Shown here: piece by piece, positions 1 through 64,000 of the stretch
Layout of the letters: each line of letters starts with the position of its first letter
Position numbering within the stretch: position 1 is the first letter of the stretch
Origin: Sphingobacteriales bacterium 50-39
GTDB taxonomy: Bacteria; Bacteroidota; Bacteroidia; Chitinophagales; Chitinophagaceae
Assembly: GCA_001898505.1 (NCBI GenBank)
Contig: MKTZ01000008.1
Location: 124,001 to 188,000 of the forward strand
Direction of reading: 5' to 3'
DNA: 64,000 nucleotides
Position numbers and translations under genes: made by a program
Notes under the pieces: model-generated
The model's input: the letters and a program-made list of their open reading frames with translations, nothing else
What the model was told of the DNA's origin: nothing
The model's database searches: none

Positions 1-696
1 CCTGTAGACGCTGTTGTCGAAGACTTTTACGGAAGCGCCCAATGCCAGGGCCGCACGGGCTGCAAACTCTCCTACGATGCCTGCTCCCAGGATAATGACC
101 TTGGTGGGAGGGATGCCGGATATACCGCCCAGCAATACGCCTTTACCATGGTTGGCCGAGCTGAGATACTGTCCTGCTACCAGCATGACTGCGCTGCCCG
201 CGATCTCGCTCATGCTTCGTACGATGGGGTAGGTCCCGCTGTCGTCTTTGAGGTTTTCGAAGGAGATGCCTGTTATCCGCTTGTCCATCATCTTCTGGAG
301 GAGTTCAGCCTTCATGGCTGACAGATGGATGGGCGAAATAACGATCTGGTTCATTTGCAGCAGGGGCAGGTCCCCTTCAATGACCGGGGCGCTTTTTACC
401 AGGATAGGGGCCTTGAAGACCTCGCTCTTGTCATATACGATCCTGGCGCCCGCCTCGCTGTAATCCTTGTCTCTATAGTGGGATGCCTCGCCGGCATTAT
501 GTTCGATGATCACGTCGTGTCCATTGCTCACCAATACGCCTACTGCGTCCGGTGTAAGGGCTATACGGTTTTCCTGAAAGGCGACTTCTTTGGGAATGCC
601 AATATGCAGGGGCACGCCTTTCGGCTTCACATCCAGGGTCTCTTCCAAAGTTTCGTAACTGAAGGAGGTGCTGATTATCGGTTTTTGTTGAGACAT
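1..696 (-). CDS. ald: Alanine dehydrogenase, N-terminal part (runs off the left edge)
   Basis: The reverse strand from the ATG at 696 reads open to the edge (232 codons). It begins MSQQKPIISTSFSYETLEET and continues with a PNT-type N-terminal domain (GIPKEVAFQENRIALTPDAV), followed by the start of the Rossmann domain (VIILGAGIVGEFAARAALALG). This is the family of alanine dehydrogenase and NAD(P) transhydrogenase alpha subunit, which interconverts L-alanine and pyruvate plus ammonia with NAD. The N-terminal extension before GIPKE is typical of Bacteroidota alanine dehydrogenases. The C-terminus is outside the window, so length and the remaining active-site residues cannot be checked. The gene lies 19 bp downstream of tsaE on the same strand. 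Confidence 0.85.
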   Translation of the reverse strand, partial: MSQQKPIISTSFSYETLEETLDVKPKGVPLHIGIPKEVAFQENRIALTPDAVGVLVSNGHDVIIEHNAGEASHYRDKDYSEAGARIVYDKSEVFKAPILVKSAPVIEGDLPLLQMNQIVISPIHLSAMKAELLQKMMDKRITGISFENLKDDSGTYPIVRSMSEIAGSAVMLVAGQYLSSANHGKGVLLGGISGIPPTKVIILGAGIVGEFAARAALALGASVKVFDNSVYR

Positions 697-715
697 GTGC
701 CCGTCAAATTACAAT

Positions 716-1120
716 TTAAAATTGGATTTTACGTGTCAGGGGGTCGATGGTTTCGATCTTTATCTCTATCGTCTCCGGCGGAAAGATACCCGGGGCTCTT
801 TCCGGCCATTCCACCAGGCAAAGCTGTCCGCTGTAAAGGACGTCCTCTACCCCCGCCCGGAGCGCTTCTTCTTCGTCCCGTAGCCGGTAAAGATCGATAT
901 GGTAGATCTTACCTCCCGGATAGCTGTACTCATTGATGATGGAAAAAGTGGGGCTGCCTACCGTGTCGGTGACCCCTTTGATGGAACACAATGCATGGAT
1001 AAAGGTCGTCTTTCCTGCCCCCATGCTACCATGAAAGGCGAAGACTTTTTGCGAGGGCCACTGCTGCCAGAACTTCTCAGCTGCAGGCAGAATGTCCTGC
1101 AAACTAAAACAAATCTCCAT
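716..1120 (-). CDS. tsaE: tRNA threonylcarbamoyladenosine biosynthesis ATPase TsaE
   Basis: A 134-aa protein with a Walker A loop (GSMGAGKTT, residues 31-39), a GSPTFSIINEY segment and an HIDLYRL motif followed by acidic residues, all characteristic of TsaE (YjeE/UPF0079). TsaE works with TsaB and TsaD to make the t6A37 modification on ANN-decoding tRNAs. The length is normal for the family. Its ATG is only 26 bp from the divergent P-type ATPase start, and a promoter-like element sits within those bases. It is followed by ald on the same strand. Confidence 0.93.
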   Translation of the reverse strand: MEICFSLQDILPAAEKFWQQWPSQKVFAFHGSMGAGKTTFIHALCSIKGVTDTVGSPTFSIINEYSYPGGKIYHIDLYRLRDEEEALRAGVEDVLYSGQLCLVEWPERAPGIFPPETIEIKIETIDPLTRKIQF

Positions 1121-1124
1121 GCTG

Positions 1125-1155
1125 TAAATTTAGCTTAGTTTGCGGTATGGCCCAA
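1125..1155 (-). promoter_or_regulatory. Candidate Bacteroidota promoter for tsaE, apparently leaderless
   Basis: On the minus strand TAAATTTA (1132-1125) matches the Bacteroidota -7 consensus TAnnTTTG except at the last base. A TTG (1155-1153) lies 20 nt upstream, the usual -33 spacing. The first T of the -7 element is 12 nt from the A of the ATG, so transcription would begin at or next to the start codon. The -33 TTG falls inside codons 3-4 of the divergent ATPase gene. Confidence 0.45.
1135..1142 (+). promoter_or_regulatory. Candidate -7 element for the P-type ATPase gene
   Basis: TTAGTTTG resembles TAnnTTTG and starts exactly 12 nt before the ATG at 1147. No good -33 TTG is visible at 19-21 nt upstream, so this is weaker than the tsaE element that shares the 26-bp gap. 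Confidence 0.3.
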
Positions 1156-3027
1156 CAATCCATGAACAGGCATTTGCGATTTTTTCTGCTATGCGCGCCT
1201 TTTACGGGGGTGCTCACACTAGGTGGCGCCATAGATTGGCTCAAGAGTGGCCTGGTACAATTGGTCTTTTGCCTGCCTGTCTATATCGTCGGCATGCATT
1301 TCTTTGGGCGTAGCGCTCTGAAAAGTATCCGCAAGGGGCGGCCCAATATGAATGTGCTCATTGCCGTGGGGGCAACCGCAGCCTTCGTCTATAGCCTGGT
1401 CGGTACTTTTCTGGCGCCATTGCCTTATCAGTTCTATGAGACGACCGCCGCCATTATTACCATTGTATTTTTTGGATATTGGTTGGAAGATATTTCTGTT
1501 CAAAGCACGCAAAGAGCTCTGGATGCTCTTGTCCGGAGTGAGAAGACCATGGCCCATATGGTGGCCTATGACGACCATCAGCAGGAGATGGTGTTCCCGG
1601 TCGAGAATACCCAGCTACGCAGCGGGGATCTGATCCTGATCCGGGACGGAGAGATGGTGCCTGCCGATGCAAAGGTGCTATGGGGTGAGGCGACTGCCAA
1701 CGAAGCTATTCTCACCGGGGAAAGTCTTCCCGTGGAAAAAAAGGTCAGGGATTTTCTCGTTGGGGGTAGTATCCTGGCATCCGGCACTGTAAGGGCTCAG
1801 GTGGTGGCGGCTGCCGGCGACTCCGTCCTGGCGGGTATTGTAGCCATGGTGCGAAAGGCGCAGTCGGAGAAGCCTCCTGTTCAACGGCTGGCAGACAGGA
1901 TCAGCGGCGTATTTGTCCCCGTGGTGTTGGGATTGGCCCTGCTGACGCTGGTGGTGAGCTATATCATTCTGCGGGACTTTACTCCTTCTCTCATGCAGGC
2001 CATTGCCGTCCTGGTCATTGCCTGTCCCTGTGCCATGGGATTGGCCACGCCCGCCGCCATTGCCGTGGGGCTGGGGCGTGCTGCCCGACAGGGGATACTT
2101 TTTCGCCGGGCTGCGGGTTTGGAATCTTTTAAAGACATCTGCCAGATAGCGTTCGATAAGACGGGAACTTTGACCACCGGTGAGTTTTCCATTGTGCGAT
2201 GGGAGGTGACTGCTCCCGACGTCAGCGAGGAGGAATTCCGACGGATAGCCTTTTCTTTGGAGAAATACTCTAATCATCCTATTGCCCGGAGTATTGCCCG
2301 TGCCTGGAAGGTAAAAGGCGATGTCCGGTGGGCCCGGATCGAGGAGATAAAGGGGGTTGGTATGAGAGCTGAGACAAAGGCGGGGGATGTATATGAGGCG
2401 GGATCCTATAGAATGCCGGGGGTTGGGGAGGATGGGAGTCATAACGTGTATATCGCCCGTAATGGTAGTTTGCTGGGCTGGATCGATGTGGAAGATACCG
2501 TTCGTCCCGAGGCGGCCGAGGTCATTGGCTGGCTTCGCCAAAAGGGTATTCGGACCATACTGCTCAGCGGAGATAAAAAAGAGGCCTGCCGCCGGCTGGC
2601 AGGGGCCCTTGGAATAGATGAGGTATTTGCGGAGCAATCACCGGAGGACAAGCTGAAAAAGGTTGCGGAGCTGAGTGCTTCTGTGCCTACCGCCCTGGTG
2701 GGGGATGGGATCAACGATGCTCCTGCGTTGGCCAAAGCCACCGTAGGCATTGCCATGGGGGACGCCTCTCAGCTGGCGCTGCAGACCGCCGATGTGGTGC
2801 TGATGAACCATGGTCTTCGTCGTCTGCCTGCTGCCCTGAAGCTGGGACGATATACGTTCTCCACCATCCGTCAGAACCTTTTCTGGGCTTTTTCTTATAA
2901 CATCGTAGCCATCCCGGTGGCTGCCATGGGTGTGCTAAGCCCTGGTGCGGCCGCCGTGGCAATGGGGCTTAGCGATGTGGTGCTTGCCGTCAATTCTTTA
3001 CGTCTCTTTGTAAAAAAACTCTCTTAG
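1147..3027 (+). CDS. P1B-type heavy-metal (copper-like) transporting ATPase without N-terminal metal-binding domain
   Basis: A 626-aa P-type ATPase. It has the membrane CPC motif (C293-P-C295), the phosphorylation loop DKTGT (D337), a TGES-type actuator motif (LTGESLPVEKK), the P1B-specific HP dipeptide (YSNHPIARS) and the hinge GDGINDAPAL. CPC and the TM7 YN pair point to the Cu+/Ag+ exporter group CopA. Two things differ from textbook CopA: there is no N-terminal HMA domain (the first membrane segment starts near residue 10), and the TM8 motif reads MGLSD (606-610) where Cu+ pumps usually have MxxSS. Substrate is therefore copper-like but not certain. RecQ follows after 10 bp. Confidence 0.9.
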   Translation: MAQQSMNRHLRFFLLCAPFTGVLTLGGAIDWLKSGLVQLVFCLPVYIVGMHFFGRSALKSIRKGRPNMNVLIAVGATAAFVYSLVGTFLAPLPYQFYETTAAIITIVFFGYWLEDISVQSTQRALDALVRSEKTMAHMVAYDDHQQEMVFPVENTQLRSGDLILIRDGEMVPADAKVLWGEATANEAILTGESLPVEKKVRDFLVGGSILASGTVRAQVVAAAGDSVLAGIVAMVRKAQSEKPPVQRLADRISGVFVPVVLGLALLTLVVSYIILRDFTPSLMQAIAVLVIACPCAMGLATPAAIAVGLGRAARQGILFRRAAGLESFKDICQIAFDKTGTLTTGEFSIVRWEVTAPDVSEEEFRRIAFSLEKYSNHPIARSIARAWKVKGDVRWARIEEIKGVGMRAETKAGDVYEAGSYRMPGVGEDGSHNVYIARNGSLLGWIDVEDTVRPEAAEVIGWLRQKGIRTILLSGDKKEACRRLAGALGIDEVFAEQSPEDKLKKVAELSASVPTALVGDGINDAPALAKATVGIAMGDASQLALQTADVVLMNHGLRRLPAALKLGRYTFSTIRQNLFWAFSYNIVAIPVAAMGVLSPGAAAVAMGLSDVVLAVNSLRLFVKKLS

Positions 3028-3037
3028 CTTAGAGTAT

Positions 3038-4756
3038 ATGGGTCAGACACCAAGGGAAATATTAAAGCAATATTGGAATCACGACGCATTCCGCCCGTTG
3101 CAGGAAGATATTATCCAATCCGTGCTGGCGGGAAAGGACACAGTGGCCCTTCTGCCTACGGGCGGAGGAAAATCGCTTTGCTTCCAGGTGCCTGCCATGG
3201 CAAAGCCGGGTCTTTGCCTGGTGGTGAGCCCTCTCATCTCGCTGATGAAGGACCAGACCGACCGGCTCCGCCGTAAAGGCATTACTGCTTTTGCCCTGTA
3301 TGCGGGCATGTCCCGGAAGGATGTCCTCAATATCCTAAAGGTGGCAGGTGACAGCAACTGTAAATTCCTCTATGTATCGCCTGAGCGGCTGGAGACAGCT
3401 ATGTTTCTGGAAAATCTTCCTTCGCTGTCCATCAACCTCATTGCCGTAGACGAAGCGCATTGCGTGTCACAGTGGGGGTATGATTTCCGTCCGCCTTATT
3501 TGCGTATTGCCGCCTTGCGGGAAGTCGTAGATGCGCCTGTATTGGCGCTCACTGCCTCCGCCACCCCGGAAGTAATGGAGGATATTACCGACAAGCTGCA
3601 GCTGAGACAACCGGCGGTGTTCCGCGGCCCCTTCACCCGCGCCAATCTATCCTACAGCTATTTTTCAACCGAAGCTAAAGTCCAAAAGGCAGCGGATATC
3701 CTGCAGAAAGTACCCGGTAGCAGTATCATCTACTGCAATACCCGCCGTGCTGCCCGGGAGATCGCCGAGCAGCTCAACAGACTAAGCATACCTGCCGGCG
3801 CCTATCATGCGGGTCTTGCCCGCGAGGAGAGGAATGCCTTACAGGACGCATGGTTAAAGGATCGTCAGCGTGTCATTGTGGCCACGAATGCATTTGGAAT
3901 GGGTATCGACAAGCCCGATGTAAAGACCGTCATTCATTTTCATCCTCCCGAGTCGGTGGAAAATTATTACCAGGAGGCCGGTCGGGCAGGGCGGGATGGC
4001 GCAAAGGCTTATGCTATCCTGCTGTGCGATGGGCAGGATCGTGCCCGTCTGAAAGCATTGCCCGATGTCCGATATCCCTCGATAGAGAAGATACGACCCG
4101 TGTACCAGCAATTGATGAATTTTTTGCAGCTGCCTGTAGACAGCGGAGAGGGGAATTATTATGATTTCGACCTGGGGCGATTTACAGAAGCTTTTTCCAT
4201 CGACACGACCACCACCCTGAATGTGATAAAAGCGTTGGAGCAGGAAGGGTTGATGAGCTTTCAGCAACAGGTATTTTTGCCTTCATCGCTCCGGTTTACC
4301 ACCGCCAAGCAAGTGCTCTATGATTTCGAGCATGATCATCCCGCCCTGCAGCCCTTGATCCACGCGCTGCTGCGTACGTATGAGGGTATATTCGACCGGC
4401 CTACGCCTATCAAGGAGAAGCAACTGGCTTTTTTGACAGGGAAAGATGCTTTGCAGGTGACGAAGGACCTGGTAGAGCTACAGGCCTATCACCTGATAGA
4501 CTATACGCCGCAGAAAGATACCCCGCAGGTGTACGTCTCGCGTGGGCGTCCAGCGGCGGAAGAACTGTATATCGACCCCGTGGGTCACCGGCTGCGAAAA
4601 GAGCAGTATGCGGCACGGATACATTCCATCGTACGGTATATGGAATTGTCGCTTGAATGCAGGAGCCGCTGGCTTGCCAGTTATTTTGGGGACAAGGAGG
4701 CAAAGGACTGCGGTATTTGTGATAATTGCAGACGCGCGGGGAGAAAGGCCGGATAA
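3038..4756 (+). CDS. recQ: RecQ-family ATP-dependent DNA helicase, short form without HRDC
   Basis: A 572-aa superfamily 2 helicase. Motif I is PTGGGKSLCFQVPA, motif II is DEAHCVSQWGYDFRPPY with the RecQ aromatic-rich loop, and motif VI is QEAGRAGRDG. The RecQ C-terminal zinc cysteines sit at the very end (CRSRW then CGICDNC). RecQ unwinds DNA 3' to 5' in repair and recombination. The protein stops shortly after the zinc site, so the HRDC domain found in E. coli RecQ is absent. Many Bacteroidota have both a long and a short RecQ, and this is the short type. It converges with the HerA-like gene, with 6 bp between stop codons. Confidence 0.93.
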   Translation: MGQTPREILKQYWNHDAFRPLQEDIIQSVLAGKDTVALLPTGGGKSLCFQVPAMAKPGLCLVVSPLISLMKDQTDRLRRKGITAFALYAGMSRKDVLNILKVAGDSNCKFLYVSPERLETAMFLENLPSLSINLIAVDEAHCVSQWGYDFRPPYLRIAALREVVDAPVLALTASATPEVMEDITDKLQLRQPAVFRGPFTRANLSYSYFSTEAKVQKAADILQKVPGSSIIYCNTRRAAREIAEQLNRLSIPAGAYHAGLAREERNALQDAWLKDRQRVIVATNAFGMGIDKPDVKTVIHFHPPESVENYYQEAGRAGRDGAKAYAILLCDGQDRARLKALPDVRYPSIEKIRPVYQQLMNFLQLPVDSGEGNYYDFDLGRFTEAFSIDTTTTLNVIKALEQEGLMSFQQQVFLPSSLRFTTAKQVLYDFEHDHPALQPLIHALLRTYEGIFDRPTPIKEKQLAFLTGKDALQVTKDLVELQAYHLIDYTPQKDTPQVYVSRGRPAAEELYIDPVGHRLRKEQYAARIHSIVRYMELSLECRSRWLASYFGDKEAKDCGICDNCRRAGRKAG

Positions 4757-4762
4757 ACCATT

Positions 4763-6295
4763 CTATCTCCGGCTGCGTCCTCCCAATCCCAGGGCGCCTA
4801 AGAGACTGCGGGTAATGACGCTGGCCGCTGTTCGCTCTATCTGCCTGACGGCAGGGTTTTCCAGGAGTTTGTCCAACGTGCTTTTTTCCTGCTTCACGGG
4901 TTTGGAGCCGTCGCCAGGGGCGCCGCCGCCTCCTTTTGCAGCTTCTTCCAGCTTGGCCGTGAGGATCTCGTAGGCGCTCTGGCTGTCGATGGTCTCACTG
5001 TATTTTGCTACCAGTTTGGATTTGCCGGTGATACTGTCAATCTCGGCGGGCTGCAGGATATCCATGCGGCTGCGGGGTGAGCAAAGCATGCAATGCACCA
5101 GGGGGGTAGGGATACCTTTTTCGTTGAGGAGCGTTACAAAAGCTTCACCGATGCCTAATTGCGTAATGAGGTCTTCGGTCTTATAAAAATCAGATTCGGG
5201 ATAGTTTTCGGCGGCCTGTTTGATTGATTTTCTGTCGGCTGCTGTAAAGGCGCGCAGTGCATGCTGTACTTTCAGACCTAGCTGTGCGAGTACCCCGGCG
5301 GGTACGTCCGTAGGATTTTGGGTACAGAAAAAGACGCCCACCCCCTTGCTGCGGATGAGCTTGATGATGGTAAGTATCTGTTGCAAAAGGGCATCCCCGG
5401 CTTCCTGGAAGACAAGATGTGCCTCGTCGATGAAGAGCACCAGTTTGGGCTTGTCCGGATCGCCTTCTTCCGGGCAGGTGGCATACAATTCCGCCAGCAT
5501 TTGGAGCATAAAGGTCGAGAAGAGCTTGGGCCTGTCCTGGAGGTCTGTCACCCGAAGAATATTGATCATGCCCCGGCCATCGTCCGAGATACGCATGAGA
5601 TCGTCTACTTCAAAGCTTTTCTCTCCAAAAAAAGGATCGGCGCCCTGCTGTTGCAGCTCGATGACCTTTCTCAGGATCGTACCCGTGGAGCTGGTAGCGA
5701 TCTTTCCATACGCCTTTTCGATCTCGGCCTTTCCTTCATTGCTGACATATTGCAATACTTTGATAAAATCTTTCAGGTCCAGCAGCGGCAGCTTGTTGTC
5801 ATCGCAAAATTTGAATATCAGCGCTACGACACTTTCCTGCGTGTCGTTGAGACCCAGTATCCTCGAAAGCAGTACGGGACCAAACTCGCTGACCGTGGCC
5901 CGCAGGTGGACACCTTTCTCTTTGCTCAGGGAAAGGAACTCTACCGGATAGGCGGCCGGTTTGTATTCGATGCCCATTAGCTTATAGCGTTCGGCTATCT
6001 TATCATTGGACGTTCCGGCTGCTGCCAGACCACTGAGGTCGCCCTTGATGTCCATCAGGATCACCGGGATACTGGCGTCGCTTAAAGCTTCGCTGATCAT
6101 CTGCAGGGTCTTGGTCTTACCTGTACCCGTGGCCCCTGCGATCAGGCCATGGCGGTTCATCGTCCGGAGGGGAAGGTAAACGTCGGCGCCGGTGACGGCA
6201 TGACCATCCAGCATGCCAATGCCCAGATGAATCGAGTCGCCTTTAAAGGTATAGCCAGCCTTGATAGCCTGTTGGAAAGTATCGGTATTTGACAT
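4763..6295 (-). CDS. HerA-like ATPase of the DUF853/YjgR type
   Basis: A 510-aa ATPase with Walker A GATGTGKT (54-61) and a hydrophobic Walker B strand ending in DEAH (LVLFIDEAHLVF), followed by the IRSKGVGVFFCTQNPTDVP segment typical of the DUF853 (YjgR) branch of the HerA/FtsK superfamily. These are cytoplasmic P-loop ATPases of unclear biological role; DNA-translocase or helicase activity is inferred only from HerA homology. The C-terminal 60 residues are low-complexity, then helical. It is third in a same-strand run behind the HD hydrolase and lpxD (35-bp gap). Confidence 0.85.
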   Translation of the reverse strand: MSNTDTFQQAIKAGYTFKGDSIHLGIGMLDGHAVTGADVYLPLRTMNRHGLIAGATGTGKTKTLQMISEALSDASIPVILMDIKGDLSGLAAAGTSNDKIAERYKLMGIEYKPAAYPVEFLSLSKEKGVHLRATVSEFGPVLLSRILGLNDTQESVVALIFKFCDDNKLPLLDLKDFIKVLQYVSNEGKAEIEKAYGKIATSSTGTILRKVIELQQQGADPFFGEKSFEVDDLMRISDDGRGMINILRVTDLQDRPKLFSTFMLQMLAELYATCPEEGDPDKPKLVLFIDEAHLVFQEAGDALLQQILTIIKLIRSKGVGVFFCTQNPTDVPAGVLAQLGLKVQHALRAFTAADRKSIKQAAENYPESDFYKTEDLITQLGIGEAFVTLLNEKGIPTPLVHCMLCSPRSRMDILQPAEIDSITGKSKLVAKYSETIDSQSAYEILTAKLEEAAKGGGGAPGDGSKPVKQEKSTLDKLLENPAVRQIERTAASVITRSLLGALGLGGRSRR

Positions 6296-6330
6296 AGGTG
6301 TTAACTATTAGGAGCTTCCAATATAGTGCA

Positions 6331-7377
6331 TTACACCTTTTCCGCCAACAATTGTCTGACGAGCTCCTCCAGCTCTTTTAGTCTTTTTTCCAGCTCAGGA
6401 AGATTGCGGCTGAGCGCCTGGCTGCGAAGCGCGCTGGTATATTCAAAGGCCGGGCTGCCTGTGACGGCTCCGCCGGGGGTTTTGATAGATTTGGTGACGC
6501 CGCTTTGTGCGTTGATCCTGGCTCCGTCGGCGATCTGGACGTGACCGACGACACCGGCCTGTCCGCCTATCATCACCTGGTTGCCGATCTTGGTACTACC
6601 ACTGATCCCTGCCTGGGCGGCAATTACCGTGTGATGGCCTATTTCAACGTTGTGCGCTATTTGTATAAGATTATCCAATTTGGCGCCCGTCCTGATGATC
6701 GTGGAACCGATCGTGGCTCTGTCGATGGTGACATTGGCGCCTATCTCTACATAATCTTCCACTACGACATTGCCTATCTGCGGCACCTTTTTAAAGCTCC
6801 CATCCGTCTGTGGGGCAAAGCCGAAACCATCGCTGCCGATGATGGAGCCAGCGTGTATCGTCACGCCCGCGCCGACGCTGCAATCGTGGTAGATCGTTAC
6901 ACCCGGATGAAGGATAGTATTGTCGCCGACCTTTACGTTGTTGCCGACATAGACGTTGGGATATATCTTGACATTGTCGCCAACGACTGCCCCATCTCCG
7001 ATGTAGGCAAATGCGCCTATGAATGCTTTTTCTCCAACTTTGGCCGTTTTGGAAATATAGGAAGGCTCCTGGATGCCCGTGAGCTGCTGTTTTTCTATCT
7101 CCTGGTATTTTGCCAGCAGCACTGCAAAGGCGCTATAGGCATCGGGAACCCGGATCAATGTCGATGCTATCAGTTGTTTCAACTCAAGGCTGTCGTTGAT
7201 GATGATGACAGAGGCCGACGTGGTATATAAATGTTCTTCGTATTTCGGATTGGCGAGAAATGCGAGCTGGCCTTTTACCGCCTCTTCGATCCTTCCAAAT
7301 GACCCTACGGTAGCATTGGGGTCCCCCTCTACTTTACCATTGATGAGCATAGCTATTTGTGCGGCAGAAAAAGTCAT
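6331..7377 (-). CDS. lpxD: UDP-3-O-acylglucosamine N-acyltransferase LpxD
   Basis: A 348-aa protein. The N-terminal uridine-binding domain (MTFSAAQIAMLINGKVEGDP) is followed by a long left-handed beta-helix of hexapeptide repeats (VGDNVKIYPNVYVGNN and similar). The LpxD active-site region NLIQIAHNVEIGHHTVIAAQ includes the catalytic histidine, and GGQAGVVGHVQI follows. It transfers an R-3-hydroxyacyl chain to UDP-3-O-acylglucosamine in lipid A synthesis in the cytoplasm. Length is normal. Its ATG overlaps the stop of the HD hydrolase by 4 bp, so the two are translationally coupled; this order is common in Bacteroidota. Confidence 0.95.
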   Translation of the reverse strand: MTFSAAQIAMLINGKVEGDPNATVGSFGRIEEAVKGQLAFLANPKYEEHLYTTSASVIIINDSLELKQLIASTLIRVPDAYSAFAVLLAKYQEIEKQQLTGIQEPSYISKTAKVGEKAFIGAFAYIGDGAVVGDNVKIYPNVYVGNNVKVGDNTILHPGVTIYHDCSVGAGVTIHAGSIIGSDGFGFAPQTDGSFKKVPQIGNVVVEDYVEIGANVTIDRATIGSTIIRTGAKLDNLIQIAHNVEIGHHTVIAAQAGISGSTKIGNQVMIGGQAGVVGHVQIADGARINAQSGVTKSIKTPGGAVTGSPAFEYTSALRSQALSRNLPELEKRLKELEELVRQLLAEKV

Positions 7378-8606
7378 GGTATTGAATCAGTATTTAGGTA
7401 GCAAATATAAAATTTTTTTACAGGGCTGGCCAGGGTTTGCTGAATTAGTGCATTGTCTACCTGGGAAATATCTCTTACGTCTCCGTTCTTAAAGAGGATA
7501 TTGATCTTTTCGTCCGAGGGATCGTAGGTCGTATTCTCTGCCTGGCCGGTGAAGACGAGATAACCTGCTTCTTCCATGGATATGGATTCCTGGCGGCTGA
7601 CCTGTCTTCTCCATTCCGTTACGTGCTCGTCTCCGTAGGGGGTTGCCTGCAATCGAACTTTTAATAGTCGCCGGTCGATCAGACAACGGCACAACAAGGA
7701 CAACACTTTGTCGGAGTGAAAGGCCCAATGTTTTATAGCGCCCATGACATCATAATCATCCAGCAGACAGAATTTGTCCAGGTTTTTTTCAATAAAGGCC
7801 CGGTTGTCCGCACGGCCCAGAAAAAGATCCAATACCGGGGAGGATGAATCTACCCGCTGTCCCTTTTCCAATAGCTCCTTGACCCTTTCCAATATCCTGA
7901 CCAGCATTCTTTCGGCGCTAAGCACCGTCTTGTGAAGATAGACCTGCCAGTACATCAGCCGGCGGGATACGAGGAATTTTTCGATGGAATAGATGGCTTT
8001 TTCTTCCACCATCAGCTCCCCTTTGTGGACCGCCAGCATTTTCAATATCCTGTCATACCCGATAACTCCTTCCGAAACGCCCGTAAAAAAGCTATCTCTT
8101 GTCAGGTAGTCCATTCTGTCCGTATCCAGCTGACCTGACACTAGCTGGTGCAGATAGCGTTTGGGGTGGTCATTGGTAAATATACGGATGGCTGTATCCA
8201 GCTGTCCCTTGAACTGCCGGTTCAGGTCGTGCATGATGAGTATGGATATTTCTTCATGGGGCAGGTCCCGGATCAGGACATTTTCCAAAGCGTGGGAAAA
8301 AGGGCTATGTCCTATGTCATGCAATAATATGGCCACTTTGGCGCCCAGGTCTTCTTCATTGGAGATGGGGATACCTTTGCGCCGCAATTCGTCGAGTGCC
8401 TGGCACATAAGGTGATATGCCCCCAGGGAGTGATGCAGCCGGGTATGTACCGCGCCCGGGTAGACCAGGTGGGCAAAAGCCATCTGGTGTATGCGGCGAA
8501 GGCGTTGATAATAGGGATGGGCAATAATTGCCAGCAACAGGGGGTGGTCCAGGGTAATAAAACCATATACAGGATCGTTGATGATCTTGCGTGACAATTG
8601 AGCCAT
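7374..8606 (-). CDS. HD-domain phosphohydrolase (dGTPase/SAMHD1-like)
   Basis: A 410-aa protein with an HD-superfamily metal site: an early His in RLHHSLGAYHL, the HD pair in ILLHDIGHSPFSHALE, and a later Asp in QLDTDRMDYLTRDSFFTG. The layout matches the dGTP triphosphohydrolase/SAMHD1-like branch seen beside lpxD in many Bacteroidota. Nucleotide hydrolysis is the family expectation; the actual substrate cannot be read from sequence. The 3' end overlaps lpxD by 4 bp. Confidence 0.85.
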   Translation of the reverse strand: MAQLSRKIINDPVYGFITLDHPLLLAIIAHPYYQRLRRIHQMAFAHLVYPGAVHTRLHHSLGAYHLMCQALDELRRKGIPISNEEDLGAKVAILLHDIGHSPFSHALENVLIRDLPHEEISILIMHDLNRQFKGQLDTAIRIFTNDHPKRYLHQLVSGQLDTDRMDYLTRDSFFTGVSEGVIGYDRILKMLAVHKGELMVEEKAIYSIEKFLVSRRLMYWQVYLHKTVLSAERMLVRILERVKELLEKGQRVDSSSPVLDLFLGRADNRAFIEKNLDKFCLLDDYDVMGAIKHWAFHSDKVLSLLCRCLIDRRLLKVRLQATPYGDEHVTEWRRQVSRQESISMEEAGYLVFTGQAENTTYDPSDEKINILFKNGDVRDISQVDNALIQQTLASPVKKFYICYLNTDSIP

Positions 8607-8645
8607 TCTTGTTTGTGTTTTGTTAAAACAGTCTTAAACAATCTT

Positions 8646-8653
8646 CAAAGCTA
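8646..8653 (-). promoter_or_regulatory. Candidate -7 promoter element for the HD hydrolase-lpxD-herA run
   Basis: On the minus strand the sequence TAGCTTTG exactly fits TAnnTTTG, about 40 nt upstream of the ATG at 8606. I see no convincing -33 TTG at the normal distance. The 149-bp gap is shared with porX on the other strand. Confidence 0.4.
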
Positions 8654-8755
8654 CAAATACGGTACGGATAATATAAATTTACCTTTATGGCTCCCCGGCT
8701 GGCATTTGGTTTGCTTCGTAGGGGGCGCGATTAAGGCTAACCAAAAAATGAAACT

Positions 8756-10318
8756 ATGTCTTTGGCAAAGATCCTCTGGGTTGACGATGAAATAGAAAGT
8801 CTGCATTCACAGGTCCTGTTCCTGGAAAATAAGGGGTATGAGGTGAAGGAAATGACCAACGGCTTCGACGCCATCGACTTTGTAAAGGAAAACCCCATCG
8901 ATGTAGTCCTTTTGGACGAGACCATGCCCGGTATCACCGGTCTGGAGACTCTTGCCAAGATAAAGGAGATCAATCAACAGATACCTGTCGTGCTGATCAC
9001 GAAAAATGAAACGGAGAACCTGATGGATGACGCCATCGGCAGCCAGATCACCGATTACCTGATCAAGCCTGTCAACCCCAACCAGGTCCTTCTCAGCCTG
9101 AAAAAGATCATCGACAATAAGAGACTGGTGGCAGAAAAGACGACAACCGCCTATCAGCAGGAGTTTCGCAGCCTTTTCATGGCCCTCAACAGCAATCCGA
9201 ACTACAACGAATGGATGGACATCTATAAAAAGCTTGTATACTGGGAGCTGGAGATGGAGAAATCAGACAGCCCCGAGATGAGAGAAGTGTTCCAGACCCA
9301 GAAGCAGGAGGCAAATACGGAATTTTTCAAATTCATCTCCAGGAATTACGCACGCTGGGTCCATCCCAAGGCGGACGAGGGGCCTATCATGTCCCATACG
9401 CTGTTCCGCTTCAAAGTGCTGCCCCACGTGGAAAAGGGAACGCCTACTTTCTTTTTGCTGCTGGATAATCTGCGCATCGATCAATGGAAGGCCATCCAAC
9501 CCATTTTTGCGGAGAACTTCCGGATCGCGGAGGAAGACAGCTTTTACAGCATACTCCCGACGGCCACGCAATACAGCCGCAATGCTATCTTTTCCGGATT
9601 GATGCCGATCGACATCGAAAAGCAGTTTCCCAGCCAGTGGAAGAATGACGATGAGGAGGGGGGAAAGAACCTGTATGAGGAAGATTTCTTCCGCGCGCAG
9701 TTGCGCCGTCTGAAAAAGGACAATTTGAAATTCTCCTATACAAAAGTGCTGAATTATCAGGCCGGTCAGGACCTCGTGAACAATATTCACAATCTCCTGA
9801 ACAATGATATCAATATCATCGTCTATAATTTTGTGGACATGCTGAGCCATGCGCGTACCGAAATGGAAGTGCTGAAAGAGCTGGCCAGCGACGAGACCAG
9901 CTATCGTAGTATCACCGCCAGTTGGTTCGAACATTCGCCACTGCACCAGGCCCTGAAGAAAATAGCTGACAAGAAGATCAATCTTATTTTGGCTACCGAC
10001 CATGGCAGCGTACGGGTAAAAACCCCATTCAAGGTCATTGGAGACAAGCAAACCACTACCAATCTCCGTTACAAGCACGGCCGTAATCTCAATTACGAGG
10101 CCAAGGAAGTGCTGGCATTTCGCGACCCCAAGGAGGCGGGCCTGCCTGTACCCACGGTGAACAGCTCTTTTATATTCGCCAAGGGGGATGGTTTTCTCTG
10201 TTATCCCAACAACTACAATTATTACGTCAATTACTACCGCAATACCTTCCAGCATGGCGGTGTTAGTCTGGAAGAAATGATCATCCCCGTGATCCGTATG
10301 ACCAGCAAGAATGCCTGA
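8756..10318 (+). CDS. porX: PorX: response regulator with PglZ phosphodiesterase domain, type IX secretion regulator
   Basis: A 520-aa protein. An N-terminal receiver domain has acidic D10/D11, phospho-acceptor D54 (VVLLDETMPG) and the K of YLIKPVNP. A helical linker follows, then a PglZ domain of the alkaline-phosphatase superfamily with metal-site motifs LDNLRIDQW, ILPTATQYSRNAIFSG and LATDHGS. This is the architecture of Porphyromonas gingivalis PorX, whose D54 is phosphorylated by PorY and which controls type IX secretion genes and cleaves oligonucleotides. No PorY kinase is next to it, as usual for this orphan regulator. Start chosen at MSLAKILWVDDE. Confidence 0.95.
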   Translation: MSLAKILWVDDEIESLHSQVLFLENKGYEVKEMTNGFDAIDFVKENPIDVVLLDETMPGITGLETLAKIKEINQQIPVVLITKNETENLMDDAIGSQITDYLIKPVNPNQVLLSLKKIIDNKRLVAEKTTTAYQQEFRSLFMALNSNPNYNEWMDIYKKLVYWELEMEKSDSPEMREVFQTQKQEANTEFFKFISRNYARWVHPKADEGPIMSHTLFRFKVLPHVEKGTPTFFLLLDNLRIDQWKAIQPIFAENFRIAEEDSFYSILPTATQYSRNAIFSGLMPIDIEKQFPSQWKNDDEEGGKNLYEEDFFRAQLRRLKKDNLKFSYTKVLNYQAGQDLVNNIHNLLNNDINIIVYNFVDMLSHARTEMEVLKELASDETSYRSITASWFEHSPLHQALKKIADKKINLILATDHGSVRVKTPFKVIGDKQTTTNLRYKHGRNLNYEAKEVLAFRDPKEAGLPVPTVNSSFIFAKGDGFLCYPNNYNYYVNYYRNTFQHGGVSLEEMIIPVIRMTSKNA

Positions 10319-10376
10319 TGCACCCTATCTTGTGCACATTCGGCGAGGCGCCTGTGGATAAAATGGAAACCCCCGA

Positions 10377-10408
10377 TTGGACCGTAGGACCAGTATTTAG
10401 TAACTTTA
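10377..10408 (+). promoter_or_regulatory. Candidate promoter of the 91-aa protein gene
   Basis: TTGG (10377-10380) and TAACTTTA (10401-10408) are separated by 20 nt, matching the Bacteroidota -33/-7 arrangement. The first T of the -7 element is 14 nt before the ATG at 10415, which implies a leader of about two nucleotides or none. Confidence 0.45.
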
Positions 10409-10414
10409 CATCCA

Positions 10415-10690
10415 ATGAAGTATACACAAACGACGCTGGATAAGATCGAGCGAGTGCTGGACGAGGCGGAGTACATCGTTCGCTATGAAAGGGGCAACTT
10501 CCAGAGTGGATATTGTATCCTTGAGCAGAAAAAGGTGGTAGTGCTCAACAAATTCCTCCAGCTGGAAGGCCGTATCAATACCCTGGTCGATATCATTCCC
10601 CAGCTAAAGATCACACCGGAGGCCCTGACCCCCGAGGTCAAAAAAATATACGACGACATCATTGCCATGCATCATTCCGTTGATAATTAA
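10415..10690 (+). CDS. Small conserved protein of unknown function (91 aa)
   Basis: A charged, mostly helical cytoplasmic protein beginning MKYTQTTLDKIERVLDEAEY. There is no signal peptide, cysteine cluster or catalytic signature. It resembles the small proteins often found next to metallo-hydrolase genes in Chitinophagaceae, but I cannot assign a family. The downstream MBL gene starts 13 bp after its stop, so the two are probably co-transcribed. It has its own promoter-like element immediately upstream. Confidence 0.75.
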   Translation: MKYTQTTLDKIERVLDEAEYIVRYERGNFQSGYCILEQKKVVVLNKFLQLEGRINTLVDIIPQLKITPEALTPEVKKIYDDIIAMHHSVDN

Positions 10691-10703
10691 GTAATTTTAC
10701 CGG

Positions 10704-11480
10704 GTGAGTTACCCTCCTTTAAAGATCACTTTCCTGGGCACCGGCACCAGCACGGGTGTTCCCATGGTCGCCTGCCCCTGTGCTATATGCGCCTCCACTG
10801 ATAAGAAAGACAAACGGCTTCGCAGCAGCATTCTTGTTCAATCATCTACTACCTCCATCGTGGTGGACACCACCCCCGACTTCCGCTACCAGATGCTCCG
10901 GGAACATATCAGAAAGCTGGATGCCGTGGTTTTCACCCACCCTCATAAGGATCATGTCGCCGGGCTCGATGATGTACGGGCTTTCAATTATTTCCAGCAG
11001 AGGGCTATGAACGTCTATGCCAATGAAATGACGCAGGAGACCATCGTCCGGGAATTCCCTTATGTTTTTGCCGAGATGAAGTATCCCGGGATACCGGATA
11101 TCCGTCTCAACAGGATAGATACCGAACCCTTTACCGTGGGGGATATCACTATTCAGCCCATACAGGTCTGGCATATGAAAATGCCCGTATTGGGCTTCCG
11201 GTTTGGAAATTTTACCTATATCACCGATGCCAATCGCATCGACGAGGAGGAAAAAGAAAAGATAAGGGGCAGCAGCATCATCGTATTGAATGCATTACGA
11301 CATGAGAAGCATATTTCTCATTATACGTTACAGGAGGCCATCGACCTGGTCAATGAGCTGTCTATACCGCGGGGTTATTTTACGCATATCAGCCATCAAT
11401 TAGGTTTTCATGAAGAGGTCAGCGCTACCCTTCCTCCCGGGATGGAGCTGGCCTATGATGGATTGGTGCTTTCGGTATAA
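10704..11480 (+). CDS. Metallo-beta-lactamase-fold hydrolase, PhnP-like
   Basis: A 258-aa protein with the MBL signature THPHKDHVAGLDD (HxHxDH), an early TDxRYQ-type strand (DTTPDFRYQM), a later metal-binding segment (FTYITDANRI) and a final histidine loop (HISHQLGFHEE). A CxCxxC cluster near the N-terminus (ACPCAICAS) matches the structural zinc site of PhnP-type cyclic phosphodiesterases. PhnP cleaves 1,2-cyclic ribose phosphate in E. coli; no C-P lyase genes are visible here, so the substrate is open. The start is GTG at 10704, preceded by TAATTTTA (10692-10699). Confidence 0.85.
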   Translation: MSYPPLKITFLGTGTSTGVPMVACPCAICASTDKKDKRLRSSILVQSSTTSIVVDTTPDFRYQMLREHIRKLDAVVFTHPHKDHVAGLDDVRAFNYFQQRAMNVYANEMTQETIVREFPYVFAEMKYPGIPDIRLNRIDTEPFTVGDITIQPIQVWHMKMPVLGFRFGNFTYITDANRIDEEEKEKIRGSSIIVLNALRHEKHISHYTLQEAIDLVNELSIPRGYFTHISHQLGFHEEVSATLPPGMELAYDGLVLSV

Positions 11481-11491
11481 GGATACTACTT

Positions 11492-12241
11492 CTAATGTCC
11501 GAATAGTTTCAGGAACTCTTCCTTTTTTCTCCTGGCCACATCGATGACATCCCCATTCTGCATGACGACCTGTCCGCCATCCCCGCGTATATAGCGTTTG
11601 ATATATTTGAGGTTGACCAGGTGGGAGTGGTGGATACGGAAGAAGTGATAAGGATTAAGCATGCTTTCGAAATCCTTTAAGAGCCGGGTGACCACAAGGT
11701 TTCTGCCGTCCGTCAGAAAAAGTTTTGAATAATTGGAGCTGGATTCCAGCCGGGAGATAAGATGGATGGGTATGAATTCGAGTCCGTCGCTGGTGGGAAC
11801 TGCGATCCTGTCTTCCTGGCTTTTGGCTTCGGCCAGGGACTGTCTCAGCAGCTCGAATTTTTTGCGGGTATGCGATTCATGATGTCCGACAAGGCGCTCG
11901 ACCGCGTTTTGCAGGTCTTTGATAGCGATGGGTTTGGTGAGATAGTCGAAGGCGCTGATCCGGATGGCGTCGACCGCGTAGTGATTATAAGCGGTGGTAA
12001 ATACGATGTCGAAGTCATATTCGTCCAGTTCGTCCAGCATGCGAAAGCCGTTCATTCTCGGCATTTCGATGTCCAGGAAGATGACATCCGGATTGTGCTG
12101 GCGGATGAGCACAATGGCTTCTTCCGGCGACTGGGTGATGGCCAGGACCTTGATGTCGGGGCAGAATTCCGTAAGCTTCTGCTGGAGGTTCTGCAGGCTA
12201 TTGAAATTGTCATCTATAATGATGGCGTTCAGCGGCGTCAT
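11492..12241 (-). CDS. LytTR-family DNA-binding response regulator
   Basis: A 249-aa protein. The receiver domain has D10/D11, phospho-acceptor D57 (VIFLDIEMPRM), the T of VFTTAYN and the K of YLTKPI. The C-terminal LytTR domain (about residues 145-248) is recognisable by LVVTRLLKDFESML and FFRIHHSHLVNLKYI. It lies 1 nt downstream of the histidine kinase gene, so it is almost certainly that kinase's partner. It converges with the MBL gene. Confidence 0.93.
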   Translation of the reverse strand: MTPLNAIIIDDNFNSLQNLQQKLTEFCPDIKVLAITQSPEEAIVLIRQHNPDVIFLDIEMPRMNGFRMLDELDEYDFDIVFTTAYNHYAVDAIRISAFDYLTKPIAIKDLQNAVERLVGHHESHTRKKFELLRQSLAEAKSQEDRIAVPTSDGLEFIPIHLISRLESSSNYSKLFLTDGRNLVVTRLLKDFESMLNPYHFFRIHHSHLVNLKYIKRYIRGDGGQVVMQNGDVIDVARRKKEEFLKLFGH

Positions 12242-12242
12242 G

Positions 12243-15200
12243 TCACATAGCTTTTATGGTGATCTCAACCCGGGTGCCCAGGGGCTTCTTCTTCTCGTCA
12301 TACAGGTCGGTGATAACTACCGATCCGTTGCTTCCTGTCTGGCGGTTGAATATATGTATCCTTTCTTCGGTGATCTTCATTCCTACACTTTTATGGTAGG
12401 GTTTGTTCTTCTGTTTGTATTGCTGTGCCTGCTGCCTCCCCACGCCATTGTCTTCTATTATATACCTGACATGGTCCGATTCCAGCCTTGCTATAACGGT
12501 GAGTGAGAGATCATCGCTCCGGCTGGGCATTAAGCCGTGTACAATGGCGTTTTCCACATAGGGTTGTATAAGCAGGGGCGGCACATGATAATCTTCGTTG
12601 AGCAGGATGGGATCGATGATGGCCTTGTAAGTGAATTTATTATTACAGGATATTTGTTCCAGGTCGATGTACAGCTGGAGGGCTTCCATGTCTTTTGCCA
12701 GGGTGACCAGCTCGTTCCGGCTGCTGTCGAGTATCATCCGTATGAGCCGGGCAAATTTATTGAGATAGTCGCTCGCCAGCCTTTTTTCATTCTGCATGAT
12801 GAAGTTCTCGATGCTGCTGAGGCTGTTGAAAATAAAATGGGGGTCCATCTGGGCGCGAAGGGCTTGCATTTCGGTCTCTATGATCTTTTCCCGGAGTGCC
12901 GACTCTTTCCGGATGGAGGCAATGCGGCGTCGGACCATGTAAATGATCAGCGCAGCCAGGAGAAGGAAGACTGCCAGCCGGAATTCCCATAGCTGGTACC
13001 AGGAGGGTGCGATATCGATGTCCATGGTATCTTCTTTTGTATAAGCATCCCCGGCCTTGGTCCCGCCTTTTACATGAAGAACGTAGTGTCCCGGCATCAG
13101 CCCGTTGAAATTGATGTGCCCGTCACTGTTGCTTTTGAAATCCTTCATCAGGGGTTCCAACTTGTACAGGTACCGGATGGAAGGGGCGTCGTGGTAATTA
13201 AGTACGGCAAAGTCTATGGAGAATGAGTTCTGGCCTGATGGCAGGTCGAGCTTTTTGTCAATTCCTTTCAGCAGCGGGAAAAGCCGGGACCGGTCGCCCG
13301 CACTGGCTTCCGTGATCACGGAGGGTGGATCGTTGTTAACTGTATATAACTGGCTTGGGTGAAAGACAGCAATGGCGCCATGCAGCCCTGCCAGGATGTC
13401 GCCGTTGGCCCTGCGGGCGATGATACCCCCGAAATCCTTATCCGGAAGGCCGTCTTGTCCATTGAAATGGATCCATTTATTTTTTGCCGTAAGATAGCAC
13501 CAGATGCCGGAATTACCGTTCATCCAGGCATTTCCGTAATTATCGAAACATATTCTGAACAGGAGGCCCATTTTGCCGTCGTTGGTAAAGCGCTGCTCGA
13601 TGGTATTCTTTTCCGGATGGTATATGAAGAGACCGTTGCTGCTGGCCAGCCAGATCCTGCCCTGGGGGTCTTCTTCCATGCCGAAGACCGGGGTTGACAA
13701 TAGGTGAAAGGTATCTTCATTCAGGGGGCGCACCACCCTCCAACGTGCTTTCGCGGAGTCATACCTTATCAGGCTGCGCCCTTCGTCACTGCTGAGGAAT
13801 AGGTCTCCCCGGGAAGTTTTTAGGAGATAGTTCAGCCGGGACGGCAAGTCGCCTGTGGCGCTGTCATGGGAGGTGATATGCCGGGTGAAGGTTTTCGTTA
13901 CGGTGTTGAAAACAAAGAGGCCTTCGCCCACCGTGCGGATAAGGATCTGGCTGCTGTCGAGGGCGACGATGGTCCTGAAGCTGGGTTCTTTCATCTTTTC
14001 CCGGGGTAAATACAACCGGGATGTCGAATGCGCCAGATCGTACGCAACCAGTCCGCTGTCCGTGCTAATAAACAAATCTGCCCCTCTCCTGAAAAAATAA
14101 TAAGCATTCAGCCGCCACCGGTTTGTTGTGGCAGACAGGGGATAAAGGCTGGTATAAAACTTTTTTACATGGAAGTTCGTATCATACAAAAAAGTGGACT
14201 TATACCTTTTGGATAACCAGATGTCATCTCCGTCCTCAAAATAGCTGTAAGGTATTTCAGTAGTCCTGGGGTCGTAGTTGGGTGTGTTCGGATCGGTGAT
14301 GGGTATGATCTCGAAGATATTTCTGGCGGATTGTGTATAGTTGACTCCTTCGTTGGTGCATATCCATAGATTATGCTCCTTGTCAGTATGCAGAGAAAAG
14401 AAGGCTGTTCCGGCCAGGGAAAAGGGGTCAGACGGAAGCCCCGTCAGCTTTTTCATCGAGACGCCGGTGGAATTAAAAAGATAGACTCCTGTATAAAGCC
14501 CGGCAGCCACCATCCAACTGTGATCATTGTAGCGCCATTCCAGTAAATTGGTCAGCTCCAATGTACTTATCGGCTTCAATGCACCGGCACGTGGATCGAA
14601 TTTCCACGGTATTTTCCCACTTGAGCCCACCCAATAACACCCTCCGGAACCTTCTATCATACTGGAAAAGGAGGAATACCCCAACTGCGTGGAAAGATCG
14701 TAGGTCTGGATAGGTTGCCGGGTATGCGGGTCCAGCAGGTAGACCCGGTTGGCGCAATAAGCCCATTTATTCCCCTTGCTGTCTGTCATCATATAGTCGT
14801 ACCCTTCCTTAATGATGTTCTGGAAGGTGAATGGCGCGGTTCGGATCACCGTCTCCTGCAGGCTCATATCTTCGTTGACCCGATAAATGACATTTTTCTG
14901 ACTGGTGATCCATATCGCGCTGTCGTGGTTTTCCGTCACCAGTACTGCGTTGTTGTTCTTCAATTTCCTGGGATTGGGTTGATCTACGGAATAGTTTACG
15001 AAAATATTCCTGTCTGGAAGGAAGCAACTGACCCCTCCGCTGGTGGTGATCCAGAGCCGTCCCTTCTCATCGCAATGAAGGGACTTTGTCTCGTTGGAAA
15101 CCAGAGAACTGCTGTCTTCGTCGCGATGAAAATACTGTTTCATGCGATAGCCGTCCCAGCGATTGAGGCCATTGTCGGTACCTATCCATATAAAGCCTTG

Positions 15201-15350
15201 TTTGTCTTCCGTCACGCAGGTGGCGCTATTGCTGCTGAGACCATCGGCCGTGGTGATATGGTTGAACTGCGGATCCGGAAAGGACTGGGCCGTTGCACCT
15301 GCACTTGTGAGCAAGACTGCTGATACTATATATGCGAGGCGGTGTCCCAT
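12243..15350 (-). CDS. Sensor histidine kinase with two-component-regulator propeller (LytS/His_kinase type)
   Basis: A 1035-aa membrane kinase. It has a signal peptide (MGHRLAYIVSAVLLTSAGATAQ), a periplasmic sensor made of Reg_prop beta-propeller repeats (GFIWIGTDNGLNRWDGY, GRLWITTSGGVSC, HNLWICTNEGVNY and others), a Y_Y_Y-like immunoglobulin domain near 690-780, one transmembrane helix (about 795-815) and a His_kinase domain with H838 in QMDPHFIFNSLSS. The ATPase part has an N-box (YVENAIVHGL) and EDNGVGR. Such kinases sense carbohydrates or cell-surface ligands. The stop is 1 nt from the LytTR regulator start, and no obvious target operon adjoins. Confidence 0.93.
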   Translation of the reverse strand: MGHRLAYIVSAVLLTSAGATAQSFPDPQFNHITTADGLSSNSATCVTEDKQGFIWIGTDNGLNRWDGYRMKQYFHRDEDSSSLVSNETKSLHCDEKGRLWITTSGGVSCFLPDRNIFVNYSVDQPNPRKLKNNNAVLVTENHDSAIWITSQKNVIYRVNEDMSLQETVIRTAPFTFQNIIKEGYDYMMTDSKGNKWAYCANRVYLLDPHTRQPIQTYDLSTQLGYSSFSSMIEGSGGCYWVGSSGKIPWKFDPRAGALKPISTLELTNLLEWRYNDHSWMVAAGLYTGVYLFNSTGVSMKKLTGLPSDPFSLAGTAFFSLHTDKEHNLWICTNEGVNYTQSARNIFEIIPITDPNTPNYDPRTTEIPYSYFEDGDDIWLSKRYKSTFLYDTNFHVKKFYTSLYPLSATTNRWRLNAYYFFRRGADLFISTDSGLVAYDLAHSTSRLYLPREKMKEPSFRTIVALDSSQILIRTVGEGLFVFNTVTKTFTRHITSHDSATGDLPSRLNYLLKTSRGDLFLSSDEGRSLIRYDSAKARWRVVRPLNEDTFHLLSTPVFGMEEDPQGRIWLASSNGLFIYHPEKNTIEQRFTNDGKMGLLFRICFDNYGNAWMNGNSGIWCYLTAKNKWIHFNGQDGLPDKDFGGIIARRANGDILAGLHGAIAVFHPSQLYTVNNDPPSVITEASAGDRSRLFPLLKGIDKKLDLPSGQNSFSIDFAVLNYHDAPSIRYLYKLEPLMKDFKSNSDGHINFNGLMPGHYVLHVKGGTKAGDAYTKEDTMDIDIAPSWYQLWEFRLAVFLLLAALIIYMVRRRIASIRKESALREKIIETEMQALRAQMDPHFIFNSLSSIENFIMQNEKRLASDYLNKFARLIRMILDSSRNELVTLAKDMEALQLYIDLEQISCNNKFTYKAIIDPILLNEDYHVPPLLIQPYVENAIVHGLMPSRSDDLSLTVIARLESDHVRYIIEDNGVGRQQAQQYKQKNKPYHKSVGMKITEERIHIFNRQTGSNGSVVITDLYDEKKKPLGTRVEITIKAM

Positions 15351-15651
15351 GTGCAGCTATTGAAAGTATGTTGCTGGAAAAATAATAAAAAGCATCGAGA
15401 AAAGGTCTTACAGATAGTAGAAGCAGGTGGATAATGAGCAATATGCGACCCTGACGGGGCAACTGGCGATCCTGGCGCGACAAGTGGCGATCGAGCACCC
15501 AATCCCTTTTTTTTGCCTGATACTTCTCCCTGTCCACCAGTTACGAGATGCTGAAACCCGGCTACGCAGGAGCGGTTGCGCGCTGACCAGGGCCGATATA
15601 GTTTTGCGGCTCAACTCCTGGAGAAACATTTAAACAGGCAAAACGTTAACC
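15351..15651. other. 301-bp gap with no convincing gene
   Basis: This lies between the divergent histidine kinase and lipoprotein genes and presumably holds both promoters. Short open frames on both strands (for example 15427-15633 plus, 15226-15537 minus) have no signal peptide, motif or sensible composition. A partly repeated GGCGATC/GGCGCGAC stretch sits at 15463-15492. I see no perfect -7/-33 pair. Confidence 0.5.
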
Positions 15652-16365
15652 ATGAATAAAACAATTATCCCAGCCCTTCTGTTGGGGGCTACCATTTTCT
15701 TATCCTGCCATAAAAGCAGCACTCCTGTGGACTCCAATTGCAGCATATCCGCTATAAATGTTACGGGCGACTTTACGGCAAACTACAAGCTCTCTTATGA
15801 TGGCAGCGGGCGGCTCTCCGTGGTCAAATACACGGATGATGGCGGATCCTGGACCAGGAATTTTACGTACGGAGCCAACCTGATCGTGAGCAGTAAGACG
15901 GGGCCCTCTCCTGCTGTCGATTCCGTCTACCTGAATGCCAGTGGAGATGTGGACCATATCGTCGACCGGCAGCCGCCCAATTCCGTCACAACCACCACTA
16001 TGACATATAACAGCAGCCATCAGCTGTCGCAGACGGTGGTGCAAGCCGGCGGTTCGATGCCCTCGACGACTACCTATCAATATACCAATGGGGACCTGAC
16101 ACAGGTGGATCAGGACGGGTCAATCATTGTCTATACCTATTATACGGATAAAGCGTCGGCAACAGGAGGCATGATGGAGCTTCAGCAATGGCTGCAATTC
16201 GGGGTGATCTATCAGAAGAGCGCCCACCTGGTCAAGGCTTATGGCTATACCAATCCGGATGAGCAAGTGAGCTATGTGTACGATGGCAGTGGAAAGATAA
16301 GCTCCATGACCGGCGGTAACGGTTCTTCATTGCTCACATTTAGTTATACCTACGACTGTCATTAA
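15652..16365 (+). CDS. Lipoprotein with YD-repeat-like sequence, function unknown
   Basis: A 237-aa protein with a lipoprotein signal (MNKTIIPALLLGATIFLSCHK, lipobox Cys at 19). The mature part has repeated Y-x-x-x-G-x-L/I strands such as YKLSYDGSGRLSVVKY, MTYNSSHQLSQTVV and YVYDGSGKISSMTGG. These resemble the YD/RHS-type beta repeats of many Bacteroidota DUF4595-like lipoproteins. It is probably a surface or periplasmic beta protein; no catalytic residues are evident. It is the first of several loosely spaced accessory genes. Confidence 0.75.
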   Translation: MNKTIIPALLLGATIFLSCHKSSTPVDSNCSISAINVTGDFTANYKLSYDGSGRLSVVKYTDDGGSWTRNFTYGANLIVSSKTGPSPAVDSVYLNASGDVDHIVDRQPPNSVTTTTMTYNSSHQLSQTVVQAGGSMPSTTTYQYTNGDLTQVDQDGSIIVYTYYTDKASATGGMMELQQWLQFGVIYQKSAHLVKAYGYTNPDEQVSYVYDGSGKISSMTGGNGSSLLTFSYTYDCH

Positions 16366-16537
16366 GGAAGATGACCAAAATATTCTTTTCACCAGTGGAA
16401 TGATCGGCTATTAAAAACGGGACTAGTCGATACCTTATCCCCAGCGGCACAATTGGTAAATGGAAACGCGACAAAGACCAGCCGGATCTCCGGCGCCGCG
16501 GGGATATATTTTTTACATCAACCCAAAGCATATACCC

Positions 16538-16741
16538 ATGTACATTTTTAACAAAGGGTGTTTGTACATCATAATGTTCTTTATCTCCTTAAAGGCATTT
16601 CCGCAACAGGGCGTGAGCGTCAATACTTATACCCCGTATGACCAATGCACAGCTGACGGCTATCGCCGGCTGGGAAGTGTTTCGACACATGTCCTGGCCG
16701 GACATACGACAACTTCTGGATATTTCAATTACATTAAATAG
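16538..16741 (+). CDS. Short secreted protein of unknown function (67 aa), possibly a remnant
   Basis: The ATG at 16538 gives a hydrophobic N-terminus (MYIFNKGCLYIIMFFISLKAFPQQ) that looks like a signal peptide cut after A or Q, followed by about 40 polar residues without a domain. An upstream in-frame ATG at 16460 would put an implausible basic stretch before the signal, so 16538 is preferred. It sits 6 bp ahead of a clearly degraded gene and may itself be the stub of a longer secreted protein. Confidence 0.4.
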   Translation: MYIFNKGCLYIIMFFISLKAFPQQGVSVNTYTPYDQCTADGYRRLGSVSTHVLAGHTTTSGYFNYIK

Positions 16742-16747
16742 CTTTCA

Positions 16748-17169
16748 ATGAAAAGATCTCTATTAGTAGTATCCCTGTCCTGGCTGCTTATGGCAGCCGG
16801 CTTTGCCCAGGTCGGGATCGGCACCGCCACGCCCGACAGTAATTCGGCGTACCGGCTAAAACAGGTGGACATCGACGGCGCTTCCAGGTATTCGCCCATC
16901 GTGTCCGTTCAGAGCACCAGGGGCATTTCCTATTCTGTTTTCCCAACCCCGCGACGGACAAATTTATATTGCACATCCACGTCACCGAAACGGTGGATGG
17001 AAACCTGGAGCTGGTCGACGTTTCCGGGAAGATCGTTTCGGTCAAAATGGTTCATCTTGCCCCAGGCAGCAATAACTGTGAATGGGATATTTCCCGGCTG
17101 GCTCGTGGCCTGTACTTCCTGCATGCCCGAGGTTTAGCGATGCCGGTGCTGGAGATCAGTAAGCAATAG
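16748..17169 (+). pseudogene. Broken type IX secretion cargo gene: signal peptide, large internal deletion, frameshift, sorting domain
   Basis: Frame 2 gives a signal peptide (MKRSLLVVSLSWLLMAAGFAQ), a VGIGTATPDSNSA start common in Bacteroidota surface proteins, then directly YRLKQVDIDGAS, which is the last strand of a fibronectin-III domain, and RYSPIVSVQ. At 16931-16945 the reading continues only in frame 1, as FPNPATDKFILHIHV and then a complete type A sorting domain ending LEISKQ at 17169. One missing base in the T run at 16937-16940 would account for the shift. The usual hundreds of residues between the N-terminus and the Fn3 strand are missing, so even with the frame restored this is a relic. 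Confidence 0.7.
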
Positions 17170-17244
17170 CTTACCTGTAGCCCGCACTGATCGTCAATGA
17201 GCCAGCTAACTGGAACAAAAAAAATTTTGCAAAAAATAATCATT

Positions 17245-17682
17245 ATGACAACAAAGCAAATTGAATTAGTACAAGAGTCCTGGCAACTGGTAGCTGCTAT
17301 GGACAGCCAATCGGTTGGCAGTTTGTTCTACAACCGCCTGTTTGAAATTGCACCCCAGGTAAAACCGATGTTTAGTCGTGGTTCCCTCAATGAACAATCC
17401 AGGAAATTGTTATCTATGATAAGTTATGTTATCGGCAAGCTGAAAAGCCTGGATGATATTTTGGAAGAAGTAAAAAAATTAGCCCGGCGTCATGTGAACT
17501 ATGGTGTACAGGAAGAACATTATACAATGGTTGGCCGCGCTTTATTATGGACACTGGAGGCAGGATTAGGCGACAAGTGGAATGAAGAACTTGAAAAATC
17601 CTGGACGGTTTGCTACACCATTTTGGCAGAAGCCATGATAAAGGCGGCAAAAAGCGATGAACGAGAGGTGGCAGGAGCTTAG
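17245..17682 (+). CDS. Single-domain globin (flavohaemoglobin-type haem domain)
   Basis: A 145-aa all-helical globin. It has CD1 Phe43 (PMFS), a proximal F8 His83 (RRHVNYGV), B10 Tyr29 and probable E7 Gln51, the pocket set of Vitreoscilla haemoglobin and flavohaemoglobin globin domains. No FAD/NAD reductase domain follows, so it would need a separate reductase for NO dioxygenase activity. The ATG at 17245 is chosen because the family starts close to the A helix; the ORF upstream to 17197 adds unrelated residues. The gene looks more AT-rich than its neighbours. Confidence 0.9.
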   Translation: MTTKQIELVQESWQLVAAMDSQSVGSLFYNRLFEIAPQVKPMFSRGSLNEQSRKLLSMISYVIGKLKSLDDILEEVKKLARRHVNYGVQEEHYTMVGRALLWTLEAGLGDKWNEELEKSWTVCYTILAEAMIKAAKSDEREVAGA

Positions 17683-17739
17683 AGGAAGGACATAACATTT
17701 ACAAAAATTTTTATTAAACAAAACTTAAAAAAGATGATT

Positions 17740-18252
17740 ATGAAAGGAACAAAACTCTTTACTGGCCTGCTATTGACAGGCACCGCACTCTTCTCGATCG
17801 TTGCAGGGTGTAAAAAAAGCAATAATAGCAATAGTAGCAATAATAGCAGCGGCGGGGCCGGTATTTCCGCAACTATCAACGGGACGGCATGGCAGTCGCA
17901 GTATGTCTTGGCTATGAACAGTAGTGTATTTGCCGGACTAACAGGCTATCGTGGTAGATCAGCTGGCGATAGCACCTGGGTAGGCATCCAAATGAAGGAC
18001 ACCATTAAGCTCAATCAACCTGACACCTTCTATATAACCTCTTTGGTCTATTTCAGGAACAACCAAGTTTACGCAGGAGGCCATTGGACCGGATTGCCCA
18101 AGAGCCATGGGCAGATTACCGTCACTTCCTGGGACAAGACTGCGCATAATATCGCCGGGACATTCAGTGGGGTCATATACAACACCAATGGCGCCAATGA
18201 CAGCGCGAAAATCGATAATGGTCATTTCAACACCAGCTATATTCAGAATTGA
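17740..18252 (+). CDS. Lipoprotein of the DUF6252-like type, function unknown
   Basis: From the MKGTKLFTGLLLTGTALFS start this is a 170-aa lipoprotein with the lipobox at IVAGC, followed by a Ser/Asn-only linker. The mature domain starts ISATINGTAWQSQ and has a beta-rich pattern ending GTFSGVIYNTNGANDSAKIDNGHF. This arrangement (INGxxW then FSGxxxN near the end) is common in small Bacteroidota lipoproteins of unknown role. A second ATG two codons upstream (17734) is equally possible. Confidence 0.75.
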   Translation: MKGTKLFTGLLLTGTALFSIVAGCKKSNNSNSSNNSSGGAGISATINGTAWQSQYVLAMNSSVFAGLTGYRGRSAGDSTWVGIQMKDTIKLNQPDTFYITSLVYFRNNQVYAGGHWTGLPKSHGQITVTSWDKTAHNIAGTFSGVIYNTNGANDSAKIDNGHFNTSYIQN

Positions 18253-18375
18253 CTCTTATCCCCGCTATATGATAAATAATAACGGCTTCGGTGGCTCATC
18301 AAATTTCCGATACCGAATAATCAAATCTGTGGGCAAGTTTGAGTACCAAATACGGAAAGTGATGATGGCCTGACC

Positions 18376-18408
18376 AAAAAAAAGGCCCTCTGTGGAAACA
18401 GAGGGCCG
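18376..18408 (-). terminator. Rho-independent terminator of tRNA-Cys
   Basis: A perfect 10-bp stem (GGCCCTCTGT / ACAGAGGGCC, 18384-18407) with a GGAA loop is followed, on the minus strand, by eight T residues (18383-18376). It lies about 55 bp beyond the 3' end of the tRNA. Confidence 0.9.
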
Positions 18409-18462
18409 TCTAACGATTGCTTGCCATATGAAAGAGTTCGACGGCGCGATGCCGTTCTCTCG

Positions 18463-18533
18463 AGGTCGTGGGCGGACTCGAACCGCCGTAGAAGGTTTTG
18501 CAGACCCGTGCCTTGCCTCTCGGCCACGCGACC
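18463..18533 (-). tRNA. tRNA-Cys (GCA anticodon)
   Basis: Reverse complement, 71 nt. The acceptor stem begins GGTCGCG and ends CACGACC plus discriminator T, with one C-A mismatch. The anticodon loop is CTGCAAA, with anticodon GCA. A perfect T arm has stem GGCGG/CCGCC with loop TTCGAGT. No CCA is encoded directly after the discriminator. A strong terminator follows downstream on the same strand. Confidence 0.93.
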
Positions 18534-18873
18534 TTTTGAAAAAGGTGACATAAACTTTCGCAGATACTTCAAATACGAGGCCATAAAAATACGGCGCTAT
18601 TATTAGTCTACCAAATTAGTAGACAATTATTTTTTCGAAACCGGTTTCTTTGTCGCAATTACCCATTTGCGACCCATATTTGTATCGATATTATATCTAA
18701 CAGCCGGGAATGATCCTGTGGACCAGCAAGAATTGTTTGCAATTGATTAACAATTATTGCTGTCCTATTCTCTTTGGCTTCTTTAAACCTTTTTCTTTTC
18801 GGGCCGTCTATTCAGAGCGAACCGGAGGTTCGATGTCCGAGGGACCATACCCGTAAACTTTAACATTTAACAT
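18534..18873. other. 340-bp noncoding stretch rich in inverted repeats
   Basis: This lies between the divergent tRNA-Cys and the outer-membrane protein gene. It contains three consecutive inverted repeats (18606-18673, listed separately) and a smaller CGAACC/GGTTCG pair near 18817-18833. No open frame is credible. It probably carries the tRNA promoter and an operator region for the downstream barrel gene. Confidence 0.6.
18606..18673. promoter_or_regulatory. Cluster of three inverted repeats, one a LacI-type operator-like palindrome
   Basis: GTCTAC-7nt-GTAGAC (18606-18624), the perfect 12-bp palindrome GAAACCGGTTTC (18637-18648) and GTCGCAA-8nt-TTGCGAC (18652-18673) follow each other directly. 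The middle one has the central CG and AAACC/GGTTT arms typical of LacI-family operators. No LacI-family gene is in the window. Confidence 0.5.
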
Positions 18874-19575
18874 ATGCGGAAAATTGCGATGATCCTGCCA
18901 CTGGCTATCCTATTGGCCCTGCATTCATTTGCCCAGACGCAGGTGGAATTGATCCCCAATGCGGGGTATACTTTCCCAAGCCGTACCGACTTCGATAACG
19001 TATATGGCCGCATCAATGGAGGGCTTAATCTGGGCGGCTCCCTGAAGTTCAATCTCAACAAAAGTCTTGGCCTTGAAGTGTTATATAATCACATGAATAC
19101 GCAATCTGGTATTTATCAATATGGTTATGGAGGTGAAAAACTGGCGGGTGGAGATCTTACCCTTGACTATATCATGCTGGGAATGGTGCCGTCCTTTAAC
19201 ATTCCCGGCTCCACTGTTCGTCCCTTTATCGGGGCTTTTCTAGGCGCCGCTGTGCTTACCCCTGGGGCCAATACAGCCTATTCCAGCGACACAAAATTTG
19301 CCATGGGGCTTCAGCTGGGGACAAATATCTACTGTAGTCCCCGGGTAGGTATTCAGCTTAAGGCGCAGCTCTTATCCCCCGTGGATGGCGCCGGTGGCGG
19401 CTTTTATTTCAGCAATTATGGTGTTGGCAGCAATATCTCAGGTTATTCCAGTATTTATCAGTTTAGTCTGAGTGCAGGACTGATCCTGGGACTTGGGCAA
19501 GTCCTTCCGGAGCAGGTTTATCACAGGGGCTATAGACCTCGTGCCCGTCCAAGGCCCTATAGGTATTACTACTGA
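18874..19575 (+). CDS. Outer-membrane beta-barrel protein, porin-like, function unknown
   Basis: A 233-aa protein with a signal peptide (MRKIAMILPLAILLALHSFAQ) and alternating hydrophobic strands rich in Gly/Tyr (LNLGGSLKFNLNKSLGLEVLYNHMNT, FNIPGSTVRPFIGAFLGAAV). It ends in a strand and an Arg/Pro/Tyr-rich tail (RPRARPRPYRYYY) rather than the usual terminal Phe. Size and strand content suggest an 8-stranded OmpA/OmpX-like barrel. It is a single gene with its own terminator. Confidence 0.75.
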   Translation: MRKIAMILPLAILLALHSFAQTQVELIPNAGYTFPSRTDFDNVYGRINGGLNLGGSLKFNLNKSLGLEVLYNHMNTQSGIYQYGYGGEKLAGGDLTLDYIMLGMVPSFNIPGSTVRPFIGAFLGAAVLTPGANTAYSSDTKFAMGLQLGTNIYCSPRVGIQLKAQLLSPVDGAGGGFYFSNYGVGSNISGYSSIYQFSLSAGLILGLGQVLPEQVYHRGYRPRARPRPYRYYY

Positions 19576-19630
19576 TCAGAGGAGAACAAAGCGGGCCACA
19601 GGCCCGATATTTAATCCGCAGTGAGTTGGC

Positions 19631-19662
19631 GGCCAGCAGTTTATGCTGGCCTTTTTCTTTTT
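19631..19662 (+). terminator. Rho-independent terminator after the barrel gene
   Basis: Stem GGCCAGCA / TGCTGGCC with a 5-nt loop (19631-19651), followed by TTTTTCTTTTT. It lies about 55 bp after the stop at 19575. Confidence 0.9.
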
Positions 19663-19684
19663 GAGGTCCGCGGTTCCGGTAAAT

Positions 19685-19700
19685 ACTAACAAACGTTAGT
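19685..19700. promoter_or_regulatory. Palindrome ACTAAC-4-GTTAGT upstream of the acyl-CoA dehydrogenase
   Basis: A 6-4-6 inverted repeat 167 bp ahead of the acyl-CoA dehydrogenase start. Size and symmetry fit a TetR-family operator, the regulator type that often controls fatty-acid or branched-chain acyl-CoA genes. No TetR gene is in the window. Confidence 0.4.
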
Positions 19701-19732
19701 TTCTGATAAAAATTTATTACCTTTAATATATA

Positions 19733-19750
19733 AATACCTGCCTAGGTATT
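19733..19750. promoter_or_regulatory. Second palindrome AATACCT-4-AGGTATT upstream of the acyl-CoA dehydrogenase
   Basis: A 7-4-7 perfect inverted repeat, 32 bp downstream of the first palindrome and unrelated to it in sequence. It may be a second operator. It overlaps an AT-rich stretch (CTTTAATATATAA) that could be promoter DNA. Confidence 0.4.
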
Positions 19751-19781
19751 CGTTCTGATAATGATTGTTTGCCAAGTGTTG

Positions 19782-19818
19782 CCAGGCAATAGCCATCGGG
19801 TTGTTGCCTGGTTCTTTT
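19782..19818 (+). promoter_or_regulatory. Leader hairpin with T-rich tail ahead of the acyl-CoA dehydrogenase
   Basis: CCAGGCAA (19782-19789) pairs with TTGCCTGG (19804-19811) across 14 nt and is followed by TTCTTTT, 48 bp upstream of the start codon. The shape is that of an intrinsic terminator or attenuator placed in a leader. Confidence 0.4.
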
Positions 19819-19866
19819 AAGCAATCGCCCCAGCACGGGTTCAGGGGCTGAACGTCCAAAAAAATA

Positions 19867-21012
19867 ATGTACATGGAATTTTCAAGAGACGAGATCACAC
19901 AACAAGTGGCCCATACGGCCAGGGACTTTGCTCATCAATATATCAAGCCGCATGTCATGGAATGGGATGAGACGCAGGAGTTTCCCCGCCAGCTGTTCAA
20001 AGAGCTGGGGAACCTGGGCATGATGGGGGTGCTTGTCCCGGAAGAGTATGGCGGCTCGGGTCTTTCCTATATCGAATATGTCACCATTATACAGGAGATA
20101 GCCAGGGTTTGTGGCTCCATCGGGCTGAGCCTGGCCGCGCATAATTCCCTCTGTACGGGGCATATCCTGGCCTTTGGTAATGAGGAGCAGAAGAGAAAAT
20201 ATTTACCCTGTCTGGCTTCGGGGCAGTCCCTGGGCGCATGGGGTCTGACAGAGGCGGGTACCGGCAGCGATGCCGGCAATATGCGTTGTGTTGCCGTAAA
20301 GGATGGGGATGAATGGGTGATCAATGGCACCAAATGCTGGATAACCCATGGGCGCAGCGGCGACATCGCTGTAGTAATAGCCAGGACGGGCGAACCCCGG
20401 ACGAAGGACAATGCCACCGCCTTTGTCGTGGAACGAGGAACAAAGGGATTCAGCGGCGGCAAAAAGGAAAACAAGCTGGGCATGCGCGCCAGCGAGACAG
20501 CCGAAATGATCTTTGACAATTGCAGGGTATCGGATGCCAATCGCCTTGGAAAAGTAGGCGAGGGATTCAAGCAGTCGCTGAAAGTATTGGATGGAGGGCG
20601 GATCTCTATAGCGGCCCTTTCCCTGGGCATCGCCAAGGGGGCGCTGGATGCCGCATTGCAATACTCAAAAGAAAGACACCAGTTCGATCAGCCCATCTCC
20701 AACTTCCAGGGCATCTCTTTCAAGCTGGCAGACATGGCTACCGAGATCGCGGCTGCGGAATTGCTCACGCTACAGGCTGCCGATAAGAAGAACAAACATC
20801 TCCCTATGACAAAGGAGGCGGCCATGGCTAAATACTATGCCAGCGAAGTGGCTGTCCGGACTGCTACCGACGCCGTCCAGATATTTGGGGGATATGGATA
20901 CACAAAAGATTTCCCGGTGGAGAAATTTTACCGCGACAGCAAACTTTGCACCATCGGGGAAGGCACTTCCGAGATCCAAAAACTGGTCATTGCCAGAGAG
21001 GTTTTGAAGTAA
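19867..21012 (+). CDS. Short-chain-type acyl-CoA dehydrogenase
   Basis: A 381-aa flavoenzyme. It has the FAD-binding AWGLTEAGTGSDAGN and WITHGRSGDI segments, the QLGKVGEG-like loop, and a C-terminal FGGYGYTKDFPVEKFYRDSK...GEGTSEIQ block carrying the catalytic glutamate of short-chain and butyryl-type enzymes. It oxidises acyl-CoA to enoyl-CoA and passes electrons to ETF. It stands alone, with no other beta-oxidation genes adjacent. The upstream 170 bp contain two palindromes and a hairpin. A second ATG two codons in (19873) is also possible. Confidence 0.93.
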   Translation: MYMEFSRDEITQQVAHTARDFAHQYIKPHVMEWDETQEFPRQLFKELGNLGMMGVLVPEEYGGSGLSYIEYVTIIQEIARVCGSIGLSLAAHNSLCTGHILAFGNEEQKRKYLPCLASGQSLGAWGLTEAGTGSDAGNMRCVAVKDGDEWVINGTKCWITHGRSGDIAVVIARTGEPRTKDNATAFVVERGTKGFSGGKKENKLGMRASETAEMIFDNCRVSDANRLGKVGEGFKQSLKVLDGGRISIAALSLGIAKGALDAALQYSKERHQFDQPISNFQGISFKLADMATEIAAAELLTLQAADKKNKHLPMTKEAAMAKYYASEVAVRTATDAVQIFGGYGYTKDFPVEKFYRDSKLCTIGEGTSEIQKLVIAREVLK

Positions 21013-21054
21013 ATATTGGCCTGTTTTTGGATAGCATATTCCTAAAAAGACCTT

Positions 21055-22488
21055 ATGTCGCGTACGGCCTTTGCGGTAGCGATCATGCTACTTGTTGCTT
21101 CCTGTAAAAAAACATCAACATCCGATCCGAATTCGCATCCCGCTGCGGGGGATGTAGCGCTTAATTTCTCCGTGGATGTAAATAAGCCAGGGCGGCTTAT
21201 CCCCTTGGGCTTCACCGGCTTGAGCTATGAAGCAGGCGCCATTCCCAACCCTGCCTATTTTTCCGACTCCAATACGACATTTGTAAATCTTATAAAAGAG
21301 CTGGGACAAGGAGTGTTCCGCATTGGCGGTAATACTGTAGACCGGAGTCCGTGGGTGGCCGTTGCCAGCTCCGGTGTGAACCTGGATAAGGTCATCACCG
21401 ACCAGGATCTTGACCGGCTGTTCAAATTCACCGGCGCGACGGGTTGGAAAGTAATGTTTGGTCTTAATCTCGGAACTGGCACGCCCCGATATGCCGCTCT
21501 GGAGGCAGCCTATATATATAGTCATTACCCGGACCAGCTTTTTTCATTCGAGATAGGGAATGAGCCGGACTTTTATGGCAATAACGGGCTTCGTCCTATT
21601 GGTTATTCCAATACTGATTTTGAAAAGGATTTTACCGTATTTTATGACAGTATCAGGGGTAGGACGCCCGAGGCTGTATTTTCAGGCCCAACCACGGCTA
21701 CACATACCATGACCTGGCTCGAACCGTTCGTCAGGGATGAAGCCAGCCATATTCAAATGGTGACACAGCATTATTATAAAATGGGACCAGCTTCCAGCCC
21801 GGCTGTGACCATCGAGAAGCTGCTTGATGGGAATTCGGGCATCATCAGCCAGGCCGAGACGATGAAGGCCGTGGCGGATGTCTATCACCTGCCTTATCGT
21901 ATTGCCGAGTGTAATTCCGTATTTGGAGGAGGTAAGGGTGGGGTCAGCAATACGCTGGCTTCCGCGTTGTGGGGATTGGATCTGATGTTCGTCCTGGCTG
22001 AACATGGCGCGGCGGGCGTTAACTTCCATCATGGTGGGAAAGATACTGATTGGTATAATCCAATTGAATTTTACCAGGGACAGTTCATACCCAAGCCATT
22101 GTATTATGGCATGTTGCTCTTTTCCAAGGCCGCAGATGGCAATTTGTTGTCCGTGTCGGCCGATACGTTACGTCAGTCAGAAGCTTTTAATCTGGTAGTG
22201 CATGCCGTCAAAAGACAAAACGGCGCCGTCCTCGTAACCCTTATCAATAAGGACTTGTCCCGGCAGGCATTTGTTACCTTGACAATACATCATCCCGGGT
22301 GGCAAAGCGCCAGTCTGTTGCGGTTGACAGGCGGCTCGCCTGCGGATACTTCCGTCATGCTGGGGGGAGCGGCTGTGGATGCGGAGGGACATTGGACGCC
22401 CCAACAAGTGGAAAATGCTACCCTTACAAAAAATGGATGTACGGTGAAAATGCCTCCCTATAGCGCGGCGCTGCTGGTGCTGCAATAG
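21055..22488 (+). CDS. GH79-like glycoside hydrolase lipoprotein (beta-glucuronidase-type)
   Basis: A 477-aa lipoprotein (lipobox LLVASC, Cys17). The TIM barrel has a probable acid/base E170 in FEIGNEPDFYG and a probable nucleophile E285 in YRIAECNSVFGGG, spaced as in clan A GH79 enzymes. An N-terminal GLSYEAG segment and a C-terminal beta domain (AAVDAEGHW...MPPYSAALLVLQ) also match that family. GH79 members remove glucuronic acid from glycans such as arabinogalactan. It is outside the main polysaccharide locus but could act on its products. It starts 42 bp after the acyl-CoA dehydrogenase stop. Confidence 0.75.
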   Translation: MSRTAFAVAIMLLVASCKKTSTSDPNSHPAAGDVALNFSVDVNKPGRLIPLGFTGLSYEAGAIPNPAYFSDSNTTFVNLIKELGQGVFRIGGNTVDRSPWVAVASSGVNLDKVITDQDLDRLFKFTGATGWKVMFGLNLGTGTPRYAALEAAYIYSHYPDQLFSFEIGNEPDFYGNNGLRPIGYSNTDFEKDFTVFYDSIRGRTPEAVFSGPTTATHTMTWLEPFVRDEASHIQMVTQHYYKMGPASSPAVTIEKLLDGNSGIISQAETMKAVADVYHLPYRIAECNSVFGGGKGGVSNTLASALWGLDLMFVLAEHGAAGVNFHHGGKDTDWYNPIEFYQGQFIPKPLYYGMLLFSKAADGNLLSVSADTLRQSEAFNLVVHAVKRQNGAVLVTLINKDLSRQAFVTLTIHHPGWQSASLLRLTGGSPADTSVMLGGAAVDAEGHWTPQQVENATLTKNGCTVKMPPYSAALLVLQ

Positions 22489-22490
22489 GA

Positions 22491-22664
22491 TCAGGGCATG
22501 AAGTCGTCTTCCGGCCTCTTATCGTATTTATCGAACAGCTTGTCGATGGCCCCGGCGAAGATGGGGAATTTTTCCTTGGAGAACTCTTTGATGACGTCGA
22601 TGGCTTTGTAAGCCTGCTCTTCCGTAAGCCCGATGGCTTTCATTCTGTCGATCAGTTCCTGCAT
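22491..22664 (-). CDS. Small conserved protein (57 aa) of unknown function
   Basis: The reverse-strand ATG at 22664 encodes MQELIDRMKAIGLTEEQAYK and continues through a VIKEFSKEKFP helix to a C-terminus of DKRPEDDFMP. It is acidic and helical, with coherent coding character and no overlap with the GH79 gene (2-bp gap between stop codons). No family is recognised beyond similarity to short DUF2267-like helical proteins. It lies downstream of clpX on the same strand beyond a hairpin. Confidence 0.6.
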   Translation of the reverse strand: MQELIDRMKAIGLTEEQAYKAIDVIKEFSKEKFPIFAGAIDKLFDKYDKRPEDDFMP

Positions 22665-22676
22665 ATACAAATGATT

Positions 22677-22700
22677 AAAGGACCTGCCTGGCAGGTCCTT
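22677..22700 (-). terminator. Hairpin between clpX and the 57-aa protein gene
   Basis: A perfect inverted repeat AAAGGACCTGCC / GGCAGGTCCTTT (22677-22700) lies 6 bp past the clpX stop. On the minus strand the T run is short; on the plus strand it is TTTTT. It probably ends or attenuates clpX transcription and could act in both directions. Confidence 0.6.
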
Positions 22701-22706
22701 TTTATG

Positions 22707-23942
22707 TTAAGCTACTTTCAGTAGGTTCATCTTGCTCTTATCGAACTTCTTCCGCGCATATTCCAGGTCGAGATGGAACTTGCTTTCCTTGGCAGATGGA
22801 AGTTCGAACATCGCATCCGTGAGAATGCTTTCACAGATGCTGCGAAGACCTCTCGCCCCTAATTTATATTCGATGGCCTTGTCTACCATAAAGTCCAGCA
22901 CTTCCAGGTCAAAGCTCAGCTGTATGCCTTCCAGCTCGAACAATTTCTTGTACTGCCGGATGAGCGAATTCTTGGGTTCCGTAAGGATGGAGCGCAGCGT
23001 AGTCTTGTCCAGCGGATCGAGATGTGTGACAACAGGCAGACGACCTAACAATTCCGGGATAAGGCCAAATGACTTCAGGTCGGGTGCATTCACATATTGC
23101 AGGAGATTCTTTTTCGCCTGCTCCTGCTGTTCTTTGTTCACGTTGAAGCCTATGGCATTTGTATTGATCCTGCGGGCAATGATCTTGTCCACCCCATCGA
23201 AGGCGCCGCCACAGATGAAGAGGATATTTTGCGTATTGATCTTTATCAGCTTCTGCTCCGGATGTTTTCTTCCGCCCTGCGGAGGTACCAGGACATCCGT
23301 GCCTTCCAGCAATTTCAGCAATCCCTGCTGTACGCCTTCGCCGCTGACATCGCGGGTGATGGAAGGGTTGTCGCCTTTGCGGGCTATCTTATCTATTTCG
23401 TCGATGTAGACGATGCCTCTCTCGGCCGCCGCCACATCATAATTGCATACCTGTAACAGACGGGTGAGGATGCTTTCCACGTCTTCACCTACATAGCCGG
23501 CTTCCGTAAATACGGTGGCATCGACAATGGCGAAGGGCACATTCAGCAGTTTGGCGATGGTCTTGGCCAGCAGGGTCTTGCCTGTACCGGTCTCCCCCAC
23601 CATAATGATGTTGCTCTTTTCGATCTCCACCTCATTCTCCACTATCTTCTGCTGCAGGCGCTTATAATGATTATATACGGCTACGGACAGCACTTTTTTG
23701 GCGTCGTCCTGGCCAATGACGTACTCGTCCAGGATACGCTTTATTTCAATAGGCTTTTTGACCGTGAGCTTGAAGGAGCTGCCACCTGGAGTGTCCTCCC
23801 GGATCATTAGCTCCTGCTGAATGATCTCCTGCGCATGCTCCACACAGTTCTCACAAATATGTCCTTCCTGTCCTGCGATGAGGATCTTTACCTCATCTCT
23901 GTTGCGCCCGCAAAAAGAACAATGTAAGGTGTTTTTTGCCAT
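22707..23942 (-). CDS. clpX: ATP-dependent Clp protease ATP-binding subunit ClpX
   Basis: A 411-aa AAA+ unfoldase. The N-terminal zinc-binding domain has Cys8, Cys11, Cys30 and Cys33, Walker A is GETGTGKT (116-123), and the pore loop is in GYVGEDVES. Sensor regions and the R-rich [13 protein letters not shown] motif are also present. It delivers unfolded proteins to ClpP in the cytoplasm. Length is normal. It is last in the tig-clpP-clpP-clpX series but separated from clpP by a terminator, so it has its own promoter. Confidence 0.97.
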
Positions 23943-23966
23943 TTCTCTAAGTATTCAGATTGATCA

Positions 23967-23974
23967 CAAAGTTA
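23967..23974 (-). promoter_or_regulatory. Candidate -7 promoter element of clpX
   Basis: Minus-strand TAACTTTG exactly fits TAnnTTTG, 24 nt upstream of the clpX ATG. No clear -33 TTG is seen at the normal spacing. Confidence 0.45.
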
Positions 23975-24005
23975 CCCAACTTATTGGATTATGCCAGTAT
24001 GTGGG

Positions 24006-24038
24006 AAAAAAGACCGCCTGCTGCTAAACAGAGGCGGC
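24006..24038 (-). terminator. Terminator downstream of the clpP pair
   Basis: On the minus strand a stem CCGCCT/AGGCGG with an inner CTG/CAG extension is followed by a T6 run (24011-24006). It separates the clpP genes from clpX. Confidence 0.8.
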
Positions 24039-24070
24039 CGTCCGTAATTGGTTATTAATTAGTTACTATA

Positions 24071-24709
24071 CTAAATCTTTTCGATGACCTGATCCACGAT
24101 GCCATATTCGATGGCTTCTTTGGCGTCCATCCAATAATCCCTGTCAAAGTCCTTCATTACCTGTTCAATTTTCTTGCCGCAATTTTCGGCGAGGATCCGG
24201 GCGCTGATGTCCTTTACTCTCCTCGTTTGTTTGGCGGTGATCTCAAGGTCAATGCTTACTCCCTGCATATAGCCTCCCAGGCTGGGCTGGTGGATCATGA
24301 TCTCGGAATGAGGGAAGACAAAGCGACGGCCTTTTACTCCTCCGCTCAGTAGGATAGAGCCCATGGAAGCTGCCAGTCCCATACAGATGGTGCTGACGGG
24401 GCTTTTAAGCAGCTTCATCGTATCATAGATCACCATACCGGAGGAGACTACTCCTCCAGGGCTATTAATGAAGAAACGGATCTCTTCTCCGGGCTTGTCG
24501 GCATCCAGCAACCGCAGCTTGGTCACTACTTCTTTTGCGCTACGGTCATCCACCGGTCCCCACAGTTCCACTGTCCTGTTCTCAAAAAAATATTTCTCCA
24601 TCTTTTTCGCCAGCATTCCCAGCTCGGGACCTTTATCCTCCTTAGGTTCCTTCTCATCCGGCTCGTCGTCTAAATAAGTGGGCTTCAGTAGATATTTTGA
24701 ATAATTCAT
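24071..24709 (-). CDS. clpP: ClpP-family serine protease, second paralogue with charged N-terminal extension
   Basis: A 212-aa protein with a complete catalytic triad: Ser115 in GLAASMGS, His140 in MIHQPS and Asp191 in DFDRDYWMD. It has an acidic/basic N-terminal segment (DDEPDEKEPKEDK) not seen in its neighbour and a shorter C-terminus. ClpP forms a tetradecameric barrel with ClpX. The gene follows the more canonical clpP by 44 bp, so the two could form mixed rings; that is inference from tandem position and intact triads. Confidence 0.9.
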   Translation of the reverse strand: MNYSKYLLKPTYLDDEPDEKEPKEDKGPELGMLAKKMEKYFFENRTVELWGPVDDRSAKEVVTKLRLLDADKPGEEIRFFINSPGGVVSSGMVIYDTMKLLKSPVSTICMGLAASMGSILLSGGVKGRRFVFPHSEIMIHQPSLGGYMQGVSIDLEITAKQTRRVKDISARILAENCGKKIEQVMKDFDRDYWMDAKEAIEYGIVDQVIEKI

Positions 24710-24753
24710 TATTGTGTGATTTAATAGTTCTCGTAATTGGATCTGTCGGTGCG

Positions 24754-25446
24754 TTAGTCTTTCTTTTCCTTACGGGGGTTGAGCAGCAGCACTTCATCGA
24801 CCAGGCCATATTCCTTGGCTTCCAGGGCTGTCAGCCAGTAGTCGCGATCGCTGTCCTTTTCTACCTGTTTGGCCGTCTTGCTGGTGTGGTAAGCGGTGAT
24901 CTCGTATAATTCCTTCCTCAGCTTTTTGATCTCGTTGACGGTGATCTCGATGTCGGAGGTCTGTCCGCCGATGGAGCCGCTGGGCTGGTGCATCATGATA
25001 CGGCTATGCTTCAGCGCTGTACGTTTGCCTTTGGTGCCGGCGCACATAAGTACCTGTCCCATGGAAGCCGCCATGCCGATGCAGATGGTGGCTACGTCAG
25101 GAGTGACATATTGCATGGTATCATACACACCCAGTCCGGAGTATACGCTACCGCCGGGGCAATTGATGTACATCTGGATATCACGATGACGGTCTGTGCT
25201 GTCCAGGAACAGCAGCTGTGCGGTGACGATATTGGCCACCTCGTCGTTGATGGGATAGCCCAGGAAAATGATACGGTCCATCATCAGACGGCTGTATACG
25301 TCCATGACGGCTACGTTCATCGGTCGCTCTTCAATAATGTTGGGGGTGAGATTGGTGACAACGTATTTGTTGTAGTCGTTCAATGTATTACTGGAAATCC
25401 CTTGGTGTTTCACAGCATACTTCTCGAATTCGCTTGATAGATTCAT
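24754..25446 (-). CDS. clpP: ATP-dependent Clp protease proteolytic subunit ClpP
   Basis: A 230-aa protein, closer to canonical ClpP: Ser128 in GMAASMGQ, His153 in MMHQPSG and Asp202 in DRDYWL are all present. The N-terminus is longer than in E. coli ClpP. It lies between tig and the second clpP gene on the same strand. Its upstream region holds imperfect tandem repeats (25482-25518). Confidence 0.95.
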   Translation of the reverse strand: MNLSSEFEKYAVKHQGISSNTLNDYNKYVVTNLTPNIIEERPMNVAVMDVYSRLMMDRIIFLGYPINDEVANIVTAQLLFLDSTDRHRDIQMYINCPGGSVYSGLGVYDTMQYVTPDVATICIGMAASMGQVLMCAGTKGKRTALKHSRIMMHQPSGSIGGQTSDIEITVNEIKKLRKELYEITAYHTSKTAKQVEKDSDRDYWLTALEAKEYGLVDEVLLLNPRKEKKD

Positions 25447-25481
25447 ATTGATTTTTTTCTATTCGTTAAGTTCTTTCGCCG

Positions 25482-25518
25482 GGACAGTTAAACTTTGCCA
25501 GGACAATTAACTTTCTTT
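25482..25518. repeat. Imperfect tandem repeat upstream of clpP
   Basis: GGACAGTTAAACTTTGCCA (25482-25500) is followed directly by GGACAATTAACTTTCTTT (25501-25518). A related inverted CTGTCC-AAACTTTTAAACTGCCA copy lies at 25527-25548. It sits between tig and clpP within 105 bp of the clpP start and may be regulatory. Confidence 0.4.
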
Positions 25519-25620
25519 CAAATCTCTGTCCAAACTTTTAAACTGCCAAAAAACTGACAGTATGCCAGTAAGGGTCCACAAAATACCCCATTCTCCTGAA
25601 AAAATGCTTATATGAAGCCA

Positions 25621-25649
25621 TAAAAAAGCCCGGGCTGACCGCCCGGGCT
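25621..25649 (-). terminator. Terminator of tig
   Basis: AGCCCGGG / CCCGGGCT stem (25627-25649) with a 7-nt loop and, on the minus strand, a T6 run. It starts 20 bp after the tig stop. Confidence 0.92.
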
Positions 25650-25669
25650 ATATGTTGAGGTAGAATCGA

Positions 25670-27040
25670 CTAGTGGTGATGGTGCTGGTGTTCTTCCTGC
25701 ATGTGCTGGAATTCTTCCAGGCTGATGGCTTTTTCCGTGGGGTGTATCTGTGTGAGGGCCCAATCAAAGACCCTATCGGTCTGGATGCGGTGTACTGTAT
25801 CTTCCACGAACTTCCGGTCCTTCATCATGCGTTGTACATAGTCTGCAACCCAGGGCTGTTCTTCACCGCCGGCCGGCATACCCATGTATCCGAAGAGCTG
25901 CTTTTTCGCAAACTCCCGAATGTCGTCCGGGTTGACTTCAATATTGTTGTCCCGTACCACCTTGTCTACGATAAGCGTCCATTTCAGCTGGTTGACAAAG
26001 GAAGGGAACTCCTGCTCGACCTCGGCCTGGGACTTAGGAGTCTCTCCACTGGTCTGCATCCAGCGCTTCAGGAAAGCTTCCGGGAATTCGATGTTCGTGT
26101 GGTCCAGCAGCTCGTGATAGAGTGAATGCTGCAATTGATTGCCCGTCTGGCTGGCCCAGTATGCCTCGATCTCGCTTTTGAGATAGTTCCTATAGTCTTC
26201 TTCTGTCTTGATGTCCTTGCCGGGAGCGGATGCCTGGAAGAATTCCTCGTTCAGGTCCGCCTTTTCCACCAGTCCTACCTTGGTGAGCTTCATCAGGAAA
26301 TATTTGTCGGCGTCTTCTTTTGCCAGGCCCAGGTCATTCAATACCCATTCCTTCTCCCTGTCGTCAAAGGAGGTGGATAACTGCAGTACATGGGAATCGT
26401 CCTTTTTCAGGCCAATCCATTTGGGGCGGGTGGCTTCATTGAAGTATTTCACCGGCAGGGAATTGTCCTTATGAACGCCCCCTTCTATCGGCTGCCCATT
26501 GGCGTCCGTCTCTTCGAAGTGGAGGTAGAGGATATTTTCGTCGTTGGCGACCGTCTCGGGTTCCGTCATTTTGCCATGGCGGGTCTGCTGGCGTTCCAGT
26601 TCCTCGTCGATCATGGCCGGGGTAACCTCGATCTTATAACGGGTCAGTCTGGCGCTGCCAAGGTCTGCCAGGCTGAAGGCGGGCTTCAGGCCTACCTCGA
26701 ATGCAAAAGTGTAATCTTCCGGCTTGGCCACGTCGATCTGGCGGGCGTCATTTTCCGGAAGGGGGAGAGGTTGGGCGAATATTTCGAGCTTTTCATTCGT
26801 CATATAGGTGGTCAGCTCTTTCTCTACAGTTTTCAACACTTCGTCGGTGAGCACGGAGGCTCCATACATTTTCTTAATGAGGCCTGCGGGCACCATTCCC
26901 TTACGAAATCCGGGAATATTGGCCTGTTTGCCGTATTGCTTTAAGGCTTTTTCAAAAGACGGCAGGTAGTCGCCTTTTGCCACGTTGACGGTGATCTTGT
27001 CCGTCAGGAGGCCTATATTCTCCCTGGTTACTGTAGCCAT
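25670..27040 (-). CDS. tig: Trigger factor, ribosome-associated chaperone
   Basis: A 456-aa protein with an N-terminal ribosome-binding domain containing the GFRKGMVP-type signature (NIPGFRKGMVPAGLIKK), a divergent FKBP-like middle (ENILYLHFEET to SFDDREKEW) and a helical C-terminal chaperone domain. It binds nascent chains at the ribosome exit. It belongs with clpP/clpX as in many bacteria. The protein ends in a histidine-rich tail (EEHQHHHH), discussed as a finding. Confidence 0.95.
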   Translation of the reverse strand: MATVTRENIGLLTDKITVNVAKGDYLPSFEKALKQYGKQANIPGFRKGMVPAGLIKKMYGASVLTDEVLKTVEKELTTYMTNEKLEIFAQPLPLPENDARQIDVAKPEDYTFAFEVGLKPAFSLADLGSARLTRYKIEVTPAMIDEELERQQTRHGKMTEPETVANDENILYLHFEETDANGQPIEGGVHKDNSLPVKYFNEATRPKWIGLKKDDSHVLQLSTSFDDREKEWVLNDLGLAKEDADKYFLMKLTKVGLVEKADLNEEFFQASAPGKDIKTEEDYRNYLKSEIEAYWASQTGNQLQHSLYHELLDHTNIEFPEAFLKRWMQTSGETPKSQAEVEQEFPSFVNQLKWTLIVDKVVRDNNIEVNPDDIREFAKKQLFGYMGMPAGGEEQPWVADYVQRMMKDRKFVEDTVHRIQTDRVFDWALTQIHPTEKAISLEEFQHMQEEHQHHHH

Positions 27041-27067
27041 ATATTATATTTATTTAAAATCGGGGGG

Positions 27068-27075
27068 CAAAGGTA
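27068..27075 (-). promoter_or_regulatory. Candidate -7 promoter element of tig
   Basis: Minus-strand TACCTTTG exactly fits TAnnTTTG, 27 nt upstream of the ATG at 27040. The nearest TTG upstream is 26 nt away, further than the usual 19-21. Confidence 0.45.
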
Positions 27076-27216
27076 CGGAAAATGTATGGACCATCTGCTG
27101 GCAAGTTCAATTAGATATTTTTCGTTAAAACCCTGCTAAACTTGCTAATATTCGTTAAGAGAAGGTGAAAAAACCGCCATTAATCACAATTTAATCTAAT
27201 AATATTAAAGGACGGT

Positions 27217-27224
27217 TAATTTTA
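27217..27224 (+). promoter_or_regulatory. Candidate -7 element of the TonB-dependent barrel gene
   Basis: TAATTTTA starts exactly 12 nt before the ATG at 27229, as at tsaE. No -33 TTG is seen at standard spacing in the AT-rich upstream DNA. Confidence 0.3.
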
Positions 27225-27228
27225 CCGC

Positions 27229-29667
27229 ATGAAGGTTAGATGGCCCCTATTGTTCGTAGTAATATCTCTATTGATCGGCACCCAGTTATCAGCCCAAAGG
27301 GGCTCCGGAAGCGGGGGGATCATTACAGGTAATGTTCTGGAAGAGGCAAATGGCAAGGCTGTTGTCTCGGCTACTGTAGAATTGATTTGTCCGGCTGAGC
27401 CCTCCAAAGGGAGGTCGACCACCACCAACAGCAGCGGAGAGTTTTCTTTTTCCGACCTGGATATGGGCGTATATCAGCTGCGGGTGTCTATGATAGGGTT
27501 CAATACTCTTTCTATCGACAGTATCCGGTTGAGACCCGAGCGTTCCGATTTCAGCCTGAATGATCTCAAGCTGTCCCCCAAGACCACGGAGATGCAGGCT
27601 GCTGTGGTTTATGCGGAAAAGCCGCTGGTCCAGAGCAAGAATGGGAATATCACCTTCAATGCCGCCGAGTCCCCCCTTAGCGCCGGCTCCAGCGCCAGCG
27701 AGCTGCTAAAGAATGTGCCGCTGATCAGCACCGACGCCGATGGCAATATCACTGTGCGAGGCAAGCAGCCCAGGATACTTATCGATGAAAAGCCTGTCAA
27801 TCTCAATGCCAGTCAATTGCAGGATTTCCTGGACGCCCTTCCGGGGAATATGATCGAGCGTATCGAAGTAATGACCAACCCTCCGCCTCAATACGCCAAT
27901 GAAGAGGGGGGTGTGATCAATATCGTGACCCGCAAAGGGAAGATCGGCATCGGTGGAAGATTAAGTGTTTATGGTGGTACAAGAGGGGAAACGGGCGCTA
28001 ACTTCAATGGGAACTACAGGGATAAAAAGCTCGCCATAAACATCAGTGGTGGAGAAGGATATAACTTATACAAAGGAGACGGATGGTCTAAGAGGGAAAA
28101 TATCTATCCTGACTCTACGAATTTCTTAAATACCACCAGCAATTACACCTATAAGAATACGCGTCCTAATGCCCGGCTGAGCATCGACTACGACCTGGAC
28201 AAGAATAATTTCCTCAATGTCGTGGCGCAGGTGAACAGGAATGATTTTCACAACCTGAATTTTACGGAATACACGAATATCAATCACGCGGACAGCGTCT
28301 ACCAGATCAGCGACCGGAATAAGCTCAGCAGGGGCACGAATGTCAACCCCAATTTCAGTGTTACTTACCGGCACAAGGGCAGTCAGCCGGGTGAGGACTT
28401 CCAGGTGATAGGGTCTTACGACTATTCGTCCAACCTTGTTCACCGGGATTTCAATCAACCGTATTTTTTCCCTGACCGCGCTCCCACCGGAGTAGACTCC
28501 ATCCAGCAGCAGGACAACAATAGCTGGATAAAGGGGTATAATATCCGGGCGGATTATAACAAGCCCCTGATAGGGCAGAAGACATTCCTGTACCTGGGCT
28601 CTTTTTACAACTACAGCAACAATCTGGTGGATGTAACGACGCAGTTCTTAAACAAGTCCGACAGCTCGTGGCTCACCAGCGATCAGTTGAGCAATCATCT
28701 CCGGTTTGTTCAAACGATCACCGATTTCAAGGCATCCCTCCGTCAGAACTTTGGGAAAGGCCTTTCCTTTACGGCGGGTACGGCTCTTGAAAGGACGGGC
28801 GTTGCCTTCAATCTCTATTCCCTTAAACAGGATACGTCCAATCATTATTGGGACTGGCTGCCATTTGCCAACTTTTCCAAGACCTGGGAAAGCCAGTGGA
28901 GCGTTACCCTCGTGTACAGACGGACCATTCGCAGACCGGGTCTTGGGGAGCTCAACCCAAGTGTCGACTATTCCGATCCGTATAATATCCGTTTTGGCAA
29001 TCCGGCCCTGCAGGCATCCATGTCGCATAACTTCGACTTCTACCTGGGCAAGAACAACAACAAGTACTATCTCAACTATGGCATCAGCTTCAACAAGGTG
29101 CAGGACATCTTTAGCCAGATACAGACTTTGTTGCCCAATGGCGTCACACAGACCACGTATCAGAATATCAGCGATCGCAGTGAATATGCCACCAGCACCT
29201 GGGCCGGCTATACCTTTTCCAGGCAGTTGCGGGTGAACCTTGGCGCCAGCTATACGTACAACCAGTATAGCCAGTATGACCGTGTCACCAACAACTATCG
29301 CGATGGCGGTTCGTTGTATTCCAATTTCAATCTCACCTATACACCTACGCGGTTATGGAATATTACCGGTAGCTTTTTGTTCAATCGCTGGGCCAATCCA
29401 CAAGGCACTTCTTCCAGCTATGTGAACATGAATATGGGTGTGCAGCGGAAATTTTTCGACCGCCGGCTGATCGTGACGCTGAACATTTCGGATCCTTTTA
29501 TCCAGCAGCACAATTTAAGCCGGACGTATGGCACCAACTTTTACCAGGAGAGCTATGGCACTACCCAGACGAGGAATTTCCGTCTGACGGTGAGCTATGA
29601 CCTGCACCATGTCATCGATGCGGGAAGGAACCAACTGAAGAGGGCCAGTCATCAGAGCAGCATCTGA
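27229..29667 (+). CDS. TonB-dependent receptor-type outer-membrane beta-barrel protein
   Basis: An 812-aa protein. It has a signal peptide (MKVRWPLLFVVISLLIGTQLSAQ), a carboxypeptidase-regulatory-like domain (about 30-105, GNVLEEANGKAVVSATVELI), a plug region (LLKNVPLISTDADGNITVRGKQPRILIDEKPVN, 160-195, and NEEGGVINIVTRKG) and a large C-terminal barrel. The order matches the outer-membrane beta-barrel family (OMP_b-brl_3) of Bacteroidota rather than SusC. The ligand is unknown, with no SusD partner. It converges with the antiporter gene. Confidence 0.9.
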   Translation: MKVRWPLLFVVISLLIGTQLSAQRGSGSGGIITGNVLEEANGKAVVSATVELICPAEPSKGRSTTTNSSGEFSFSDLDMGVYQLRVSMIGFNTLSIDSIRLRPERSDFSLNDLKLSPKTTEMQAAVVYAEKPLVQSKNGNITFNAAESPLSAGSSASELLKNVPLISTDADGNITVRGKQPRILIDEKPVNLNASQLQDFLDALPGNMIERIEVMTNPPPQYANEEGGVINIVTRKGKIGIGGRLSVYGGTRGETGANFNGNYRDKKLAINISGGEGYNLYKGDGWSKRENIYPDSTNFLNTTSNYTYKNTRPNARLSIDYDLDKNNFLNVVAQVNRNDFHNLNFTEYTNINHADSVYQISDRNKLSRGTNVNPNFSVTYRHKGSQPGEDFQVIGSYDYSSNLVHRDFNQPYFFPDRAPTGVDSIQQQDNNSWIKGYNIRADYNKPLIGQKTFLYLGSFYNYSNNLVDVTTQFLNKSDSSWLTSDQLSNHLRFVQTITDFKASLRQNFGKGLSFTAGTALERTGVAFNLYSLKQDTSNHYWDWLPFANFSKTWESQWSVTLVYRRTIRRPGLGELNPSVDYSDPYNIRFGNPALQASMSHNFDFYLGKNNNKYYLNYGISFNKVQDIFSQIQTLLPNGVTQTTYQNISDRSEYATSTWAGYTFSRQLRVNLGASYTYNQYSQYDRVTNNYRDGGSLYSNFNLTYTPTRLWNITGSFLFNRWANPQGTSSSYVNMNMGVQRKFFDRRLIVTLNISDPFIQQHNLSRTYGTNFYQESYGTTQTRNFRLTVSYDLHHVIDAGRNQLKRASHQSSI

Positions 29668-29681
29668 TCAAGGTTGTAAGA

Positions 29682-31286
29682 TCAGAACTTATTAAGCCGG
29701 GCCTCCTCGAGGTCCAGGTTGTTCTCCATAATGCGGATGACCTCGTCATCATAGTGTTTTTCCAGCCGGAGCCGGTTCAATCCTTCCCTTCGCAGCGTGA
29801 TGAGCTCCAGCATGATCTTCCTGTATAGCGCCCGCACTGTTTTCAGGGCCTGTTTTTTCTCGTTGTGATGGGCCGTACTTTCGGCGGCGGTGATGCTCCT
29901 GGTCAATTGTTCCTTTATGCCAGCAATGGTCTCGTACTGATCTATTTCATAGGCATAGTTGTCGTCGAGATAGGTCATGCAGCGTTTGGCCAGTTCCAGG
30001 CGGATGGCGTCTATCTGATCTTCTTCCGGTGTTTGTTCGTCTGTCTCTTTTACTTTAAGCAGTCGTATGAATATAGGCAGGGTGAGACCCTGGAATACCA
30101 GGGTTGCCAGGATCACGACAAAGGTGATGAACAGGATGAGGTTGCGGTGAGGAAAATCTTTCCCATTGTCCAGCACCAGGGGGATAGCCAGCGCCGAAGC
30201 CAGGGAGACGACGCCCCGCATACCGGCCCATCCTATGATAAAGGGCAGTTTCAGGCCGGGACTTTTTTCATGTTCTCGGATATGTCTGCTGAGAATGCGG
30301 GGTATATAGGAAGAAAGGTATACGAGCAGGATCCGTATAACGATGACCATGGCGCTGATGAGCAAGGCGTAGTATATAGCTTCCTTTATGGAATAATTTT
30401 CCAGACCGTCCATGATGACGGGCAGTTCCAGTCCGATGAGGATAAATACAAATCCGTTGAGCAGGAAGCCGACCGTAGCCCATACTTCCTTGGTCTGCAG
30501 CCGGGTGTTGAAGTTCAGGAAATCATTGGATCGGAAGGAAAGGAACAATCCTCCGCTGACGACGGACAGCACGCCCGACCAATGGAATTCTTCCGCTACC
30601 AGGTACATAAGGTAGGGGGCTATCAGGGTAATAGGCGTGGTGATGCTGGATGATCTACCCCAGAACCGCAGGACTAGATAAAGGATATGTGCGATGGTCA
30701 GCCCGACGAAAACGCCCATGACGGATAGTACGAGGAAATCTGTTGTCGCTGTTTTGAACACGAATTCTCCTGTGAGAATGCTGGCGAGGGCAAAGCGAAA
30801 TATTGTCAGTGATGCGGCGTCATTTACCAGGCTTTCTCCTTCGAGGACGGTAAGGGCGCGTTTGGGCACCTGCAGCCCTTTGAGTACGGAGGTGGCAGCT
30901 ACTGCATCTGGCGGGGATATGATCCCGCCGAGGAGGAATCCCAGCGCGAGTGTAAATCCCGGGATGATATGGACGGAGAACCAGGCGATGCAGGCAGAGG
31001 TCGCCAATACCAGTCCGAAACCCAGGCTCAGGACGGATCTTCTCCATTTCCAAAGCTGGTTCCAGGACGAATACCAGGCTGCTTCGAACAGCAGCGGGGG
31101 GAGGAAGATCAGGAACACCAGGTCCGGATCTATCTTGATGCGGGGCATGGCGGGTATAAAGCTGATGAGCAGTCCACCGATGACGAGGAATATAGGATAG
31201 GAGACCTTTATCCGCTGACTCAATACATATAGTACTGCCATGATGAAGAACAAACTGAGGACTGACAGAAGGGTATGATGTATCAT
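29682..31286 (-). CDS. Na+/H+ antiporter, CPA1/NhaP type
   Basis: A 534-aa protein with about twelve membrane helices. The CPA1 family motifs are present: FLIFLPPLLFEAAW, GGIISPPDAVAATSVLK with the helix-5 acidic pair region, ESLVNDAASLTIFRFAL, and WAGMRGVVSLASALAIP. A cytoplasmic helical C-terminal tail of about 120 residues follows. It exchanges Na+ or K+ for H+ across the inner membrane. It is on the same strand as the MFS gene with an 89-bp gap. Confidence 0.92.
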   Translation of the reverse strand: MIHHTLLSVLSLFFIMAVLYVLSQRIKVSYPIFLVIGGLLISFIPAMPRIKIDPDLVFLIFLPPLLFEAAWYSSWNQLWKWRRSVLSLGFGLVLATSACIAWFSVHIIPGFTLALGFLLGGIISPPDAVAATSVLKGLQVPKRALTVLEGESLVNDAASLTIFRFALASILTGEFVFKTATTDFLVLSVMGVFVGLTIAHILYLVLRFWGRSSSITTPITLIAPYLMYLVAEEFHWSGVLSVVSGGLFLSFRSNDFLNFNTRLQTKEVWATVGFLLNGFVFILIGLELPVIMDGLENYSIKEAIYYALLISAMVIVIRILLVYLSSYIPRILSRHIREHEKSPGLKLPFIIGWAGMRGVVSLASALAIPLVLDNGKDFPHRNLILFITFVVILATLVFQGLTLPIFIRLLKVKETDEQTPEEDQIDAIRLELAKRCMTYLDDNYAYEIDQYETIAGIKEQLTRSITAAESTAHHNEKKQALKTVRALYRKIMLELITLRREGLNRLRLEKHYDDEVIRIMENNLDLEEARLNKF

Positions 31287-31375
31287 ATTGAACAGAGTTG
31301 GTTAATGTTCCTACTCCGACAAATTTGACCAGATATTCATAAAATAAAAAATGGCGGCTCCTCTTTTTATTAACA

Positions 31376-32698
31376 TCAAAGTTTCGCCAACAGCACAGGG
31401 GCTGCGGCGCAGAGCAGTGCGACCACCAGACAGGTAAGGCTGATCTGTTCGGCCGTCACGGCCATGCCGGAGGTTTGCAGACAAAGACCTACTAAAGAAA
31501 GTCCCACGCTGGAGCCTATGGAATAGGTGGCTGATTGCAGACCTGCTGCAATACCCTGTCTGGCTGATGGGACGTCCGACAGTGCGAGGATCGTCAGTGA
31601 AGGGTAGGCGATGGAGATACAAAAGCTGTTGACCAGGAAAAGAGCGAGGAGGAACCAGATCAATTGACGCGCTTCGATGCCCGCCAGCAGCAACAATAAT
31701 CCAAGCACCAGACAAGTGAGCGCCAGCAGCGCCACCTGCGATACGCGCATACGGGCAAAGAGCCAGGGCAGCAGGAATTTCGATATGAGGGCCGACCCGA
31801 TGCTGTAGGGGAAGAGCAGCAGTCCGATGGATCGGGTATCCCAGTGCATGACCTCGAACAAACCCAGCGTACATAGGAATACGAAGCTGAGAAAGCAGGC
31901 GCCCAGTATAAGGGATGCTCCAATGGCCCGGACACTGGCTACGGAAGTGAAGGGCCCTGTTCCGAAGAACGGATATGTCTGTCCGCGATCCCAACGTAAG
32001 AGGGCGAGCCCCGAGACCAGGGCCAGGCCCAGCAGCGGGATCCCCGTCCATCCCAGCGCCGGCAATTCGTGAATGCTATAACAGCCGAGCAGCAGCGTTG
32101 CCGTAAGCCAGCAGGCGGCCAGTGCGCTCAATGGCTGATGCGTATCCATTCTTTCGCCCGGAATAAAGTAATAGCTGATTGCCAGCACAGGCACTATCAC
32201 CGGTACGTTTATTCCAAAGATCCAATGCCAGTTGTAGAAGGTGGCGATCATCCCTCCCAATGCCAGTCCCCCTGCGAAACCAATCGCCGCAAAGGCGCCG
32301 AAGATACCCATAGCTGTTTGGCGGGGACGCCCTTCCTCAAAATGCCGGCCTAATAGGGAAATGCCTCCTGGTATGGCCAGGGCCGCTCCGATGCCCTGCG
32401 CGGCACGTGCTGCCAGCAGGGGTAGAAGATCATAGCTAAAAAAAGCCAGGGCGCTGGCGGCGGCGAAGATCAGCATGCCTAAAAGATAGATACGTTTGCT
32501 ACCGGCGTAGTCGCAAAGCCGGCCGCCCAGGAGCAAGAATCCTGCAAAGCTCAGCAGATACAAGGTCTGCACCCATTGAGCATGCGCTATGGAAATATGC
32601 ATATCCTCCGCTATCACCGGTAATGCCAGATTGACGATGGAGACGTCGAAGGCTTCGAAAAATACAGCTGAGCAGGCCAGCCAGAGAATGATACGCAT
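31376..32698 (-). CDS. MFS drug-efflux-type transporter (DHA2/EmrB-like)
   Basis: A 440-aa polytopic protein. The N-terminal FEAFDVSIVNLALPVIAEDM, the motif A-like GGRLCDYAGSKRIYLLG and the RAAQGIGAALAIPGGISLLG motif C region are typical of the EmrB/QacA group. Substrate is unknown. It is divergent from an Lrp/AsnC regulator with a 128-bp gap containing 31-bp-spaced repeats, so that regulator likely controls it. Confidence 0.92.
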   Translation of the reverse strand: MRIILWLACSAVFFEAFDVSIVNLALPVIAEDMHISIAHAQWVQTLYLLSFAGFLLLGGRLCDYAGSKRIYLLGMLIFAAASALAFFSYDLLPLLAARAAQGIGAALAIPGGISLLGRHFEEGRPRQTAMGIFGAFAAIGFAGGLALGGMIATFYNWHWIFGINVPVIVPVLAISYYFIPGERMDTHQPLSALAACWLTATLLLGCYSIHELPALGWTGIPLLGLALVSGLALLRWDRGQTYPFFGTGPFTSVASVRAIGASLILGACFLSFVFLCTLGLFEVMHWDTRSIGLLLFPYSIGSALISKFLLPWLFARMRVSQVALLALTCLVLGLLLLLAGIEARQLIWFLLALFLVNSFCISIAYPSLTILALSDVPSARQGIAAGLQSATYSIGSSVGLSLVGLCLQTSGMAVTAEQISLTCLVVALLCAAAPVLLAKL

Positions 32699-32739
32699 AG
32701 GAGAATGAATAAGAAATGAAAGTAGGTAAATATGGCAGT

Positions 32740-32809
32740 TGTTATTTATAGTTTATAAATTTGGTACAAATGTTATTTTATAGGCTTTAATTTCGATCGA
32801 TTGTTATTT
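32740..32809. repeat. Three TGTTATTT iterons at exact 31-bp spacing in the divergent MFS/Lrp gap
   Basis: TGTTATTT occurs at 32740-32747, 32771-32778 and 32802-32809. Start-to-start distance is 31 bp both times, about three helical turns, so all copies face the same side. The first two units also share AATTT 17 nt downstream of each copy. Lrp/AsnC proteins wrap DNA using phased sites, so this is a plausible autoregulatory and MFS control region. Confidence 0.6.
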
Positions 32810-32826
32810 AAACCACCTTTTTTATC

Positions 32827-33309
32827 ATGAAAACAGGACAAGGCATCTCCGCGGTATTGGATACCGTGGATGTACAGATATTGAATCATCTGCAGCAGGA
32901 TGGCAAGCTGTCGGTGAGAGAGCTGGCGAAGAAGATCGGGCTTTCCACGACGCCCATCCACGAGCGGCTGCGAAGGCTGGAGTCCTCGGGGATCATCGAT
33001 CATTATGCTGCGGTGCTGAACACCAATCATCTTGGGCAGTTCATCATATTCTTCGTGTACATCACCCTGAAAGAGCATGGCACTCATCAGGGCGGTCTTT
33101 TTATCGAGCGGATACGGTCCTTTCCCGAGGTGGTGGAGTTCCATGTCATCGGTGGAGAGCATGATATGATGATCAAGGTCATTGTCCCCGACATGGCGTC
33201 CTACCGGAAATTCTTTGTGGAGAAATTGGGGGAAGTGCCCAATGTGGCCCGCCTGCAGAGTGTCATCGTGCTGGATACGCTGAAGAGGGAGAGCAGGATA
33301 CCATTGTGA
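32827..33309 (+). CDS. Lrp/AsnC-family transcriptional regulator
   Basis: A 160-aa protein with an N-terminal helix-turn-helix (LDTVDVQILNHLQQDGKLSVRELAKKIGLSTTPIHERLRRLE) and a C-terminal RAM/AsnC effector domain (EVVEFHVIGGEHDMMIKVIVPDMASYRKFF). The size is standard. Its divergence from the MFS exporter suggests it senses an amino acid or exported metabolite and controls that gene. It lies 40 bp before the ECF sigma locus start but is not obviously part of it. Confidence 0.93.
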   Translation: MKTGQGISAVLDTVDVQILNHLQQDGKLSVRELAKKIGLSTTPIHERLRRLESSGIIDHYAAVLNTNHLGQFIIFFVYITLKEHGTHQGGLFIERIRSFPEVVEFHVIGGEHDMMIKVIVPDMASYRKFFVEKLGEVPNVARLQSVIVLDTLKRESRIPL

Positions 33310-33418
33310 TCAGGGCAGTACAGGACAGTGCAGGAGACCTACAGGATGGTTGTATCCGGAAATAATTATATTTTTATTAATATTTCAGCGGATAACCAAC
33401 ACTAACGATCGAAAGACA

Positions 33419-34003
33419 ATGCTTGTCCATGCCAATAATGACGAGGAGAAAACACTCTTGCAAGGATTACATGCCGGCGATCAAGCAGCTTTTGCCAGTC
33501 TTTACGCCCACTATGCTCCCCAGTTGATCGGCTATGCCGCAGCCCGGCTCAGTTCCCTTGAAGAAGCACGGGATATTATCCAGGATCTTTTTGTCTATCT
33601 ATGGGATGAAAGACAAAACATCAACATCAACATTTCGCTTCGCTCGTATCTTTTTACAGCCGTACGCTACCGGATCATCGATCACATCCGCCATCAACTC
33701 ACCCGGCGGGAATATGCAACCTGGGCAAAGCTCCTCATCCAGCGGGTGAACGCCGAGGTGGAAGAAGAAGTAGCTGTAAAACACCTCAATCATAAACTGG
33801 AACTGGCGGTAGGGGATCTTCCTTCCCGTACGCAGGAAATTTACCGGCTGAGCCGCTATCGCCATCTGGCGGTGAAAGAAATAGCCACTAAGCTCGGATT
33901 GTCCGAACAAACCGTCAAGAACCAGCTCACCACCGCATTAAGCCATCTCCGCCATTCCTGGGACAAGCTGACTTTATTGTTGCTTGTCTGGGTACTCTTT
34001 TGA
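33419..34003 (+). CDS. ECF-type RNA polymerase sigma factor of the polysaccharide locus
   Basis: From the ATG at 33419 this is 194 aa. Sigma region 2 is about residues 25-95 (DQAAFASLYAHYAPQLIGYAAAR, DIIQDLFVYLWDER) and region 4 is 125-180 (LPSRTQEIYRLSRYRHLAVKEIATKLGLSEQTVKNQL). It ends in a hydrophobic tail, LTLLLLVWVLF, seen in many Bacteroidota ECF factors. The upstream ATG at 33350 would add a poor hydrophobic leader, so it is rejected. The FecR anti-sigma gene follows after 84 bp. Confidence 0.93.
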   Translation: MLVHANNDEEKTLLQGLHAGDQAAFASLYAHYAPQLIGYAAARLSSLEEARDIIQDLFVYLWDERQNININISLRSYLFTAVRYRIIDHIRHQLTRREYATWAKLLIQRVNAEVEEEVAVKHLNHKLELAVGDLPSRTQEIYRLSRYRHLAVKEIATKLGLSEQTVKNQLTTALSHLRHSWDKLTLLLLVWVLF

Positions 34004-34087
34004 TCCGGCACCGCCCGTCCGTCTGGAGGGCGAAAAGAAATTTCGAAAAACAATAGTACTGCCGCTCTGTTCATCCGACTCCTTAGC

Positions 34088-35335
34088 ATGAACATTACAG
34101 AGATCAAGGCATTGCTGGACCGTTACCTGGAAGGCAGCGCTTCTCCCGGGGAGCAGGAACTGATCGAGCAATGGCTGGAAGACGTCCAACACTCCCACAA
34201 CGATTGGGAAACGATGTCCCATAAAGACAGAGCAGCCTGGATGGCATCCCTATACCGGGACACGCTGGAGAGTATCCGCAACAGGCCGGCCCAGTCCCAG
34301 GACATAAGGACAAATGCGCGCATATTTCCCATCCGCCGGCGTTCAGGACGTTCCCTTCTGCAAGCTGCCGCTGTCCTGATACTTCTGGCCGGGGTGGGTA
34401 TTTTTTACCTGCTTCACCGGGAGGCGAAACAAACCTCATCCATAGCCGGTGGATCACACCCTTCGGTACCGCACAATGTAGTGCCGGGGAGCAGCAAGGC
34501 GGTCCTTACCCTGGCAGACGGCCGGACGATCACGCTTGACAGCACACACAACGGCATAGTAGCTCAACAAGGCAATACGGACATAAGCAAGAATGGAGAA
34601 CAGCTGATCTATAAAGGTGCTGCCGGCAGCAACCCGGAAGTCGCGTATAACACCCTGGCCACTCCGCGTGGAGGACAATACCAATTAGTGTTGCCTGATG
34701 GAAGCCGGGTTTGGCTGAACGCTGCATCCTCCATCCGATACCCCACCGCATTCACCGGTGAACAAAGAAAAGTGGAGATAACGGGTGAAGCATATTTTGA
34801 AATAGCCAGCCTGCCCAGCCCGGATGGGAAAAAAGCAAAATGGCCTTTCAGGGTAGTGATCAATACGACGCAGCAAGGCAGCAAGCGTGGCATGATCGAG
34901 GTATTGGGCACCCATTTCAATATCAATGCTTATGACGATGAGCCGGACATCAATACCACGCTGCTGGAAGGAAGCATCCGAATGACCGCCGTTTCCCCGT
35001 CGCCGGACGCCCCGGCCGTTACCCGGCAGCTGATCCCCGGACAGGAAGCCCGGCTGGATAAAAAGGGCGACATCAGGGTGCAACCCGGTGATACTGAACA
35101 GGCTGTCGCCTGGAAGGATGGTCTTTTCCTGATGAATAAAACAGATATGGGGGCGGTACTCCGACAATTGGCACGCTGGTATGATGTGGAGATCGTATAC
35201 AATAGGGGAGTTCCCAAAGGACTTATCACGGGCGATATTCCGAGGAACATGCCTTTGGCCGGTGCGCTGAAAGTAATGCAGCTCAGTGGGGTGAGTCTGT
35301 CCCTGGAAGGGAATAAGATCATCGTCGACCGCTGA
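34088..35335 (+). CDS. FecR-family anti-sigma factor
   Basis: A 415-aa membrane protein. The N-terminal cytoplasmic helical region is followed by one transmembrane helix (89-109, LLQAAAVLILLAGVGIFYLL). The periplasmic FecR domain (GGQYQLVLPDGSRVWLNAAS, about 190-310) and a C-terminal DUF4974 module (LARWYDVEIVYNRGVPKGLITGDI) complete it. It holds the upstream sigma factor inactive until the STN domain of SusC reports ligand. The neighbouring SusC does carry an STN domain, completing the circuit. Confidence 0.95.
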   Translation: MNITEIKALLDRYLEGSASPGEQELIEQWLEDVQHSHNDWETMSHKDRAAWMASLYRDTLESIRNRPAQSQDIRTNARIFPIRRRSGRSLLQAAAVLILLAGVGIFYLLHREAKQTSSIAGGSHPSVPHNVVPGSSKAVLTLADGRTITLDSTHNGIVAQQGNTDISKNGEQLIYKGAAGSNPEVAYNTLATPRGGQYQLVLPDGSRVWLNAASSIRYPTAFTGEQRKVEITGEAYFEIASLPSPDGKKAKWPFRVVINTTQQGSKRGMIEVLGTHFNINAYDDEPDINTTLLEGSIRMTAVSPSPDAPAVTRQLIPGQEARLDKKGDIRVQPGDTEQAVAWKDGLFLMNKTDMGAVLRQLARWYDVEIVYNRGVPKGLITGDIPRNMPLAGALKVMQLSGVSLSLEGNKIIVDR

Positions 35336-35385
35336 TCTCACGATTCAAAATCAACACTCGATATAAAAAGGACGCCTAAGAAAAA

Positions 35386-35415
35386 GCCGGAACCCTGCGG
35401 GGGCAGGACTCCGGC
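35386..35415. other. Hairpin in the fecR-susC intergenic region
   Basis: GCCGG/CCGGC outer stem (35386-35390, 35411-35415) with an inner CCTGC/GCAGG stem. No T run follows on the plus strand; A5 precedes it. It could stabilise the susC leader or mark an RNA processing point. Confidence 0.4.
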
Positions 35416-35483
35416 GAATCCAGGTTAACCAAAAAAACAAGCGACGAGAATGTTTATTCATTAACCCAAACTACATCAAATTT

Positions 35484-38400
35484 ATGCAATTGATTGCTTT
35501 TGCCAAAGCATCGTCCCCGGGATGGCCCGGGCGAAGGCTGGCTTATTCCAAAACATGGCTGGTTATGAGACTGACTTTGATTATTTTGATTGCCGCCTGT
35601 CTGCAGGTCAATGCCAAAGGATACGCCCAGCGCGTTACCCTTCATGAAAAGAACACCCCGTTGGGAACAGTATTGCAGAAGATCAAAAAACAATCTTCTT
35701 TGCATATTGTGTACCGGGAGGAATGGATGGAGAATGCATCGGGCGTATCCGTCCAACTGGTCAATGTTCCGCTGCAGCAGGCGCTGGACAGCTGCTTCAA
35801 GGATCAGCCTGTGACCTATGAGCTGGTAGACAGGACCCTTGTATTGAAAAAAAGAGAAACTACTACTTCTTCACATGAGATAGCTCCACCCCCGCCGCCC
35901 ATCACCATCACGGGTAAAGTAGTGGGGGCCGACGGCCTTCCCCTGTCCAATGTCAGCATCCTGATCAAGGGCACTTCCACCGGCGCGACTACCGATGCGG
36001 ACGGCAGTTTCAGGATCGTAGTGCCTGATGAAAGAACGGTGCTGGTCTTTTCCTATGTCGGGTTCGATAGCCAGGAGATCCCGGTGCGTGGTAAAAAAAG
36101 CATCGACATAAAACTATCTCCCTCCACCAAGACGGGGGAGGATATAGTAGTGGTGGCTTATGGCACCCAAAAGAAAGTAAGCGTCACGGGGGCTGTATCT
36201 TCGGTGTCCACCGATCAGCTGAAACAAAGCTCTTCATCCAGTCTGGCCAATGCCCTGGCCGGCAGACTGTCGGGTCTGACTTCCATCCAGTCGGGTGGGG
36301 GACAGCCAGGTCGCGATGACGCCACCATGTACCTGCGCGGCGCCGCTACTACCAACGGTACCGATCCTCTCATCCTCATCGACGGGGTTCCCCGCGATAA
36401 TATCCGGACCCTCGACGCCAATGAAGTGGCTTCGGTCACTGTCCTGAAGGATGCCTCCTCTACCGCGGTATTCGGGGTACGCGGCGCCAATGGCGTTATC
36501 CTCATTACCACCCGCCGCGGCGTAGCAGGTAAAATGAGGCTGAGTGCCAGTATTGACGAAAGCTATACCTCGTTTAGCCGGGAACCTGAGCGCCTGCACT
36601 CGGTGGACTATATGAAACTGAGAAATGAAGCTTTGGTGAATGACAGCATTGCTCCGGCCTTCGCCCAGGCGGATATGGACAGGTATGCCAACCCGTTGGC
36701 GGGGCTGAACCCGAATGACCCAGATTATGCAAAGCAGGCTGCTTTCCGGAAATATATATACCCCGACCACGATTATTACCGCGAATACATCGCCAGCTAC
36801 GTTCCGCAGACAAGGGTGAACCTGAGCGCCAGCGGGGGCACCGACAAGCTCTCTTATTTTGTCAACGGAACCTACCTGCACCAGGGCGGCAACCTGAGAA
36901 CGGAGCCTAAATCCGTATTGGGCTATGATCCATCTTCCTGGATGGACAGGTATAGCTTCCGAGCCAACCTGGATTATAAAATATCTTCTTCGCTTAAATC
37001 CTTTTTGAACATCGGCACCTATATCGAAAGGGTGAATATGCCGGCCGCATGGCTCTATGGATATGACACGCATTGGATGATGACTGACCTGATATACCAG
37101 GCGCAAACCATTCTTCCCATCACACCGGGCCCCACCACCCTTCCGGGATATGGTGTCGCCGCCGGGCAAATCGTCGACCCTGGCTATTTAGACAGGTCTG
37201 CATTTGAAATTATGAACCGCAAAGGCTACCGTAATGAAATGCGTTCCAACCTCAACTCGTCTTTCGGGATGGAGCTGGATTTGAGCCGTTATGTAAAAGG
37301 CCTTAGCATGAAAGGGATGATCTCGTATGATTCAAAGGCAACCACCGCTATGGAAGGTGATAAACAGGAACGTTTGTATCTCGCAGCCGTGGACCCTTCG
37401 ACCAACCAGCTGAGCTATTCCCTAAGACCTACGACTGAATCGCTGCTTAACCTCGTTAAAGGAGCGGACTCCCGCTATAATATCAACCTGCAGGGGTCCA
37501 TCAATTATAACCGCGGCTTTGGAAAGCATGCAGTAACGGCTATGGCGCTGGCCCAGCGCGACTACTGGGAAGTGGCGGGAGGGTCGTCAGTGACGCTGAT
37601 CCCATACAATGTAGTGGGTTTTGCCGGTCGCGCTACCTATGCTTACGACAACCGGTATCTCGCTGAGGTCAACATAGGGTACAATGGCTCCGAGCAGTTT
37701 GCTCCTGCCAATCGTTTCGGATTTTTCCCCGCTGTTTCTGCCGGCTGGGTGGTCAGTAATGAAAAATTCTTCCGGCAGGTAGATAATATAGTGACCAACC
37801 TGAAGCTGCGTGCTTCTTATGGGAAAGTGGGTAACGACCAGATATCGAGCCAGCGCTTTCTTTACACCGACAATATTACCATGGGCAGTGGTCCCCTGGG
37901 CAGCCTGGCGCAAGGACAGGGGATTAACCTTGGCCTGTTAGGCAACCCTCATTTGAGCTGGGAAGTGGCCGAAAAGAAAAATTTCGGGATCGATATCGGA
38001 CTATTTAAAGATCTCACGGTGTCCTTCGACTACTTTACCGAACATCGCAGCAAGATCCTTATCACCCGGCAATCCGTGCCTATGTTACAGGGAGTGCCCG
38101 TCAGCAACCTGCCTAAAGTAAACATGGGTATAGTCGACAATAGGGGATATGAGCTGGAGATCACTTATAACAAGGAGCTTTCTAAAGACCTTTCCATCAT
38201 GGTGAGAGGCAATTACAGCTATAACCACAATATTGTACGGTTTGTCGACGAGCCTATCCGCGACTCATCTTATGCTTACCGTTACAGGAACACCGGTTAT
38301 TCGCTGGGTCAGCAATGGGGATATAAGATCGATTACAGCAATGGCAATGGCTACTTCAATTCCCGGAACGAATTGGATGCTTATCTCGGCAAAACCACTT

Positions 38401-38984
38401 ATGGGTTTGGTACCCCGCGGGTGGGTGATTTCAAATACCGGGATCTTAATGGGGATGGAGCCATCGATGATAAAGACATAGCGCCCATCAAATACACGAG
38501 CATTCCGGGTATCAACTATGGGTTTATGTTTTCCGTACGATATAAAAGCCTGGAGCTGACGCCTTTCTTCCAGGGTGTGGCCATGTATTCCGGCAACTAT
38601 GGAAACCAGGGAGTGTATGAATACATCGAAAAGGGAACCTATTTCGGTTACCACAAAACGGCATGGACGCCGGAACGCTATGCAAAAGGGGAAAAAATTA
38701 CCTACCCCGCCCTGAGTACGCATTCAAATACCAATCATACTGCCAATGACTTCTTCATCATGGACCGCTCCTTTATCCGCCTGAAAAATATCGAGCTGGC
38801 TTATAACATGCCTGCCTCGGTGCTGAAGGGATCTGCCCTGAAGGGGTTCAGGATATATGTAAGCGCCCAGAATTATATCACATGGGATCACCTGAAGATG
38901 AAACATTTGGATCCCGAGAACGATGGGTCGCTTGATTATCCTGTTACCAAAACGATCAGTTTCGGGGCGAACATCACCTTCTAA
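35484..38984 (+). CDS. SusC/RagA-family TonB-linked outer-membrane protein with STN signalling domain
   Basis: An 1166-aa protein. It has a long N-region with a signal sequence (MRLTLIILIAACLQVNAKGYAQ), an STN domain at about 50-122 (TPLGTVLQKIKKQSSLHIVYREE, VPLQQALDSCFKDQPVTYEL), a carboxypeptidase-regulatory-like domain at about 139-213, and a plug at about 222-335 (ALAGRLSGLTSIQSGGGQ, LILIDGVPRDN, LKDASSTAVFGVRGANGVILITTRRG). A barrel ends GANITF. It imports glycan oligomers with its SusD partner, and the STN domain signals to FecR. This is the sensor transporter of the locus. Confidence 0.96.
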   Translation: MQLIAFAKASSPGWPGRRLAYSKTWLVMRLTLIILIAACLQVNAKGYAQRVTLHEKNTPLGTVLQKIKKQSSLHIVYREEWMENASGVSVQLVNVPLQQALDSCFKDQPVTYELVDRTLVLKKRETTTSSHEIAPPPPPITITGKVVGADGLPLSNVSILIKGTSTGATTDADGSFRIVVPDERTVLVFSYVGFDSQEIPVRGKKSIDIKLSPSTKTGEDIVVVAYGTQKKVSVTGAVSSVSTDQLKQSSSSSLANALAGRLSGLTSIQSGGGQPGRDDATMYLRGAATTNGTDPLILIDGVPRDNIRTLDANEVASVTVLKDASSTAVFGVRGANGVILITTRRGVAGKMRLSASIDESYTSFSREPERLHSVDYMKLRNEALVNDSIAPAFAQADMDRYANPLAGLNPNDPDYAKQAAFRKYIYPDHDYYREYIASYVPQTRVNLSASGGTDKLSYFVNGTYLHQGGNLRTEPKSVLGYDPSSWMDRYSFRANLDYKISSSLKSFLNIGTYIERVNMPAAWLYGYDTHWMMTDLIYQAQTILPITPGPTTLPGYGVAAGQIVDPGYLDRSAFEIMNRKGYRNEMRSNLNSSFGMELDLSRYVKGLSMKGMISYDSKATTAMEGDKQERLYLAAVDPSTNQLSYSLRPTTESLLNLVKGADSRYNINLQGSINYNRGFGKHAVTAMALAQRDYWEVAGGSSVTLIPYNVVGFAGRATYAYDNRYLAEVNIGYNGSEQFAPANRFGFFPAVSAGWVVSNEKFFRQVDNIVTNLKLRASYGKVGNDQISSQRFLYTDNITMGSGPLGSLAQGQGINLGLLGNPHLSWEVAEKKNFGIDIGLFKDLTVSFDYFTEHRSKILITRQSVPMLQGVPVSNLPKVNMGIVDNRGYELEITYNKELSKDLSIMVRGNYSYNHNIVRFVDEPIRDSSYAYRYRNTGYSLGQQWGYKIDYSNGNGYFNSRNELDAYLGKTTYGFGTPRVGDFKYRDLNGDGAIDDKDIAPIKYTSIPGINYGFMFSVRYKSLELTPFFQGVAMYSGNYGNQGVYEYIEKGTYFGYHKTAWTPERYAKGEKITYPALSTHSNTNHTANDFFIMDRSFIRLKNIELAYNMPASVLKGSALKGFRIYVSAQNYITWDHLKMKHLDPENDGSLDYPVTKTISFGANITF

Positions 38985-39018
38985 GCTTTTACATTAAGTC
39001 ATTAAAAAAACAGAAAGC

Positions 39019-40926
39019 ATGTATTTGAAAATGAAATATAAGATGCTGCTAATACCGGTGATGGCAGCTTTGGCGATGGGCTCTTGTAAAAAGGCGTTGG
39101 ATACCGCGCCGGACGGCAAGCTCACCCTCGACCAGGTCTTCGCCGATAATGATAAAACATCCGCCTACCTGAACAATTGTTATGCAGATATTCCGCAAAA
39201 GGGGATGTTATACTTTTTCTGGAGCCGCGGACCCGTGGAATGGAGTGATGAAGCATGGGACACGGATGCCGAAGCGGAATCATGGATCCGATCGGGCCGC
39301 ATGTACAATGGCGGCGCCTCTGCCAGCAGTCACCCGATCACGGATGTAATCAACCCGCAGGGCGGCAATATGGATTACTGGGCAAGGTATTGGAATTCCA
39401 TTTATGAATGCACCTACTTCCTCAGCCGGATCGGCAAGGCGAAGGTGAACCTCGAGACCGACCGCAAACGCTGGACTGCCGAAGCCCATGTGCTGCGCGC
39501 CTATTATTACTCCGAGCTGTTGAAGTGGTTTGGGGCCGTGCTGCCTATCGAAAGCACTCCTTATAAGTTTACCGATAATTTTGCCAATCTTAAAAGGGCA
39601 AGTTATTATGAGGTCACCAAGTTTATCATGAGCGATTGCGATTCGGCGCTTGCCATTGCCGAGCTGCCCTGGAGGATTTCCACTTCCGCAGAGAATGGGC
39701 GGGTAACCAAGGCCCTCGCAGAAGCCATCAAGTCGAAGATGATCCTTTTTGCCGCCAGCCCGCTGAACAATGCCGGTCAAAACTACTGGCAGGAGGCTTA
39801 TGATGTAAATAAGGCCTCTTTGAAAAACCTCCGCGATCATGATTTCGCATTATACAACCAGGTGAACTTCCCGCAAACCTATCTTTCCGATATTGCTTTT
39901 ATCGGGCCGAATAAAGACCCTCACGCAGCCCTGTACAATGAATATTTCAACCAGGGCGATAATTTTTCTTCCACCCCTTACGATAAGGAAACCATTTTTC
40001 AAGTTGACGGAGGAGGACCTACATGGGTGGTAGACGGTATTGGCGCACAAAGCCAGTACAAAACAGGGACCTGCCCCTCGCAGGAGCTGGTGGATGCTTA
40101 CGAAACGACAGATGGCCAGCCAATTTTAGACCTGGATAATCCTTACCTGGATGAGCAGCATCTGCAACCTAATTACAATCCGGGCAATACCTTGTACAAT
40201 CCGCAGAACCCTTATGCCAACAGGGACCCGCGTTTTTATGCCACCATTTATTACAATGGTTCCAAAAGGAACTGCTGGTGGAATTTTGCAGAAACGCCTG
40301 CATCGCCGGAAAATTACCCTGCTGGCGTTGGCCTGCGCACCCGGATCATCGCCACCTGGGATGGCGAGCCGGAGACAGGTATCGATGCCAGCGTAAGAAG
40401 AATGACGCGGACTGGTTATTACGAGCGCAAATTCCTGCATCCCAACTCAGGCGACAATAATGGCGTTGGAGCAGCTTCGTGTAAAATGTTCCGCCTGGGA
40501 GAAATTATCCTCGATTTTGCAGAGGCGGCAGCTAATGCAGGTGAGTTGACCGATGCTTACGGCGCTGTAAATGAGATCAGGGAAAGAGTAGGTATGCCCG
40601 ACCTTCCCCCGGGTTTGTCGCAGGCGCAGCTGATCTCCCGCATCCATCACGAACGGCAGGTAGAACTGGCGCTCGAAGAGAACCGCTATTTTGATGTAAG
40701 GCGTTGGTGCAGCCCCACCGGCGACCTCTCCAAAACAGATAAATGGATAACAGCGGCGGAGATCACCCGTAATGGTGACGGGACTTATACTTATGACCGC
40801 CGCACCGTGCGATCGACGCCAAGGGCATGCTATACCAACAAATTCCTCTGGGTGCCTGTCCCGCTGTCGGAAGCCAATGTGTTGCAAAGTGTCACGGGGC
40901 AAAACTGGCAAAACCCCGGCTGGTAA
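39019..40926 (+). CDS. SusD/RagB-family surface glycan-binding lipoprotein, partner of the first SusC
   Basis: A 635-aa protein with a lipobox (ALAMGSCKK). It has SusD-type TPR helices (WTAEAHVLRAYYYSELLKWFGAVLPI) and the RagB hallmark near the C-terminus (NEIRERVGMPDLPPGLS, HERQVELALEENRYFDVRRW). It binds polysaccharide at the cell surface as a lid on SusC. The 34-bp gap to susC suggests co-transcription. MYLKMKYK could start at either Met. Confidence 0.95.
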   Translation: MYLKMKYKMLLIPVMAALAMGSCKKALDTAPDGKLTLDQVFADNDKTSAYLNNCYADIPQKGMLYFFWSRGPVEWSDEAWDTDAEAESWIRSGRMYNGGASASSHPITDVINPQGGNMDYWARYWNSIYECTYFLSRIGKAKVNLETDRKRWTAEAHVLRAYYYSELLKWFGAVLPIESTPYKFTDNFANLKRASYYEVTKFIMSDCDSALAIAELPWRISTSAENGRVTKALAEAIKSKMILFAASPLNNAGQNYWQEAYDVNKASLKNLRDHDFALYNQVNFPQTYLSDIAFIGPNKDPHAALYNEYFNQGDNFSSTPYDKETIFQVDGGGPTWVVDGIGAQSQYKTGTCPSQELVDAYETTDGQPILDLDNPYLDEQHLQPNYNPGNTLYNPQNPYANRDPRFYATIYYNGSKRNCWWNFAETPASPENYPAGVGLRTRIIATWDGEPETGIDASVRRMTRTGYYERKFLHPNSGDNNGVGAASCKMFRLGEIILDFAEAAANAGELTDAYGAVNEIRERVGMPDLPPGLSQAQLISRIHHERQVELALEENRYFDVRRWCSPTGDLSKTDKWITAAEITRNGDGTYTYDRRTVRSTPRACYTNKFLWVPVPLSEANVLQSVTGQNWQNPGW

Positions 40927-40961
40927 CAGTAAAAAAGGTTTAATTGAATTAAAAGATTACA

Positions 40962-43900
40962 ATGAAATATATATTCACTACCAAAATAACAGGGCTGCTG
41001 GCATTTGTGCTGTTTTGCTTTTGCGGTGCGCCGCTCCAGGCACAGCAGGTTTCAGCCATTGTAAAAGGAAAAGTATTGGACGAGTTTGACCACCCTTTGG
41101 GGGAAGCCATCATCACTTCTGCCAATGGCAAGAATGCAACATATACCAACTTTTCCGGGGAATTTAGCCTGTCCATCGACGATAACAGCCATGCCGTCAC
41201 CGTTCAGAAAAGGGGTTATCTTACCCGCAGCGTCAGGCTGGATAATAATAAGGAATCGTTCGACATCAAGCTGCAGCACGGTGTGGACAAACGCGATGAA
41301 GTGGTGCAGCTGGGTTATACTTCCCAATTGCGCAAAGAAGTTTCGGGCGCCGTGTCTACTGTCACTGGCGAAGAGCTGGAACGTGCGCCAGTCGCTAATT
41401 TATCGCAATCCCTCGCAGGCCGCCTTTCGGGACTGACTACGATGGAAACCTATTCCGAGCTTTCAAGGGCAAAAACCAGTCTATTTGTGAGGGGGATCAA
41501 TTCCATGAGGGCAAATGGCCCTTTGATGGTGATCGACGGCATCCCGGTGTCCTATCATGCCAACGAGACGGCGGAATATATTTCTCCTTCGGAGATCGAG
41601 TCCATCAGTGTGCTCAAAGATGCCTCCACGCAGGCCCTTTACGGCATACAAGGCGCTAACGGCGTAATGGTGATAAAGACGAAAAGAGGGGTGAAAGGGC
41701 CGATGCAGATTAAAGTATCGTTCGATCAGGCCATGCAGCAGGCGACTACCCGGCCGGCATTTATCAGCTCCTCCGAATATGCAGCAATGAGGAACCAGGC
41801 GGCTATCAACGATGGCTATCTTGATCCCAGCAATCCCAGGCCGCTGCCATTCACCGATGCGCAAGTAGCGGCCTATAAGGCAGGCAACAACCCGATGTAC
41901 CCCAACAATAACTGGTATGACAGGTATATGAAAGACCTTGCCAGCATGCAACGTGTAAGCGTGAACCTTACCGCCGGAAATGATAAGGCGCAGTTCTTCT
42001 CCAACATCAATGTAATGCACCAGGGCGGTTATTTTAAAACCGACCAGACGAAATATGATCCCAATGCCAATAATATATGGGTGAACTTTCGTACCAATGC
42101 CGACATGCAGATCAACAAATACCTGAAAGCCTTTGTCCGCATTGCAGGAAATGTCAAAAGGGAAAAGTCCCCGGGTGCAGGGAACGCGGCAGTGTACAGC
42201 AGCATTTTCAATACACCTGCCAGCGTTTACGGGCCTTTGACCCCTGTGATGAAGGACAGCGCCGGCAACGTGACCGACCCGGGCGGCCAGGTAGTGGCTA
42301 CCCATAATAATACCAACCCCACTTATGGCCTGCTCAACCGCAGCGGTTATGCAACCAGCACGGTTACCAATATCAATTCGCAGCTTGGTTTGGATATCGA
42401 TATGAGCTTCCTTGCCAAAGGCCTTAGCCTGTCAGGGGTTTTTGCCTATCAAACCAATGCCGTCGGGACCTTGTCTACCACGCAGAACTTTGAACGATGG
42501 GTAAATGCCGACAGCCCCAACGCTCTCGTATTTCAGAAATATGGCGACTACCGGAATACCCCGCTTGTTTACAACAAAGGAAGTGTCGACTACTATCACC
42601 TGTCTTATAAAACCATGTTGAATTACCACCGGGATCTTGGCAGGCACAGCATAAGCGCCATGGGCTATGCATTTTATCAGAACCTGACCTCGCAGGATGT
42701 CAGCTCTCCCGGGCTGCTGCCTTACAACCGTCTGAGCACCGGGGCCGAAGCTGCTTATGGTTATGATGATAGGTATTTTGCAAAATTCGACCTGGGCTAT
42801 TCAGGCTCGGAACAATATGCCCGCAGCCATCGCTATGCTACCACACCCGCGGTGTCGCTTGCATGGGTGCTTTCAAATGAATTATTCCTGAAAAGCCAGC
42901 AAAAATGGCTTAGCCTGTTAAAGGTAAGGGCTTCCTATGGGAAAACGGGCAATGACCAGAGCGGTCTCAACCGGTATGCTTACCTCAATGAGATCCGCCA
43001 GGGCGGAGGGGGCTTCCTTCCTTACCTGCAATACAATATTGCAGAATACACCAGGGGGAACCCCAATATCGAGGCGGAAATATCCACCAAGAAAAACCTG
43101 GGCATCGACATTGGTCTTTTCAATGCGCTCACCATTACTGCGGATGTGTTTCATGAGCGTATGACCAATATGATAGTAAGCGCCACAGGCACCATCCCGG
43201 ATTACCAGGGCATCCCTTTAAATTATTATCCGCCGTTGAACCAGGGTATTTTCGAGAACGAGGGGTATGAAATTTCCGTCAATTACAACAAGCAATTGAG
43301 CAGTGACCTCAGCTTTAATCTCGGAGCTATGCTCAGCTATAACAAAAATACTATAGTGGACATAGGCGAGGCCAGCCTGGGCAGCGATTTTGTCTACCCC
43401 AAAAGGGGTACAGGCCGCAGCGTCGGGGTGGATTGGGGCTTTTTGGTAGACCGCAGCAATGGCAACGGCTTCTTCAATACGCAGGACGAACTGAATAACA
43501 ACACCATCGATTATGCAAGAGTGGGCAAACCCCGCCTTGGCGACCTTAAATTCCGCGACCTGAACCACAATGGCAAAATAGATGATGGGGATGCCGTCCC
43601 TCTTACTCAAGGGATGATCCCACGTTATACATACGCGTTCTCCGGCGGATTGAAATACCAGTCGCTGGAATTGAACCTGCTGTTCCAGGGTATTGCCGAT
43701 TATACCACCTTCGATGGCGGTTTGGGTATTTATGGAAATGACTATGATGGAGTATATGGTTCCTTACAAAGGAATGCGTGGACACCACAGCGTTACCAGG
43801 ATCACGGGAAAATTACGGCCCCGGCGCTTTCGCTCGGCACCAGCAGCAGCATGCAGCCAAGCGATTATTATGTTAACAACAGGGCTTACCTGCGTCTGAA

Positions 43901-44099
43901 AAATGTAGCATTGTCGTATATCCTGCCGGCTGCGGTAGCAAGGGCCATTTCAGCGGAAAGGGTCCGGCTTGTGCTTAGCGGGCAGAATTTAATTACCTGG
44001 GATAAAATGAGATCCAAAGATTTTGGTCCCGAAGGCGGAGGCTATAACAGCTTCCCCGTATACAGGGTGTACAATGTAGGTGTCAACATAAACTTTTGA
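40962..44099 (+). CDS. Second SusC/RagA-family TonB-linked outer-membrane protein, no STN domain
   Basis: A 1045-aa protein with a signal peptide (MKYIFTTKITGLLAFVLFCFCGAPLQAQ) followed at once by a carboxypeptidase-regulatory-like domain (KVLDEFDHPLGEAIITSANG). The plug is present (LAGRLSGLTTMETYSEL, LMVIDGIPVSYHAN, LKDASTQALYGIQGANGVMVIKTKRG), as is a barrel ending NVGVNINF. Lacking the STN domain, it should transport but not signal. Its SusD follows after 28 bp. Confidence 0.95.
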   Translation: MKYIFTTKITGLLAFVLFCFCGAPLQAQQVSAIVKGKVLDEFDHPLGEAIITSANGKNATYTNFSGEFSLSIDDNSHAVTVQKRGYLTRSVRLDNNKESFDIKLQHGVDKRDEVVQLGYTSQLRKEVSGAVSTVTGEELERAPVANLSQSLAGRLSGLTTMETYSELSRAKTSLFVRGINSMRANGPLMVIDGIPVSYHANETAEYISPSEIESISVLKDASTQALYGIQGANGVMVIKTKRGVKGPMQIKVSFDQAMQQATTRPAFISSSEYAAMRNQAAINDGYLDPSNPRPLPFTDAQVAAYKAGNNPMYPNNNWYDRYMKDLASMQRVSVNLTAGNDKAQFFSNINVMHQGGYFKTDQTKYDPNANNIWVNFRTNADMQINKYLKAFVRIAGNVKREKSPGAGNAAVYSSIFNTPASVYGPLTPVMKDSAGNVTDPGGQVVATHNNTNPTYGLLNRSGYATSTVTNINSQLGLDIDMSFLAKGLSLSGVFAYQTNAVGTLSTTQNFERWVNADSPNALVFQKYGDYRNTPLVYNKGSVDYYHLSYKTMLNYHRDLGRHSISAMGYAFYQNLTSQDVSSPGLLPYNRLSTGAEAAYGYDDRYFAKFDLGYSGSEQYARSHRYATTPAVSLAWVLSNELFLKSQQKWLSLLKVRASYGKTGNDQSGLNRYAYLNEIRQGGGGFLPYLQYNIAEYTRGNPNIEAEISTKKNLGIDIGLFNALTITADVFHERMTNMIVSATGTIPDYQGIPLNYYPPLNQGIFENEGYEISVNYNKQLSSDLSFNLGAMLSYNKNTIVDIGEASLGSDFVYPKRGTGRSVGVDWGFLVDRSNGNGFFNTQDELNNNTIDYARVGKPRLGDLKFRDLNHNGKIDDGDAVPLTQGMIPRYTYAFSGGLKYQSLELNLLFQGIADYTTFDGGLGIYGNDYDGVYGSLQRNAWTPQRYQDHGKITAPALSLGTSSSMQPSDYYVNNRAYLRLKNVALSYILPAAVARAISAERVRLVLSGQNLITWDKMRSKDFGPEGGGYNSFPVYRVYNVGVNINF

Positions 44100-44127
44100 T
44101 AACTGACAATAACAAAATATTATACAG

Positions 44128-45894
44128 ATGAAATTGAACATAATATGGTTTTGCAGTCTGGCTGTTATGTTAGCAGCGGCTGCATGTAATAAAAAGCTGG
44201 ATCTGGATCCTGATGGGCGGCTCACTTCACTCGACCAGGTCTTTAGCGATTACAACCGCACGAGAGGTTATCTCAATTCCTGCTATGGTTATTGCCCGGG
44301 ACCCTATATGGACAGGGCTTCCTATACCGATGAGGCGGAAGATGCGGATGATATTACCTCCGGATCGAAGTACTCATTTTGGTATGCCGGAAGCATTTCT
44401 GCCGCTACCTATGGCGGATATTCGGAAGACGGCCAGCCCTGGGCGCCGCTATTTCAGGGGGTTGAAAAATGCAACACTTTTTTGCAATACATTAAAACAG
44501 CAACAGCCATCGTTACGGATGAAGAAAAGGCTGGCTGGGTAGCGCAGGCGCACGCACTTCGCGCTTTGTATTATCTGCAATTAATTAAGCGTTATGGCGG
44601 CGTTCCGATCTTTAAAACGCCTCTCGGTATTAGTCATGATTTTTCGAAAGACAGCAAGGCTAAGTTTGGCGATGTGGTGACGTTCATATTAAGCGATTGT
44701 GATTCCGCCTTATCAGCGCCCGATACACGTTTGGGGTTTCACTGGGCAATTTATGATAACCAATTCGGCATTATGAGCCGTGCAGTGGCTTATGCCATCA
44801 AGTCGGAGGCGGTGACCTATGCAGCCAGCCCATTGTGGACTGATGGCACTTTTAGCTGGGCCGATGCTACGAAGATCAATGCCGATGCTTTGTATCAATG
44901 CCTCACCAACGATTATCATTTGTTCAACGTGACGCCAGACCCCAGCACGGCGCAAAATCCTTATGCGCTTTATTTTATCACCAGCTCCAACGACCAGCGC
45001 GCAGTGGATAAAGAAACGATCTACCAGGCGGGCGCCCAAATGCAGGTGTGGAAATATGCGGGTATGCCTACCACTCCCGATATGATAAAAGCTGGGCCCT
45101 GTCCCACCCAGGATATAGTGGACGCGTATGAAATGGCTAATGGCGAAGCTCCCATCACAGGCTATTCCGACAATGCCCATCTCCAGCCTATTATCAACCC
45201 CCTTTCAGGGTATGATCCTGCCAATCCATACGCCGGCAGAGACCCACGGTTTTATGCATCCATTTACTATAATGGAGCCGTACGATACCTGAATAATCCC
45301 GGCGGCCAGACTGTGCAATCTTATATCGGCGGGGCGGATGGTATTTCAAATAGCGACCGCACGCATACCCGCACCGGCTATTACCAGCGTAAATTCAATA
45401 ACTCCCAGTCGGGAACCAATAATAATGCGGATGGCGCTGTACGTTTGTTCCGCCTCGCGGAGATCTACCTGAACTTTGCAGAGTCGGCCTACCAGTCCGA
45501 TGGTCCGGACGCGCCGATCACCGTCAACGGCGCTACCATGTCGGCAAGAGATGCTGTAAATGCCGTAAGAGAAAGGGCAGGCATGCCCGATTTTCCGATT
45601 GGCATGAGTGCGGCTGATTTTGAAACGAAATACCGTAATGAGCGCCGGGTTGAGCTTGCATTCGAAGAGCATCGCTTTTTTGACGTACGCCGCTGGAAGA
45701 TCCTGGGCCAGACGGACAAATTCGTCACAGGCATGAACATTACGCAGAATAATACCGGCACGACGTATTCGAGGTTCCAGTTTCCCGTCAGAGGCAGCTC
45801 TACGGATAAATTCCTGATGTATCCCATTGACCAGGGCGAGGCGGCAAAGATCATGCAGCTGTCCGGAAAGAACTGGCAGAACCCTGGGTGGTAG
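44128..45894 (+). CDS. Second SusD/RagB-family surface glycan-binding lipoprotein
   Basis: A 588-aa protein with a lipobox (MLAAAACNKK). SusD helices (AGWVAQAHALRALYYLQLIKRYGGVPIF) and the C-terminal RagB signature (RERAGMPDFPIGMS, RNERRVELAFEEHRFFDVRRW) are clear, as is the usual SGKNWQNPGW end. It is partner of the second SusC. Two SusC/D pairs in one locus may take up two products of different size. Confidence 0.95.
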   Translation: MKLNIIWFCSLAVMLAAAACNKKLDLDPDGRLTSLDQVFSDYNRTRGYLNSCYGYCPGPYMDRASYTDEAEDADDITSGSKYSFWYAGSISAATYGGYSEDGQPWAPLFQGVEKCNTFLQYIKTATAIVTDEEKAGWVAQAHALRALYYLQLIKRYGGVPIFKTPLGISHDFSKDSKAKFGDVVTFILSDCDSALSAPDTRLGFHWAIYDNQFGIMSRAVAYAIKSEAVTYAASPLWTDGTFSWADATKINADALYQCLTNDYHLFNVTPDPSTAQNPYALYFITSSNDQRAVDKETIYQAGAQMQVWKYAGMPTTPDMIKAGPCPTQDIVDAYEMANGEAPITGYSDNAHLQPIINPLSGYDPANPYAGRDPRFYASIYYNGAVRYLNNPGGQTVQSYIGGADGISNSDRTHTRTGYYQRKFNNSQSGTNNNADGAVRLFRLAEIYLNFAESAYQSDGPDAPITVNGATMSARDAVNAVRERAGMPDFPIGMSAADFETKYRNERRVELAFEEHRFFDVRRWKILGQTDKFVTGMNITQNNTGTTYSRFQFPVRGSSTDKFLMYPIDQGEAAKIMQLSGKNWQNPGW

Positions 45895-45919
45895 TATCGT
45901 TAAAATAATTCTTTCTTAT

Positions 45920-47386
45920 ATGTCAGACGTTGTGTATCACCGCTCCCGGATCCCGGGGGCGGTATTATTTCTTTTTCTGCTGATCGGCTGCGGGCGGCCG
46001 GCAAAAAATATCACCGCGGCAAAAACCACATTACTATCGGCTGTTTTTACGGCAGACGCCGGATGGGATATTTATCCGGGAGGCGGCTATCGTTATGGCC
46101 CTTCCATCATCCGCAACGCAGATGGCTCCATCGATGCCTGGTTCGCCGCTCCGGGAGGCTCTTTCGATAGCCGGCAGCTTCTTTACAGCGACCCCGGTAC
46201 GCAAAGCCCTCTGCCCTTGAGCACGGGCAACCGTGCGGCGCAGCAATTCACGGCGGGAAGCTCGTTCTATGCCATCGCGGTTGCCTGCCCCAACTGGAAT
46301 TCTACCAACAGCAGCATTACATTGACGCTGTACCAGTGGAATACCGATTATGCTACCACGGTGGCCGGCACTCCTGTCGCCACGCAGGTATATACGAACT
46401 ACGCCGACAACCAGAATTTGCAGTTGGCAAAAGCTGGGAATTTCCCGGCAGGCGCTTATCTCTGGCTGCTCAGCAATCCATCGGGCACCGCCGGGGTGTG
46501 GGAAAAAAGCGGCGATGTTGCCGGCGTAAATAACTATGTGAATGGGCAGCTTGTTACGGGAAACAGCTTCCAGTCTTTTATTCTATCCACCCCCTCCAGC
46601 GGGTTAAGCTATTGGGACCAGGCGGCATACCGGAGAACGACGGATGATGGTAAAACATGGAGCACCGATCAAATGGTCCTGAAACCTACCCTGGGCAGCC
46701 GCGACCAACTTTCCGTATGTGATCCGGGGTTAGTAAAGGCTGGTAACTATTACTATGTTGGCTATACGTCAACAGAAGACACTGCCGGTGTTTTCAATCA
46801 TGCGTATGTAGCCCGTTCCACTTCTCCGACCGGCCCCTGGCAAAAGTGGAATGGCAGTGGCTGGGGCGGCAACCCGCAGCCTGTTATCACTTTTACAGGC
46901 AATTCAAAATCATGGGGAGCGGGCGAACCCTGCATGGTGGTGAATAACGATACCTTGTTCTTTTATTACACCTGGAACGATGTAAATATTTTAGAAACCC
47001 GGGTGGCTACGGTGAATGCGAGCGATACGATCTGGCCGGCACATGTAGTTCTTCGTGGTACGGCGGTGGACAAAAGCACTATTTCCGGCGCCGACCATTG
47101 CGATATTAAATACCGCGCCGACCTTAAAAAATATTATGCCATTCATACGGCAGCCAGGCTCACCGTCAATAGCTATATTGTTTTGTGGGAATCTGCCGAT
47201 GGTATCTCCTTTACAAAAATTGCCGAGATACGCAGCAACCTCAAACCTTACCTGCACAGCTGCGGTTGGAGTGGGGATGAGAAAGGGCATATCGACCCCA
47301 GTAAAAGACAATACCTGTCGTATGCCTATGGCCCTGATTGGGGTAATTGGAAGACGGCATGGCATCCTATTAGTTTTCAACCCTAA
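45920..47386 (+). CDS. Lipoprotein with beta-propeller fold, GH43-like, catalytic status uncertain
   Basis: From ATG 45920 this is a 488-aa lipoprotein (lipobox LLIGC). The sequence has the repeated blades and short acidic motifs of five-bladed glycosidase propellers (SVCDPGLVKAGNYYYVGYTS, GAGEPCMVVNNDTLFFYYTW, GADHCDIKYRADLKKYYAIH). Acidic candidates exist (CDP, GEP, GADHCD), but I cannot prove the GH43 triad. Residues 180-230 form an unusual insert of beta strands. The longer upstream reading from 45827 overlaps susD and lacks a signal, so it is rejected. Confidence 0.75.
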   Translation: MSDVVYHRSRIPGAVLFLFLLIGCGRPAKNITAAKTTLLSAVFTADAGWDIYPGGGYRYGPSIIRNADGSIDAWFAAPGGSFDSRQLLYSDPGTQSPLPLSTGNRAAQQFTAGSSFYAIAVACPNWNSTNSSITLTLYQWNTDYATTVAGTPVATQVYTNYADNQNLQLAKAGNFPAGAYLWLLSNPSGTAGVWEKSGDVAGVNNYVNGQLVTGNSFQSFILSTPSSGLSYWDQAAYRRTTDDGKTWSTDQMVLKPTLGSRDQLSVCDPGLVKAGNYYYVGYTSTEDTAGVFNHAYVARSTSPTGPWQKWNGSGWGGNPQPVITFTGNSKSWGAGEPCMVVNNDTLFFYYTWNDVNILETRVATVNASDTIWPAHVVLRGTAVDKSTISGADHCDIKYRADLKKYYAIHTAARLTVNSYIVLWESADGISFTKIAEIRSNLKPYLHSCGWSGDEKGHIDPSKRQYLSYAYGPDWGNWKTAWHPISFQP

Positions 47387-47399
47387 ATAATACAAGATC

Positions 47400-50300
47400 A
47401 TGAGACTGTTTGTCGGTATAATGCTATTCTTTGTTCAATTGTCTGTAACAGCACAGTCGTATAGTGGTATGCGCTTTATAGAGAATGGCGTAATAAAGCT
47501 TGGAGTTGATCTGGATAAAGGCGGATCGATCACCTATTTGAGCGAGATAGGGAAAGAGAACATGATCAACAACTATGACCTGGGCAGGCAGGTACAGATG
47601 TCATTTTACAGCGGTCCGGTACCTTATGAGCCTGATGGTAAAAAAGCAAACCCCGCATGGGTATCTATTGGCTGGAACCCCATCCAGTCCGGAGATGTAG
47701 CGGGCAACCATTCGAGGATACTTGCTTTTACCAGCGGCAGGAACGAGATATATGTCAAATGTATCCCTATGCACTGGCCGTTGACGAATGTACCTGGAGA
47801 ATGTACCTATGAATGCTGGATAAGGCTCGAAGGTAACACTGTAAAGGTCCGGAGCCGCATAGTAAACCACCGCCCTGATACGACGCAGTTCCCCGCCCGC
47901 AACCAGGAGCTCCCTGCCGTATACACGAATGCGCCCTACCACCGGCTGGTAACTTATATGGGAAGCAAACCTTATACACATGACACGGTGAGCATCCTCA
48001 AGAACCACAACCTGCCACAAAACGGCTGGATAACCTGGCAGTCCTGGCAAGCAACGGAAAGCTGGGCGGCCAATCTCGATGACAACGATTATGGCCTTGG
48101 CATCTGGAACGAAGGCGTGCAACGATTTTCGGGGGGGTACTACGGCGATTCTTCATTTAAAGGGGGCACCCGGGATGTGCCCACTGCATATATCGCACCG
48201 AATGGTTTTGAAGTGCTGGATCATAACATCACGTACGATTATCATTACGTGCTGATAGTAGGGAAACTTGACGTCATACGGAATTATGTGTATCGACAGC
48301 CTCGTCCGGCCCTGCCTGTCTACCATTTCGATAACCAAAGGCAACATTGGTATTATCAAAATACAACAGACAAAGGCTGGCCGGTTAGCGGCGGGCTGGA
48401 AATTAAGCTTAACAGCCAGGCATCGATGAGCAGCCCGATGATACTGTGGAAGGCAGCAGATGCCTCCAACGTGGTGATCGATGCGGATTGGCCGGCTACT
48501 GTAACAAAAGCCCGTGTTTACTTTAGCCGGTGGGGCACGGACGCATATAGTGCAGGCGCCTATATGGATAGCGTAGCATTTAGCGTGACCGGGGGCAGGC
48601 GCCGGTATACCATCCCGCTGACAGGTGCGGCGAATTACCATGGCATTTTCAACGGGCTGAAAATTATGCCGGATCCGAATGGGCAGGCCGGGGCAGGGGA
48701 GAAGGTAAAAATATATTCTATCAGTTTGGCGCAGGACAAAAACACCAGCTATCGCGATCTATTTACCGATACGTGGGTGGCGGCTGATGCGTTAGGGCGA
48801 ACCATGCCCGATGCGGCTACGGTCGGACCGGTGAAAAAAGATAAGCGCCGGATCACTGGTATCTTTTATATCACCTGGCACAGCGATAACCTCGCTGATC
48901 TGAAGAGCCCTTATGCAGGCGACGTAACCAAAGTGCTGGCGGCGGATCCTTCCGCAAGACTCGATGCGCATAATCCCCAGTGGAAAGAAGGCTCTTTGCA
49001 TTGGGGCGAACCTGAGAACGGCTATTTCCTCAGCAAAGATGAATACGTGATCCGAAAAGACATGTCCATGCTGGCCGATGCAGGTGTGGATGTGCTGGTT
49101 ATGGATGTAACCAATGCCGTGCGTTACTGGAGCGAATGGGATACGCTCTTTACCGTGATGCAGAAAATGAAAGCCGAGGGCAATAAAGTGCCGCAGTTTT
49201 GTTTCTGGGCTTTCAACGGTCCGGTGATCACCGTAGTGCAGGATCTGTATGATAAGATATACAAAGCGGAAAAATATAAGGACCTCTGGTTTTACTGGGA
49301 TAATAAGCCCCTGCTGCTTTATAATGACAATCCCGCCGTAGATGCCAACGGGAATAATGCGGCCGATGCCAAAGGCTATTCAGAGGAGGTGAAGCGTTTC
49401 TTTACCTTGCGCACCATGTGGTGGGGTTACTATGAATGGGCCGGCCGACGATTTATTGGTACGGAGGACAACTGGAGCTTTGGTTACGATATGGGTGATA
49501 AAAAGGTGCTTGCCTTGCCGCTTGACAGTTTGGCATCGCGGCATCATGGCAGGATAGAAGAAGCCGCTGTTACGCCGGCACAGCATCCCGCAAGCCTTAC
49601 GGGTAAATCCTGGTCGAGGCAGACAGGTGAACCATCATTGAACCAATATGATCTCCCTGATTCGGCTTATGTGCCCTGGCTGAAAAAGACGGTGAAGCAT
49701 CCTGAAGGCTATGGCATCTACTTTCAGCAAAGATGGGATGAAGCATTGAAGACTGATCCGGATTTCCTGTACCTCAACGACTGGAACGAGTGGACGGCCG
49801 GCAAATATCAGCCAGAGGCAGGGAAGACCTACAGCTTTATGCGCCGTGACAATCCTTATTTTTTTGTTGACCAGTATAATTCGGAGTTCAACCGAACCAT
49901 TCAGCCTATGAAGGGGGGATATACCGACAACTATTATATGCAAATGGCGCAGAATATCCGTCGCTACAAAGGGGTGCGCTCCATTCCTGTGTTGAAAGGG
50001 ATTTCAGCCATGAAGGTCGATGGTGACTTTGCCGACTGGGGAAAAATAAAGACGGAATACCGCGACACAAAGGGCGATGTCTTTCACCGCAGCCATAAGG
50101 GATACGGCGGGACATTTTATGTCGACAGCTCCGGTCGCAACGATATTGTTACCTGTAAGGTGGCGGTGGACAACCGGGACATTTATTTTTATGCAGAGAC
50201 CGCAGATGTGCTTACCTCTTTTTCCGGGAACAATTGGATGTTGTTGCTGATAGATGCCGATAAAAACCCTAATACAGGGTGGCATGGATATGATTTTTTA

Positions 50301-50582
50301 GTCAATAGGAATATTGTCAATGATAAGGTTACCACGCTGATGCACTATGACCCGGCGGGTGGTGGTTGGAAGGAAGTAGCTCAATTAAACTACCGATGCA
50401 AAGGCAATGCATTGGAGCTGGCTGTGCCCCGTCGGCTGCTGGGCGTTACGGGAAGCTCGTTCACCATAGACTTCCACTGGAGCGACAATGTGAGTGATCT
50501 CAATGATCCTATTTCACTCTGTACCAGTGGTGACAGTGCGCCCAACAGGCGATTCAATTATCGTTGTATCTGGAAAAGGTAA
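47400..50582 (+). CDS. Large secreted protein with GH99/GH71/WbsX-like catalytic-type domain and CBM9/DOMON-like C-terminus
   Basis: A 1060-aa protein. It has a signal peptide (1-19), an N-terminal beta domain of mutarotase-like appearance (about 20-310), a carbohydrate-binding-type beta domain (about 310-450), then a TIM-barrel region from IFYITWHSDNLADL. This contains LADAGVDVLVMDVTN, W795-N-E797-W-T-A800-G and PMKGGYTDNYYMQ. The C-terminal domain (about 865-1060) has LLIDADKNPNTGWHGYDF. Characterised GH99 enzymes have ExxE at the acid pair; here it is ExxA. It is the middle of an operon with 10-13 bp gaps. Substrate is unknown. Confidence 0.75.
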   Translation: MRLFVGIMLFFVQLSVTAQSYSGMRFIENGVIKLGVDLDKGGSITYLSEIGKENMINNYDLGRQVQMSFYSGPVPYEPDGKKANPAWVSIGWNPIQSGDVAGNHSRILAFTSGRNEIYVKCIPMHWPLTNVPGECTYECWIRLEGNTVKVRSRIVNHRPDTTQFPARNQELPAVYTNAPYHRLVTYMGSKPYTHDTVSILKNHNLPQNGWITWQSWQATESWAANLDDNDYGLGIWNEGVQRFSGGYYGDSSFKGGTRDVPTAYIAPNGFEVLDHNITYDYHYVLIVGKLDVIRNYVYRQPRPALPVYHFDNQRQHWYYQNTTDKGWPVSGGLEIKLNSQASMSSPMILWKAADASNVVIDADWPATVTKARVYFSRWGTDAYSAGAYMDSVAFSVTGGRRRYTIPLTGAANYHGIFNGLKIMPDPNGQAGAGEKVKIYSISLAQDKNTSYRDLFTDTWVAADALGRTMPDAATVGPVKKDKRRITGIFYITWHSDNLADLKSPYAGDVTKVLAADPSARLDAHNPQWKEGSLHWGEPENGYFLSKDEYVIRKDMSMLADAGVDVLVMDVTNAVRYWSEWDTLFTVMQKMKAEGNKVPQFCFWAFNGPVITVVQDLYDKIYKAEKYKDLWFYWDNKPLLLYNDNPAVDANGNNAADAKGYSEEVKRFFTLRTMWWGYYEWAGRRFIGTEDNWSFGYDMGDKKVLALPLDSLASRHHGRIEEAAVTPAQHPASLTGKSWSRQTGEPSLNQYDLPDSAYVPWLKKTVKHPEGYGIYFQQRWDEALKTDPDFLYLNDWNEWTAGKYQPEAGKTYSFMRRDNPYFFVDQYNSEFNRTIQPMKGGYTDNYYMQMAQNIRRYKGVRSIPVLKGISAMKVDGDFADWGKIKTEYRDTKGDVFHRSHKGYGGTFYVDSSGRNDIVTCKVAVDNRDIYFYAETADVLTSFSGNNWMLLLIDADKNPNTGWHGYDFLVNRNIVNDKVTTLMHYDPAGGGWKEVAQLNYRCKGNALELAVPRRLLGVTGSSFTIDFHWSDNVSDLNDPISLCTSGDSAPNRRFNYRCIWKR

Positions 50583-50592
50583 AATTCATAAA

Positions 50593-53500
50593 ATGTTATT
50601 TAAAAGATCAGGCATTTCACTATTCTTTTTTCTTCTTTCTACCCTGACATATACCGCTACAGCACAGGTGAAAGATAAATTCCATCCTTTAGCATCGGGG
50701 GCTATCAAACTGAACGGGTATTTGGAGGATGATATCGAAAGGTCGATAGCCAATTGGAATTTAGGCGTCGTACCCTATGACAGCCTCGCGCTCTTATTTA
50801 AGAATGGGAGGTCGTTCATGGCTCAGGGAGAGATGTGGGGCAAGGCGGTGCGTTCAGGGTGTATGTTCTACCGATATAACAGGGACCCCAGGCTAAAGGT
50901 GGTCTTAAAGAAAGCTATCAACGAACTGCTGTCCTACAAGAGGGGTAATGGCAGCATCAGCTGTACAAAAGAGGAAGCCCAGCCCGATGGTCCGGGTGGA
51001 GACATCTGGGAAAGGAAATATGTCATGCTGGGCCTGGAAGGCTATTACACCGAGGTGGAAGCGGACACTTCCATACTTAATACGCTGGTGCAGCAGGCCG
51101 ATATCCTGCTATCTCAGGTCGGACCTTCCCCCAAAACCCGTATTGTCGACCTTGGATGGAGCCCAAATCATATTGAATCGAGCACGGTGCTGGAGCCCAT
51201 CATGAGATTGTATAATCTCACCGGGTACGCACGGTACCTGGATTTTGCCAGATATATCGTGGAGACGGAGGGCGGCGCCAAAGGAGAAAATATCATAGAA
51301 TCGGCCTACCAGGGAAAGGATCCTGCCACGATGGGAGGAGTCTATCCCAAGGCCTATGAGATGATGTCTTTATTTGAAGGGGTGCTGGAATACTACCGGG
51401 TGACTCAAAACAAAAAGTGGTTAACGGCTGCCCTTAACTTATTTGAAAAGATCAAGCAGAAAGAAATAACCATCATAGGCAATGGCGGAGGTGATCTGCC
51501 TTATCATCCGGACGTTATGGGAGAGGCATGGGACTATACTGCTCTGGAGCAAACCAACCCCGACATAAAAAGGATGATGGAGACATGTGCGGGGGTCACG
51601 TGGATGAAGCTATGTTCCCAGATCCTGCGACTGACAGGAGAGGAGAGTGCGGTTGATATGATCGAGCAGTATGCGTACAATGGTCTTCTAGGGGCGATGA
51701 AGCCGGAAGGGGACGGTTTTAGCTATGTCAATTTGTTGAATGGCGTCAAAACAAATACAACGGGATGGGGTGGAAAAATAAACGGGGTCGATATCACTTG
51801 TTGTAATTTGAACGGCCCTATGGGTCTGGCGTATATACCCTACATTGCGGTGATGCAATCTTCCGGAGGCCCAGTGATCAATCTTTTCAATTCCTCCTCC
51901 TCTTCCATGACGCTGCCTTCGGGTGGCAGGCTGCAAATGGAGATCGAGTCGGCGTTCCCTCGGAGCGGGCTGGTGAAGATCAGGGTCGGGGTGGAAAAAA
52001 AAGAGGCCTTCCCCATCCAGGTGCGGATCCCTCAATGGAGTGGGAACACGGTGGTGATCGTCGATGGAAGGGAATATATGCCGCTGCCTGGCAGGTACAT
52101 GGAAATAAAAAGGCTTTGGAAGAACGGGGATTCCATCCTTGTTAAACTGGACATGCGCTGTAAGGTATTGAATGCTCCGAAAGGAAGTAACAGGCAGGGC
52201 GATAACTATCAGGCCCTGACCGTTGGCCCCATTGTTCTGGCGAGGGACGAGAACATCGACAGCAATTATAACCAGCCGGTAAAAATTATTTCCGGTAATG
52301 GCATTGTTGCCGTGAAACCTTATAAGCCCACCGGATACAGGCTGTCCTACCAGGTCCCTACCAGCAAAGGATATATCAGGATGGTAGATTATGCTTCGGT
52401 GAATAACTGGAACAGTGGGCATGTTTGTACATGGCTGCCTACGTTGGAGGCTCAGGCGCCGGCCGACTACTCGTCTACCCTGATCGCCACGGACGCGCTG
52501 GGCAGGAAGCTGCCTGGCTATAAAGAAGTAGGAGAGCCGCGGAATAACAAGTTCGTAGGCCTGTTCTACTGGACCTGGCATACCCGGCCCGGTAGGGAAA
52601 ATCCTCCGTTCAATGTCACCGAATACCTTGCGCGCGACCCGAAAGCCATCGACGACTACAACAATCCCATCTGGCCGCGACGCAATAGCCCCTGGTTTTG
52701 GGGAGAGCCCTTGCTGGGGTACTATCTCGACACCGACGAATGGGTGCTGCGCAAACATGCGGAAATGTTGGCCGACGCCGGTGTGGATGTGATCATCTTC
52801 GATTGCACCAATGGCAATATCACCTGGAAGGAATCTTACACGAAACTCTGCGAAGTATTTACCAAGGCAAGGAAAGACGGAGTGCATGCGCCACAGATCG
52901 CGTTTATGTTGCCCTTCTGGCTCAGCGATGGCGGCAAAGAGATACTGCGGGAGATCTATACGGACCTCTACAGGCCGGGTAAGTACAAAGACCTGTGGTT
53001 CATCTGGAAAGGCAAGCCCCTTGTGATGGGTATGCCTGAATTTGCCGACGACATCGCGGGCAGACAGAACGACCCGGCCCTAAGAGAGGAGATGAAAAGC
53101 TTTTTTACCTTCCGCCCTGGTCAGCCTGCATATAATATAGGCCCCGCAAGGCCCGACCATTGGGGCTGGCTGGAGATCTACCCCCAGCATGGTTTTGGAA
53201 AGAATATAAGTGCGGGATTCGAACAGGTGACCGTAGGCGTGGCGCAGAACTGGAGCAAGGAGAGAGGACTTACCGCCATGAATGCCCCTGGCGCCTTCGG
53301 CAGAAGCTATACCCATGAAAAAGGTCAAATTACCGAGCCCGGCGCCGTGAATAAAGGCTACAACTTCCAGGAACAATGGAACAGGGCCTTGGAATTGGAT
53401 CCCGAATTTATCTTCATCACCGGCTGGAATGAGTGGGTAGCCGGTCGCTACGATGTATGGCAGCAGCAAACCAATGCATTCCCCGATGAGTGCAATGAAG

Positions 53501-54186
53501 AAGGCAGCCGCGATGTAGAACCCATGAAAGGCGGACATGGAGACAATTACTATTACCAGATGGTGAGCAATATCCGTAGATTCAAGGGGATGCCGGCGCC
53601 ACAGCCGGTGTCTGCGCCGCTGACGGTACAGATCGATGGCAAATTCCCGGAATGGAACGCCGTCACGCCGGCATTTGCCTCGTATGGGGGGAATACGCTG
53701 CACCGTAACAGCCCTGGCTGGGGTAGTCTGCACTATACCAATAACACCGGCCGCAATGATATTGTGCTGGCCAAGGTGGCCAGGGACAAAGACAATCTCT
53801 ATTTCTACGTGGAGACAGCGGCGCCGCTCACTCCTAAGACCGACCGGGGCTGGATGCGGCTGTTCATCGATGTGGACAACAATAAGAACACCGGCTGGGA
53901 AGGGTATGATTTTGTGGTCAACCGTATCAACCCCGGCAAAAAGGCGGTACTGGAGAGGACGGACGGTTCCTGGTACTGGCAGCGGGCAGGTGAGCTGGAC
54001 TATGCCGTCGAAGGCAATAAAATGGAGATCAAAATACCCAGGTCCCTGCTGGGCATCAACGGCGAGATAGATCTCGGTTTCAAATGGAGCGACAACATGC
54101 AGCAGGAAGGAGAGATCACCGACTGGATCATCAATGGCGACGTGGCTCCTGCGGGCCGGTTTAATTTCCATTTCACGACAAAATAA
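50593..54186 (+). CDS. Secreted GH127-like beta-L-arabinofuranosidase fused to GH99/GH71-like and CBM9-like domains
   Basis: A 1197-aa protein. A signal peptide (1-24) precedes an alpha/alpha barrel with the GH127 metal/nucleophile set: E330 and C332 in METCAGVTW, and C403-C404 in ITCCNLNGP, spaced as E338/C340/C417/C418 in HypBA1. A beta domain follows, then the ATDALGR linker and a TIM-barrel region (GLFYWTWH, LADAGVDVIIFDCTN, W945-N-E947-W-V-A950-G, PMKGGHGDNYYYQ), and a C-terminal CBM9/DOMON-like domain (LFIDVDNNKNTGWEGYDF). The fusion of GH127 with this barrel looks unusual. ATG 50593 is chosen since the reading upstream lies in the previous gene. Confidence 0.85.
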   Translation: MLFKRSGISLFFFLLSTLTYTATAQVKDKFHPLASGAIKLNGYLEDDIERSIANWNLGVVPYDSLALLFKNGRSFMAQGEMWGKAVRSGCMFYRYNRDPRLKVVLKKAINELLSYKRGNGSISCTKEEAQPDGPGGDIWERKYVMLGLEGYYTEVEADTSILNTLVQQADILLSQVGPSPKTRIVDLGWSPNHIESSTVLEPIMRLYNLTGYARYLDFARYIVETEGGAKGENIIESAYQGKDPATMGGVYPKAYEMMSLFEGVLEYYRVTQNKKWLTAALNLFEKIKQKEITIIGNGGGDLPYHPDVMGEAWDYTALEQTNPDIKRMMETCAGVTWMKLCSQILRLTGEESAVDMIEQYAYNGLLGAMKPEGDGFSYVNLLNGVKTNTTGWGGKINGVDITCCNLNGPMGLAYIPYIAVMQSSGGPVINLFNSSSSSMTLPSGGRLQMEIESAFPRSGLVKIRVGVEKKEAFPIQVRIPQWSGNTVVIVDGREYMPLPGRYMEIKRLWKNGDSILVKLDMRCKVLNAPKGSNRQGDNYQALTVGPIVLARDENIDSNYNQPVKIISGNGIVAVKPYKPTGYRLSYQVPTSKGYIRMVDYASVNNWNSGHVCTWLPTLEAQAPADYSSTLIATDALGRKLPGYKEVGEPRNNKFVGLFYWTWHTRPGRENPPFNVTEYLARDPKAIDDYNNPIWPRRNSPWFWGEPLLGYYLDTDEWVLRKHAEMLADAGVDVIIFDCTNGNITWKESYTKLCEVFTKARKDGVHAPQIAFMLPFWLSDGGKEILREIYTDLYRPGKYKDLWFIWKGKPLVMGMPEFADDIAGRQNDPALREEMKSFFTFRPGQPAYNIGPARPDHWGWLEIYPQHGFGKNISAGFEQVTVGVAQNWSKERGLTAMNAPGAFGRSYTHEKGQITEPGAVNKGYNFQEQWNRALELDPEFIFITGWNEWVAGRYDVWQQQTNAFPDECNEEGSRDVEPMKGGHGDNYYYQMVSNIRRFKGMPAPQPVSAPLTVQIDGKFPEWNAVTPAFASYGGNTLHRNSPGWGSLHYTNNTGRNDIVLAKVARDKDNLYFYVETAAPLTPKTDRGWMRLFIDVDNNKNTGWEGYDFVVNRINPGKKAVLERTDGSWYWQRAGELDYAVEGNKMEIKIPRSLLGINGEIDLGFKWSDNMQQEGEITDWIINGDVAPAGRFNFHFTTK

Positions 54187-54189
54187 AAT

Positions 54190-55449
54190 ATGCCACCCCT
54201 ATTCGGAGAAAGACCCCGTTTCTTTTTGCTGCTGGCAGCGTTTTGCTGGATCGGCGCAGGATATGCGCAAAGCAGCGCTGCTTCGACCTCGTCGACTGTG
54301 GAACAATTACAGCTGATTACCCGAATAGCCCGCCTGCGGTTGCAACTGCAGGCTGCCGCCTACCGCCAGTGCAATGGGCTGCCGCTGGCCGCGCAGCAAA
54401 AGGCTGCGGGTATCATCGCCGAGCTTCTGAACCGTGCCGAACAGCGGGAACTACAGGTATTGCCCAAGGGCCGCTTTGATTGGAGCTGGTCCGGCTTCGA
54501 CCAGCCCGACGGTATGGTCGGCTATGCCGACAGTCTGTTACAGGTGCTGGCCGCGGGCAGAGATCCTTTTGAAGGCAAATTCGCGGAACCTGGCGGCCAC
54601 GTCGTCGATCATGCGCTGATCGAAAAGGACGGCAAACATCACCTCTTCTACATCAGGGGCACAGCCGCCACCAGCTGGGCCGAATTCCCAACCAATAACT
54701 TCGGGCATGCCATCAGCACGAACCTGAAGGACTGGACGATAGAGGAGCCGGTGCTGCAGGCGCCGGAAAAAGGCTGGGACAACTACCAGGTATGGGCGCC
54801 CTATATCCTCCGGCACAAAGGAAAGTATTTCATGTTCTATGCCGGGGTGAATAACAATGTGGCGCAGGCTATTGGCCTTGCCACTTCCGACGATCTGTAT
54901 CACTGGGAGCGATATAGCGACGCACCCGTGATCACTACAGGCCGATGGGGAATATGGGACAGCGGGCAATGGTCGGACTGCCGGGACCCGATGGTCTTAC
55001 AGGACGGGGATACCTTCTATTGCTATTATACCGCACAGCGGAAGGATACGGTCAGCGGACGGATCGAGCCCTGTGTAGGAATATCCAGCTCGACAGATCT
55101 GTACCACTGGAAAGATGAAGGGTTTATCAGGCTGGAGATGAGCCTGGATACGCCTCCCGAATCACCCTTTGTCGTCAGACACGACGGCCGCTACTACCTG
55201 TTCTATACGTCCTACCGCTATGGCACCGTATATGCCACCAGTGCCCACCCCGTAAAAGGCTGGCGCCAGGAGGCAGGAGAAGGCTCGGTAGTGCTACCCG
55301 GTGTGTCGGCCTCGGAAGTATATCAATCCAAAGGACAATGGTATCTCTCGCTGATATCTCACCAGCGAAATGGGCTGCATTTCTTCGAGATCAGGAGGAT
55401 GAGCTGGGACAAGGCGGGCCGGGTACGGGTCGAGCCCCTAAAAAAGTAA
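54190..55449 (+). CDS. Secreted beta-propeller glycoside hydrolase, GH43/GH32-like
   Basis: A 419-aa protein. A signal peptide (ending GYAQ) and a helical segment (about 38-85) precede the propeller. Candidate triad: D in GGHVVDHALIEKDGKHHLFY, D in WSDCRDPMVLQDG (RDP motif) and E in TPPESPFVVRHDGRYYLFY, in the order and spacing expected of clan F/J furanosidases. The WAPYILRHKGKYFMFYAG block is typical of the blade sequence. It starts 3 bp after the GH127-fusion stop, indicating coupled translation. Likely acts on arabinofuranosides or fructans; not determined. Confidence 0.8.
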   Translation: MPPLFGERPRFFLLLAAFCWIGAGYAQSSAASTSSTVEQLQLITRIARLRLQLQAAAYRQCNGLPLAAQQKAAGIIAELLNRAEQRELQVLPKGRFDWSWSGFDQPDGMVGYADSLLQVLAAGRDPFEGKFAEPGGHVVDHALIEKDGKHHLFYIRGTAATSWAEFPTNNFGHAISTNLKDWTIEEPVLQAPEKGWDNYQVWAPYILRHKGKYFMFYAGVNNNVAQAIGLATSDDLYHWERYSDAPVITTGRWGIWDSGQWSDCRDPMVLQDGDTFYCYYTAQRKDTVSGRIEPCVGISSSTDLYHWKDEGFIRLEMSLDTPPESPFVVRHDGRYYLFYTSYRYGTVYATSAHPVKGWRQEAGEGSVVLPGVSASEVYQSKGQWYLSLISHQRNGLHFFEIRRMSWDKAGRVRVEPLKK

Positions 55450-55459
55450 ACCCTTGCAT

Positions 55460-57163
55460 ATGAAATACAATTTATTATCTATTATCTTCATTATCCTGGT
55501 GACGGGCAGCTGTAAGAAGACGTCCGTACACTCGCTTTCTACCACCAAACCGAGATCAGTCATCAATTGGGCATCCACCGACATCCCGGTGACCAGTGTA
55601 GCCGCCTCTTCCCAGCTATGGCCGGCTTCGGCGCTCAACGACAGCGATTCTTTGACGATATGGAGCTCGAATGTCCATAGCAATATCAACAGCACGGAAT
55701 GGGTGGCCTATTGGTTCAATGGCTTCCACAACGTCAATTATATTAAAGTGTTCCCACGGTATAACGCTACAGGAGCGTTGGGGTTCCCTGTCAAATTCGA
55801 CATCTACTGGTCCAATGGCAGCAGCTGGGTGCACTCCCGCAGCGATACTGCTTTTCCCACTCCCCTGGCTGATTGGGTGATCCTGCCCCTGCCCGCCACT
55901 GTCAATGCCAACGGCATACAAATCGTCGCTACACAGCTTGGCAAGGACGATGTCAACAATATCGTGTTTCAGCTGGGTGAAGTAAGCGCCGGCTATGACA
56001 CCACACTCGCCAGTTTTACCTGGCTGGGCAATAACAATACTTACCAGCAAAACGAGATCAGGAGCGTCGGATCGGGGGCTTTCAATCCCAATAAGATCTC
56101 CAACTGGAACTACGATGTCCGAAATCCTATCATTACGGCCAAGGCAGGCGGCAACAGCAATATCTATGCTCCGAATGTGGTGAGCAATGGGGGAGCCTGG
56201 AACATCTATTTCGGCGGCTGGGACGGGACTACCGACGGTGACGATCGAATATCTATCACCGTCAGCAATGACAATTTCCTCACCTTCAATCCGCATGCGT
56301 TGATGATCAGCAATGGGGTCATGGTTCATTGCAATAACGAAACGACCATGAAGCAGCCGGATGGCAGCTGGCTCATGTATTATACTACCTTGCCCTCCTC
56401 GCCGCAATTGAACAAGCCGGCCTATGCTACCTCTCCCGATGGTGTCACCTGGACCCCCAATGCCGGAAATGCCAGCTACCTGATCAACATGAGCGGCTAT
56501 CCCAACTGGAGCCTGGCGGATGTCAACGGGTCCAATGTCATCTATTATGAGAATGGTACCTACCACCTTTATTTCACCGACTTCAGCTATGCCACAGATG
56601 GTAACGCCTTTGCCGTGCATCATGCTACCAGCACTGACATGATCAACTTTACCTATACAGGAGATGTGCTGCCGGAAGGACTGGTGGCCCAGGATGTGAA
56701 AAAACTCACCTATAATGGTACGAGCTACTACATGATGGTGCTTCACCTGAATGGAAGTTTCTTAAAATATAGCATGGGCACATCGCCCGTAAACTTTTCC
56801 GCCAGCCAGCAGCTGTTGACCAATCTCAACAATAATGATAAATACATCACCTCCGCCGGCTGGGTAGTAAAGGATAACAGGCTGTATGGCGTACTTTATG
56901 GCGCCGGAGCTGTGTCCACTCTTGACCACAATGCCATTCATGCCAAATGGCTGCAGAAAAAAGTGATCTTTATCAGCGACCGGAATGGAGCCCGCTGGGG
57001 GGATATTGAAAGGGCCTATGGACCCGACAGGATCTGGCTGTATATGAATACGAATATAGAAACGGGACATTTTTATGTATATGACAGCGATGGAACTACC
57101 TTATTATATACCAGCCCTAAGATCACGATGCGTTCGGGAGATATCTGGAACTATGCCTTGTAA
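55460..57163 (+). CDS. Lipoprotein with discoidin (F5/8 type C)-like domain and beta-propeller
   Basis: A 567-aa lipoprotein (lipobox LVTGSC) from MKYNLL. Residues about 40-185 resemble an F5/8C domain (ASSQLWPASALNDSDSLTIWSS, WVAYWFNGFHNVNYIKVFPR), a sugar-binding fold. The rest is a propeller-like domain (NIYAPNVVSNGGAWNIYFGGWDG, MKQPDGSWLMYYTTLP, WSLADVNGSNVIYYENGTYHLYFTD) similar to GH43-like lipoproteins, but without a clear complete acid triad. It may bind or trim glycan at the cell surface. Confidence 0.7.
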   Translation: MKYNLLSIIFIILVTGSCKKTSVHSLSTTKPRSVINWASTDIPVTSVAASSQLWPASALNDSDSLTIWSSNVHSNINSTEWVAYWFNGFHNVNYIKVFPRYNATGALGFPVKFDIYWSNGSSWVHSRSDTAFPTPLADWVILPLPATVNANGIQIVATQLGKDDVNNIVFQLGEVSAGYDTTLASFTWLGNNNTYQQNEIRSVGSGAFNPNKISNWNYDVRNPIITAKAGGNSNIYAPNVVSNGGAWNIYFGGWDGTTDGDDRISITVSNDNFLTFNPHALMISNGVMVHCNNETTMKQPDGSWLMYYTTLPSSPQLNKPAYATSPDGVTWTPNAGNASYLINMSGYPNWSLADVNGSNVIYYENGTYHLYFTDFSYATDGNAFAVHHATSTDMINFTYTGDVLPEGLVAQDVKKLTYNGTSYYMMVLHLNGSFLKYSMGTSPVNFSASQQLLTNLNNNDKYITSAGWVVKDNRLYGVLYGAGAVSTLDHNAIHAKWLQKKVIFISDRNGARWGDIERAYGPDRIWLYMNTNIETGHFYVYDSDGTTLLYTSPKITMRSGDIWNYAL

Positions 57164-57179
57164 AACTTCAATAGTAGAA

Positions 57180-58310
57180 ATGAAAAGAGCGACATTATTA
57201 TTCGCTGTGCTAATCCTGGTCTTTTTCCTGACGTCCTGCAAAAAGAGCTCAACTGCGTCAAATGCTGACAACAAGCATTATGTAGCTGTTTTTTATTTTG
57301 CCAACTATGGGTCAAGCCAATACGCCCAGGGGGCGCTGGCCCCAACGGGAGATGCCTGGATCGTAAACGGGCAAACCCCGGCATTCAGCCCTTACGGCCT
57401 CCCCAATTTCTGGGGCAAGCCGCTCTTTGCCGCTACCCACGGTGATGGCACTATTAAGAATAATTATCGTTTTTACTTTAATGATGACCCTGCCCAGACG
57501 AATGATTCGCTGCTCGACTGGCACGCCAGGCTGCTGTCCGATGCAGACGTCGACCTGATCGTGCTCGACTTTACCAATGGTGCGGGTGATTTTCCCAACG
57601 GACCGTCTTATCTTTCCGCAACCACAGCATTATGCAACCGCTGGCAGGCCCTGAGGAGAAAAGGGGTAAAAACGCCGCAGATCGCCTTCTTTGTACGCAA
57701 TGCGACTGCGCTGAGCATAGTAGAAGACCGCTACTTTAACCAGTATGATGCGAGCCTCTTCTTCCATTACCTTGGCAAAAAGCTGGTGCTCGTGGCCCGG
57801 CCTAATGACAACCTGGAAAATTATGACCCTGCCCAGCCTGCCGTGCCGACAGCGGGGATCTTTGCAAATTACACAGCCCGTCATTGCTGGGGAAATATGA
57901 CTTCCGGCACTTGCTGGCAGTTTAAGGTCAACAGCAACCCGCCTCCGTCGCCCTTTATGTACAATGGCCAGCCGGAACAATTATGCGCACCCGTGGCTGA
58001 TCAGCTTAGTTATATGACTACCGATGGCATTAACGTTACCCAGGGTGCACAGGGGAGGCAGAACGGGGATTACTTTTCAATGTATATGAATGCCGCTGCA
58101 ACAAACAAAGTAAAATTCGTATTCATCCATTCCTGGAATGAATGGAACGCGGGAAATTGGGGCACCCAGGATAAGCCATATTTTGTAGACTTGTGGAACC
58201 AGGAGTATAGCGCGGATATTGAACCCATGTACGGCGGCCATGGCGATCAATACTACCAGCTGATGAAATCGGAAATCGCAAAATTCAGACAGGCTGTGAA
58301 CGGCCAATAA
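57180..58310 (+). CDS. Lipoprotein consisting of a single GH99/GH71/WbsX-like domain
   Basis: From ATG 57180 this is a 376-aa lipoprotein (lipobox FFLTSC). The domain matches that in the two larger proteins: FYFANYG start, LSDADVDLIVLDFTN, W319-N-E321-W-N-A324-G and PMYGGHGDQYYQL. It lacks the linker and the C-terminal CBM-like module. Like the others it has ExxA where GH99 has ExxE. The ATG at 57180 overlaps no upstream coding and gives the signal; the ORF upstream to 57075 overlaps the previous gene. Confidence 0.75.
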   Translation: MKRATLLFAVLILVFFLTSCKKSSTASNADNKHYVAVFYFANYGSSQYAQGALAPTGDAWIVNGQTPAFSPYGLPNFWGKPLFAATHGDGTIKNNYRFYFNDDPAQTNDSLLDWHARLLSDADVDLIVLDFTNGAGDFPNGPSYLSATTALCNRWQALRRKGVKTPQIAFFVRNATALSIVEDRYFNQYDASLFFHYLGKKLVLVARPNDNLENYDPAQPAVPTAGIFANYTARHCWGNMTSGTCWQFKVNSNPPPSPFMYNGQPEQLCAPVADQLSYMTTDGINVTQGAQGRQNGDYFSMYMNAAATNKVKFVFIHSWNEWNAGNWGTQDKPYFVDLWNQEYSADIEPMYGGHGDQYYQLMKSEIAKFRQAVNGQ

Positions 58311-58316
58311 ATTGCT

Positions 58317-59582
58317 ATGACACGAAAAATTATATTGCTCCTTTTTTTGCTGAAGGGAATTCTTACTACCAGCTTTGCTCAACATCAGAATGAAGCAATG
58401 GCTGATTACAGGTTACCGGATGTGATGCTTGCAAAATCCGGTATAAGGATAAGTTCAGCGGCAGGTTGGGAGAAAATGCGCCGGCCCGAAATATTGGCTT
58501 TGTTTGAAGAAAATGTGCAGGGCAAAACGCCCGCAAAAAAAATACCGCTGCGGTTTGTTACAATATCAATTAACTACGATGCATTAAATGGAATAGCTAC
58601 CCGGAAGCAGGTCCGTGTGTATTTTTCAAAGAGTGAAAAATATTATATGGATATCCTGATGTATGTCCCGAACAAAAGAACCGTGCCGGCGCCGCTGTTT
58701 TTAGGATTGAATTTTGGAGGGAACCAGGTTGTTGATGCCGATACAGGGATACTAATTTCAAAAGGATGGGTTCCGTATGCGCCCCAACCAGCTTACATCA
58801 ATCATTTGGGAACAGAGGCTTCCCGTGGCATTCAGCGCAATGACTGGCCTGTAGAAAAAATTGTTGCAGCAGGATATGGCCTGGCTACCGTATATTATGG
58901 AGATATTCAGCCGGATAGCGTTAATAGCGTCAATGCAGGAGTGGCTCCATTGTTTTACAAGGATGGACAAACCCGACCGGCGGCAGATGAATGGGGCGCC
59001 ATAGGCGTATGGGCCTGGGGTTTAAGCCGGGCGTTGGACTACATGGAAACAGACAAAGACATTGATGCAGGAAAAGTGGCGGTAGTGGGGCACTCCCGAT
59101 TGGGTAAGGCAGCGCTTTGGGCGGGAGCGCAGGATCAGAGATTTGCGTTGGTTATCTCTAATAATTCAGGAGAAGGCGGAGCTGCTATTACAAGAACGAA
59201 ATACGGCGAAACCATTGCTTTAATGAATAAGGCTTTCCCCCACTGGTTTTGTGACAACTTTAAAAAGTATAATGACAAGGAAGATGAGTTGCCCATTGAT
59301 TTTCATGAATTGGTCGCATTGATTGCCCCACGACCTGTGTATATAGCCAGCGCTTCACAAGATCAGTGGGCAGATCCTGTAGGGGAATATTTATCTGCGT
59401 GGTATGCAACTCCGGTGTATGGTTTATATGGGTTAAAAGGATTAGATACCATTGTTCCGCCCGATGTCAACCACCCGGTGGGTGAAGGCGCAATCGGGTA
59501 TCATCTTCGAAAAGGCGAACATGCCATGACCCAGTACGATTGGGATCAATATATACGTTTTGCAAACCGATGCCTTAAATAA
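58317..59582 (+). CDS. CE15-like glucuronoyl esterase
   Basis: A 421-aa secreted alpha/beta hydrolase. The nucleophile Ser260 is in VVGHSRLGKAALWAG, followed by NNSGEGGAAITRTKYGE and a C-terminal histidine in RKGEHAMTQYDWDQY, consistent with bacterial CE15. CE15 cleaves esters between glucuronic acid and lignin or other alcohols. The gene is clearly more AT-rich than neighbouring GH78 (43-45% GC in three sampled 60-base lines versus 58% in one GH78 line), suggesting separate acquisition. It lies 6 bp after the previous stop. Confidence 0.85.
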   Translation: MTRKIILLLFLLKGILTTSFAQHQNEAMADYRLPDVMLAKSGIRISSAAGWEKMRRPEILALFEENVQGKTPAKKIPLRFVTISINYDALNGIATRKQVRVYFSKSEKYYMDILMYVPNKRTVPAPLFLGLNFGGNQVVDADTGILISKGWVPYAPQPAYINHLGTEASRGIQRNDWPVEKIVAAGYGLATVYYGDIQPDSVNSVNAGVAPLFYKDGQTRPAADEWGAIGVWAWGLSRALDYMETDKDIDAGKVAVVGHSRLGKAALWAGAQDQRFALVISNNSGEGGAAITRTKYGETIALMNKAFPHWFCDNFKKYNDKEDELPIDFHELVALIAPRPVYIASASQDQWADPVGEYLSAWYATPVYGLYGLKGLDTIVPPDVNHPVGEGAIGYHLRKGEHAMTQYDWDQYIRFANRCLK

Positions 59583-59592
59583 AGAACTAATA

Positions 59593-61374
59593 ATGAAATT
59601 GTTTTCAAAGACATGCTTATTGTTCCTGATCCTCCCCGGAACCATAAAAGCCCAGCTGCCGCCTGTGTTTGAACCTGGTCGGTCTAAAACAGCACAATCT
59701 ACCGAAACCGTCCGGCGATATCTTTCACCGGTGAAAATAGTATGGAGAGCTGAAAATGTCCATATTGAAAATGCCGAACGCTTGCTGTTGCCCGGCAATG
59801 GACAGGCCGACCTGGCGAATAAGGATATGTGTGTCCTGAGGAGCGAAGGCGGTATCCAGCCGGCCCTGCTGCTCGACTTCGGCAGGGAGCTGCACGGGGG
59901 ACTTCAGATCGTAACAGGGATGCATAAATCCGGAAAGCCGGTACGCGTCCGCGTTCGTTTTGGCGAGTCGGCCAGCGAGGCTATGAGCGAGATAGAGCCC
60001 AGGCAAAACGCTACCAACGACCATGCGATGCGCGATGAGGTCGTGCAGCTGCCCTGGCTGGGCAAGCTGGAGATAGGCAATACCGGCTTCCGCTTTGTGC
60101 GTATCGACCTGCTGGATGCCGACGCCGAGCTGCAGCTTAAGGAAGTACGCGCCATATTCACATTCAGGGACTTGCGCTATCTGGGGTCCTTCCATTGCAG
60201 CGATACGTTGCTGGACAAGATCTGGCTCACCGGGGCTTATACCGTGCAGCTGAACATGCAGGATTATCTCTGGGACGGTATCAAACGTGACAGACTGGTA
60301 TGGGTGGGCGATATGCACCCGGAGACTTCCACCATCAGCGCCGTATTCGGCAACAATGAGATAGTACCCAAAAGTCTTGATCTCTCCCGTGACATCACGC
60401 CCCTGCCCGCGTGGATGAATGGGATCAGCACCTACTCCATGTGGTGGATCATCATTCACAGGGACTGGTACTACCACAACGGCAACCTGCCCTACCTCCA
60501 ACAACAGAAAGACTACCTCGTCAGGCTGCTGGCGCAAATCATCGGCAAGATCGACAGCAGCGGCAGGGAACAGCTGGATGGTACCCGTTTTCTGGACTGG
60601 CCTTCCAGCGAGAACAAAAAAGGCGTGGATGCGGGTCTTCAGGCCATGATGATCTGGGCGCTGACAGACGGGGCTGACTTGTGCAGGATCCTGGACGAAG
60701 CTGCGATTGCCGCCCGATGTGAAGCAGCGGTGGCACGCCTGAAGAAGAACGTACCTGATCACAACCAATCCAAACAGGCTGCGGCCCTGATGGCGCTAAC
60801 CGGCCTCATGCCGGCGCAAAAGGCCAACGATGAAGTGCTGGCTGTTGACGGGGCAAAGGGCTTTTCTACATTCTATGGGTATTACATGCTGCAGGCTATG
60901 GCCAAAGCCGGCAACTACCAGGGTGCATTGGATGCTATACGCAGCTTCTGGGGGGGCATGCTGAACCTGGGCGCCACCACTTTCTGGGAAGATTTCAACC
61001 TGGACTGGCTGCCCAATGCTTCCCGTATAGACGAGCTGCCAAAATCCGGCCAGAAAGATATACATGGCGACTATGGCGCATACTGCTACGTAGGCTTCCG
61101 TCATAGCCTCTGCCACGGATGGGCTTCGGGACCTACACCCTGGCTAACCCAGTATGTGCTGGGAATTAGCGTGGTAGAACCCGGCGCCAAGACCATAAGG
61201 GTCGAGCCGCACCTTGGCGACCTGCAATTTGCCGAAGGCAGTTACCCCACCCCTTATGGGCTGGTAAAAGTGAAACATGTGAAGCAACCCGATGGCAGGA
61301 TCGCCTCTACCATTACGGCGCCAAAGCAGGTAAAGGTGATCCGGGGAAGCTATCAGCGGGGAAATCCTTTTTGA
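59593..61374 (+). CDS. GH78-like alpha-L-rhamnosidase
   Basis: From ATG 59593 this is a 593-aa secreted protein. It has an N-terminal beta domain (VRVRFGESASEAMSE) and an alpha/alpha barrel with GH78 motifs: LWDGIKRDRLVWVGDMHPE (acidic residues of the catalytic pocket), GATTFWEDF (candidate base), and LCHGWASGPTPWL. It ends with the C-terminal beta domain (GVVEPGAKTIRVEPHLGDL). It removes terminal alpha-L-rhamnose, fitting arabinogalactan or rhamnogalacturonan. The stop overlaps the convergent GcvH-like gene by 22 bp. The ORF upstream start at 59560 overlaps the esterase. Confidence 0.88.
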   Translation: MKLFSKTCLLFLILPGTIKAQLPPVFEPGRSKTAQSTETVRRYLSPVKIVWRAENVHIENAERLLLPGNGQADLANKDMCVLRSEGGIQPALLLDFGRELHGGLQIVTGMHKSGKPVRVRVRFGESASEAMSEIEPRQNATNDHAMRDEVVQLPWLGKLEIGNTGFRFVRIDLLDADAELQLKEVRAIFTFRDLRYLGSFHCSDTLLDKIWLTGAYTVQLNMQDYLWDGIKRDRLVWVGDMHPETSTISAVFGNNEIVPKSLDLSRDITPLPAWMNGISTYSMWWIIIHRDWYYHNGNLPYLQQQKDYLVRLLAQIIGKIDSSGREQLDGTRFLDWPSSENKKGVDAGLQAMMIWALTDGADLCRILDEAAIAARCEAAVARLKKNVPDHNQSKQAAALMALTGLMPAQKANDEVLAVDGAKGFSTFYGYYMLQAMAKAGNYQGALDAIRSFWGGMLNLGATTFWEDFNLDWLPNASRIDELPKSGQKDIHGDYGAYCYVGFRHSLCHGWASGPTPWLTQYVLGISVVEPGAKTIRVEPHLGDLQFAEGSYPTPYGLVKVKHVKQPDGRIASTITAPKQVKVIRGSYQRGNPF

Positions 61375-61742
61375 TCCAATGGGATGATAGAATTATATTC
61401 CTCCAATGGAATTAGCCCTGTTCGTGGACAGGGCTGGCTAACCAGTATTTTAACCAGCCATCCTTCTGATTCAGGCCTGGTCAATAGAAGGTTTTGACTG
61501 ACCAGCAGATCCACATCATTTATACTGATTATATTGCCATCCACGGGCATGCGAACCTGAAATCTGCTGTTGTCAAATTGAATATTTGCAAGGACCTCGC
61601 GTCTTTTTTTAAAGCCATAGACCCTTACAAATTCAATCCCTTTTATTTGTTTAACGCCTGCAAGTCTAAAACTTGTAATGCCTATGGTAGCTTCAATAGT
61701 TTGAAAGTGGATCCATTCATGGCTTGTAGTATAATAGATCAT
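61353..61742 (-). CDS. GcvH-like protein lacking the lipoyl-lysine
   Basis: A 129-aa protein with the outline of glycine-cleavage H protein: YYTTSHEWI, ATIGITSFRL, the hairpin FQVRMPVDGNIISIND and ESEGWLVKILVS. In GcvH the motif before MPVxG is ESVKA, with the lipoylated Lys; here the aligned residues read QFDNS, with Asn58 at the Lys site. So it cannot be lipoylated in the known way. It overlaps the methyltransferase stop by 4 bp (ATGA) and converges with GH78. There is no gcvT/gcvP in view. Confidence 0.7.
   Translation of the reverse strand: MIYYTTSHEWIHFQTIEATIGITSFRLAGVKQIKGIEFVRVYGFKKRREVLANIQFDNSRFQVRMPVDGNIISINDVDLLVSQNLLLTRPESEGWLVKILVSQPCPRTGLIPLEEYNSIIPLDQKGFPR
61414..61435 (+). 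other. Stem-loop inside the GcvH-like gene, possible 3' end of the polysaccharide operon
   Basis: AGCCCTGT / ACAGGGCT, 8-bp perfect stem, 6-nt loop, 39 bp past the GH78 stop. No T run follows, so it is not a classical terminator. It could stabilise the long operon transcript while also being coding on the other strand. Confidence 0.4.
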
Positions 61743-62317
61743 ACCTTAATGTGGAATTTAAGCATGCTGTCAAAGTCGCTGTTCACCATGCGATAAGAGG
61801 GGGGTATTTTATCTTCCCAACTACACCGGGTCACTACTCTTGTTCCTGGGGGCATTTCCTCCAATAGCTTGAATAAACAGCGATTGTAATAGTTATATAA
61901 AGTCTCTGAGAACGACACTTTGTAATCGATCTTGGGGGTTCCTTTTACATTTTCATAAAATGAATTGTAGAAATAAAAATGATCATATCGTCTTAAACTC
62001 AGCTTTGTAAAGTTTCCATGAATAAAGGAAACGTTTGAGAGCCCTAAAACATTCTTAGCCGCATCTGCGTGTTCGACCAGTTCTTTTCGTTGTTCGACCC
62101 CGTAGAAAAAGGCGTTGGGTTTATAGTAGGCCGCACCTAAGCAAAATTTACCGACCCCACTTCCAATATCCAAAACCCGGACGCCATCCTTTGGTACCAG
62201 AAATTGAGCTGCCTGCTGTGCGACATCCAGTGGTGTCCAATGTCTGCGGGCCAATTGCTGTATGGAAGGGGGATATAGATGATGAAATTGTGTATCGCTG
62301 CTAAACCAGTTATCCAA
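61739..62317 (-). CDS. SAM-dependent methyltransferase, DOT1/class I-like
   Basis: A 192-aa protein with the SAM-binding motif VLDIGSGVG (48-56), then GVEQRKELVEHADAAK and VSFIHGNFTKL, and a YDHFYFYNSFYE motif IV. The GSGVG plus GVE pattern and the motif IV Asn recall DOT1-like and related protein-lysine methyltransferases, but the target is unknown. Its stop overlaps the ATG of the GcvH-like gene by 4 bp, implying a shared function. Confidence 0.75.
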   Translation of the reverse strand: MDNWFSSDTQFHHLYPPSIQQLARRHWTPLDVAQQAAQFLVPKDGVRVLDIGSGVGKFCLGAAYYKPNAFFYGVEQRKELVEHADAAKNVLGLSNVSFIHGNFTKLSLRRYDHFYFYNSFYENVKGTPKIDYKVSFSETLYNYYNRCLFKLLEEMPPGTRVVTRCSWEDKIPPSYRMVNSDFDSMLKFHIKV

Positions 62318-62475
62318 GTATGAGAATTTTGATGTGATCGACTTGCGAAGTTATTCCATGCTTCTATTGGCTGCGTTGAATTTTATTACACGTAAAATGT
62401 GACTTTTATCACTTAATACGTTCCAGGCCCATAAGAGAAAAACAATACCTTTGCATCCATTTTAAAAAAGAAATT

Positions 62476-63063
62476 ATGAAGCTGGAAGAGCAACTACTGG
62501 AAAGATGCGGCAATAAGTGTGAATTATGCGGGTCCGGAGATAAACTTAAGATGTATGAGGTGCCGCCGCAGGCCAGCAGCGATCAGGATAATTGTATAAT
62601 AATCTGTGATAAGTGTCAGGCTCAAATTGACAGAAAAGAAGAGCTGGATAGCAAGCACTGGGGCCGTTTATCGGAGACTATGTGGAGCGAAGTGCCAGGC
62701 ATACAGGTAGTCTCCTGGCGGATGCTTAACCGCTTAAGGCATGAGAGTTGGGCTTTGGATAACCTGGAAATGATGTATCTCAGTGAGGAAACGCTGACCT
62801 GGGCTAAGGCGACCGGCGACCATGATAATGATGCCTCAGTCGAACTTCATAAAGACTGCAATGGAAAAGTACTGCAAAACGGCGACGCGGTGGTCCTGAT
62901 AAAATCATTGGATGTCAAGGGCTCCACGCTGAATGCAAAGATGGGTACTGTTGTAAAGAATATCCGGTTGGTACAAGACAACATAGAACAGATTGAAGGT
63001 AAAATCGAGGGTCAGGTAATTGTTATTCTTACCAAATACGTAAGAAAACAGATACCTTCGTAG
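62476..63063 (+). CDS. PhnA-domain zinc protein
   Basis: A 195-aa protein. The N-terminal zinc ribbon has C11, C15 and C18, with later CDKC (IICDKCQAQ). A central helical segment is followed by a C-terminal PhnA domain (KDCNGKVLQNGDAVVLIKSLDVKGS, KMGTVVKNIRLVQDN). PhnA was once linked to phosphonate use, but most are zinc proteins of unclear role. No phn operon is near. An AT-rich 158-bp upstream gap separates it from the divergent methyltransferase. Confidence 0.88.
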   Translation: MKLEEQLLERCGNKCELCGSGDKLKMYEVPPQASSDQDNCIIICDKCQAQIDRKEELDSKHWGRLSETMWSEVPGIQVVSWRMLNRLRHESWALDNLEMMYLSEETLTWAKATGDHDNDASVELHKDCNGKVLQNGDAVVLIKSLDVKGSTLNAKMGTVVKNIRLVQDNIEQIEGKIEGQVIVILTKYVRKQIPS

Positions 63064-63108
63064 TGCGAAGCGCCCGGGCAGGCGAGCCGGTGATAGAAAA
63101 CATTTGCC

Positions 63109-63357
63109 ATGACAATAGAAGAATACAAAGAAAAAATTCTTCTTCATTTGGAGAAAGCGCGGGATTGCGAGGAGGTGGAGAGGATTGTCGTCCGTTCGAT
63201 TGAAAGGATGCGAGATAAGAATTTGTCTGCGTCAGTCATAGCGGACTACCTGGGTAAGCTACGGGAGGGGCTGGAAGCGCTGTCTCAGAATGATTTTGAC
63301 CCTGTCCACTGGTGCAATATCCGGTGCGCTATAGTATATCTGAAAAACTATCATTAA
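63109..63357 (+). CDS. Small helical protein of unknown function (82 aa)
   Basis: A charged helical protein (MTIEEYKEKILLHLEKARDC) with two cysteines and no signal peptide. No family is recognised. It sits between the PhnA gene and the Crp/Fnr regulator with gaps of 45 and 65 bp. Coding character (regular charged helix, good start) supports it as real. Confidence 0.6.
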   Translation: MTIEEYKEKILLHLEKARDCEEVERIVVRSIERMRDKNLSASVIADYLGKLREGLEALSQNDFDPVHWCNIRCAIVYLKNYH

Positions 63358-63422
63358 CATGCCGTCAAATGCCTGTTAGCACGATCCCGTGCCTATGAAA
63401 TATACTTATCTTTGAATTGCCC

Positions 63423-64000
63423 ATGAGTATCAAAGAGATATTCCCAATTGACAAGTGGGACTTTAAGAGCCAATCTATTTTCTCCAATTTGCCAGCGGAG
63501 GATTATGACCTATTGACCGCTCATCAGATCGAGCAAAAATACGGTAAGGGAGAAATTATATTCAGGGAAGGGGCTTATCCGCCCGGTATTTTTTATATCA
63601 AGCACGGTAGGGTTAAAAAGTACAAAGTGGTGGACGGCAGCGGAGAGCAGATCATTTATGTTGCCAATTCAGGCGAGTTCATCGGCTATCACGCCATAAT
63701 AGCGGAAGAGCGTTTTCCGGATTCGGCTGCTGCTTTGGAAGAAAGCGTCATTGTCTTTATTCCAAAGGAAGATTTTCTGACCATCTTACAAAAATCTCCG
63801 ATACTAAATGCCCGTGTATTAAAAATGCTCAGTCATGAGTTTACGGTCCTGGTCAATAACCTGGCCTTATTCTCCCAACGGAGTGTCCGGCAGCGGTTTG
63901 CTTTGCAACTTATCGTGCTACGGGAAAAATATAAAGTGAACTTCCAGCCAAATATGCCTGTGGAGATCAATTTATCAAGGGAGGATCTGGCTAATCTGGT
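63423..64000 (+). CDS. Crp/Fnr-family transcriptional regulator (runs off the right edge)
   Basis: Opens at ATG 63423 and reads open to the edge (192 codons plus two bases). The cyclic-nucleotide-binding beta roll is visible (KGEIIFREGAYPPGIFYIKHGRVKKYKVVDGSGEQIIYVANSGEFIGYHA), then a dimer helix and the start of the helix-turn-helix (INLSREDLANLV). There is no Cys cluster for an FNR iron-sulphur centre in the visible part. The C-terminus and DNA-recognition helix are outside the window. Confidence 0.9.
   Translation, partial: MSIKEIFPIDKWDFKSQSIFSNLPAEDYDLLTAHQIEQKYGKGEIIFREGAYPPGIFYIKHGRVKKYKVVDGSGEQIIYVANSGEFIGYHAIIAEERFPDSAAALEESVIVFIPKEDFLTILQKSPILNARVLKMLSHEFTVLVNNLALFSQRSVRQRFALQLIVLREKYKVNFQPNMPVEINLSREDLANL

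Follow-up and report, generated by a model that had tools for sequence, protein, structure and literature searches.

Three proteins (P1, P2 and P3) encoded in one polysaccharide utilisation locus carry a GH71/GH99/WbsX-like motif in which the first glutamate is kept and the second is replaced by alanine (ExxA), and our analysis supports the view that this ExxA group is a widespread, distinct subfamily within the GH71/GH99/WbsX barrels. Tentatively, and with slightly less than even confidence, we regard the three proteins as members of one ExxA clade of secreted hydrolases that act on L-rhamnose-containing glycans. The locus is of the Bacteroidota type and lies in the window, the 64 kb stretch analysed here out of a 7.9 Mb genome (Table 1). 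The ECF sigma/FecR genes are followed by two SusC/SusD pairs, a weak-GH43 gene, P1, P2, a GH43/GH32-like gene, a weak-GH32 gene, P3 and the genes for a glucuronyl-esterase-like and a GH78-like protein.

Table 1. Coordinates of the features in the window.
Feature	Position	Strand	Evidence or remark
tRNA-Cys gene	18462-18533	minus	
Polysaccharide utilisation locus	~33350-61374		Bacteroidota-type
ECF sigma factor and FecR-type gene	33350..35335	+	upstream of the SusC/SusD pairs
SusC/SusD, two pairs	35484..45894	+	PF07715, PF07980
P1, 1060 aa	47400..50582	+	GH174-fold N-terminal module, ExxA barrel, CBM-like module
P1 supersandwich module (predicted), residues 20-455	47457..48764	+	nearest solved folds GH174 endo-1,3-fucanase; PL26 also listed
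P1 GH71/GH99-like (beta/alpha)8 barrel	48780..49985	+	
P1 E720	49557..49559	+	Glu in 190/198 aligned ExxA sequences
P1 WNEWTA motif, W795-A800	49782..49799	+	E797 kept, A800 at second-Glu position
P1 D824, post-motif insertion	49869..49871	+	Asp in 197/198 aligned ExxA sequences; candidate relocated acid
P1 C-terminal beta-sandwich module	49983..50579	+	CBM74-like
P2, 1197 aa	50593..54186	+	GH127 domain, ExxA barrel, CBM-like module
P2 GH127 catalytic and middle domains	50806..52155	+	PF07944 E 1e-29, PF20736 E 4e-17
P2 WNEWVA motif, W945-A950	53425..53442	+	E947, A950
P2 D965	53485..53487	+	counterpart of P1 D824
P3, 376 aa, ExxA barrel	57180..58310	+	barrel by homology
P3 WNEWNA motif, W319-A324	58134..58151	+	E321, A324
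P3 D337	58188..58190	+	counterpart of P1 D824
Glucuronyl-esterase-like protein	58317..59582	+	PF22244 E 3e-32
GH78 alpha-L-rhamnosidase-like protein	59590..61374	+	PF17389 E 2e-16, PF17390, PF21104

Homology of the three proteins

The translations and a motif scan confirmed the ExxA residues named in the original prediction (E797/A800, E947/A950 and E321/A324). Agreement on the three sequence blocks that it listed as shared was partial: PMxGGxxDxYY and DxTN were present in P1, P2 and P3, whereas the first block read LADAGVDV in two of the proteins and LSDADVDL in the third. In pairwise BLASTP comparisons, with the database size set nominally to 1e6, P1 and P2 aligned with 35% identity across 609 aa (E 5e-102), P2 and P3 with 30% across 332 aa (E 2e-22) and P1 and P3 with 25% across 308 aa (E 3e-14); these E-values show that the three proteins are homologous. 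A profile-profile comparison of 9 P3-type rows against 48 other ExxA rows gave E 4e-49; the BLASTP and profile E-values together excluded a chance sharing of motifs.

Conservation of the alanine and phylogeny

A set of 226 homologues was assembled from 106 sequences for P3 and the best 120 of 3093 matches for the P1 barrel; it included two sequences near-identical to the window's own proteins (P0004 and P0110). The expectation that ExxA would be clade-wide was borne out, with alanine at the second position in 220 of the 226 and N, S, V or T in 4, while glutamate or aspartate occurred in none. The first glutamate was kept in 224, and the motif was absent from the other two (P0036 and P0057). 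Among 66 WNEW open reading frames in the fetched loci, 61 had alanine, 3 had glycine or valine and 2 had glutamate, the last being a WbsX protein and, by clustering, a similar one. These two WNEWxE proteins (L100:13477-14652 and L094:5816-7054) share their loci with ExxA proteins and form a contrast pair. Two further ExxA copies had the variant FNEWMA.

The best 120 of the 3093 P1-barrel matches were at least 71% identical and came from sources that include Hydrogenedentes, Armatimonadetes and Chitinophaga, and in 119 proteins 174 of 430 barrel columns were at least 98% conserved. Both figures speak against neutral decay, in which the second glutamate would have been lost and the domain left to drift; the missing glutamate is the sole point in its favour, and we find it hardly credible, in line with the original prediction.

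In a tree of 67 rows, one branch parted 57 ExxA from 10 ExxE rows (bootstrap 100, SH-aLRT 99), although the programme warned that long branches meet at this split. The ten ExxE rows were PF14307 or PF16317 matches and two neighbours, and the tree included no characterised GH99 enzyme. The original prediction had deduced a new subfamily from a uniform loss in three copies. The distinct subfamily stands, but repeated loss does not, as the single ExxA branch, subject to the long-branch warning, rules out three independent losses of the glutamate. P1, P2 and P3 fell in three different ExxA sub-clades, so the three are old paralogues within a single ExxA group. Tandem ExxA copies also occurred elsewhere, with three at L091, four at L092 and two each at L024, L094, L103, L104 and others.

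At least one ExxA member (P0129) already bears the database label GH71/99. A 2026 paper remarks that information about proteins with a 71/99-like annotation is scarce (PMC13421300), and our literature search, mostly of open-access papers, turned up no account of an ExxA group.

Modules around the barrel

P1 and P2 are multidomain proteins, a point absent from the original prediction, and have a C-terminal CBM-like module in common. Fold prediction, which had been proposed as a check, gave a model of the P1 core with a pLDDT of 93 and a predicted GH71/GH99-like (beta/alpha)8 barrel. The N-terminal module of P1 matched no Pfam family, and a PDB search with its profile returned no useful match; the module recurs in changing domain company, in proteins that also contain sulfatase, GH43, GH106 or other domains. 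The N-terminal half of P2 matched PF07944 (GH127) with 104.2 bits against a cut-off of 24.9. A more specific assignment of this domain as an aceric acid hydrolase was rejected, as it scored 105.7 bits with that model, whose cut-off is 950. P3 has a lipoprotein-like signal (LTSC, by eye), and some of its relatives bear extra modules beside the barrel (PF14200, PF00652 and PF03422, presumably lectin and CBM families; one ricin-B lectin match). No meaningful match was found in NCBIfam with P1 or P3, nor a useful one in the PDB with either single sequence, and a search of genome contigs returned a single P3 relative. The top PDB matches of the ExxA profile A3 were lectins, because some rows of that profile bear extra domains.

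Comparison with GH99, GH71 and WbsX

The ExxA proteins share the (beta/alpha)8 barrel of the GH99 and GH71 types, and within the broad GH71/GH99/WbsX superfamily they have a homologous barrel whose strand 8 ends in an NEW/ND motif. The equivalence of WNEW to the GH99 motif holds. They differ from the GH99 endo-alpha-mannosidases and endo-mannanases (BtGH99, 4acy; BxGH99, 5m3w) in having alanine for the second catalytic glutamate of the ExxE dyad (EWHE), in the C-terminal CBM-like module that P1 and P2 add, and in scoring below the Pfam cut-off. Against the gathering score of 33 bits for PF16317 (GH99), P2 reached 15.3 bits, P3 15.8 and the best of 9 ExxA relatives 27.2, and P1 had no match. 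PF16317 was precomputed for 7 of the best 120 of 3093 P1-barrel matches, and a search of 119 genomes gave one match. For WbsX (PF14307), a profile search suggested by the original prediction brought P3 to 15.9 bits against a cut-off of 25.1 and gave no match to P1 or P2 at E 1. WbsX and ExxA proteins have in common the NEW motif followed by (L/I)EP, but WbsX keeps WNEWxE and has a 9-residue spacing (5 readable rows). With hhalign and a small WbsX set, the P3 rows aligned at the NEW motif (94%), and the ExxA set aligned over the first barrel half only (probability 13%).

The GH71 alpha-1,3-glucanases (AnGH71C, 9fnf; Agn1p, 9m6l) use a DxxE dyad, and P1, P2 and P3, with ExxA, naturally lack that glutamate. 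In AnGH71C, one report gives an activity loss of ~15,000-fold for E268A and ~6,000-fold for D265A, and describes two different mechanisms for the same dyad in GH99 and GH71 (PMC12394665). GH195, a sulfated alpha-mannan endo-hydrolase, is described in another as a distant GH99 relative fused to another catalytic domain (PMC13063451). By that description it resembles the ExxA proteins in its GH99 relationship and its fusion, and differs in having mannan as substrate.

The fusion of ExxA units to catalytic-type domains (GH78, GH127 and DUF5722) would also suit a glycan-binding pseudoenzyme, which would have kept the substrate cleft, lost hydrolysis and hold or present the polymer to fused or adjacent enzymes such as GH127, GH78 and the GH174-fold module. 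A precedent, judged by its published title, is the GH99-related protein reportedly lacking catalytic machinery of Robb et al. 2017, which we take to be OpGH99A (5ngw). OpGH99A was not among the ExxA profile matches at E 10. A binding role has no obvious need for a first glutamate kept in 224 of 226 homologues, the P1 unit already has a CBM-like module, and the P3-type relatives with PF14200, PF00652 and PF03422 show the usual layout of a catalytic domain plus CBM. Loss of hydrolysis is an alternative that we think less likely.

A candidate replacement acid

We examined 200 aligned sequences; these were chosen for WNEW, which fixes W, N, E and W by choice, and the rows were not made unique. Leaving out two WbsX-type sequences with glutamate at the second position gave 198 ExxA sequences. 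Besides the residues in Table 1, D569 of P1 was Asp in 196, K636 was Lys in 195 and E829 was Glu in 189 of the 198. The two ExxE proteins that were aligned with them lack the segment with D824 and E829, and the spacing from the motif to (I)EP was 27-55 residues in ExxA (readable in 50 of 57 rows) compared to 9 in ExxE (5 of 10 rows). The ExxA proteins thus have a longer post-motif segment with a near-invariant Asp, and for this reason we propose a relocated acid. In this mechanism, E797 (E947, E321) would serve as base or nucleophile and the general acid would have moved to D824 (D965, D337) of the insertion; E829 or E720 would be less likely replacements. The D824-type Asp could instead be structural or substrate-binding.

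Genomic neighbours and the substrate

The survey of GH78 genes covered 12 genomes chosen for carrying ExxA genes, all from the family of the host (Chitinophagaceae, judging by named homologues). A GH78 domain lay within 10 kb of 11 of the 19 ExxA loci, compared to 0.57 expected under uniform placement, and the other 8 had none within that distance. The survey used 82 of 104 GH78 matches after the 22 weakest were dropped. As scoring was confined to the top candidates of each genome, some ExxA loci may have been missed. In four of these genomes, GH78 was found within 11 kb of 6 of 8 ExxA loci versus 4 of 138 SusD genes, the control being the 150 strongest of 357 SusD matches minus 12 close to ExxA genes. 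Plain clustering in polysaccharide utilisation loci, as gauged by this control, does not explain the link in those four genomes.

The host's own paralogue on contig C4 (L027:8830-13320) joins an ExxA unit and a complete GH78 in one polypeptide of 1496 aa. It belongs to a cluster of the rhamnose-catabolic type, which also encodes another GH78, a class II aldolase, a protein similar to xylose isomerase and a kinase of the FGGY type. For this kinase the best NCBIfam model was rhamnulokinase; the best matches of all these sugar-catabolism genes, the kinase included, were under the curated cut-offs. By similarity to this locus, aldolase, isomerase, GH78 and a separate ExxA gene are arranged together at L028, L093, L099, L102 and L125. 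At L101:5307-9587, an ExxA gene lies next to rmlB, rmlC and rmlA, all three with scores over a curated cut-off, and to UDP-galactopyranose mutase. The surrounding polysaccharide cluster includes a repeat-unit polymerase; rmlD was not found among the genes tested. By clustering, a second, similar gene set lies close by in the opposite orientation. Finally, one of 100 other proteins with the P1 N-terminal module (P0230, 59% identity) had a GH106 rhamnosidase domain.

Because of the GH78 proximity, the fusion cluster, the rml genes and the GH106 domain, the substrate would contain L-rhamnose or a related 6-deoxyhexose. Judging from the same neighbours, the GH174-fold module of P1, the GH127 domain of P2 and GH78 may be partners on the same polymer. 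The arabinogalactan and pectin fragments suggested in the original prediction give way to rhamnose-containing glycans, and its interpretation as a whole is partly supported.

The GH78 link did not extend to another family (f86), in which 27 of 200 genomes had matches and only 1 of 24 fetched loci had a GH78-like open reading frame (L107, an edge fragment), which counts against the rhamnose reading. Ten f86 loci (L105, L106, L108, L110, L112, L113 and L115-L118) had Wzi-like, sugar-transferase or glycosyltransferase-like genes; representatives were tested and the rest assigned by clustering. Exopolysaccharide processing is the likelier role of ExxA in these clusters, rather than feeding. Most of the ten also had a PF12708-type gene near the ExxA gene. 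At L107:9055-12918 and L120:5470-9320, DUF5722 was fused or adjacent to ExxA, with putative sulfatase genes nearby (by eye).

ExxA genes occur both in uptake loci and in biosynthesis clusters of the exopolysaccharide type, which makes trimming or transfer possible. A barrel that has lost the acid but kept the first glutamate would fit a chemistry in which the protein supplies no acid at this position; candidates are a lyase, phosphorylase or transglycosylase reaction and the hydrolysis of substrates with activated leaving groups. As direct support points to none of these named reactions, we consider such a chemistry improbable. Returning to rhamnose-directed hydrolysis, a more far-reaching version, which we think rather less likely than not, is that the ExxA proteins form an unrecognised GH family for L-rhamnose polymers, with the first glutamate kept and the acid on the insertion Asp after strand 8, acting in both breakdown and exopolysaccharide-biosynthesis loci. 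A large, strongly conserved sister group without the dyad acid would offer a natural test of acid replacement, or of barrels turning into binding proteins. For these many uncharacterised proteins (3093 P1-barrel matches, of which the best 120 were examined), the association with GH78 and rhamnose genes points to a definite class of substrates.
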